IMG/VR virus record: IMGVR_UViG_3300032241_002220
Span: 1 to 25,375 of that record
Direction: 5' to 3' (one strand)
Length of the DNA stretch: 25,375 nt
Origin: a virus
Shown here in pieces: positions 1 to 25,375 of this stretch (within the stretch, counting starts at the first letter, position 1; every line of letters starts with the position of its first letter). The position numbers and the translations under genes are program-made. Under the pieces are notes generated by a model, which was given only the letters and a program-made list of their open reading frames with translations, made no database searches and was not told the DNA's origin.

Positions 1-4
1 TTTC

Positions 5-235
5 ATGACATCATGTAAATTATTATTACCCAGCAAACAGGAAAGATTAAATGATTTAAAATCTGTTTGTCCTAATTGTTTGTTATATAATAACATGGGA
101 GAATACTATGCTTTAGATACAACTTTTGAACCAAATAAATTGTATTTGATTTCTTTTTCACAAGGCGAATATTTAAAGACAAGTAATGCATTTCATATAA
201 GACCAAATTTAATTGAAATAAAACAAGTAAAATGA
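5..235 (+). CDS. Hypothetical protein, possibly 5'-truncated
   Basis: I do not recognise this protein (about 76 aa from the ATG at position 5). The reading frame is open to the left edge of the window, so the true start may lie upstream. It holds a CPNC motif (CxxC) near residue 22, with another Cys near residue 4, and no membrane segment or signal. Its stop codon overlaps the start of the next gene (ATGA), which indicates co-transcription and probably translational coupling with the secreted protein and the lysis genes that follow. No function is inferred. Confidence 0.55.
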   Translation: MTSCKLLLPSKQERLNDLKSVCPNCLLYNNMGEYYALDTTFEPNKLYLISFSQGEYLKTSNAFHIRPNLIEIKQVK

Positions 236-678
236 AAAAATTACTATTCGCATTAATGTTAATCCCTTCTTTATCATTTGGACAATGTGTAAGAGTTGAT
301 TCTGTTTGGTGTAACAAAAAAGTTAAACAAATAGGCACCAGAAGTGTTCTTTTAGGTGTAAAACAAATAACTGAAGAAATATTATCAGAAAAATATAAAC
401 TTTGTGATTCTAATGCAATTTCGGTTAAAATAGAAATATATAAAATAGGTATGCCTTCAAGCAATTTTAAAATAGCAGGCGCCGGAGAAGCCAAACAAAC
501 CACACAAGTTTACACTAGAATGTATTTTGGCGATAAAGTTGTAGAAGGATTAGGTGAATCTGAAACTAAAGCAGGTTACATACTTATTGAATTAAACGAC
601 GATAAAATACCATTTAGTAATACAACAATAGGTAATGCATTAAAGAAATCAATACTCGACGCTTCCGGAAAATTATAA
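232..678 (+). CDS. Secreted hypothetical protein with Sec signal peptide
   Basis: A 148-residue protein with a classical N-terminal signal peptide: MKK, a hydrophobic core, then SLSFGQC. Signals ending in FGQ or FAQ are typical of Bacteroidetes, and cleavage is expected just before Q18. Cys19 is not in a good lipobox (FGQC), so a lipoprotein is less likely. The mature part is mixed alpha/beta with no motif I recognise. It overlaps the preceding gene by 4 bases and lies just upstream of the holin and endolysin genes. A periplasmic role at lysis, for example disruption of the outer membrane, is therefore possible but is only inference from position. Confidence 0.75.
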   Translation: MKKLLFALMLIPSLSFGQCVRVDSVWCNKKVKQIGTRSVLLGVKQITEEILSEKYKLCDSNAISVKIEIYKIGMPSSNFKIAGAGEAKQTTQVYTRMYFGDKVVEGLGESETKAGYILIELNDDKIPFSNTTIGNALKKSILDASGKL

Positions 679-708
679 TATTTATAACAAACAAAAACAA
701 AACAGATT

Positions 709-993
709 ATGAACTTTAAACAATGGATTATTGATCTTTTCAAAGATGAAAGAGGATCAACATCAGTAAAACCAGTAGTGGCCGTGATTGGCACTTTATT
801 TCTTTGCGTAACTATGACATTAAATAGTTACACTCATGAAGAATTTAAACCAGCTCCAGAACTAGTAAACGCTGTGTTAGTTATAACAGCAATTGGTATG
901 GGTGCTGATACTTTAGACAAATTCACAAAGAAATCAGATTCATCAACACCTGCAGCTCCAGCTCCAGAAGAAAAACCATCAGAAGAAGCATAA
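709..993 (+). CDS. Putative holin
   Basis: A 94-residue protein with two predicted transmembrane segments, at about residues 22-40 (PVVAVIGTLFLCVTMTLNSY) and 52-67 (VNAVLVITAIGMGA). A short charged N-terminus (KDERGS) and a Pro/Ala/Glu-rich hydrophilic tail flank them. Small size, two membrane helices and a position directly upstream of the endolysin are the usual marks of a holin, the pore that releases endolysin through the inner membrane. The pattern of a basic/acidic start, two helices and a charged tail resembles putative holins of marine phages. There is no direct motif proof. Alternatively it is another small membrane protein of the lysis region. Confidence 0.65.
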   Translation: MNFKQWIIDLFKDERGSTSVKPVVAVIGTLFLCVTMTLNSYTHEEFKPAPELVNAVLVITAIGMGADTLDKFTKKSDSSTPAAPAPEEKPSEEA

Positions 994-1007
994 AATAAAA
1001 TAAAAAT

Positions 1008-1607
1008 ATGGATTTAAGTAAACTAAAAGGACACGTTCCTGATTCGGTTATTGAAATGTTACCGGATACAATTGAAAAATTTGAATTAAACACATCTTTA
1101 CGCTTAGCACACTTTTTAGCTCAAGCAGGTCATGAATCGGGTGGTTTTAAATTTGTACAAGAAAATTTAAATTACGGAGCTAAAGGCTTACGTAGCATTT
1201 TTGGAAAATATTTTCCTGATGACGCTAAAGCAGCTTTATATGAGCGTAAACCTGAAAAAATAGCTAACCTAATTTATGGTAATCGCATGGGTAATGGTTC
1301 TGAAGCATCAGGTGAGGGTTGGAAATTTCACGGTCGTGGATATATTCAATTAACTGGTAAAGAAAATTATGCTGCTTTTAGTAAAGAAATAAATGAAGAT
1401 TGCGTTGCTAATCCAGATTTAGTTGCAACTAAATATCCTTTAGCTTCTGCTGCTTGGTTTTTTCATAAAAATGGATTACACAAAATAGCAGATGAAGGTG
1501 CTAACGAAGCAACAGTTACTAAAGTTACTAAAAAAGTAAATGGTGGTGTTTTAGGCCTAGCCGACAGATTAAAACATTTTAATGAATACTATTCTTTAAT
1601 AAAATAA
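1008..1607 (+). CDS. Endolysin, GH19 chitinase/lysozyme-like
   Basis: A 199-residue single-domain muralytic enzyme of glycoside hydrolase family 19, which in phages cleaves peptidoglycan to free progeny. Family marks seen: the AHFLAQAGHESGGF segment at about residues 33-46 with the likely catalytic Glu in HES, the GNRMGNGS loop, the hallmark GRGYIQLTGKENY, and SAAWFFHKNGL in the second half. Length and order fit phage GH19 lysins. No signal peptide is present, so export should depend on the holin encoded 14 bases upstream. The gene is followed by a strong intrinsic terminator, so it closes the lysis transcription unit. Confidence 0.92.
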   Translation: MDLSKLKGHVPDSVIEMLPDTIEKFELNTSLRLAHFLAQAGHESGGFKFVQENLNYGAKGLRSIFGKYFPDDAKAALYERKPEKIANLIYGNRMGNGSEASGEGWKFHGRGYIQLTGKENYAAFSKEINEDCVANPDLVATKYPLASAAWFFHKNGLHKIADEGANEATVTKVTKKVNGGVLGLADRLKHFNEYYSLIK

Positions 1608-1612
1608 TAAAT

Positions 1613-1638
1613 AAGGAGCGCCAAAAAGCGCTCCTTTT
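1613..1638 (+). terminator. Rho-independent terminator
   Basis: A perfect GC-rich stem, GGAGCGC (1615-1621) with GCGCTCC (1628-1634), has a CAAAAA loop and is followed by TTTT. Flanking AA/TT can extend the stem. It starts six bases after the endolysin stop and separates the lysis unit from the GIY-YIG gene. It is the only clear intrinsic terminator I found in the window. Confidence 0.93.
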
Positions 1639-1672
1639 ACATATTTATTATCGACTAAAATAACAAAATACG

Positions 1673-2290
1673 ATGATAAATATTACATACATTTATTTGG
1701 TTGAAAATTGTTTTGATAATCCTAATAAAGTCTATATAGGAAAAACAAAAAATAAGTATAAGCGAAAATCAATACATAAAAAAACCTATGGTAAAAATAT
1801 TGATTATACTATTATAGATCAAATAGATTCATTAAACCATAAAGATTGGAAACCTATTGAAACTATGTGGATTCAAAGTTTTATCAGTTGGGGATTTGAT
1901 GTTCAAAATATCAAAAAAGAAGGAGGAAGTGGTAGTAGCGAATGGACTAAAGAACAAAAATATAAACAAAAACAAATTTTTAAAAATAGGAATATTACTT
2001 GGAAAACAACAGGATCAAAAGGATATAAATGGACAGAAGAACAAAAAAATAATAGAAAAGGAAAAGGAATAGGACCTAATCCTTTAATTTCTCTAAAAAA
2101 GAAAAATCATCCTAGTAGATCTAAACCAGTATTACAATATGATTTAAAAGGTAATTTTATTAAAGAGTGGAAAAGTTGTGCTGAAGCTGGTAGGGTTTTA
2201 TTTAATGGTAAAAGTCAATGTATTCAAGATTGTGCCGCTGGTAGACAAAAAATAGGATATAAATTTATTTGGAAATATACAAATTATTAA
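1673..2290 (+). CDS. GIY-YIG homing endonuclease with NUMOD repeats
   Basis: A 205-residue free-standing homing endonuclease. The N-terminal GIY-YIG nuclease core is recognised by TYIYLVEN (the GIY strand) and VYIGKT (the YIG strand), with a later conserved ETMWIQSFISWGF segment that supplies the catalytic Glu. A lysine-rich middle contains NUMOD3-like pieces (GYKWTEEQKNNRKGKG). The C-terminal part, about residues 150-203 (QYDLKGNFIKEW, KFIWKY), is a NUMOD1-type DNA-binding module also found in the two other GIY-YIG proteins here. It sits between the terminator and the lipoprotein gene and interrupts neither. Homing endonucleases cut sites lacking the gene and spread by repair. Confidence 0.9.
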   Translation: MINITYIYLVENCFDNPNKVYIGKTKNKYKRKSIHKKTYGKNIDYTIIDQIDSLNHKDWKPIETMWIQSFISWGFDVQNIKKEGGSGSSEWTKEQKYKQKQIFKNRNITWKTTGSKGYKWTEEQKNNRKGKGIGPNPLISLKKKNHPSRSKPVLQYDLKGNFIKEWKSCAEAGRVLFNGKSQCIQDCAAGRQKIGYKFIWKYTNY

Positions 2291-2301
2291 AATAAAAAAT
2301 T

Positions 2302-2484
2302 ATGAAATACGTTTTATTATTTATATTATTTTTAGTTACATTTTCTTCATGTGTAATGGTAGAACCTCCACATATGCAACCTAATGTATATTATGGTGTA
2401 TCTTATTATCCTAGACCATATTACACACATCATGTTCGTCATTATTATAATTGCCAACACAATTACTATAATCACAGACATTAA
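2302..2484 (+). CDS. Small His/Tyr-rich lipoprotein
   Basis: A 60-residue protein with a hydrophobic signal (MKYVLLFILFLVTF) ending in the lipobox-like FSSC, which points to cleavage and lipidation at Cys17. The mature 44 residues are remarkably rich in Tyr and His (PRPYYTHHVRHYYN and similar), suggesting metal binding or an extended surface peptide. No known family is recognised. In a phage such a lipoprotein could act at the host envelope, for example in superinfection exclusion, but this is speculation. The leader TAAAATAAAAAATTATG is the same as that before the first thioredoxin gene. Confidence 0.7.
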   Translation: MKYVLLFILFLVTFSSCVMVEPPHMQPNVYYGVSYYPRPYYTHHVRHYYNCQHNYYNHRH

Positions 2485-2504
2485 CAGAAAATCGCGATAA
2501 ATTT

Positions 2505-2535
2505 AATCTCTCGCGCGAGAAATGCAATCTCTCGC
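2505..2535. promoter_or_regulatory. Dyad and direct repeat, possible operator
   Basis: A perfect 12-bp palindrome TCTCGCGCGAGA lies at 2509-2520. The 10-mer AATCTCTCGC occurs twice, at 2505-2514 and 2526-2535, so GCGAGA (2515-2520) can also pair with TCTCGC (2530-2535). This is GC-rich inside an AT-rich genome, in the 120-base gene-free stretch before 2605, and no T-run follows on the + strand. A protein-binding operator is the likeliest reading. The function is not known. Confidence 0.5.
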
Positions 2536-2552
2536 AAAAAAACAAAAAAGAA

Positions 2553-2584
2553 CGTGGCTACCGCAAGGTAGCTTCGTACATTTA
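2553..2584 (+). promoter_or_regulatory. Promoter, Bacteroidetes-type (24-bp box offset)
   Basis: CGTGG at 2553 (aligned to TTTGG) and TACATTTACG at 2577 have box starts 24 bases apart, as in seven other sites in this window. It is expected to drive the gene at 2605 after a short A-rich leader. The -33 box is the weakest of the set because TT is replaced by CG. A hairpin at 2557-2572 lies between the boxes. Confidence 0.6.
2557..2572 (+). promoter_or_regulatory. Hairpin with GCAA tetraloop inside promoter
   Basis: GCTACC (2557-2562) pairs perfectly with GGTAGC (2567-2572) around a GCAA loop, a GNRA tetraloop. It lies between the -33 and -7 boxes. In DNA it could be an operator dyad. In read-through RNA it would be a stable hairpin. 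No U-run follows, so it is not a normal terminator. Confidence 0.5.
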
Positions 2585-2604
2585 CGTATAATAAAAAATA
2601 AAAC

Positions 2605-2793
2605 ATGGATACAGTAAAATTAAGATTAGTAATTCAAAACCATTTAAATGATGCCATGGTTGAAATATCTAATAATCCACAAAGAGCACAAATGCGCCTT
2701 TTGTTTGTAAAATCACTTATACACAAATTTCATGATACTTCAATCGAAATTTCAGAAACAGAATTAGATGAAATTTGGGCTGAGGTAAACTAA
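2605..2793 (+). CDS. Hypothetical protein (62 aa)
   Basis: I do not recognise this small, probably all-helical, soluble protein. It has no Cys, signal or membrane segment and ends in an acidic stretch (ETELDEIWAEVN). It lies between two promoters of the same type: one ends about 20 bases upstream of its start, and the -33 box of the next begins two bases after its stop. It can therefore be transcribed alone or with the RadA-like gene that follows. The start follows a leader of A-rich sequence with no Shine-Dalgarno. Confidence 0.7.
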   Translation: MDTVKLRLVIQNHLNDAMVEISNNPQRAQMRLLFVKSLIHKFHDTSIEISETELDEIWAEVN

Positions 2794-2794
2794 A

Positions 2795-2826
2795 TTTGGT
2801 TACCTAAGAAACGGGTCGTATATTTA
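2795..2826 (+). promoter_or_regulatory. Promoter, Bacteroidetes-type (24-bp box offset)
   Basis: TTTGGTTACC at 2795 and TATATTTACG at 2819, exactly 24 bases between box starts, match the Bacteroidetes -33 TTTG / -7 TAnnTTTG pattern except the last base. It lies directly upstream of the RadA-like ATPase gene, with an AAATAAAAAATAAAGG leader. Confidence 0.75.
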
Positions 2827-2849
2827 CGTAAATAAAAAATAAAGGTTAT

Positions 2850-3695
2850 ATGCTTAAAACAGAAAAAAGACGCGGTCGTCCATCATTAAAAAATCAAAAT
2901 ATGCAATTAAACGAACCAAAACGTAGAGGTCGTCCTGCTACTAAATTATTTGTTAGTACATTCAATCCAGATGAAGTAAAACTATTCAGAGGTAGTGATT
3001 TAAGATTTAGTGATGCTTTGTTTCAACCTATGAAAACAAACCGTGAAATAGATACTATATTATCTACAGATGGTGGTTTAATGCCTGGTACAAATATGGT
3101 ATTAGTAGGTGGACCTGGTTCAGGTAAATCAACTGTTGCCTTAGATATGTTAGCTGATTTTACAAATCAAGGTTATAAATGTTTGTTTGTTTCAGCTGAA
3201 ATGGATGAAATCGCTCATTACAAATATTGTAAGCGTATGCCTAAATTTCAAAATGTACAAACATTGTTTTTGAAAAATTATGCTGAAAATATCAAAGAAA
3301 CAATTGAACATGTTTTCAATCAAGGTTATGATGTTATAGCAATCGATTCAATTGCTGAAGTAATTGAAATGTATAAAGATGCTTATCGTACAACTGAATC
3401 TGCTGCCGAATTTTGGTTTTTAAATTTACAAGATCAACATAAAAAAGGTGGTAACGAAAACAGTTATTATACTACATTTATCAACATTCAACAAGTTACT
3501 AAAGCAGGTGATTTTGCCGGTAGTAATAGGTTAAAACACATGACTGATGCTATGTGTCACGTAGAGCGTAATAAAGATGGTTTACAACGTAGCCTATATT
3601 TTAGTAAAAATCGTGATTGTGATAAGGATTTTAAAGTATTTTTTAGTATATTCCAGGATTCAGTTCATTATTCATATGAAACAACTAACGATTAA
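2850..3695 (+). CDS. RadA/RecA-like ATPase with two N-terminal AT-hooks
   Basis: A 281-residue P-loop ATPase of the RecA/RadA/KaiC group. Walker A is GGPGSGKST at residues 87-95 and Walker B is VIAIDS at about 162-167. The segments around IQQVTKAGDFAGSNRLKHMTDAMCHVER resemble the RadA/Sms core, where the family has VTKEG..AGP..LEHMVD. The zinc finger and Lon-like domain of full RadA are absent. The N-terminus carries two AT-hook-like motifs, KRRGRP at residues 6-11 and 24-29, which should bind the minor groove of AT-rich DNA. The likely role is recombination or branch migration linked to phage replication, as UvsX-type proteins have in T4. A replicative-helicase or packaging role cannot be excluded. 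The AT-hook fusion is my observation, and its effect is inferred. Confidence 0.75.
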   Translation: MLKTEKRRGRPSLKNQNMQLNEPKRRGRPATKLFVSTFNPDEVKLFRGSDLRFSDALFQPMKTNREIDTILSTDGGLMPGTNMVLVGGPGSGKSTVALDMLADFTNQGYKCLFVSAEMDEIAHYKYCKRMPKFQNVQTLFLKNYAENIKETIEHVFNQGYDVIAIDSIAEVIEMYKDAYRTTESAAEFWFLNLQDQHKKGGNENSYYTTFINIQQVTKAGDFAGSNRLKHMTDAMCHVERNKDGLQRSLYFSKNRDCDKDFKVFFSIFQDSVHYSYETTND

Positions 3696-3697
3696 TT

Positions 3698-4204
3698 ATG
3701 GCTTATAACAGTATATTAGATGGTTTTGTCTCTTCATCAAAGGAAGTAATTGATTTTGAAATCAGTAAATTGCAACCTTTAAAATACAATCGTTTCTTTT
3801 GGTGGAGAAATTATACTACTAAAACAAAACCATTACACAAATATCAACCTTTGATTAATAAAATCAAAAATGGAGATTTTGATCCATCACCATATCGTTG
3901 GATGGCGCAAAAAGCCATTTTAGAGGCCCAAAACAAAATAGACCTCACTAAAGACGACCACCAAAAACAATCCGAAATAGCAGCAATGGATATAGCCCGT
4001 TATCGCAGATTAATGGTTGATTTTGAAAAGGACGAAACAGAACGTTTAAAGCTATTATACAATGATTTTAGATTATCCTTTAGATTAGATGAAGAAACAG
4101 TACAAGATGAAATGTTTAATTTTGATGGTACACTAGAAGAATTTTATCACTATATTAGAAAAAAATATAGGGAAAATAATAGAGTACTTGGAGATTTTAG
4201 TTAA
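3698..4204 (+). CDS. Hypothetical protein, downstream of RadA-like ATPase
   Basis: A 168-residue soluble, charged, helix-rich protein I cannot place in a family. It has an aromatic patch near residue 32 (RFFWWRNY) and an acidic, helical second half (DFEKDETERLKLLYNDFRL). The gene starts two bases after the RadA-like gene and almost certainly shares its transcript, so a part in the same recombination or replication step is plausible. The promoter of the DpdA-like gene overlaps its last codons. Confidence 0.75.
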   Translation: MAYNSILDGFVSSSKEVIDFEISKLQPLKYNRFFWWRNYTTKTKPLHKYQPLINKIKNGDFDPSPYRWMAQKAILEAQNKIDLTKDDHQKQSEIAAMDIARYRRLMVDFEKDETERLKLLYNDFRLSFRLDEETVQDEMFNFDGTLEEFYHYIRKKYRENNRVLGDFS

Positions 4205-4218
4205 TTTAATTATATTTA
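4187..4218 (+). promoter_or_regulatory. Promoter, Bacteroidetes-type (24-bp box offset)
   Basis: CTTGG at 4187 and TATATTTA at 4211 again have 24 bases between box starts. The -33 box lies inside the last codons of the preceding gene. The DpdA-like gene starts 17 bases after the -7 box, so this promoter probably opens the base-modification region. Confidence 0.65.
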
Positions 4219-4235
4219 TTGATACAACATAGGTT

Positions 4236-5033
4236 ATGAATAAAAAAATAAAAGTTTCACATGAAGTTCCTTTTGATTTATTGGATATAAGTGCTGAGTT
4301 CAATGATTACGATTATTGTTTACCTCATTTATTAGACGAAAGTGAACAATATTTAGAATATTTTAAATGGGCTAAAGCAAATGGTCGTTATATTATAATG
4401 GATAATTCACTTCATGAATTAGGTACCGCTTATAATACAGATCGTTTATTATATTGGGTAAATGAGTTAAAACCAAACGAATTCATTATTCCAGATGTTT
4501 GGGAAAATAAAACTCAATCAATCATTAATGCTAGAAAATGGGCTAGTATTCAATTACCTGAAGAAATAACTAAAGTAGCTGTTGTACAATTTAATTTTAT
4601 AACAGATGCTACTGAATGTTACCAAACATATAAAGATCTAGGTTATAAAAAGATAGCATTTTCATATGGTGCTTCTTGCTATAACCTAATTTCATCTCAT
4701 CCAAATAAAGATATGGGTAAAGCATTAGGTAGAATTGAATTAATATCTAAACTTTATAAAAATAGAATAATATCATCAACCGACAGAGTACATTTATTAG
4801 GATGTGCTGTACCACAAGAATTTGGTTGGTATGATGATATGCCTTTTATTGAAAGTATTGATACATCAAATCCAATTATGGCTGCTTTAGAAGGTACAGC
4901 TTATAATTTTGGTTTAAATACTAAACCTAAAATCAATATGAATCAAGCTCAAACTTGGCCTATTGATGAAATTAATTTAGATTTGGTATATCACAATGTT
5001 GATGTTTTTAGATTAATAAACAACTTAAATTAA
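4236..5033 (+). CDS. dpdA: DpdA-like 7-deazaguanine DNA transglycosylase
   Basis: A 265-residue protein of the tRNA-guanine-transglycosylase-like fold. It most resembles phage DpdA, which exchanges guanine in DNA for a 7-deazaguanine base. Features seen: IIMDNSLHELG (residues 53-63, candidate catalytic Asp56), IPDVWEN (85-91), VVQFNF (116-121), VHLLGCAVPQEF (185-196) and SIDTSNPI (207-214, candidate second catalytic Asp209). The Cys-rich zinc site of tRNA Tgt is absent, as expected for short DNA-acting DpdA proteins. Neighbouring QueC-like, QueD, QueE and FolE genes supply the base. I recall that several phage DpdA subfamilies are described, but I cannot assign this one by eye. A tRNA target is the main alternative. 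Confidence 0.8.
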   Translation: MNKKIKVSHEVPFDLLDISAEFNDYDYCLPHLLDESEQYLEYFKWAKANGRYIIMDNSLHELGTAYNTDRLLYWVNELKPNEFIIPDVWENKTQSIINARKWASIQLPEEITKVAVVQFNFITDATECYQTYKDLGYKKIAFSYGASCYNLISSHPNKDMGKALGRIELISKLYKNRIISSTDRVHLLGCAVPQEFGWYDDMPFIESIDTSNPIMAALEGTAYNFGLNTKPKINMNQAQTWPIDEINLDLVYHNVDVFRLINNLN

Positions 5034-5272
5034 ATATAATATGACAGAATTTATTTCACTTTACGATTATTTAGGAAAACCAGCAGGATCTGCTCTAGGT
5101 AAAAAAGTCTACCAGTTTTCACAAATTATAGGGGCTAAAACTAGTTGCAAAAGGATATCCTATTCACCATACAGAGATGGTATTATTATGACCTATGAAA
5201 AGAGCACATTGCAAAAATATTTCGAGGTTGAATCCTTGTTTAAATCATAATTAAATTAAATATAATATGACA
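5025..5272 (+). repeat. 22-bp direct repeat at two start regions
   Basis: Positions 5025-5046 and 5251-5272 are identical over 22 bases. Each copy spans an A/T-rich leader, the start codon and the second codon (ATGACA) of a small gene (5041 and 5267). The proteins are not similar beyond MT, so the copy is of the translation start region, not of the gene. Confidence 0.85.
5041..5250 (+). CDS. Hypothetical protein (69 aa)
   Basis: I do not recognise this small basic protein. It has a single Cys, no membrane segment, and many Tyr and Lys residues in an alternating pattern that suggests a small beta-rich or alpha/beta fold. It starts seven bases after the dpdA-like stop and belongs to the same transcript. 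Its initiation region is an exact copy of the one used by the next small gene. Confidence 0.65.
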   Translation: MTEFISLYDYLGKPAGSALGKKVYQFSQIIGAKTSCKRISYSPYRDGIIMTYEKSTLQKYFEVESLFKS

Positions 5273-5437
5273 AAATTAGATGATATAGTTTTAAAAACTA
5301 AAAAACCACAAGGCAATATTAATCCTGTATTTGAAGAAGAATTAGTAAAAGTATTACAACAAATTTGGGATAACCGATTTAATGTCAGTCATTCTATGTT
5401 AAAAATACTTAAACACGTTGCAAATAAAAAATCTTAA
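5267..5437 (+). CDS. Hypothetical protein (56 aa), upstream of QueC-like gene
   Basis: A short open frame starting MTKLDDIVLK and ending in HVANKKS, bounded by ATG at 5267 and TAA at 5435-5437, directly before the ATG of the QueC-like gene (one base between). The spacing, the shared 22-bp start region and the absence of any other use for this 190-base gap support it being real. The sequence is charged and probably helical (FEEELVKVLQQIW). No family is recognised. Confidence 0.65.
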   Translation: MTKLDDIVLKTKKPQGNINPVFEEELVKVLQQIWDNRFNVSHSMLKILKHVANKKS

Positions 5438-5438
5438 T

Positions 5439-6332
5439 ATGAAAAAACAAGTAGTAATATCATTATCAGGGGGTATGGATTCAAGTACTCTACTCCTACA
5501 TTACCTATCATCCGGTTACCAATGTACTTGTATCTCATTTGATTATGGTCAAAAACATAAAGTTGAATTAGAGCGAGCAACTGAATTAGTACACTATATA
5601 AACAGTAATATATCAAACAATGTTAAACATCAGATTATCAAATTAGATGGTTTAGCTCAATTATTAAATTCATCATTGGTAGAAGGTGGAGAAGATGTTC
5701 CTGAAGGTCACTATGCTGAAGAAAACATGAAAGCAACTGTAGTACCAAATCGCAATAAAATATTTGGTAGTATTGCTCAAGCAATAGCATTATCTATTGC
5801 TACTCAAACAAATAATGAATGTAAAATTGCTTTAGGTATTCATGCTGGAGACCATAGTATTTATCCTGATTGTAGACAAGAGTTTAGAGATGCTGACTAT
5901 AAAGCATTTTTGTTAGGAAATTGGGATTCACATTTAGTAACATACGATGCTCCATTTTTACAAGTTGATAAATTTGATATTTTAAAACATGGATTAGAAT
6001 GTTGTGAGCAATTAGGTTTAGATTTTGATGAAGTATATAAACGTACTAACACAAGTTATAAACCAATTTTAATTGAAACTAAAGCATCTTTAGGAACAAT
6101 AGAATTTGAGCATGGTGGGATAATCCATAAACTCCCACAAGAAGCAACAGTATACAGTGAATGGTACTCTGATTATAAATCAGCATCATCTGTAGAACGA
6201 ATAGAGGCATTTATTAAGTTAGGACGTCCTGATCCTGTAGCATATGCTGATGAAACTGGTCCTGTATCTTGGGAAGTAGCTAAAGCTCATGTTGAACATA
6301 TTTTATCAAATCATTTGGCTATTAAAAACTAA
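5439..6332 (+). CDS. queC: QueC-like ATP-dependent enzyme lacking zinc cysteines
   Basis: A 297-residue PP-loop enzyme of the QueC family, which uses ATP on 7-carboxy-7-deazaguanine (CDG) to form preQ0. The start is the ATG at 5439. SGGMDSS at residues 10-16 is the ATP loop, and FDYGQKHKVE, VVPNRNKIF and YPDCRQEF are QueC signatures. Classical QueC binds zinc through four Cys (TCY and CxxCxxC near the C-terminus). Here they are replaced: TNTSY stands for T.TCY, and SASSVERIEAF for the CxxC-xxR region, and the last ~90 residues have no Cys. An insertion of about 35 residues separates these two segments, so it is longer than the usual ~225 aa. It may be a preQ0 synthase variant or a CDG-converting enzyme with a different product. 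I recall a QueC-related CDG decarboxylase called DpdL but cannot test that match. Confidence 0.85.
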   Translation: MKKQVVISLSGGMDSSTLLLHYLSSGYQCTCISFDYGQKHKVELERATELVHYINSNISNNVKHQIIKLDGLAQLLNSSLVEGGEDVPEGHYAEENMKATVVPNRNKIFGSIAQAIALSIATQTNNECKIALGIHAGDHSIYPDCRQEFRDADYKAFLLGNWDSHLVTYDAPFLQVDKFDILKHGLECCEQLGLDFDEVYKRTNTSYKPILIETKASLGTIEFEHGGIIHKLPQEATVYSEWYSDYKSASSVERIEAFIKLGRPDPVAYADETGPVSWEVAKAHVEHILSNHLAIKN

Positions 6333-6345
6333 TATTGTATATTTA
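6314..6345 (+). promoter_or_regulatory. Promoter, Bacteroidetes-type (24-bp box offset)
   Basis: TTTGGCTATT at 6314 and TATATTTACC at 6338 have exactly 24 bases between starts. The -33 box is within the last codons of the QueC-like gene. The next ATG is only five bases after the -7 box, so transcription would begin at or next to the start codon (possible leaderless mRNA). Confidence 0.75.
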
Positions 6346-6350
6346 CCGGT

Positions 6351-6554
6351 ATGAGAAGAAGAAGAGATTTAGAAACTGAACCTTTTTATGTTGTGTTGAA
6401 TCAACAAGGAGAAGTATTTATAGGACTAAAACAAGGTAGACCTGTATATTCACCTAATTGGAGTGAAGCAAAACCCCTAAATAGCAGCAATACAACAATG
6501 CTTAAATACCTTAATCAAAAAATTGAATTAATTAAAGAAGAAGAATTTATATGA
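6351..6554 (+). CDS. Hypothetical protein (67 aa)
   Basis: A small soluble protein starting with a very basic stretch (MRRRRDLE) and ending acidic (ELIKEEEFI). The middle, FYVVLNQQGEVFIGLKQGRPVYSPNWSEAKPL, looks like a short beta-hairpin domain. No family is recognised. It has its own promoter whose -7 box ends five bases before the ATG, so the mRNA may be leaderless. It is followed by a GIY-YIG gene that begins about 40 bases later. Confidence 0.65.
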   Translation: MRRRRDLETEPFYVVLNQQGEVFIGLKQGRPVYSPNWSEAKPLNSSNTTMLKYLNQKIELIKEEEFI

Positions 6555-6592
6555 TTTTGGTGTGATCCTTGATTTTAATAATATGTATAACC

Positions 6593-7261
6593 ATGGAATA
6601 TACTAAAATATATTATTTACACAATGGTGATAACATACCTTTTTATATAGGGAAAACAAATGGAAATCTTATAGGTAGATTATCTGGTCACAAAATAAGA
6701 TTAAAAACTAATTTTTTAAAAATAGAGTTGATAGATGAAGTTTATGTTAATGAATGGAAATTCTGGGAATCGTGGTATATTGAATTATTTAAATCATGGG
6801 GGTTTAAGTTAGAAAATAAAAATAAAGGAGGGGGTGGTTTGGAATACCATTCTTATTTAACCAAAATTAAAATAAGTAAATCTAAAATAGGAAAACCTAA
6901 TCCTTTCAAAGGTATATCTAAATCAAAAGAATTTGGAGATATGATAAAAAATCATCCAACACGTGGTAAAAAAATAAGCGAATCTAATATGGGTAAAATC
7001 CATTCTAATAGAGGAAAACCATTTACTGAAGAACACAAACAGAAAATTAAATTAACTAGAGATTTTTTAAAAAATAGAAAAAATACATGGCAAAACACTC
7101 CAGTAATCCAATATGATCTTCAAGGTAATTTTATAAAAGAATGGAATTCGCAAAAAGAAGCATCTATTTTTTTAAAAACTAAAGGTGATGGGGTTGGAGC
7201 CTGTTGTAGAGGAAAACAAAAATCTGCTTATGGGTTTATTTGGAAATTTAAAACAAATTAA
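6593..7261 (+). CDS. GIY-YIG homing endonuclease with NUMOD repeats
   Basis: A 222-residue homing endonuclease, start taken at the ATG at 6593 (MEYTKIYYL) rather than an in-frame TTG at 6569. IYYLHNGDNIPFYIGKT gives the GIY and YIG strands, and a conserved WESWYIELFKSWGF holds the expected catalytic Glu. NUMOD3-like pieces follow (KISKSKIGKPNPFKG, GKPFTEEHKQKI) and a C-terminal NUMOD1-type module (IQYDLQGNFIKEW to FIWKFKTN). The last 50 bases around its stop are nearly identical to the end of the third GIY-YIG gene and contain the promoter of the thioredoxin gene. It lies between two intact genes in the modification region. Confidence 0.9.
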   Translation: MEYTKIYYLHNGDNIPFYIGKTNGNLIGRLSGHKIRLKTNFLKIELIDEVYVNEWKFWESWYIELFKSWGFKLENKNKGGGGLEYHSYLTKIKISKSKIGKPNPFKGISKSKEFGDMIKNHPTRGKKISESNMGKIHSNRGKPFTEEHKQKIKLTRDFLKNRKNTWQNTPVIQYDLQGNFIKEWNSQKEASIFLKTKGDGVGACCRGKQKSAYGFIWKFKTN

Positions 7262-7270
7262 TTATATTTA
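7221..7270 (+). repeat. 50-bp endonuclease-tail/promoter repeat, copy 1
   Basis: This segment matches 17820-17869 at about 46 of 50 positions. It covers the last 13 codons of the GIY-YIG gene (AYGFIWKFKTN), the stop codon and the whole -33/-7 promoter that follows. The conservation continues past the stop codon, so it is not explained by protein similarity alone. Confidence 0.85.
7239..7270 (+). promoter_or_regulatory. Promoter embedded in GIY-YIG 3' end
   Basis: TTTGG at 7239 lies within the codons for IWK of the endonuclease, and TATATTTA at 7263 follows its stop, exactly 24 bases apart. It would drive the thioredoxin at 7283 and the genes after it. Confidence 0.75.
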
Positions 7271-7282
7271 AAATAAAAAATT

Positions 7283-7528
7283 ATGAGACAATTATTCTTT
7301 TTTCATGCTTCATGGTGTCAACCGTGTAAAGCCTTTAGTCCTATAATGGACCAAATTTCAAAACAAATCCCCGTGAAAAAAATCAACATCGATTACGAAC
7401 CCGATGTAAACGGTAGATTTAATGTATCTAGTATTCCTACTGTAATACTTGTGGAAAATGAACGAGAAGTTCGTAGATTTGTAGGTGTTAAATCTTACAA
7501 TGAAGTAATGGATTTTATAAAAGGTTAA
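7283..7528 (+). CDS. Thioredoxin/glutaredoxin-like protein
   Basis: An 81-residue minimal thioredoxin-fold protein. HASWCQPCKAF puts the redox pair at Cys12 and Cys15, and SIPTVIL supplies the cis-proline loop near residue 56. It is shorter than host thioredoxin (~105 aa), as usual for phage forms. The likely role is thiol-disulfide exchange, for example feeding a ribonucleotide reductase (none is in this window) or other enzymes. It is encoded four bases before queD and carries a promoter at the end of the upstream GIY-YIG gene. A second thioredoxin lies at 11307. Confidence 0.88.
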   Translation: MRQLFFFHASWCQPCKAFSPIMDQISKQIPVKKINIDYEPDVNGRFNVSSIPTVILVENEREVRRFVGVKSYNEVMDFIKG

Positions 7529-7531
7529 AAT

Positions 7532-8011
7532 ATGGGAAGATACATTTCAACAAAAACATTCGACAATTACTCTGTAGCCATCAGACAATGGAAAGCACAA
7601 CACTCACACTGTCAGCTACTCCACGGTTATGGAATTTATTTTAAAGTATGGTTTGCCTCAAATGAACCAATGGAAGAAAATCAACTAGACGATATGAATT
7701 GGATTGTTGATTTCGGTGGCTTTAAAGCACCACCTAAAGGCAATGGTTTAAAAGACTGGATGGACTATATGTGGGATCATACCTTACTAATTGAAAAAGA
7801 CGATCCGTACCTTGATTTCTTCAAATCAGCCGAAATGGAAGGTTTATGCCATGTTCGAGTAATGGATAAAATGGGATGTGAAAGTCTAGCTAAATTAGTT
7901 TATGACAAATTCAACGATGTATTATCTAAAACAGATGCTGGTCGTTGTAAAGTAATCAAAGTAGAATGCTTTGAACATGGAAAAAATTCATCAATTTATC
8001 AAGAAAATTAA
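7532..8011 (+). CDS. queD: QueD-like 6-carboxytetrahydropterin synthase
   Basis: A 159-residue member of the PTPS/QueD family, which converts dihydroneopterin triphosphate to 6-carboxytetrahydropterin. HSHCQLLHGYGI (residues 24-35) holds the catalytic Cys27 and His31, followed by NWIVDFGGFK, WDHTLL and a C-terminal ECFEHGKNSSIY, matching the order of the family. The canonical zinc-binding HGH is HGY here, and the early AAH motif is missing, so metal binding must use other residues such as H24 or H26. I associate this divergent form with other phage and marine QueD-like proteins. The location between thioredoxin and queE, with folE and the QueC-like gene nearby, supports the assignment. Confidence 0.85.
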   Translation: MGRYISTKTFDNYSVAIRQWKAQHSHCQLLHGYGIYFKVWFASNEPMEENQLDDMNWIVDFGGFKAPPKGNGLKDWMDYMWDHTLLIEKDDPYLDFFKSAEMEGLCHVRVMDKMGCESLAKLVYDKFNDVLSKTDAGRCKVIKVECFEHGKNSSIYQEN

Positions 8012-8017
8012 AATAAT

Positions 8018-8305
8018 ATGTGTGTAGTATCAATGGTCGGAGACCACTATAGTGACAAATGGAAACAACCTCAATGGAATGGAACTATAAGTAATGTAAC
8101 TTATAATCCTTCTCAAGTATCAAAAGAAGATTTTGACGCTTTAAAGAAAGACGTAGAAGAAATGAAAAAACTTCTTGAACGCGCTCTTGATTATGATAAA
8201 CGTAACAACGAACCTAACTGTGAAATGGAAGAAAAAGTAGCATTACTTAAAAAAGTAGCAGAATTGGTTGGTGTTAGCTTAGAAGATATATTTCCTAAAC
8301 AATAA
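8018..8305 (+). CDS. Conserved phage hypothetical protein (95 aa)
   Basis: The N-terminus (MCVVSMVGDHYSDKW) is of a type I recall from other T4-like phage hypothetical proteins. The middle (KEDFDALKKDVEEMKKLLERAL) is a predicted coiled coil, and the C-terminus (VALLKKVAELVGVSLEDIF) is a second helical pair. Function is unknown. It lies between queD and queE and may belong to that pathway, but its occurrence elsewhere suggests a more general role. Confidence 0.7.
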   Translation: MCVVSMVGDHYSDKWKQPQWNGTISNVTYNPSQVSKEDFDALKKDVEEMKKLLERALDYDKRNNEPNCEMEEKVALLKKVAELVGVSLEDIFPKQ

Positions 8306-8317
8306 AAATAAAATAAA

Positions 8318-8542
8318 ATGAAGACAATTCTCAGTAATGGAGTTTACTCAAGAGTAGACAATGAAGTGGCTGACCGTGAAGTATCATTCGGTCGAGCTAA
8401 ATTTGCACCTAAATCCGAATGGAAGAAAAATGTTCGTGATATTAAACCAGAAGAAGTAGTTGTAGCCGAAGAAAAAGGTGAAAAAACTAAATCTAGAAAA
8501 GCTGAAAAAGCTCGTAAATTAAAAGCTAAACAAAGACAATAA
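8318..8542 (+). CDS. Hypothetical basic protein (74 aa)
   Basis: A small protein with a highly basic C-terminal third (KTKSRKAEKARKLKAKQRQ), likely to bind nucleic acid or be disordered. The N-terminal part has no recognisable motif. It is in the queD-queE cluster, one base before the zinc-finger gene. No function is inferred. Confidence 0.65.
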   Translation: MKTILSNGVYSRVDNEVADREVSFGRAKFAPKSEWKKNVRDIKPEEVVVAEEKGEKTKSRKAEKARKLKAKQRQ

Positions 8543-8543
8543 T

Positions 8544-8729
8544 ATGGAAGCTAATATTTCAAAACAAATTATTATGTGCGAGCGTTGTAAAGGCGAAGGT
8601 CAAGAATATAAACGTACTTCTCATTATGATAGCGAATATGTTATTTGTGAAGCCTGTAACGGTTCAGGTAGATTAGTTAAAGAAACAACCGTTAAATATT
8701 ATCCATTTAAAAACAACAATAATGAGTAA
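8544..8729 (+). CDS. DnaJ-type zinc-finger protein (61 aa)
   Basis: Two CxxCxGxG-type motifs, CERCKGEGQ (from residue 12) and CEACNGSGR (from residue 35), form one DnaJ-like zinc ribbon, with no J-domain. Such mini-proteins occur in phages and in DnaJ-like contexts, where the ribbon binds unfolded protein or assists zinc transfer. It overlaps the start of queE by eight bases, so it is translated with it. Whether it helps fold QueE or another partner is unknown. Confidence 0.75.
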   Translation: MEANISKQIIMCERCKGEGQEYKRTSHYDSEYVICEACNGSGRLVKETTVKYYPFKNNNNE

Positions 8730-9555
8730 AATAGATCCAAACAAACTACTTATCAGTAGCGACTTCTACTCAGTACAAGGAGAAGGTATTAGTACAGGTA
8801 TCCCATCTTACTTTATCAGATTAGGTTTATGTAATTTAACTTGTGGTATGAGCAATAAATTCCTCAACCAACTTGTTAAAGACAAAAAACTAGAAGACGG
8901 AGAAATATTTGTAGGTGATCTACAAGCAGAAGGTAAAGCAACTTGGACTTGCGATTCTACATCACAATGGGCCTGGAGAGGTGAAGATAAAGATTTTCAA
9001 TATTTGATTAATCAGTGGAAAGAACAAGGTATCTATGACGATATTTTAAATGGTACAATTCATATTATTTGGACAGGTGGTGAACCTACAATTAAAGGAC
9101 ATCAAGAAGCTATTGTAAATTTTATTCAATATATGTGGGAATGTGATTCATATAATTATACCCCATTTCATGAAATAGAAACAAATGGAACAAACTATAT
9201 TGAAGATGAACTTTTAAAGTCATTAGACCAAATTAACTGCTCCCCAAAATTATCAAATTCAGGTTTATCAGCTAAACAGCGTATTAATCCAGAGGCTATT
9301 AAACGTATAATGCAACATTCTAATTATCAATTTAAATTCGTAATTTCCAATGAAGAAGATGTACAAGAAATATTCCGTGACTTTATCATACCATTTAGCA
9401 TACCTCTTGCCAACGTGGTTTGTATGCCAGGATTAGATGATGCTGCTAATTTTGAAGAACGAACTCGATTTGTTTTGGAGCTTGCCAAAAAATATCGCTT
9501 CCGCGGTCTTACACGACTGCATATAGCTGCATGGAACAAAACATTAAACGTATAG
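8722..9555 (+). CDS. queE: QueE, radical SAM 7-carboxy-7-deazaguanine synthase
   Basis: A 277-residue radical-SAM enzyme that converts 6-carboxytetrahydropterin to 7-carboxy-7-deazaguanine. YSVQGEGISTGIPSYFIRLGLCNLTC is the family N-terminus, and TGGEPTI is the SAM-binding GGEP motif. HEIETNG and NCSPKLSNSG are further QueE signatures. The [4Fe-4S] cysteines are unusually spaced: Cys37, Cys41 and then Cys77 in WTCDS, with 35 residues inserted where most QueE have two (CxWCDT). The inserted loop is charged (KDKKLEDGEIFVGDLQ). The gene overlaps the zinc-finger gene upstream and ends two bases before smpB. Confidence 0.93.
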   Translation: MSKIDPNKLLISSDFYSVQGEGISTGIPSYFIRLGLCNLTCGMSNKFLNQLVKDKKLEDGEIFVGDLQAEGKATWTCDSTSQWAWRGEDKDFQYLINQWKEQGIYDDILNGTIHIIWTGGEPTIKGHQEAIVNFIQYMWECDSYNYTPFHEIETNGTNYIEDELLKSLDQINCSPKLSNSGLSAKQRINPEAIKRIMQHSNYQFKFVISNEEDVQEIFRDFIIPFSIPLANVVCMPGLDDAANFEERTRFVLELAKKYRFRGLTRLHIAAWNKTLNV

Positions 9556-9557
9556 TT

Positions 9558-9992
9558 ATGATACTTCAGAACCGAAAAGCATATTACAATTACCATATAC
9601 TTGAAGAGTATATAGCAGGAATAATGCTAGTTGGTTCTGAAGTTAAATCTATTCGTAACCATGATATTAATTTTAAAGATAGTTATATTTATATCAACAA
9701 CAATGAAGTATTTGTTAAACAAATGTTTATAGGAAAATATAAACAAGCGGTACATACTAATCATGAAGAAGTTAGAGATAGAAAATTATTGTTAACTAGA
9801 AAACAAATACGAAACATTCAAAAACAGCTTCAAGTAACAGGTATTACATCTGTACCTTTAGAAATATTTGAAATGAGTGGTAAATTTAAAATTAAAATAG
9901 CAATAGCTAAAGGTAAAAAATTATATGATAAACGTGATGTTATCAAAGAAAAAGATATCAAATTACAAACCCAAAGAGAACTTATAAAATAA
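9558..9992 (+). CDS. smpB: SmpB, tmRNA-binding trans-translation protein
   Basis: A 144-residue SmpB homologue, the protein that carries tmRNA to stalled ribosomes. Recognised stretches are NRKAYYNYHILEEYIAGIML, GSEVKSIRNHDINFKDSYI, RDRKLLLTRKQI and KIKIAIAKGKKLYDKRDVIKEKD, in the same order as bacterial SmpB. The C-terminal tail that folds in the decoding centre is present but short. The start is the ATG at 9558, two bases after queE; an in-frame ATG at 9531 inside queE adds nine non-family residues. No tmRNA gene fits in the gene-free gaps of this window. SmpB in a phage may supply host trans-translation or act otherwise. Confidence 0.9.
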   Translation: MILQNRKAYYNYHILEEYIAGIMLVGSEVKSIRNHDINFKDSYIYINNNEVFVKQMFIGKYKQAVHTNHEEVRDRKLLLTRKQIRNIQKQLQVTGITSVPLEIFEMSGKFKIKIAIAKGKKLYDKRDVIKEKDIKLQTQRELIK

Positions 9993-10004
9993 TTATCTAT
10001 CATC

Positions 10005-10667
10005 ATGGATACAAAACCTTATATTTTTAATATTGAATATCAGAACGGACTTCGTATTTCATGTCATGACATAATTAATCCTGATACTGAATTTTGGATT
10101 CGTGTTTATATTAAAGCTCAAAATAGAAATAAAAAATTAATTTGGGAATCTAATAACTCAGGAGGAGCTATTGTAGATGAAATTATTATGAATAATGAAT
10201 CATTTAATATTCCTTTTTTAGAAACATCTATAAAAAATCATCATTTTACAGATTTCTTTTATAAAGGATTTGTTTCATATAATATTGAAATTACTAAACG
10301 TTATACTGAAGAAATAATATATTCTGAATCATTTGATTGTCGTTATAAATTAGTTAATTTTACTTTACATAGTAATGATATTAAAGAATTACATACTTGG
10401 ATGTGTGCTATTAAAAAGTTTAAAGATGAAACTAATTGTGAAATATCAATAATAAATGATTGGATATGGGAAAACAAAGAATATGATTTTGTAGACGCTT
10501 ATTATCGTTTTAAAGATAATTTTAACCAATATTATGCTGGTTATGTTATAGGACGATTTGGTGATGAAAACGCTCCTGATTTTTATAGAAATCCGGATGG
10601 GTTAAAAAACAAAACATCATTAGACATTATTGAAGATATTTTATACCATTTTACTAAGAAATTATGA
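10005..10667 (+). CDS. Hypothetical protein (220 aa)
   Basis: I do not recognise this soluble protein. The first half looks beta-rich with aromatic residues (EFWIRVYIKAQNRNKKLIWES), the second half helical (IKELHTWMCAIKKFKDE, DIIEDILYHFTKKL). There is no signal or membrane segment. The stop overlaps the start of the next gene (ATGA), so the two are probably made together. The mixture of a beta-sandwich-like N-terminal part and a gene paired with a possible glycosyltransferase suggests a carbohydrate-related role, but that is inference. Confidence 0.7.
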   Translation: MDTKPYIFNIEYQNGLRISCHDIINPDTEFWIRVYIKAQNRNKKLIWESNNSGGAIVDEIIMNNESFNIPFLETSIKNHHFTDFFYKGFVSYNIEITKRYTEEIIYSESFDCRYKLVNFTLHSNDIKELHTWMCAIKKFKDETNCEISIINDWIWENKEYDFVDAYYRFKDNFNQYYAGYVIGRFGDENAPDFYRNPDGLKNKTSLDIIEDILYHFTKKL

Positions 10668-11314
10668 ATAATGTTTTAATGATAATGAATGCTCGAAACA
10701 TAGCCCCTTTTAAGGAATGTGTTGATAAATTAAACATTAATAAAGTTTGGTTTAAAGGTTATACTGAATTTGAACTAAATACACATATTAACAAATTTAT
10801 TCAGGAAACAAGTTATGATAATTATTTTTTAGCACCTGATGATTTATTAATTAAAAAACATCATTTTGAATTGTTAGAAAGAAAATTACAACATCATGAT
10901 ATAGTTACTGGTTGGGGTGTTTGGAGACAAAATTATAATTGGACTACAATTTATAAAAAAGATAAATTACACGTGTATTGTCAAGGATCATCATTACCGT
11001 TATTTAAAAAACATTACAACGTAGTTTATACACATGAAATAGACTCCATGCCAAACGAAATAGAAACCGCTTTTACCGGCTGGTTCTATACAGGAGCCAA
11101 ACGCCAAGTATGGTTAGATTATCCTTACCAAACCATTTCAGTAAGTAAAGAACAAAATGTTGCTTCAACAGATTTACATTGGTCTAAAAGAATATTGGAA
11201 GATAAAAAATATAAGCAAATATGTATTAAAGACGCTAGGGTAACTCATATTTCATATATTGGACATGATTACCTGGATTTAAAATTTGATACTAAAGAAA
11301 TCATATATGAATAA
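10664..11314 (+). CDS. Hypothetical protein, possible GT-A glycosyltransferase
   Basis: A 216-residue protein. The pattern is suggestive of a GT-A nucleotide-sugar transferase: an initial beta strand (NVLMIMNARN), a candidate acidic motif (NYFLAPDDLLI, with DD), a TGWFYTG segment, and a late STDLHWSKRILEDKKYKQICIKDARVTHISY resembling the end of such domains. No diagnostic motif is conclusive, so the call is weak. It overlaps the previous gene by four bases and the thioredoxin gene by eight. If real, it could act on modified DNA or on host surface sugars. Confidence 0.5.
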   Translation: MNNVLMIMNARNIAPFKECVDKLNINKVWFKGYTEFELNTHINKFIQETSYDNYFLAPDDLLIKKHHFELLERKLQHHDIVTGWGVWRQNYNWTTIYKKDKLHVYCQGSSLPLFKKHYNVVYTHEIDSMPNEIETAFTGWFYTGAKRQVWLDYPYQTISVSKEQNVASTDLHWSKRILEDKKYKQICIKDARVTHISYIGHDYLDLKFDTKEIIYE

Positions 11315-11588
11315 AAAATTATTAAAAGAATCAATACAACGCAAAGAAAAATCACTATTGTTTTTTAATGCTAGTTGGTGTGGTGTTTGTCAAGATGTTA
11401 ATCCTATAGTAGAACAAATTAGAGAATCAAAACCTGATTATAGATTTTATAACATGAATATTGATGATAGGGATACTGAAGAAATAAGTGAAATATTTGA
11501 AGTTGATTTTATTCCTGTTTTAGTTGTAATATCTGAAACGGGTTATAAAGTTTATGATGGTAAACATCAAATTAAGAAATTACTTTAA
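11307..11588 (+). CDS. Thioredoxin-like protein
   Basis: A 93-residue thioredoxin-fold protein with FFNASWCGVCQDVNP giving Cys25 and Cys28, and FIPVLVV as the cis-proline strand. It resembles the thioredoxin at 7283 only in the fold motifs, so it is a second, divergent copy rather than a recent duplication. An in-frame TTG upstream (11286) would add seven residues, but the ATG at 11307 overlaps the end of the previous gene by eight bases and gives a normal thioredoxin start. Confidence 0.85.
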   Translation: MNKKLLKESIQRKEKSLLFFNASWCGVCQDVNPIVEQIRESKPDYRFYNMNIDDRDTEEISEIFEVDFIPVLVVISETGYKVYDGKHQIKKLL

Positions 11589-11620
11589 TTTGGTTGTATA
11601 AAAATAAGTTATTATATTAT
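11589..11620 (+). promoter_or_regulatory. Promoter, Bacteroidetes-type (24-bp box offset)
   Basis: TTTGGTTGTA at 11589 and TATATTAT at 11613 have 24 bases between starts. The -33 box begins right after the thioredoxin stop. A 21-base A/T leader precedes the folE start, so this promoter likely serves folE, the phosphoribosyltransferase and the small genes after them. Confidence 0.7.
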
Positions 11621-11641
11621 TAGAAATAAAATTTATATTAA

Positions 11642-12277
11642 ATGGAGTTATTGAAAAAATCAAATGGTAGCTTACCACGCACGCAAGAAGAAATCGATAA
11701 TATGATTGATCAAGCTGAAAAAGCGTATGGTGAGTTTCTTACAGCAGTTGGATTTGATTATAAAGCAGATCGTCAAACTGAAGATACACCTCGTCGTGTA
11801 GCCAAAGCATGGCTTAAAGACCTAATTGTAGGTTCAATTACAGATGAACCAAAAATCACAGTATTCCCTAATGATGAAGGATATAGTGGATTAGTAATCC
11901 AATCAGGTATTCCTATTGTTAGTATGTGTGCACATCACAATTTAGCATTTACAGGTTATGCTACTGTAGCTTATGTACCTGGTGAAAATGTAATTGGATT
12001 ATCTAAATTAAATCGTATTGTAGAATGGTTTTCTCGCCGTCCACAAATGCAAGAATCATTAACACAACAAATTCATGATTATATTGCTGATAAAATGAAA
12101 TGTGGTTCAGTAGCAGTAAGTATTGCTTGTAAACATACTTGTTGTTCACATAGAGGTATTAAACATCCTTCAGTAATGACTACAAATAAATTTAGTGGTG
12201 TGTTTATGGAAAAGGATAATTTAATTAGAGAAGAATTTTTACACGCAATTGAAACAAACGCCCCTGCTTTAAAATAA
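11642..12277 (+). CDS. folE: GTP cyclohydrolase I
   Basis: A 211-residue FolE, which opens GTP to dihydroneopterin triphosphate, the first step toward 7-deazaguanine bases. TEDTPRRVAKAW is the family signature. Zinc ligands are seen at Cys96 and His99 (SMCAHHN) and Cys167 (CKHTCCSHRGI), and VIGLSKLNRIVEWF and SRRPQMQESLT follow the family order. Length is normal. It has its own promoter, and its stop overlaps the ATG of the phosphoribosyltransferase. With QueD, QueE and the QueC-like gene it completes a phage-encoded route from GTP. Confidence 0.95.
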   Translation: MELLKKSNGSLPRTQEEIDNMIDQAEKAYGEFLTAVGFDYKADRQTEDTPRRVAKAWLKDLIVGSITDEPKITVFPNDEGYSGLVIQSGIPIVSMCAHHNLAFTGYATVAYVPGENVIGLSKLNRIVEWFSRRPQMQESLTQQIHDYIADKMKCGSVAVSIACKHTCCSHRGIKHPSVMTTNKFSGVFMEKDNLIREEFLHAIETNAPALK

Positions 12278-12681
12278 TGGAAAAGATATATTTAAACTGG
12301 GCTGGTATAGAATCATATATTGATACTTTAGCTTATAAAATAGCAGCAAGTGGAAAACAAGTAACAGTTATTCATGGATTGTCTAGAGGTGGATTAATAC
12401 CCTCAGTATTATTATCTCACAAATTAGGTATTCCTTATGTAAATGATTGGCCTATACTTAAACATTTATATGATCCTAAAACAACACTAATAGTTGATGA
12501 TATTTGCGACTCGGGTAAAACATTAAAACCTTATACTGATTATATTACAGTTACTCTTCACCACAAAACAACAGCTATTGTTGAGCCTACATTTTGGGTT
12601 AAAACAGTAGAAGAAAACGAATGGATTGTTTATCCATGGGAAAGTAAAGAATCACAAACAATTCAAGATTATAAATTATAA
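12277..12681 (+). CDS. Purine phosphoribosyltransferase, Gpt-like
   Basis: A 134-residue type I phosphoribosyltransferase. HGLSRGGLIPSVLLSHKLGIP is the N-terminal loop seen in Gpt. LIVDDICDSGKTL is the PRPP-binding loop, and EWIVYPWE near the end matches the C-terminal W-x-x-x-PW motif of xanthine/guanine phosphoribosyltransferases. It overlaps folE by one base. The likely reaction is guanine (or xanthine) plus PRPP to the nucleotide. In this setting it could recycle guanine released from DNA by the DpdA-like enzyme, which is my inference. Substrate choice cannot be told from sequence. Confidence 0.85.
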   Translation: MEKIYLNWAGIESYIDTLAYKIAASGKQVTVIHGLSRGGLIPSVLLSHKLGIPYVNDWPILKHLYDPKTTLIVDDICDSGKTLKPYTDYITVTLHHKTTAIVEPTFWVKTVEENEWIVYPWESKESQTIQDYKL

Positions 12682-12682
12682 T

Positions 12683-12844
12683 ATGCAACCTAAAGAATCA
12701 AAATCAAGTAGACACTTTAAAATCAGTTTGATTAAATCAATTACAAGAATATTTTCAGGATTATCTTTATGTTTTGGTTTATTACATTTAGCTGGAATAT
12801 TTTTAATATTAGCTGAATTTTTAGGTATAGCAGAAGAATTTTAA
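12683..12844 (+). CDS. Small membrane protein (53 aa)
   Basis: A short protein with a basic N-terminal part (KESKSSRHFKISLIKSITR) followed by a hydrophobic stretch of about 25 residues (GLSLCFGLLHLAGIFLILAEFLG), a single transmembrane helix. It ends in AEEF. The start ATG at 12683 follows the phosphoribosyltransferase stop by one base. No family is recognised, and a role in envelope or superinfection immunity is possible but not supported by any motif. Confidence 0.65.
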   Translation: MQPKESKSSRHFKISLIKSITRIFSGLSLCFGLLHLAGIFLILAEFLGIAEEF

Positions 12845-12854
12845 AATAAATAAA

Positions 12855-13307
12855 ATGATAACAATATACGCACATAAAACCCATCCAGATGCAGTTATAC
12901 CAACTGTAGCATATGGTTCAACATCAGCATGTTTTGATATAACATGCACTGAAACAACAACAATCCCTGCTAGAGGTAAAGCAGTAGTACCAAATGGTTT
13001 AAACCTAACAATCCCAGATAATTTAAATTATTGGATGCAAATTCAATTACGTTCTAGTAAAGGTTTCAAACATGATTTGGTACCTCATTACGGAACAGTA
13101 GATGCTGGTTACACAGGAAATTTAGGTATTAAAGTTTACAACTTAGGTGATACTGACGTAGTAATTGAAAAAGGTGAAAAATACGCTCAAATAGCTGTTA
13201 TTGAAAGACCTGAATATGAAATTATTGAACTAAACGATCAAGAATTTGAGTCATTTAAAACAACTCAACTTCGTGGAGATAGCGGATTTGGTTCAAGTGG
13301 AAAATAA
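12855..13307 (+). CDS. dut: dUTPase
   Basis: A 150-residue trimeric-type dUTP nucleotidohydrolase, which hydrolyses dUTP to dUMP and keeps uracil out of phage DNA. The five family motifs appear in order: ACFDIT, LRSSKGF, GTVDAGYTGN, QIAVIERPEYE and RGDSGFGSSG. The Asp and Tyr of motif 3 and the C-terminal phosphate-clamping arm are intact, so it should be active. It lies upstream of the DNA polymerase, which fits a nucleotide-supply role at replication. Confidence 0.95.
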   Translation: MITIYAHKTHPDAVIPTVAYGSTSACFDITCTETTTIPARGKAVVPNGLNLTIPDNLNYWMQIQLRSSKGFKHDLVPHYGTVDAGYTGNLGIKVYNLGDTDVVIEKGEKYAQIAVIERPEYEIIELNDQEFESFKTTQLRGDSGFGSSGK

Positions 13308-13327
13308 ACAATTAAAATAAATATAAA

Positions 13328-13621
13328 ATGTCAACATTACACGAAAAATTTAATCAATTAAAAGAAATCATTCAAAGATCAAATCCAAACCCTCAATTTG
13401 GAGCAATGATGCAAGCCGTAAATGAACTAGAAGCAGCTTTACCTGCTAAAATTGATAACGCTGAAATATCTACTCTTAATGCTATGGTAGATACAAGTAG
13501 AGAACCTTTTATTCATCCTCCAGTTGAAGTAAATGAAATACCTTTAACACCTAAGAAAGGAGCTAAGAAAAAATCAACTTCTACAGACGAAACATCGACT
13601 GAAGAAGCATCAGCACAATAA
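13328..13621 (+). CDS. Hypothetical protein (97 aa)
   Basis: A helix-rich N-terminal half (HEKFNQLKEIIQRSNPNPQFGAMMQAVNELEAAL) and a C-terminal low-complexity tail rich in Lys, Ser, Thr and Glu (KKGAKKKSTSTDETSTEEAS). No family is recognised. It lies between dUTPase and the polymerase, with an A/T-rich leader, and is probably co-transcribed with them. Confidence 0.65.
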   Translation: MSTLHEKFNQLKEIIQRSNPNPQFGAMMQAVNELEAALPAKIDNAEISTLNAMVDTSREPFIHPPVEVNEIPLTPKKGAKKKSTSTDETSTEEASAQ

Positions 13622-13644
13622 TTAATTAAAAAAGGTTTTATATA

Positions 13645-16239
13645 ATGTATCAAGCAATTTATTTTGACAGGGAAGAAAAACAATATTATCTTAGAGATGA
13701 TGAAAAAGGATGGAAATCATTTCAATATTGGCCCACTTACTATTATCCAGACGAAGATGGTGAATTTGAAACATTGGATGGTAACAGAGTAAGCCCTGTT
13801 AAAAGAATAAAAGATTGGAATGACACCAACTATTATGAAAAAGATGTAGACAAATGTACACGATTGCTTGTTGATTATTATTATGAATCTGATGAAACCC
13901 CAAATCATCACAATATTATTTACTTAGATATTGAGTGTGAAATAGCAGGAGCGTTAACTGAAGATAGTATTAAAAACGCTCCTACTAAAATCACATCTGT
14001 TGCTTTATATGATAATAACAGTAAAAAATATTACTGTTTGATTCTAGATGAAGCAAAATTAATGAAGAAAGTAAATGATAAAAGTAAAGAAGTAATTCCT
14101 TATCATAATGAAAAAGAATTACTTGATGGTTTCCTAGACATTTGGATTGATTTAGACCCAACCATTATTACAGGATGGAATAGTGGATTTTTTGATATTC
14201 CTTATTTATATTATCGCATTAGTAAAGTATTGGGAGAATCAAAAGCCAATATGCTATCACCATTAGGTAAAGTACATTTTACACCCCAATTTCCAGAACA
14301 ACCCGTTAATTTAGCAGGTATTAATCACCTAGATTATATGTTGTTGTTTAAGAAATTTATTACTAAACAGGAACCAAGTTATCGTTTAGGTGATATAGGT
14401 ACAAAATATGTTAATTTAGGTAAAATTGATTATAAAGGTTCATTGGATAAATTATTTAAAGAAGACGTAAATAAGTTTATTGAATATAATATTCGTGACG
14501 TTGAAATTATTGTTGAATTAGAAAAAAGTCAAAAATTTATTGATTTAACAGTAGCTATTGCTCACTTATGTCATACAGAATATGAACAAATTTATTTTTC
14601 AACAATGTTAAATGAAGGAGCAATTTTAACCTATTTAAAACGTAGAGGTATTGTTTCTCCAAATAAACCAACAACTTATAATCCTGCCTTAAAAGAATTA
14701 AAAGAAGAATATGCCGGTGGATATTTAAAAGATCCGGTTCCTGGTTTATACGAGTGGGTTATTGATCTAGATTTTACATCACTGTATCCTTCAATTATTC
14801 GTTCTTTAAACATGGGAATTGAAACATTAGTAGGACGTGTTGTAAATAAAGGTAAATTTGATAATCAATGGTCTCTTAAGGAATTAAAGGAAATGAATCC
14901 TGAAACTATTGTTACTGTTGAAAAAGTAAAAAAAGACAAACGATTATCTCAAGCTCAAATTTCTATAGGTAAATTAATTGAATTAATAGAAGAAAATAAT
15001 CTATTAATATCAGCACCTGGTGTTATGTTCCGTAAGGATAAAGCAAGTGTGGTTTGTGAAATTTTATCTGATTGGTTTGATAAACGTCAAGAGTATAAAA
15101 AATTGATGAGAAAAGCATTTAAAGAAGATAAAGATCCGGTTATGGGTGAATTTTACAATCGCCAACAACACGCATATAAAATTAAATTAAACGACGTCTA
15201 TGGTGTATTCGCGATAAATGGTTGGAGATATACAGACGGAAATAAATTCATTTCTAAAGCGATTACTTTAACAGGTCAACGTTTAATCCAAGAATCCATT
15301 AAATTTACAAATAATTGGATGAATGAACAGTTAGGCACTGATGGTAAAGATTATATTGTAACCTCTGATACCGACTCATTATTTATTCAAGTTAAAGACC
15401 TAATACTACAACGCAACCCAGAATTAAAAGGTGCTAGTCGTGAAGAAATTACTGCTGAAGTATTAAAAGTGGCTACTGAAATACAAAAATTAGCAAATGC
15501 TCATCTTCATGTTTTGGTTAAGGAATTATTTAATGTTGATTATCCTAATGAGCCTCATTATTTTGAATTAAAACAAGAAGTTGTACTTGAACGAGGTTAT
15601 TTTTCAGGTAAAAGAAGATACGCTCAATTTATAGTAAATAAAGAAGGTGTACCTGTAGAAGAATTAGATATGAAAGGTTTAGATTTGATGAAATCTAATT
15701 TCCCACCATTGTTTAAAAACTTTGGAGAACATATCCTTAAGGAATTAATGTTTGGTAAAACTAAATCTTCTATTGATAAACAAATACTTGATTTTAGAAC
15801 ATCGCTACGAACCGTAGAATGGGAAAAAATACTTAAACCAACAGGTTTAAAACATTTAGAAGGTTATATTGCTCGAGGTCCTGGAGCTGGTGAAATATTT
15901 TCAAAATTAGCATTAAAGTGTCCTATTAATACTAAAGCAGCAATTTATTTTAATGATTTGGTTCGTTTTAAAAAGCTAGACAAAAAATACCCTACATTTC
16001 AAATTGGTGATAAAATGTTTATAGCTTATTTAAAAGAAAATCCATATAAAATAGATGTTATAGGATTTAACGGATATAATGATCCTCCAGAAATAATGGA
16101 ATTTATTGAAAAATATATTGACCGTGATGGTATATTTGAATCTGTTATGAAGAATAAATTAGAATCGGTTTATGCTGATTTAGGGTGGGGTTCACCTGTA
16201 TTTAACAATAATGTAAGTAAGTTTTTTACATTTGGCTAA
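13645..16239 (+). CDS. DNA polymerase, family B (T4 gp43-like)
   Basis: An 864-residue replicative DNA polymerase of the T4 gp43 type with 3'-5' proofreading. Exonuclease motifs: YLDIECE with D95 and E97, TGWNSGFFDIPYL with D184, and YNIRDVEI with Y281 and D285. Polymerase motifs: DLDFTSLYPS with D376, KLNDVYG at 514-520, and SDTDSLFI with D575 and D577. GKRRYA stands for the KKRY motif. All catalytic acids are intact. The clamp gene follows immediately and the clamp loader about 4 kb later, the T4 replisome set. The last codons carry an inverted repeat and the next promoter's -33 box. Confidence 0.97.
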   Translation: MYQAIYFDREEKQYYLRDDEKGWKSFQYWPTYYYPDEDGEFETLDGNRVSPVKRIKDWNDTNYYEKDVDKCTRLLVDYYYESDETPNHHNIIYLDIECEIAGALTEDSIKNAPTKITSVALYDNNSKKYYCLILDEAKLMKKVNDKSKEVIPYHNEKELLDGFLDIWIDLDPTIITGWNSGFFDIPYLYYRISKVLGESKANMLSPLGKVHFTPQFPEQPVNLAGINHLDYMLLFKKFITKQEPSYRLGDIGTKYVNLGKIDYKGSLDKLFKEDVNKFIEYNIRDVEIIVELEKSQKFIDLTVAIAHLCHTEYEQIYFSTMLNEGAILTYLKRRGIVSPNKPTTYNPALKELKEEYAGGYLKDPVPGLYEWVIDLDFTSLYPSIIRSLNMGIETLVGRVVNKGKFDNQWSLKELKEMNPETIVTVEKVKKDKRLSQAQISIGKLIELIEENNLLISAPGVMFRKDKASVVCEILSDWFDKRQEYKKLMRKAFKEDKDPVMGEFYNRQQHAYKIKLNDVYGVFAINGWRYTDGNKFISKAITLTGQRLIQESIKFTNNWMNEQLGTDGKDYIVTSDTDSLFIQVKDLILQRNPELKGASREEITAEVLKVATEIQKLANAHLHVLVKELFNVDYPNEPHYFELKQEVVLERGYFSGKRRYAQFIVNKEGVPVEELDMKGLDLMKSNFPPLFKNFGEHILKELMFGKTKSSIDKQILDFRTSLRTVEWEKILKPTGLKHLEGYIARGPGAGEIFSKLALKCPINTKAAIYFNDLVRFKKLDKKYPTFQIGDKMFIAYLKENPYKIDVIGFNGYNDPPEIMEFIEKYIDRDGIFESVMKNKLESVYADLGWGSPVFNNNVSKFFTFG

Positions 16240-16262
16240 GCCAATAAATTTTATTATATTAC
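16231..16262 (+). promoter_or_regulatory. Promoter, Bacteroidetes-type (24-bp box offset)
   Basis: TTTGGCTAAG at 16231 and TATATTAC at 16255 have 24 bases between starts. The ATG of the clamp gene lies only five bases after the -7 box, so a leaderless or very short-leader transcript is likely. The -33 box overlaps the polymerase stop codon and an inverted repeat. Confidence 0.72.
16232..16244. promoter_or_regulatory. Inverted repeat over clamp promoter
   Basis: TTGGCT and AGCCAA form a perfect dyad around a single A, covering the -33 box and the stop codon of the polymerase gene. Too short a loop for a terminator. A regulator binding here could control the clamp gene, but no evidence beyond the symmetry exists. 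Confidence 0.45.
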
Positions 16263-16266
16263 ACGT

Positions 16267-17007
16267 ATGATTAGTAAATTAGATCTCATTGCCGTTATAT
16301 CAAAATATTATTTAAACGGAATGAATGAAGCAGTTAGATGGGAAATCAAAGACGAAACAATAACAATTCGTTTTACTTCACCGGCTAAAGAAATGATTGG
16401 TAGTGTTGTTTTTAAAGGTATGCCCCTTGAAGATTCAACTATTGCTATAAGCAATACCACTCAATTAAATAAATTATTATCCATTACTGGTGGTTATTTG
16501 GATTTAAAATATGTTAAACAAAACAAATTAATCCAAAAACTAATCATTGCTGATAATCAATTTACGCTTAATTATACTTTAGCTGATTTGATGATTATTC
16601 CCAAAACAGGCGAATTAAGCGGTGATGTTGTTTTTAACATGGAAGCAGAATTAGATAATGAAAGTATTAATGCTATTGTAAAGGCTAAATCAGCATTGGT
16701 TGAAAGTGAAACAGTAGTAATAAAACCAACTTCAAATGCTGATGGTGAATTTCAATTAGAACTTGAATTTGGTGGTAATGTAGAATATGCAAATAAAGTA
16801 TCTTTTTATATTCCTAATATATCAACATCAAATACTCCCGAAGAATTTAAAGTCCATTACAATTCAGGTATGATTAAAGAAATTATGTACTGTAATAAAG
16901 ATATGGTTAAAGGACATATTGCTATTAATCTGGATGGATTGATGAAATTAGAATTCGAGAATGAAAATCTTAAAAGTACTTATTATCTTGTTGCAAATGA
17001 GATATAG
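16267..17007 (+). CDS. Sliding clamp (T4 gp45-like)
   Basis: A 246-residue protein with the alternating helix/strand pattern of the T4 gp45 processivity clamp, which encircles DNA and tethers the polymerase. Its length is close to gp45 (228 aa). Sequence identity to gp45 is not visible by eye, so the call rests on length, predicted two-domain layout, and its place after gp43 and before gp44/gp62. In T4 the clamp also connects replication to late transcription, which could apply here too but cannot be judged from this window. Confidence 0.85.
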   Translation: MISKLDLIAVISKYYLNGMNEAVRWEIKDETITIRFTSPAKEMIGSVVFKGMPLEDSTIAISNTTQLNKLLSITGGYLDLKYVKQNKLIQKLIIADNQFTLNYTLADLMIIPKTGELSGDVVFNMEAELDNESINAIVKAKSALVESETVVIKPTSNADGEFQLELEFGGNVEYANKVSFYIPNISTSNTPEEFKVHYNSGMIKEIMYCNKDMVKGHIAINLDGLMKLEFENENLKSTYYLVANEI

Positions 17008-17055
17008 GGCTATATATTTATATAATTTTTTATAGATTTCATATATTTATAATAG

Positions 17056-17220
17056 ATGAAACAACAAACTAAAGCAATTCAAATTGATGTTAAAATTCAC
17101 AAACAACTAAAAAAACATTGTGATGATAATGGTTTAAAAATGCAAAAGTTAGTTGAAAAAATAATTATAAATGAGATAGAACATGATAGGGATTTACAAA
17201 ATAATAAACCCCAAAGATAA
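17056..17220 (+). CDS. Small ribbon-helix-helix protein (54 aa)
   Basis: An ATG at 17056 opens a 54-residue frame ending at TAA 17218-17220. KAIQIDVKIHKQLKKHCDDNGLKMQKLVEKIIINEI has the ribbon-helix-helix pattern: a beta strand with alternating residues, then two helices, as in Arc/CopG-type DNA-binding proteins. The C-terminal 14 residues (HDRDLQNNKPQR) are encoded by sequence shared with the start of the GIY-YIG gene, which overlaps by 38 bases. It is distantly like the RHH protein at 23881. It may be a small phage regulator. Confidence 0.7.
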   Translation: MKQQTKAIQIDVKIHKQLKKHCDDNGLKMQKLVEKIIINEIEHDRDLQNNKPQR

Positions 17221-17860
17221 AATTTATATTGGACAAACAGTAAATTGGGATAGAAGAAAAAAAGATTATAAAATTTTAAGATGTAAAGGTCAAATAAAAT
17301 TATATAATTCATTTAAAAAATATGGGATTGAAAATCATATATTTGAAATTATAGAAGAATGTTCTGTTGAAGATCTTAATAAAAAAGAAAGATATTGGCA
17401 AGATTTTCACAATGTTTTAGAAAATGGTCTTAATTGTAGATTAACAACCTCTGAAGATAAAAGTGGTTTTCTTTCTGAAGAAACAAAATTAAAAATGAGA
17501 GGAAAAAAACAAAGTAATGACCATAAACAAAAACTTGGTAAAAGTAGAAAAGGAAAAAAAAGAACAGAAGAAACAAAACAAAAAATGATTAATTCAAGTT
17601 ACATTAAAGGAAAAAAAAGAACAGAAGAAACAAAACAAAAAATAAGCAAAACTCATTTAAAACTTAAAATTACTAGATTCAATAAACATCTTAATAAACC
17701 TATTATTCAATATAATAAACAAGGTATTTTTATTAAAGAATGGATCAACGCTACAGAAGCGGCTAAAAATTTAAATAAAGCAAGTGTTGCCATTTCTGAG
17801 TGTTGTAATGAAAAAAGAAAATCAGCTTATGGGTTTGTTTGGAAATTTAAAACAAATTAG
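17183..17860 (+). CDS. GIY-YIG homing endonuclease with NUMOD repeats
   Basis: A 225-residue homing endonuclease. MIGIYKIINPKDKIYIGQT gives textbook GIY and YIG strands, and ERYWQDFHNVLENGLNC carries the family glutamate. NUMOD3-like repeats KGKKRTEETKQKM and KGKKRTEETKQKI occur in tandem, encoded by nearly identical DNA at about 17548-17586 and 17608-17645. The C-terminal NUMOD1 module (IQYNKQGIFIKEW to FVWKFKTN) is shared with the other two. It starts inside the RHH gene and ends 20 bases before groES, with a promoter at its 3' end. Confidence 0.93.
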   Translation: MIGIYKIINPKDKIYIGQTVNWDRRKKDYKILRCKGQIKLYNSFKKYGIENHIFEIIEECSVEDLNKKERYWQDFHNVLENGLNCRLTTSEDKSGFLSEETKLKMRGKKQSNDHKQKLGKSRKGKKRTEETKQKMINSSYIKGKKRTEETKQKISKTHLKLKITRFNKHLNKPIIQYNKQGIFIKEWINATEAAKNLNKASVAISECCNEKRKSAYGFVWKFKTN

Positions 17861-17869
17861 TTATATTAA
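17820..17869 (+). repeat. 50-bp endonuclease-tail/promoter repeat, copy 2
   Basis: Nearly identical to 7221-7270, including the region after the stop codon. It spans the last codons of the GIY-YIG gene and both boxes of the promoter for groES. Confidence 0.85.
17838..17869 (+). promoter_or_regulatory. Promoter embedded in GIY-YIG 3' end
   Basis: TTTGG at 17838 falls in the codons for VWK, and TATATTAA at 17862 follows the stop, 24 bases apart. It would transcribe groES-groEL. Confidence 0.72.
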
Positions 17870-17880
17870 TAATATAAATT

Positions 17881-18180
17881 ATGGAAAAATTAAAGTTACA
17901 AGCTGTGTACAATGCAATCATCGTGAAACCATTCGATGAACAAGAAACCAAATACGGAAACATTATCGTACCCGATTTAGGAAAAGAAAGAAATTTAAGC
18001 GGCACTGTTGTGTCTGTAGGACCAGGTCAATATTCTATTACTGGTGAATTACTACCTACAATGTTAAAAGAAGGTCAAAAGGTTATTTTACCTCAAATGG
18101 GACCTGTAAAAGTAGAAGACGATGGTGTAGAATACTACGTTTGCCCAGAAAATCAAGTACTTGCTATTATTAATGATTAA
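17881..18180 (+). CDS. groES: GroES co-chaperonin
   Basis: A 99-residue Cpn10 homologue, the heptameric lid of GroEL. KLQAVYNAIIVKPFDEQETKYGNIIVPD is the first strand and the mobile loop region, SGTVVSVGPGQ the core, then EGQKVILPQMGP and the final VLAIIND. It lies 15 bases before groEL, the normal host order. T4 encodes only a GroES analogue (gp31); a phage with both GroES and GroEL is much less common. The promoter sits at the end of the preceding endonuclease gene. Confidence 0.92.
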   Translation: MEKLKLQAVYNAIIVKPFDEQETKYGNIIVPDLGKERNLSGTVVSVGPGQYSITGELLPTMLKEGQKVILPQMGPVKVEDDGVEYYVCPENQVLAIIND

Positions 18181-18195
18181 AAATAAATAAGTTAT

Positions 18196-19812
18196 ATGAG
18201 TAAAATTATAGAATTCGGCCCAGAGGCTAGAAAAAAATTATTTAATGGAGTTGAGAAATTATCCAACGCTGTTACATCAACTTTAGGCCCTAATGGTCGT
18301 AATGTTGTTATTTCAAAACCAGGTGAATATCCCCAATCTACAAAGGATGGTGTTACAGTAGCAAAAGCAATAACCCTTGAAGACCCAATTGAAGAATTAG
18401 GTGTACAAATGGTTAAACAAGCCGCTATTAAAACAGCAGATACAGCCGGTGATGGTACAACTACATCAACTTTATTGGCTGCTGAAATGGTTAAACAAGG
18501 TTTAACGTATTTAAATAACGGAGCCAACGCAGTAGAAATTAAACGCGGTATAGATGTTGCTGTTAAAGATGTACTTGAATTTATTCGTACAACAATCAAA
18601 GAAAACATTTCATCTGAAGATCAATTAAAACAAGTTGCCTCTATTTCTGCAAATAACGATCCTGAAGTAGGAGAACTAATTGCTACAGCAATGCAAAAAG
18701 TAGGACGTGAAGGTGTTGTTCATATTGAAGAATCAAAATCAGGCGAAACATATCTTGAAACAGTAGAAGGTATGCAATTTGACCGTGGTTATAAATCACC
18801 ATATTTTGTTACAGACAACAATAATATGTCTTGTACTCTAAATGATGTTTTGATTCTAATGTTGGATAAGAAAATTACCCAAGTAAAAGAATTGTTACCT
18901 ATACTTGAATCCGTATCTGCTCAAAATAAATCATTGTTAATAGTAGCTGAAGATATTGAAGGTGAAGCATTAGCAACACTTATTGTAAATAAAGCTAGAG
19001 GTATATTAAAAGTAGCAGCTGTAAAAGCTCCTGATTTTGGTGATCGTCGTAAATTGATTTTGGAAGATATGGCTATTCTAACAGGTGGTCAAGTGTTTAG
19101 TACTGAAAAAGGTATGAAACTAGATCGTTTCGATATGGGTTGGTTTGGTAAAGCTAGAGTAGTTACTGTTAATAAAGACACTACCACTATTGTGGATGGT
19201 AAAGGTGATGAACTAGCAATTAACCAACGTATTTCAGAACTACAACAACAAATTGAAGGTTCTAAATCAAATTTTGAACAAGAAAAATTACAAGAACGTT
19301 TAGCTAAGTTTACAGGTGGTGTAGCAATTGTTCACGTAGGTGGAAATACTGAAACCGAAATGAAAGAAAAGAAAGACCGTGTAGATGATGCTTTACATGC
19401 TACAAAAGCAGCCATTGAAGAAGGTATTGTACCAGGTGGTGGAGTAGCATTATTACACGCGCGTAATGGTATTAAAAACCGTGATACTATTGGTTCTAAT
19501 ATAGTTTGGCATGCTTGTGCAGCCCCACTTAATAAAATACTTAAAAACGCAGGTTATGAAGATCTAGCAATATTCCAAGTTACAAGTGATACTAACAACA
19601 GTGAAAATTGGAATGGTTGGGATTTGAAAGAAGAAAAATTAACTAACATGAAAGAAGCAGGAATCATTGATCCAGCCAAAGTAACCCGTTGCGCTCTTGA
19701 AAATGCAGCATCAGTAGCAGGAACCATTTTGTTAACAGAATGTACTGTTGTTGATAAACCAGAAGAAAAGAAAGCAGACGAAGGATTTGGAGGTATGGGA
19801 GGAATGTTTTAA
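18196..19812 (+). CDS. groEL: GroEL chaperonin
   Basis: A 538-residue full-length Cpn60. SNAVTSTLGPNGRNVVI is the N-terminal ATP-site region, DGTTTSTLLAAEMV the nucleotide-binding segment, PGGGVALLHA the late equatorial motif, and GFGGMGGMF the Gly/Met tail. Apical-domain stretches such as YKSPYFVTDN and KAPDFGDRRK are present. Length is near the bacterial norm (~545 aa). It likely folds phage proteins with the GroES encoded just upstream. No truncation or frameshift is seen. The sequence differs noticeably from host-type Bacteroidetes GroEL, as phage forms do. Confidence 0.96.
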   Translation: MSKIIEFGPEARKKLFNGVEKLSNAVTSTLGPNGRNVVISKPGEYPQSTKDGVTVAKAITLEDPIEELGVQMVKQAAIKTADTAGDGTTTSTLLAAEMVKQGLTYLNNGANAVEIKRGIDVAVKDVLEFIRTTIKENISSEDQLKQVASISANNDPEVGELIATAMQKVGREGVVHIEESKSGETYLETVEGMQFDRGYKSPYFVTDNNNMSCTLNDVLILMLDKKITQVKELLPILESVSAQNKSLLIVAEDIEGEALATLIVNKARGILKVAAVKAPDFGDRRKLILEDMAILTGGQVFSTEKGMKLDRFDMGWFGKARVVTVNKDTTTIVDGKGDELAINQRISELQQQIEGSKSNFEQEKLQERLAKFTGGVAIVHVGGNTETEMKEKKDRVDDALHATKAAIEEGIVPGGGVALLHARNGIKNRDTIGSNIVWHACAAPLNKILKNAGYEDLAIFQVTSDTNNSENWNGWDLKEEKLTNMKEAGIIDPAKVTRCALENAASVAGTILLTECTVVDKPEEKKADEGFGGMGGMF

Positions 19813-19822
19813 CTTTTAGATA

Positions 19823-20077
19823 ATGGCTAAAAAAGTAAAAGAAACCAATATATTAATCGCTACAAGACAGCCACCTGGTGACAGGTGGTTGCTTGTTGGT
19901 GATGATAAAATTTACAATTCACTTACAAGTACTTTAGAAGCCTTTTTTCAAAAAGTAAAAGAACCTTGTGAATTTAGACTTGCTCCTTTAAAAGGAGAGT
20001 TGTATGTTATTACAACACAAGAAGCACAAATAAAAGAAATACCACCTAAAAAATCTAGTATCTACGGTGATCATTAA
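19823..20077 (+). CDS. Hypothetical protein (84 aa)
   Basis: A small soluble protein, 84 residues, of mixed charge. Its middle (PPGDRWLLVGDDKIYNSLTSTLEAFFQKVKEPCEFRLAPLKGELYVIT) looks like a compact alpha/beta fold. No family is recognised. It is between groEL and the clamp loader and about 10 bases downstream of groEL, so it may share that transcript. Confidence 0.65.
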   Translation: MAKKVKETNILIATRQPPGDRWLLVGDDKIYNSLTSTLEAFFQKVKEPCEFRLAPLKGELYVITTQEAQIKEIPPKKSSIYGDH

Positions 20078-20093
20078 GTTATAAAAAATAGTT

Positions 20094-21023
20094 ATGAAAC
20101 AACACACTATATTAAATGAGAAGTACAGGCCTGATACTTTAGAAGGTTATGTTACTACAGCTGAAAATAAAGCCAAATTTCAGGAATTTATTGATAAACA
20201 AGATATTCCACATCTATTGTTTGCTGGTAAACCTGGTTCAGGTAAAACTACGTTAGCTAAAATATTGGTTAACAACATTAGTTGTGATTTTCTTTACATC
20301 AATGCTGCCGACGAGAGAAGTATGGATGTTATGAGGGAAAAAGTAGGTGCATTCGCTGCAGCAAGTAGTTTTAAACCACTTAAAATTGTAATATTAGATG
20401 AAGCAACTCATATATTACAAGCATCCCAGGTAGTATTGTTAAACATGATGGAAACATATAGTTTAAAAACCCGTTTTATTTTAACAGGTAACTATCCAGA
20501 ACGTTTAATAGATCCACTTCGTAGCCGTTGTCAAGAATTTGATTTGCAACCACCATCTAAAAAGGTAATTGCTCAACATATTGATAATATCTTGACTAAA
20601 GAAGGTATAGAACATACCTTGGAAGATATTGCTATTATAATTAAGAAATTTTATCCCGATTATAGACGAATCATTAATAGTTGTCAAAAATATACTGTTA
20701 ATAATGTTTTAACATTAGACAATACCATTAATGTATCTAATGATCATAAGGAAAAAATATTAACCGAATTAAAATCACCATCAACTAAATCATTTAACAA
20801 TATTAGACAAATATTAGCGGATGCTGATTTAAGTGATTATGAGGATATGTATAGATTCCTGTATGATAATTTAGGTGATTATTCTAAAGGAAATGATGGT
20901 ATGATTATAATCTATATCGAAGAATATAAATTCCATTCATTATCAAGGGTAGATCAAGAAATATGTTTTATAGCCTTGATTTCAAAAATATTATCAACAA
21001 TTTCAAATAAAAAAGTATTATGA
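20094..21023 (+). CDS. Clamp loader ATPase (T4 gp44-like)
   Basis: A 309-residue AAA+ clamp-loader subunit that uses ATP to open the sliding clamp. EKYRPDTLEGYV is the family start, GKPGSGKT (45-52) Walker A, VILDEA with D102 and E103 Walker B, and RFILTGNYPERLIDPLRSRC carries sensor 1 and the SRC arginine finger. Length is close to T4 gp44 (319 aa). It overlaps the next gene by four bases (ATGA) and is followed by gp62, so the complex genes are nearly adjacent. Confidence 0.95.
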   Translation: MKQHTILNEKYRPDTLEGYVTTAENKAKFQEFIDKQDIPHLLFAGKPGSGKTTLAKILVNNISCDFLYINAADERSMDVMREKVGAFAAASSFKPLKIVILDEATHILQASQVVLLNMMETYSLKTRFILTGNYPERLIDPLRSRCQEFDLQPPSKKVIAQHIDNILTKEGIEHTLEDIAIIIKKFYPDYRRIINSCQKYTVNNVLTLDNTINVSNDHKEKILTELKSPSTKSFNNIRQILADADLSDYEDMYRFLYDNLGDYSKGNDGMIIIYIEEYKFHSLSRVDQEICFIALISKILSTISNKKVL

Positions 21024-21265
21024 GTCAACAACAAAAATTAAACCTAAACATTGACATTAAGTCAACAACACCTATTGTTTCTCCTGATGGAAATAAACTT
21101 TTTGGAGAAGGTGTGATACTACGTAAAGTATCAAAGTTTGTAGCTGGAACTTCAGAGGATGCTGTTATTCCTATTCCTGTGTTCTATGATATAAAAACAG
21201 GAAATATATTAGTTGAAATGTTACCTAAAGAACTAAGAGAAGAATTTAAAGATGCTAATATTTGA
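21020..21265 (+). CDS. Hypothetical protein between gp44 and gp62 (81 aa)
   Basis: An 81-residue soluble protein, beta-rich at the start (QKLNLNIDIKSTTPIVSPDG) and ending in a charged helix (PKELREEFKDANI). No family is recognised. It overlaps gp44 by four bases and gp62 by 14, so all three are probably co-translated, and its position suggests a link to the clamp loader or to gene expression at replication. Confidence 0.7.
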   Translation: MSQQQKLNLNIDIKSTTPIVSPDGNKLFGEGVILRKVSKFVAGTSEDAVIPIPVFYDIKTGNILVEMLPKELREEFKDANI

Positions 21266-21674
21266 TTGGTTAAAACAGATTACTTTAATTAAAAAACCTT
21301 GGGAATCATTCTCAGAAGACGATAAATCATCATTTAATCCTTATATGATTCACCGTTTTATAAGCATGAATGAGGGATATATTGCTATTGCGAATTACGT
21401 TCAAGTTATACCTTATACTGAAAAAGAAAAAATATATAAAATATATTGCGATATGATTCCTAAGAAAAATGTATTTTTAAAATACATCAAACCATCTAAA
21501 AAACGTGTATCTGAAGATATTCTGCAGTACGTTGCTAAAGAATATTGCATCTCATTAGGAGAAGCAGAAGATTATTTGTATCTTTTGGGTAAAGATGGTA
21601 TAGAATATATTCTAACGAAACACGGCGTTGATGAAAAATTACAGAAAAAACTATTAAAAGAAATTACAATATGA
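21252..21674 (+). CDS. Clamp loader small subunit (T4 gp62-like)
   Basis: A 140-residue protein resembling short gp62-like proteins of marine T4-type phages: FDWLKQITLIKKPWESF at the start, NPYMIHRFISMNEGYIAIANYVQ, and a C-terminal SLGEAEDYLYLLGKDGIEYIL. Gp62 is the stator that joins gp44 in the clamp loader. It is shorter than T4 gp62 (187 aa), like the marine forms. Context (just after gp44, one small gene between) is the main support. Overlaps both neighbours. Confidence 0.85.
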   Translation: MLIFDWLKQITLIKKPWESFSEDDKSSFNPYMIHRFISMNEGYIAIANYVQVIPYTEKEKIYKIYCDMIPKKNVFLKYIKPSKKRVSEDILQYVAKEYCISLGEAEDYLYLLGKDGIEYILTKHGVDEKLQKKLLKEITI

Positions 21675-22054
21675 CAAAAAACAACGAAATATATCCTTAT
21701 ACCACAACCAAACCATTTACCTCAATTGAGGTTTTTGAACAAACATATCCTGAATTAGCTAAAGAATTTAAGCAAATTCAAGAGGAACAATACGAATTGT
21801 TTGCTGAAAAAATGCTTGATTATGGTATAGAAAATATTGCTTTAGGATCTGATTTATCAAATTTTGAAGATGTAAAACTTTCTCTTACTGGTATTTGGCT
21901 TAGATGTAATGATAAAATCAACCGTTTGAAAAATATTTTAAAGCGTGGTGGTAAAAATTATGTTGAAGGAGAATCTATGATAGATAGTTTTATTGATATT
22001 GCTAATTATGGAATCATAGCCCAATTAGTAGCTAAAGAAAAATGGAAAAAATAA
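21671..22054 (+). CDS. Nmad1-like (DUF1599) protein
   Basis: A 127-residue helical protein of the DUF1599 type, later called nucleotide modification associated domain 1. The recognisable run is KMLDYGIENIALGSDL...LTGIWLRCNDKINRLKNIL...VEGESMIDSFIDIANYGIIAQL, with the DYG, R.NDK..RL, ES..D...D.ANY pattern. The family is an all-alpha fold found in phages and near DNA-modification genes. A nucleotide-binding or pyrophosphohydrolase-related function is possible. It overlaps gp62 by four bases. The link to modification here is inferred from the family name and neighbours. Confidence 0.8.
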   Translation: MTKNNEIYPYTTTKPFTSIEVFEQTYPELAKEFKQIQEEQYELFAEKMLDYGIENIALGSDLSNFEDVKLSLTGIWLRCNDKINRLKNILKRGGKNYVEGESMIDSFIDIANYGIIAQLVAKEKWKK

Positions 22055-22055
22055 T

Positions 22056-22589
22056 ATGCCTACAAGTTCAAATGATTTAAAAAGTGCAATATTCGAACAC
22101 ATCAGAACAATGGTGTTAGAACATTTACCTCAACGTTATAAAATATTAGATGTTGGACCGGGAATAGGTACTTATGGAATGAATCTATCTGATTTAAATA
22201 TTGATGCTATTGAAATTCATGAACCTTATATTGAACAATATGGTATTAGACAATATTATCGTAATGTGTTTATAGGGGATATTACTGAATTTGAAATAGA
22301 TGATTATGATTATATTATTATAGGAGATGTTTTAGAACATCTTCCTATTGATAAAGCACAGAAATTGATTCAATCAATTAATAATAAAAATATCAAATGT
22401 TTAGTTGCTGTTCCTTATTTATGCCCCCAGGATGCTGTTGATGGAGTAGAATCAGAAATACATTACCAATGGGATTTAACACCTCGAATAATGAAATCAA
22501 GATACCCAGAACTAGAATTGTTTTTAAGTAACAATAAGATAAATGGGTATGCTTATTATACAAACTATCATACATTCAATAAGTTTTGA
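22056..22589 (+). CDS. Class I SAM methyltransferase-like protein
   Basis: A 177-residue protein with the Rossmann SAM-binding motif ILDVGPGIGTYG (about residues 30-41), an acidic strand end (IDAIEIHEPY) and DYIIIGDVLEHLP as motif IV. There is no DPPY/NPPY or PC motif of DNA N- or C5-methyltransferases, so the target is unknown; small molecules, sugars or modified nucleotides are possible. It ends overlapping the start of the Cas4/RecB-like nuclease. Neighbouring Nmad1-like and glycosyltransferase genes hint at nucleotide or sugar modification. Confidence 0.75.
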   Translation: MPTSSNDLKSAIFEHIRTMVLEHLPQRYKILDVGPGIGTYGMNLSDLNIDAIEIHEPYIEQYGIRQYYRNVFIGDITEFEIDDYDYIIIGDVLEHLPIDKAQKLIQSINNKNIKCLVAVPYLCPQDAVDGVESEIHYQWDLTPRIMKSRYPELELFLSNNKINGYAYYTNYHTFNKF

Positions 22590-23545
22590 GTAAGAAAAAA
22601 ATAACCATACCACCCATAGTAAAGGAAATTAAACAACGTGTTTTTCTTCCAATAGAATACGCTTATCAGAAATCGATATCATATAGCCAATTATCTATGT
22701 TTCGTAGTTGTCCTCGTAAATGGGCTTTACAATACAAAGAGGGACATTATATTTCTGAACAGTCTATTCATATGACTTTTGGTACAGCTCTACATGAAAC
22801 TATTCAACATTATATAACCACAATGTATGAAGTGAGTGGGGCTGAAGCCGATAGAATTGATTTGGAAACCTATTTTGAAGATAAAATGGGTGAAACTTAC
22901 AGAGAGGCTTATAAACAAAACAAAAATATTCATTTTAGTAATCCTACTGAAATGAGAGAATTTTATAATGATGGTGTAGAAATTTTAAATTATCTTAAAA
23001 AGAAAAAAGGTGGGTATTTTAGTAAAAGAGGGTGGCATTTAGTGGGATGTGAAATACCTATCCAATTAACTCCTAATCCTGTTTATAAAAACATTATTTA
23101 TAAAGGTTATCTTGATTTGGTTTTATATCATGAACCAACAAATAGGTTAAAAATCATTGATATTAAAACATCAACACGTGGTTGGAATGATAAAACAAAA
23201 AAGGACGAAGATAAACAATTTCAGTTAATACTATATAAACAATACTTTAGTCAATTATATAACATTCCTATTGATAATATTGAAATAGAATTTTTTATAG
23301 TTAAACGAAAAGTACCTGAGGTAAGTGATTTTCCTATTAAACGAATACAAACTTTTACCCCAGCTAATGGTAAAGTAAAAATAAATAAAGCAACAACTGC
23401 TGTAAAGGAATTTATAGAAGAGGTATTTAATGTTGACGGAACATATAAAGATAAAGTACACCAACCTCAACCTAGCAAAAATAATTGTTTGTATTGTCCT
23501 TTCAAAAATAATAAAGAACTTTGTGATAAAGGATTAATTTTGTGA
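22586..23545 (+). CDS. PD-(D/E)XK nuclease, Cas4/RecB-like with Fe-S cysteines
   Basis: A 319-residue nuclease of the Cas4/RecB group. SYSQLSMFRSCPRKWALQY carries Cys42; TFGTALHETIQ the His; GYLDLVLY and LKIIDIKTS the catalytic Asp and D-x-K; QFQLILYKQY the QhxxY motif. Cys301, Cys304 and Cys313 complete a four-cysteine set like the iron-sulfur cluster of Cas4 and AddB. No ATG lies before the conserved SYSQL region, so the start is most likely the TTG at 22586, which overlaps the methyltransferase stop. It probably degrades or trims DNA ends in phage recombination or host DNA breakdown. Confidence 0.85.
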   Translation: MSKKKITIPPIVKEIKQRVFLPIEYAYQKSISYSQLSMFRSCPRKWALQYKEGHYISEQSIHMTFGTALHETIQHYITTMYEVSGAEADRIDLETYFEDKMGETYREAYKQNKNIHFSNPTEMREFYNDGVEILNYLKKKKGGYFSKRGWHLVGCEIPIQLTPNPVYKNIIYKGYLDLVLYHEPTNRLKIIDIKTSTRGWNDKTKKDEDKQFQLILYKQYFSQLYNIPIDNIEIEFFIVKRKVPEVSDFPIKRIQTFTPANGKVKINKATTAVKEFIEEVFNVDGTYKDKVHQPQPSKNNCLYCPFKNNKELCDKGLIL

Positions 23546-23585
23546 TATCATTATATATTTATATATGATAACAAATTATTAAATT

Positions 23586-23894
23586 ATGATAAAAAATTAC
23601 ATTGATTACCTTAGAGCATTCTTTAGGAATTGGAAAGAAATTAAAGAAAACATTAATCGTATTATAGTGCAAGATTTAATTCATCGCAAAGTTGTTTTAC
23701 ACACAGATGATTTAGATGAAACATTTGCAAAAATGAAGTACATAGTAGATTATAAACCCACTTATAAGCAAAAACAATTACCTCTTCCAAATTCTGGAGA
23801 ATTAATTGATATAACTAAAATATTTAATCTATCAGAACAAGCATCTGAAGAATTTTTAAAAACTGAAACCCCCAAACACTATGAGCGAAAATAA
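23586..23894 (+). CDS. Hypothetical protein (102 aa)
   Basis: A soluble, helix-rich protein. The N-terminus (KNYIDYLRAFFRNWKEIKENINRI) is amphipathic, and the rest has no recognisable motif. It overlaps the RHH gene by 14 bases. A TATATTTA box at 23554 lies upstream, but no TTTGG is found at the usual distance, so the promoter is uncertain. No function is inferred. Confidence 0.65.
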   Translation: MIKNYIDYLRAFFRNWKEIKENINRIIVQDLIHRKVVLHTDDLDETFAKMKYIVDYKPTYKQKQLPLPNSGELIDITKIFNLSEQASEEFLKTETPKHYERK

Positions 23895-24075
23895 ATTAAC
23901 CCTTACATCTGTAAAAGTAAATAGTGGATTATTTGAGGAATTTAAAGTTGCAACTGTTCGTTATAAGTTTTCACTTCAAAAATTAACAGACAGAGCAATT
24001 CATCTTTATTTAACAGACGAATCTTTTAGAAAAATGATTCACAATCATACCAATTTAGATATCAAAGAAAATTAA
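23881..24075 (+). CDS. Ribbon-helix-helix protein (64 aa)
   Basis: KLTLTSVKVNSGLFEEFKVATVRYKFSLQKLTDRAIHLYLTDESF fits the ribbon-helix-helix fold: a short beta strand (TSVKVNSG) then two helices. Such proteins bind DNA as dimers and often control phage transcription. It overlaps the preceding gene by 14 bases. It is a distant relative of the RHH protein at 17056, giving two candidate regulators in the window. Targets are unknown, but the dyads at the promoters described here are candidates. Confidence 0.7.
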   Translation: MSENKLTLTSVKVNSGLFEEFKVATVRYKFSLQKLTDRAIHLYLTDESFRKMIHNHTNLDIKEN

Positions 24076-24094
24076 ACAAAACCAAATTAGTTAT

Positions 24095-25375
24095 ATGAAT
24101 TCAAAGTTTATGTATTTACCTCCAGAGAAGAGGAAAAAAATTCTCCTAATTACAGATGATATTAGAGTACACTCAGGTGTAGCTACAGTGGGTAGAGAAA
24201 TAGTTATACACACAGCACAACATTTTAACTGGGTTACTTTAGGAGGTTCTATTAAGCATCCAGACACTGGTAAACGTTTTGATTTATCTCAATCAACTAA
24301 TGAAACAACCGGATTAACAGATTCATCAGTGATACTTTATCCTGTAGATGGTTACGGTACTCAAGAAACATTGCGGGGTATTATCGGATTTGAAAAGCCA
24401 GATGCTATAATGTTGATTACTGACCCTCGTTATTTTATTTGGTTATTTCAAATTGAAAATGAGATCCGTAGAAATATTCCTATTGCTTATTTAAATATTT
24501 GGGATGATTACCCTGCCCCTTATTATAATAGAGCATTTTATGAAGCTTGTGATTTGTTAATGGGTATATCTAAACAAACCGTTAACATCAATAAATTAGT
24601 ATTAGACGATAAAGCTAATAACAAAATTATAAAATATGTTCCTCATGGTTTAAATCACGAGTTGATGAAACCATTAGATAAAAATGATCCTGAGTTGATT
24701 AAATTTAAAAACAGTTTATTCGGAAATAAAGAATATGATTTTGTTTTATTTTTTAATTCACGTAATATCAGACGTAAACAAATACCTGATGCTATGTTAG
24801 CATATCGTTTGTTTATTGATCAATTACCTATTGAAAAAGCTAAAAAATGTGCTTTTGTTTTACATACTGAATTAGTAAGTGAACATGGAACAGATTTAGA
24901 AGCGGTTAGAGAATTATTTTTAACAGGGGACCAATACAATGTTTATTTCTCAACAAATAAACTTGATACACCGGGAATGAACCTATTGTATAACAGCACA
25001 GATGTTCAAATACTTTTAACTTCAAATGAAGGATGGGGTTTGAGTTTAACCGAAGCACTTTTAACCGGTAGTCCAATTATAGCTAATGTAACAGGTGGAA
25101 TGCAAGATCAAATGCGTTTTGTAAATGAAAAAGGTGAATGGATTGATTTTGATGCTAATTTTCCTTCAAACCATAATGGTACTTTTAAAGAATGTGGTGA
25201 GTGGGCTTTTCCCGTATTTCCAACAAGTCGCTCAATTCAAGGTTCACCTATGACTCCTTATATTTGGGATGATAGATGTACTGCTGAAGATGCTGCTGTA
25301 CAAATAATGAATGCCTATAAATTAGGTAGAGAAGAATTGAAACGCAGAGGTTTAAAAGGTAGAGAGTGGGCAATT
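24095..25375 (+). CDS. GT4-family glycosyltransferase (3'-truncated)
   Basis: An open frame from ATG at 24095 runs to the window end (427 codons, no stop). KILLITDDIRVHSGVATVGREI is a typical GT-B N-terminal start, with VPHGLNHELMKP and VLFFNSRNIRRKQIPDAMLAY in the middle. The GT4 signature SNEGWGLSLTEALLTGSPIIA gives the E-x7-E nucleotide-sugar motif, and GGMQDQ follows. It should transfer a sugar from a nucleotide donor. The acceptor could be phage DNA, phage structural protein, or host surface; sequence alone does not say. No Shine-Dalgarno is seen. Confidence 0.88.
   Translation, partial: MNSKFMYLPPEKRKKILLITDDIRVHSGVATVGREIVIHTAQHFNWVTLGGSIKHPDTGKRFDLSQSTNETTGLTDSSVILYPVDGYGTQETLRGIIGFEKPDAIMLITDPRYFIWLFQIENEIRRNIPIAYLNIWDDYPAPYYNRAFYEACDLLMGISKQTVNINKLVLDDKANNKIIKYVPHGLNHELMKPLDKNDPELIKFKNSLFGNKEYDFVLFFNSRNIRRKQIPDAMLAYRLFIDQLPIEKAKKCAFVLHTELVSEHGTDLEAVRELFLTGDQYNVYFSTNKLDTPGMNLLYNSTDVQILLTSNEGWGLSLTEALLTGSPIIANVTGGMQDQMRFVNEKGEWIDFDANFPSNHNGTFKECGEWAFPVFPTSRSIQGSPMTPYIWDDRCTAEDAAVQIMNAYKLGREELKRRGLKGREWAI

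Follow-up and report, generated by a model that had tools for sequence, protein, structure and literature searches.

An uncultured virus was found to carry a compact set of genes with which, we think somewhat probably, the phage makes its own 7-deazaguanine and swaps preQ0 for guanine in its own DNA by means of a zinc-free QueC and a class A DpdA. The window, i.e., the whole stretch of DNA that was analysed, comprises 25,375 nt of IMG/VR record IMGVR_UViG_3300032241_002220, the full length of which is 89 kb. The system is of a known kind; the enzyme variant, the zinc-free QueC, is new.

Organization of the gene cluster

Genes for DpdA, a QueC-like protein, QueD, QueE, FolE, and a phosphoribosyltransferase were all identified by family and profile matches on the plus strand between positions 4236 and 12681. 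The original prediction had placed the first five of these between 4236 and 12277, where all five were found; the cluster reaches one gene further, to the phosphoribosyltransferase adjoining FolE. It opens with the DpdA-like DNA guanine transglycosylase of class A (4236 to 5033; 265 amino acids; phrog_19058 [PHROG 19058], E 9.6e-35), followed by a small conserved protein without assigned function (5041 to 5250) that carries an SLYDYLG..AG..LG motif. The latter had no match in a Pfam search and 79 homologous ORFs in the searched set, and it lies near QueC or DpdA; 28 of the 46 QueC loci that extend 5 kb to either side contain it. The zinc-free QueC (PF06508, E 1.3e-39) occupies positions 5439 to 6332, the ATG at 5439 being a more likely start than the opening of the ORF at 5418, to judge from relatives that start with MKK. 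A homing endonuclease of the NUMOD3/NUMOD1 type (6569 to 7261; PF07460, 1.2e-6; phrog_314, 1.3e-6) splits the cluster, and the redox genes said to be interspersed in it proved to be two thioredoxins, at 7283 to 7528 (PF00085, 1.1e-15) and 11286 to 11588 (PF00085, 6e-11).

QueD (6-carboxytetrahydropterin synthase; 7532 to 8011) matched PF01242 (1.6e-10) and phrog_2389 (2.4e-33) and scored 24.7 bits against the TIGR03367 equivalog, under its cutoff of 89.25. QueE, the radical SAM 7-carboxy-7-deazaguanine synthase (8722 to 9555; phrog_2076, 8.7e-40), passed the cutoff of no NCBIfam QueE model; its radical SAM cysteines Cys37, Cys41, and Cys77 are kept in 117/117 aligned sequences, and the spacing between the second and third of them is unusual, at 35 residues in the window protein and in 53 of the 117. 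FolE (GTP cyclohydrolase I; 11642 to 12277; phrog_2197, 1.4e-59) reached 164.9 bits with NF006824, under the cutoff of 202. The phosphoribosyltransferase (12277 to 12681; PF00156, 1e-9) is of the xanthine/guanine type by its best match (NF006613, 5.9e-13; 48.7 bits, under the cutoff of 138); in 23 of 47 distinct loci, FolE is no more than 1.5 kb away from it. The 89-kb record also encodes a carbamoyltransferase, and sugar-transfer-like genes were spotted in it by eye.

Recurrence in related viruses

IMG/VR was searched for loci of uncultured viruses by DpdA or QueC, and the 159 loci fetched were thus picked by these two genes; the best 80 of 144 (DpdA) and the best 80 of 233 (QueC) confirmed stretches were retained. 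In these best-80 sets, DpdA and QueC were both present in 143 of the 159 loci and, within the fetched stretch, lay on the same strand in all 143. Of the 46 distinct QueC loci flanked on either side by 5 kb or more, 41 contain QueD and 44 contain QueE, and the gene order repeats, with variations, over the IMG/VR loci. The recurring cluster in related loci, together with the family matches, rules out chance or an annotation artefact.

Proposed pathway

The first step would be the conversion of GTP to dihydroneopterin triphosphate by FolE, from which QueD would form 6-carboxytetrahydropterin and QueE 7-carboxy-7-deazaguanine (CDG). With ATP and ammonia, the zinc-free QueC would convert CDG to preQ0, and the class A DpdA would excise guanines from the phage DNA, inserting preQ0 instead, and host restriction enzymes would then read their sites poorly. 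The phosphoribosyltransferase may recycle the guanine released by DpdA. Insertion into DNA and restriction resistance are suggested by analogy with the families concerned. The original prediction held that the set seemed complete on the phage genome; FolE, QueD, QueE, and QueC, which would lead from GTP to the QueC product, are indeed all on the phage record, making independence from the host queuosine pathway plausible.

A QueC clade without the zinc site

The QueC-like step had been called atypical, and indeed the zinc site is missing. In place of its four cysteines stand S213, D252, S255, and S258 (numbering from 5418); no canonical C(x)8CxxCxxC site is left, and a variable insert precedes its former position. 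Serine, aspartate, serine, and serine stand at these positions in 121/121 distinct aligned sequences (duplicates, eight truncated QueC rows, and rows gapped at any of the four positions excluded), which rules out a sequencing error or a pseudogene. Against TIGR00364, the QueC equivalog, the window protein scored 132.7 bits and did not reach the cutoff of 150.3. Zinc is stated as required for QueC, and a 2026 survey treats the cysteine motif as characteristic of the family (PMC13329287).

Structure comparison of the window protein gave a VIA Z of 18.0 to QueC 3bl5. In the alignment of 144 QueC sequences, which contains one zinc-type outlier (nt-1) that cleared the length filter, the SGGxDS ATP loop is kept (S17, G18, G19, and D21 in 144/144 and S22 in 143/143), as are Y43, V109, P110, R112, N113, Y149, D151, and Y214 (all 144/144). 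In the window protein, the motifs read YGQKHKVE (YxQxHxxE), VPNRN (VPxRN), and YPDC, and Y214 is the equivalent of Escherichia coli Y189. This signature has been tested by mutation, the Y35A, R99A, Y131A, and Y189A variants being reported inactive (PMC13329287). Canonical QueC, cluster 1 of PF06508 in the survey, has its fold and catalytic motifs in common with the window protein but possesses the zinc site. Two other clusters described there, LarE-like cluster 3 and GMP synthase cluster 6, are also without C(x)8CxxCxxC, but they lack or replace the QueC catalytic motifs that the window clade keeps (PMC13329287).

The loss of the zinc site is a single change on a QueC tree built without the zinc columns. 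This was the most carefully built of our trees; long outgroup branches were flagged in it, and the Thiotrichales branch is long, with a position inside the phages that was not starred. Eight cellular genomes, which may be incomplete, were compared. In 7/7 Poseidoniales-like archaeal genomes, 6 of which contain a tRNA TGT, the one full-length PF06508 match belongs to the zinc-free clade, as does the sole full-length QueC match of Thiotrichales 19S3-11, the genome of which has TGT, QueF, and QueA. In this bacterium, the pathway, if active, has to pass through preQ0. Phages with QueF (19 of the 159 loci, from the best 80 of 144 and best 80 of 233) use the same zinc-free clade, and at E 1e-10 exactly one QueC match and no second was found in each of 44 phage records searched (the 45 records of 29 to 183 kb considered below, minus L059 and L083, plus G000). 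With catalytic motifs kept and the clade providing the sole full-length QueC match both in the archaeal genomes and in a bacterium with TGT, QueF, and QueA, the zinc-free QueC most likely still makes preQ0 from CDG.

The DpdA-like protein

The protein encoded at 4236 had been predicted to be DpdA-like and not to belong with tRNA Tgt or an unrelated family. It has no match to the tRNA Tgt family PF01702 at E 0.1, and its kinship is supported by 33% identity to a protein annotated as DpdA in Flavobacterium phage vB_FspM_immuto_3-5A (immuto) and by a model that matches TGTs and the DNA preQ0 insertase DpdA (7ui4); identity to the best-covered Campylobacter phage homologues is 33 to 37%. When PDB sequences were searched with a DpdA profile, the top matches were designed TIM barrels, and 7ui4, the true relative, appeared only at E 0.32, so a fold comparison was needed. 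The model (mean pLDDT, 96) is predicted to adopt a TGT-like TIM-barrel fold (Foldseek E 1.5e-8), with VIA Z of 17.3 to 17.9 to TGTs and 7ui4, including 17.9 to TGT 1iq8 and 17.6, over 231 residues at 17% identity, to 7ui4, a structure of 413 residues versus 265 for the window protein. The comparison matches tRNA TGT and DpdA equally and does not tell the two apart. D56, D87, and H186 are present in 153/153 aligned sequences and D209 in 152/152, the latter aligning with the aspartate of the S.D site that Seurat and Arbiter have in their DpdA1-type proteins; these aspartates are presumably the catalytic ones. Base exchange in DNA by the class A DpdA is suggested by analogy.

DpdA class and QueF

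The DpdA sequences fall into two classes that track QueF. Within the best-80 sets (of 144 and 233), QueF was found in 0/133 class A loci, the class of the window, and in 19/20 class B loci, the sole class B locus without it being cut by its contig end; presence was scored inside the fetched stretch, and whole records were searched for 45. The class profiles were made from 20 DpdA sequences, and most of these were later classified with the same profiles; the DpdA tree, built from rows of less than 75% identity, is independent of class labels. QueC does not track QueF: the QueF label changes 11 times on the QueC tree versus a shuffled mean of 12.4, i.e., it is nearly unclustered. The quick trees used for the DpdA classes and for QueF on QueC have modest support, and the meeting of long branches was flagged for phiST/MA9V-3 and the outgroups.

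Of the 45 whole records of 29 to 183 kb, 39 showed no QueF; 4 of the 6 true QueFs in the remainder were below the Pfam cutoff and were recognised by frame. The presumed catalytic Cys and Asp are kept in 18/18 full-length phage QueF proteins. The 89-kb record of the window showed no QueF (the only match was below the cutoff and inside FolE) and no formyltransferase. A formyltransferase alone is not diagnostic, since one class A record (L117) has a formyltransferase-domain frame at 66472 to 66765 without QueF; in 2 of the 19 QueF loci (L122 and L123), the fetched stretch lacks a formyltransferase. No real exception to the agreement of DpdA class, gene order, and QueF was seen in the sampled loci. 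A zinc-free QueC was also considered as a mark of a different product, in view of the 7-carboxy-7-deazaguanine decarboxylase DpdL; DpdA3 and DpdA4 are names of DpdA subfamilies. Among the papers listed for DpdL, DpdA3, DpdA4, DpdN, mdPreQ1, and fdPreQ1, none dealt with them.

Without QueF, reduction of the base to preQ1 is improbable, and the pairing of class A with the absence of QueF, against that of class B with its presence, makes preQ0 the most likely insert. The comparative evidence points to preQ0; preQ1 and its derivatives are disfavoured because the record yielded no QueF. The virus records come with no completeness value, and the 89-kb record may be a fragment, beyond which a QueF or other modifying gene could lie.

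Identity of the base and other roles for the genes

The main rival to preQ0 is 7-amido-7-deazaguanine (ADG), which the same pathway would yield if DpdA took an intermediate of QueC or if the zinc-free QueC let go before the nitrile-forming second step. It owes this rank to the Campylobacter phages CP220 and CPt10, which carry the closest DpdA homologues with a measured base (33.6% identity) and in which dADG is reported to make up 100% of dG, and not dPreQ0 (PMC8306585). Loss of the zinc site could conceivably truncate the QueC reaction, but the QueC of CPt10 is of the zinc type, and its ADG therefore does not stem from zinc loss. The DpdA of CP220 falls outside the class A clade, and the zinc-free clade serves phages with a QueF that keeps the presumed catalytic residues as well as the bacterium with QueF, TGT, and QueA. 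ADG is a serious but unlikely candidate. Less probable still is another or further decorated 7-deazaguanine made by unrecognised phage genes, for which the cluster offers several ORFs without known function (e.g., 5041 to 5250), with many more around it, and the record its carbamoyltransferase and sugar-transfer-like genes. Other DNA bases reportedly described in 2023 are dCDG, dDG, and methyl- and formyl-preQ1. Neither QueF nor a formyltransferase was found in the 89-kb record, however, and its gene content is the minimal set giving dPreQ0 in Escherichia phage CAjan and Mycobacterium phage Rosebush, in which about 28 to 32% of G is reported to be replaced (PMC6884629).

Two further proposals concern the role of the proteins. 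That the enzymes feed host tRNA queuosine or folate metabolism in infection, with the 4236 protein acting on tRNA, draws on a fold as close to tRNA TGT as to DpdA. TGTs carry a CxCxxC motif for zinc; the translation of the 265-residue window protein has none, nor has it a PF01702 match, and its kin are the protein annotated as DpdA in immuto and the protein of CP220, a phage reported to be fully dADG modified (PMC8306585), all of which makes a tRNA role very improbable. We give least credence to the idea that the QueC-like protein modifies proteins by deazaguanylation, as do Cap9 and QatC, and does not make a base. This was considered for the structural match, since these are as close as QueC (VIA Z, 17.6 and 17.9 versus 18.0), and divergence of PF06508 into such functions is published (PMC13329287, PMC13279940, PMC11996544). 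Cap9 and QatC as described keep the zinc cysteines, however, and the window clade has no Cys at the positions of the CE(x)6CxxCxxCxD motif of Cap9, the QueC-like protein of type IV CBASS (PMC13329287). Identity is highest to QueC (28 to 30%, versus 21% for Cap9 and 14 to 15% for QatC), QueE and QueD are nearby in 44 and 41 of the 46 QueC loci, and the bacterium with TGT, QueF, and QueA has its sole full-length QueC match from this clade.

Related phages and host

The gene set of the window is most closely paralleled in immuto, which also has FolE, QueD, QueE, DpdA, and a phosphoribosyltransferase adjoining FolE and whose QueC, 58.8% identical to that of the window, is likewise zinc free. Compared with the window phage, the additional genes of immuto are those for a two-domain QueF, a formyltransferase, and a kinase-like protein beside DpdA; the immuto DpdA itself falls not in the class A clade but with class B. 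In CP220 and CPt10, the genes are scattered over the genome. Seurat and Arbiter, relatives of CAjan and Rosebush, have DpdA proteins distant from that of the window and a QueC with four zinc cysteines. The Bacteroidota-type promoter motif TANNTTTG was not enriched (40 found versus 47 expected) and hence gives no evidence of the host, which may be surmised only from the kinship to the Flavobacterium phage immuto.

Implications

More tentatively, and with slightly less belief than doubt, we suggest that a zinc-independent QueC arose once and is common to marine Poseidoniales-like archaea, many aquatic phages, and at least one bacterium (perhaps from a phage), being a working preQ0 synthase with Ser/Asp/Ser/Ser in place of zinc. 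In the phages, it would form a fixed upstream module with two interchangeable outputs, namely, a class A DpdA alone, placing preQ0 into DNA, or a class B DpdA with QueF, formyltransferase, and kinase, giving preQ1 derivatives. If so, DpdA class and gene order alone would predict the DNA base of uncultured phages. With its catalytic motifs kept, its zinc site lost once, and its place as the lone QueC of genomes in which preQ0 seems to be needed, the zinc-free clade would open the role of that zinc to direct testing. The agreement of DpdA class with QueF would give a sequence rule for the guanine analogue of uncultured phages, one that bears on escape from restriction and on the reading of environmental virus DNA.

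Gene content of the modification cluster

The virus record is 89,375 bases long, the window being its first 25,375 bases. A 7-deazaguanine cluster was found on the plus strand at 4236-12681, in the order DpdA-like, 69-amino-acid (aa) ORF, 56-aa ORF, QueC-like, 67-aa ORF, homing endonuclease, thioredoxin, and QueD, followed by three small ORFs, QueE, SmpB, two unknown ORFs, a second thioredoxin, FolE, and a phosphoribosyltransferase. The five genes named in the original prediction (DpdA-like, QueC-like, QueD, QueE, and FolE) were confirmed by family-model matches, even though scores stayed under several NCBIfam equivalog cutoffs. Systems in which a phage encodes 7-deazaguanine synthesis together with DpdA are already established, and Flavobacterium phage vB_FspM_immuto_3-5A (immuto) is a sequenced and annotated relative. 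No match to QueF, formyltransferase, or QueC profiles was found in the record outside the window. Across the whole record, the sole match in a Pfam QueF search lay inside FolE and below the cutoff, and a formyltransferase search gave no match.

In QueE (8722-9555), the second and third radical-SAM cluster cysteines are separated by 35 residues; among 117 homologues, this spacing is 35 in 53 and 7 in 55. QueD (7532-8011) carries HGY where other QueDs, such as that of phage Seurat, have HGH, and its Tyr33 is shared by all 112 aligned homologues and also by phages phiST and phi38:2. In 23 of the 47 distinct loci that have 3 kb on both sides, the phosphoribosyltransferase is found no more than 1.5 kb from FolE, and it adjoins FolE in immuto as in the window; its conserved acidic loop (D74, D75, D78, G80, and T82) is intact in 54 of 54 sequences. 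Because base exchange frees one guanine per modified position, a plausible role for this enzyme is to recycle the guanine into GTP by way of GMP. Thioredoxin was found in 37 of 46 loci, and a small protein with the motif SLYDYLG..AG..LG (5041-5250, plus strand), which had no match in a Pfam search, in 28 of 46; this small protein lies near QueC or DpdA and has 79 homologous ORFs in the set searched. Inside the cluster is also a complete SmpB homologue (9531-9992, plus strand; TIGR00086 and NF003843 above cutoff); the set searched held SmpB in only 8 sequences, window included. ARAGORN detected no tmRNA in the window.

Homing-endonuclease-like ORFs in the window number three (1673-2290, 6569-7261, and 17183-17860), the middle one with a NUMOD3 match and the other two recognized by eye. 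GroES and GroEL look-alikes were seen in translations of 17881-19812, and both proteins are annotated in immuto as well. DUF1599, "nucleotide modification associated domain 1," matches at 21671-22054 (7e-7). Genes resembling those for sugar transfer, judged by eye, run through 24095-25375, with weak glycosyltransferase matches, and continue at 25533-34052 of the whole record. A carbamoyltransferase lies at record position 38159-39805 (12784-14430 of the part beyond the window, L004; PF16861, 4e-53; PF02543, 1e-37).

A QueC without zinc cysteines

Canonical QueC binds zinc through four cysteines, C(x)8CxxCxxC, which are described as kept across QueC, QatC, and Cap9 in the available text of PMC13329287 and PMC13279940. 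These cysteines are absent from the QueCs of the window and of immuto. All 121 distinct QueCs with a resolved zinc region, from the window, immuto, and the IMG/VR loci, carry Ser, Asp, Ser, and Ser in the positions of window residues 213, 252, 255, and 258 (counting from 5418, where the ORF opens). The equivalents of the E. coli QueC residues Y35, R99, Y131, and Y189, essential by mutation according to PMC13329287, are all kept. The structural model (pLDDT 88) scored Z 18.0 against QueC 3bl5 (28% identity), Z 17.9 against QatC (14-15%), and Z 17.6 against Cap9 (21%).

Zinc-less PF06508 clusters have been described, namely, LarE-like and GMP synthase, both without canonical QueC motifs (PMC13329287, available text). 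A zinc-less clade retaining those motifs is not mentioned in the accessible parts of PMC13329287, where ten clusters were analyzed, or of PMC13279940, nor does one appear among the listed titles and abstract openings on QueC in relation to zinc binding, phages, and preQ0. As far as these searches show, the clade of zinc-free QueCs, cellular members included, is new.

The transglycosylase class, QueF, and the predicted base

The protein encoded at 4236 had no Pfam TGT match. It is 33% identical to the DpdA-annotated protein of immuto and, among its best-covered matches, 33 to 37% identical to unnamed proteins of Campylobacter phages (CP220, CPt10, CP21, and others); a protein of Cellulophaga phage phiST matched weakly (22.5%). 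With its AlphaFold2 model (mean pLDDT, 96.0; 46-sequence alignment), Foldseek returned TGTs at the top (E, 1.5e-8) and the DNA preQ0 insertase DpdA 7ui4 at rank 46 (5.3e-7). VIA-align gave Z 17.9 to TGT 1iq8 and Z 17.6 to 7ui4 (17% identity over 231 residues), scores that are ties. All 153 aligned relatives share D56, D87, and H186, and D209 is likewise invariant (152 of 152); D209 lines up with the equivalent Asp in the DpdA1-type proteins that phages Seurat and Arbiter encode.

Among 159 IMG/VR loci, sampled as the best 80 per query, QueF was found in 19, of which 17 also carried a formyltransferase within the fetched stretch; neither gene occurred in a fetched stretch lacking DpdA and QueC (0 of 159). 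When 45 whole records (29 to 183 kb) were searched, QueF was present in 6, always at the local QueF cassette, and the matches in 12 further records were frames of FolE length (211 to 248 aa). All 18 full-length phage QueFs keep the C...D region that surrounds the presumed catalytic Cys, these residues being assigned from the QueF literature. The DpdA tree places the QueF-negative proteins in a single clade (43 rows; starred, 97), and the QueF-positive proteins, from six loci and immuto, fall outside it in two groups. By profile assignment, again among the best 80 per query, QueF occurs in 0 of 133 class A loci and in 19 of 20 class B loci, the exception (L137) being a contig whose end is no more than about 0.9 kb away from where DpdA starts. 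DpdA precedes QueC in all 123 QueF-less loci holding both genes, and QueC precedes DpdA in all 20 class B loci. The two classes are separated at thirteen positions, several adjoining D56 and D87; class-specific residues include 53, 55, 59, 83, 89, and 115. At position 115, 104 of 109 class A sequences have Ala, and all 17 class B sequences have Gly. On the QueC tree, QueF-positive sequences are scattered, requiring 11 changes, at least 4 of them forced by starred branches. Since QueF tracks DpdA class and gene order and is scattered on the QueC tree, the choice of base is followed by the transglycosylase and not by QueC. Within the literature searched, this DpdA-class/QueF rule appears to be new. 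In G032, a class A virus record that has no QueF, a formyltransferase domain was also seen at 66472-66765, some 20 kb away from its QueC.

The window phage has a class A DpdA and no QueF in its record. For class B phages such as immuto, the prediction would be a preQ1-type base. In phages CAjan and Rosebush, FolE/QueD/QueE/QueC/DpdA, as a minimal set, yielded dPreQ0 (PMC6884629, available text), and we lean toward preQ0 as the base in the DNA of the window phage. That the base is instead 7-amido-7-deazaguanine (ADG) seems rather unlikely; this reading draws on CP220 and CPt10, which, among phages whose base has been measured, carry the nearest relatives of the DpdA and are reported at 100% dADG in the accessible portion of PMC8306585.

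Cellular relatives of the zinc-free QueC

A scan of genome contigs with the zinc-free QueC alignment recovered 24 relatives, of which four (three Marinobacter and one Opitutaceae) have the zinc cysteines. Seven are archaeal: four of the genomes bear the title Poseidoniales or Poseidoniaceae (Marine Group II) and three the title Euryarchaeota, whose QueCs join the former in one clade. In all seven, the order is FolE-QueE-QueC-QueD and QueC lacks the zinc cysteines. At the one archaeal locus examined, a Poseidoniaceae QueC flanked by cellular genes is fused to a SelR/MsrB domain (L189, 7902-9155), and the similar length of its sister proteins (380 to 407 aa) suggests that the fusion is general in the clade. 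With thioredoxin also lying near QueC in phages, there may be a redox link to QueC. One further relative, also with cellular genes on its flanks, is that of Thiotrichales bacterium 19S3-11.

In a tree built with the zinc columns removed, the zinc state changes once. The archaea form a separate clade (100/97), and Thiotrichales 19S3-11 joins the phages (99/97), its long branch falling within them at a place that is not starred. Seven contigs from MAG bins, with titles such as Pelagibacter and Flavobacteriales, group with the phage QueCs; four carry DpdA, and these contigs are probably viral sequences within bins.

In the seven archaea and Thiotrichales 19S3-11, no PF06508 match apart from the zinc-free QueC is full length. 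The remaining matches extend over at most the N-terminal third of the model, in frames of 316 to 328 or 590 to 601 aa, and some pass the family cutoff only when summed along the frame. TGT was found in six of the seven archaeal genomes, and Thiotrichales 19S3-11 encodes TGT (5.7e-164), QueF (9.4e-23), and QueA (4.2e-129). If the cells of these eight genomes make archaeosine or queuosine from GTP, the zinc-free QueC must make preQ0.

Follow-up and report, generated by a model that had tools for sequence, protein, structure and literature searches.

The DNA stretch analysed here (hereafter the window) is 25,375 nucleotides long and corresponds to bases 1-25375 of a viral record of 89,375 bases. 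On its plus strand, an intact open reading frame at 9558..9992 was found to encode a phage SsrA-binding protein, SmpB (144 amino acids plus a stop codon). A clear SmpB had been claimed at this position in a sequence-only reading, and the claim was borne out by profile searches. The protein matched PF01668 over its full length with 166 bits in the Pfam profile search (5.3e-49; cut-off 27) and exceeded the cut-offs of both NCBIfam equivalogs, NF003843 and TIGR00086 (171.9 and 162 versus 130 and 119.1). Its best match in the PDB was 1p6v (2.7e-33), the SmpB of Aquifex. The immediate upstream neighbour is a queE-like radical SAM gene on the same strand (8722..9555); its stop codon ends at 9555, leaving the gap of two bases that the same reading had described. 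The QueE assignment was supported by a match to PHROG 2076 (QueE-like radical SAM), and a Pfam search of this protein was without match. Close relatives share the gene order queE-smpB-folE (L006, L008-L012; partly in L045), and a thioredoxin-like gene lies upstream in several distant members of the phage SmpB clade. Between smpB and a second thioredoxin-like gene, two open reading frames (window 10005-11314) are without counterpart in L006 and L008-L011.

Loss of key tmRNA-contacting residues, which the sequence-only reading had named as the refuting outcome, was not observed: most positions through which SmpB contacts tmRNA and the decoding centre are kept, among them the tail motifs KGKK and DKR. 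Using residue roles taken from PMC8363625 and PMC4151336, the alignment indicated that the phage protein retains, in E. coli numbering, Y24, Y55, L90-L92 (the LLL patch), G132, K134, D137-K138-R139, K143, and R153. The changes relative to E. coli were H22Y, W122K, H136Y, R145K, and I154-M155 to EL. At H22, W122, R145, and I154-M155, the aligned proteins of Bacteroidota also depart from the E. coli residues, and Tyr at position 136 is found in Thermus, this position being broadly conserved as aromatic. The C-terminal tail of the protein (KGKKLYDKRDVIKEKDIKLQTQRELIK; part of 9558..9992) had been described as short, a view that the alignment contradicts: counted from KGKK, it comprises 27 residues, compared with 26 for Spirosoma and 30 for E. 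coli, and is long enough for entry into the mRNA channel. Judged from this alignment, the tail length is normal for Bacteroidota. In comparisons with relatives sharing 97% and 87% identity, the dN/dS ratios of smpB were 0.10 and 0.14, indicating that the phage gene is under purifying selection.

The sequence-only reading had presented this SmpB as one without a tmRNA in the window. Within the 25,375 nucleotides, no tmRNA was detected by ARAGORN or Rfam, and to this extent the statement stands; the puzzle that it implied is gone, because a complete tmRNA is located outside the window at record bases 73,428-73,823, on the same (plus) strand and about 63 kb downstream of smpB. It was detected by the whole-record search that the reading had proposed, with 100.1 bits against RF00023 (cut-off 47) over model positions 1-374 of the covariance model, and was also called by ARAGORN. 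The tmRNA directly follows an RNase H-like gene; about 20 tRNA genes lie upstream of it, and a terminator-like hairpin comes after it. A TROVE-domain (Ro60-like) protein is encoded after the tRNA array and before the tmRNA (record about 70,624-72,165; L005:6625-8166). The acceptor stem, GGGGUCG/CGACUCC, forms all 7 of 7 pairs including G3:U70, and the T stem 5 of 5 pairs. The stretch after the tag frame (pseudoknot region) aligned weakly to RF00023 with low posterior values, and the folding tool used makes no pseudoknot prediction. Assembly contamination as the source of the tmRNA was rejected, since a 95% identical core is found in the tRNA array of close relatives, on three separate metagenome contigs.

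Among 92 viral tmRNAs called by ARAGORN, the acceptor was readable in 86; all 86 carried G3:U70 and formed 6 or all 7 of the acceptor pairs, with 19 distinct acceptor stems, and 85 had a complete T stem. These intact stems support function, but not independently, because the rules of ARAGORN may favour such stems. In one close relative, of which the tRNA-RNase H block is about 98% identical, the tmRNA is located elsewhere, inside the tRNA array; its tag core is 95% identical and its tRNA-like domain is wholly different. Such relocated tmRNAs with another tRNA-like domain were found at L117:685-1083, L119:221-619, and L121:1750-2148. The combination of a nearly identical core with a wholly different tRNA-like domain suggests that tmRNA halves have been exchanged by recombination. 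The tmRNA 5' ends were also considered for an association of D-loop sequence with the presence of SmpB, which was dropped because the picture was mixed. In a related viral contig, a GOLLD RNA was detected (L124:3418-3844; RF02032, 239 bits).

The tag frame of the tmRNA lies at record bases 73,524-73,601 on the plus strand and was aligned with those of relatives. Starting from a GCA resume codon, it comprises 25 codons that encode ANVELSTWTIEDALAFVDGEFALAA (approximately 25 residues) with the terminal sequence FALAA, followed by the stop codon TAG. The tag first given by ARAGORN, EDALAFVDGEFALAA, was replaced by this sequence on the basis of the resume context AAUAAAC-GCA-AAC, in agreement with the relatives. 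Related viral tags include AKVELSTWTVEDALAFVDGEYAVAA, AEELSSFTFEDAMAFVGADYAVAA, and others, and the family consensus was (A/D)xELS(T/S)(M/F/W)TF(E/D)D(A/L)MAFVGADYAVAA, with ELSTWTIEDALAFVDG as the internal block. With a degenerate pattern at the DNA level, built for T(F/I)(E/D)Dx(M/L)AFV, at least 119 viral stretches were detected. In all 80 stretches that were read, the motif was in frame; the typical AA terminus was present in 73, the rest being close variants or tags ended by the contig end, and ARAGORN confirmed a tmRNA at most of the 80. The same pattern was found in 0 of 395 Bacteroidota and 0 of 292 Cyanobacteria-phylum genomes (687 in all), other phyla being barely sampled. A tblastn search of the tag against the phage collection gave no match, 24 residues being a short query for tblastn; a 22-base pattern matching the tag exactly gave no viral contigs; and the tag strings were not found in the literature text searched, where sequences are rarely printed. 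A second viral family of long tags, GNVYNNME(V/I)(A/S)G(L/I)LA(T/S)S(K/N)VA(V)A, was observed in L272, L275-L277, L285, and L286.

To examine the mode of selection on the tag, pN/pS was computed outside the positions fixed by the search pattern. In the tag frame, the ratio was 0.53 upstream and 0.65 downstream of the motif, compared with 1.28 and 4.87 (upstream) and 2.02 and 0.88 (downstream) in the alternative frames; the downstream contrast, 0.65 versus 0.88, is modest. In addition, a Ser residue located three codons ahead of the motif never varies among 27 distinct sequences, and four codons are used for it. The lower in-frame ratios and the invariant Ser together point to selection on the tag as a peptide, not only as RNA. 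The tags of Bacteroidota, of which GENNYALAA is an ordinary example, are 9-10 residues long in 29 of 30 genomes, the thirtieth resembling a mis-call. As bacterial tags of 8-35 residues are known (PMC8012679), a length of 25 residues stands out in the probable host group without being unprecedented. The viral tags occur beside many different genes, and no consistent neighbour, as a candidate for a tag adaptor, was shared across 81 tmRNA loci.

A tree was constructed from 62 phage and 80 bacterial SmpB proteins, in which the deep branches are uncertain because of the few alignment columns and some viral contigs may represent prophage flank. The present SmpB falls in a clade of 21 proteins, all from phages (support 97/82), including those of the huge phages LR745206 (635 kb) and LR756502 (642 kb). 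As this clade is all phage, the gene does not appear to be a recent acquisition from a host. The phage label requires at least seven changes on well-supported branches of the tree, and SmpB was thus probably captured several times by phages. The present protein is 40-49% identical to Bacteroidota proteins, with those of Cytophagales as the nearest bacterial SmpBs, and a Shine-Dalgarno-like core was found upstream of 0 of 33 genes in the window. Missing Shine-Dalgarno cores are typical of Bacteroidota. From the nearest bacterial SmpBs and the missing cores, the phage probably infects a member of Bacteroidota. By DNA polymerase, a phage of Microcystis is the closest isolate (35% identity). The PolB gene (window 13645-16239) is a single open reading frame here versus two adjacent ones in L006 and L009-L011, and two related open reading frames (window 6569-7261 and 17183-17860) resemble by eye GIY-YIG homing endonucleases.

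The statement that lytic phages seldom carry SmpB proved to be roughly right, as 67 of 50,697 phage records matched. Among the matches listed were host flanks at prophage ends, bacterial-looking fragments, and huge phages. The 'SmpB' records of Staphylococcus, Escherichia, and Acinetobacter prophages were set aside as host flank where the gene lies at the record end, as in KC595279 (SmpB at 37-459). A tmRNA above the cut-off was detected in 16 of 50 SmpB-bearing IMG/VR records, in 10 of the 14 with a length of at least 200 kb, and also together with SmpB in Lak-A2, Lak-B5, Lak-C1, and LR756504. Missing tmRNA calls are weak evidence, since the covariance model scored the divergent tmRNA of LR756502 too low. 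This tmRNA, near 232 kb of the 642-kb phage genome (L412, about 2700-3090), has a T loop of non-canonical type and carries a long tag with GDLAVA at its end. When 36 related records, most of them fragments, were sampled via the RNase H-like neighbour as a third gene, tmRNA above the cut-off was found in 25 and SmpB in 3, indicating that tmRNA is the commoner part and that SmpB was added in some lineages. In the usual case, phage tmRNAs thus seem to depend on the SmpB of the host, and a phage SmpB does not seem to be obligatory.

Besides its tRNAs and queuosine genes, the record encodes the TROVE protein, a PHA02142-type RNA ligase, and NAPRTase-family and PRPP-synthetase-like proteins. At L446:3713-4546, 5033-6577, and 7038-8174, the PRPP-synthetase-like and NAPRTase-family genes were observed close together (possible NAD salvage), along with the PHA02142-type RNA ligase. 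The tRNAs and these genes, a grouping that is interpretive, suggest an investment in working RNA and translation during infection.

The sequence contains both genes, the functional residues and purifying selection of SmpB, the paired acceptor and T stems of the tmRNA with G3:U70, and a tag frame with its stop codon and with selection acting on the peptide. On these grounds, we consider it likely that the phage encodes its own trans-translation system, in which SmpB and tmRNA would free stalled ribosomes and add a tag of 25 residues. If expressed during infection, the phage SmpB is predicted to bind the phage tmRNA, and possibly the host tmRNA as well, and the host AlaRS would charge the phage tmRNA with alanine. 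The complex would then enter ribosomes stalled on broken or stopless mRNA, the SmpB tail would read the empty mRNA channel, and translation would move to the tmRNA frame. The unfinished protein would receive the 25-residue tag with its terminal ClpX-type FALAA degron, leading to its degradation, and the ribosome would be released. The presumed benefit is that ribosomes stay available while host and phage mRNAs are cleaved. Among the three roles offered by the sequence-only reading, pairing with a phage tmRNA elsewhere is the one supported, by the complete tmRNA in the record and by the contact residues kept; a boost of host trans-translation, though possible, need no longer serve as the leading explanation. 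The two genes do not form one operon, as they lie 63 kb apart; the record is incomplete.

This distance, the generic contact surfaces of SmpB, and the frequent tmRNA without SmpB in related records (25 versus 3 of 36) would also suit a looser arrangement, in which SmpB mainly supplements the host SmpB/tmRNA pool and the phage tmRNA, acquired separately, uses any SmpB present. We regard this arrangement as rather unlikely, as a complete phage tmRNA resides in the same genome and the SmpB belongs to a long-lived phage lineage. Interference of the phage pair with host trans-translation, for example by titration of its components or by marking of host proteins for amino-acid recycling, has precedents in two reports: recycling was proposed for phage Melnitz (PMC9004378), and phage DS6A carries a TLD-only tmRNA, a similar molecule being inhibitory to tmRNA (PMC4131195). 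Here, however, the tmRNA retains, intact and conserved, an mRNA-like part with tag frame, stop codon, and terminal degron, none of which a mere inhibitor would require; interference is accordingly judged improbable. Least probable is that SmpB is a passenger or acts independently of tmRNA, for example in gene regulation. A study in Aeromonas has claimed that SmpB acts in regulation (PMC7270562), and queE-smpB-folE look co-transcribed with metabolic genes, but the purifying selection, the retained decoding-centre residues, and the co-resident tmRNA argue against this role.

What had appeared as a phage SmpB without partner may accordingly be viewed as one half of a two-part viral ribosome-rescue system, open to reconstitution and bearing on how phages maintain translation while mRNA and tRNA are cut. 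Within the preferred self-encoded system, the longer tag is most likely to provide a second recognition or protease-engagement element ahead of the ordinary terminal degron. As a tentative proposal, which we hold to be possible and less probable than its opposite, large phages that probably infect Bacteroidota share a virus-specific tag family, the internal block of which would be read by a protease, adaptor, or receptor distinct from that for the 9-10-residue host tag. If true, proteins rescued by the viral system would be sorted apart from host-tagged proteins. The conserved long tag raises the question of what viruses gain from a degradation tag unlike that of the host, and would be suited for dissection of protease adaptors in Bacteroidota.

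Huge phages with both tmRNA and SmpB have already been reported, in one sentence of Al-Shayeb et al. (Nature 2020, PMC7162821). The present phage resembles them as a tailed phage type with many tRNAs, a tmRNA, and SmpB; its record of 89 kb probably represents a fragment of the genome, the huge-phage class being set at more than 200 kb, and the available part of that report gives no tag sequences. With the tmRNA-SmpB system of Bacteroidota, the present pair shares the SmpB similarity described above, a similar tail length, and the degron end -AA, whereas the bacterial tags lack the length of the phage tag and its extra internal block. Phage-borne ssrA is also known from Melnitz, mycobacteriophage Bxz1, and Bacillus phage G; SmpB is not reported for them in the available parts of these papers (PMC9004378, PMC4131195), and the tmRNA of Melnitz is of the two-piece type (PMC9004378). 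By these comparisons, the pairing of phage SmpB with tmRNA is already known, and the new part looks to be the conserved long viral tag.
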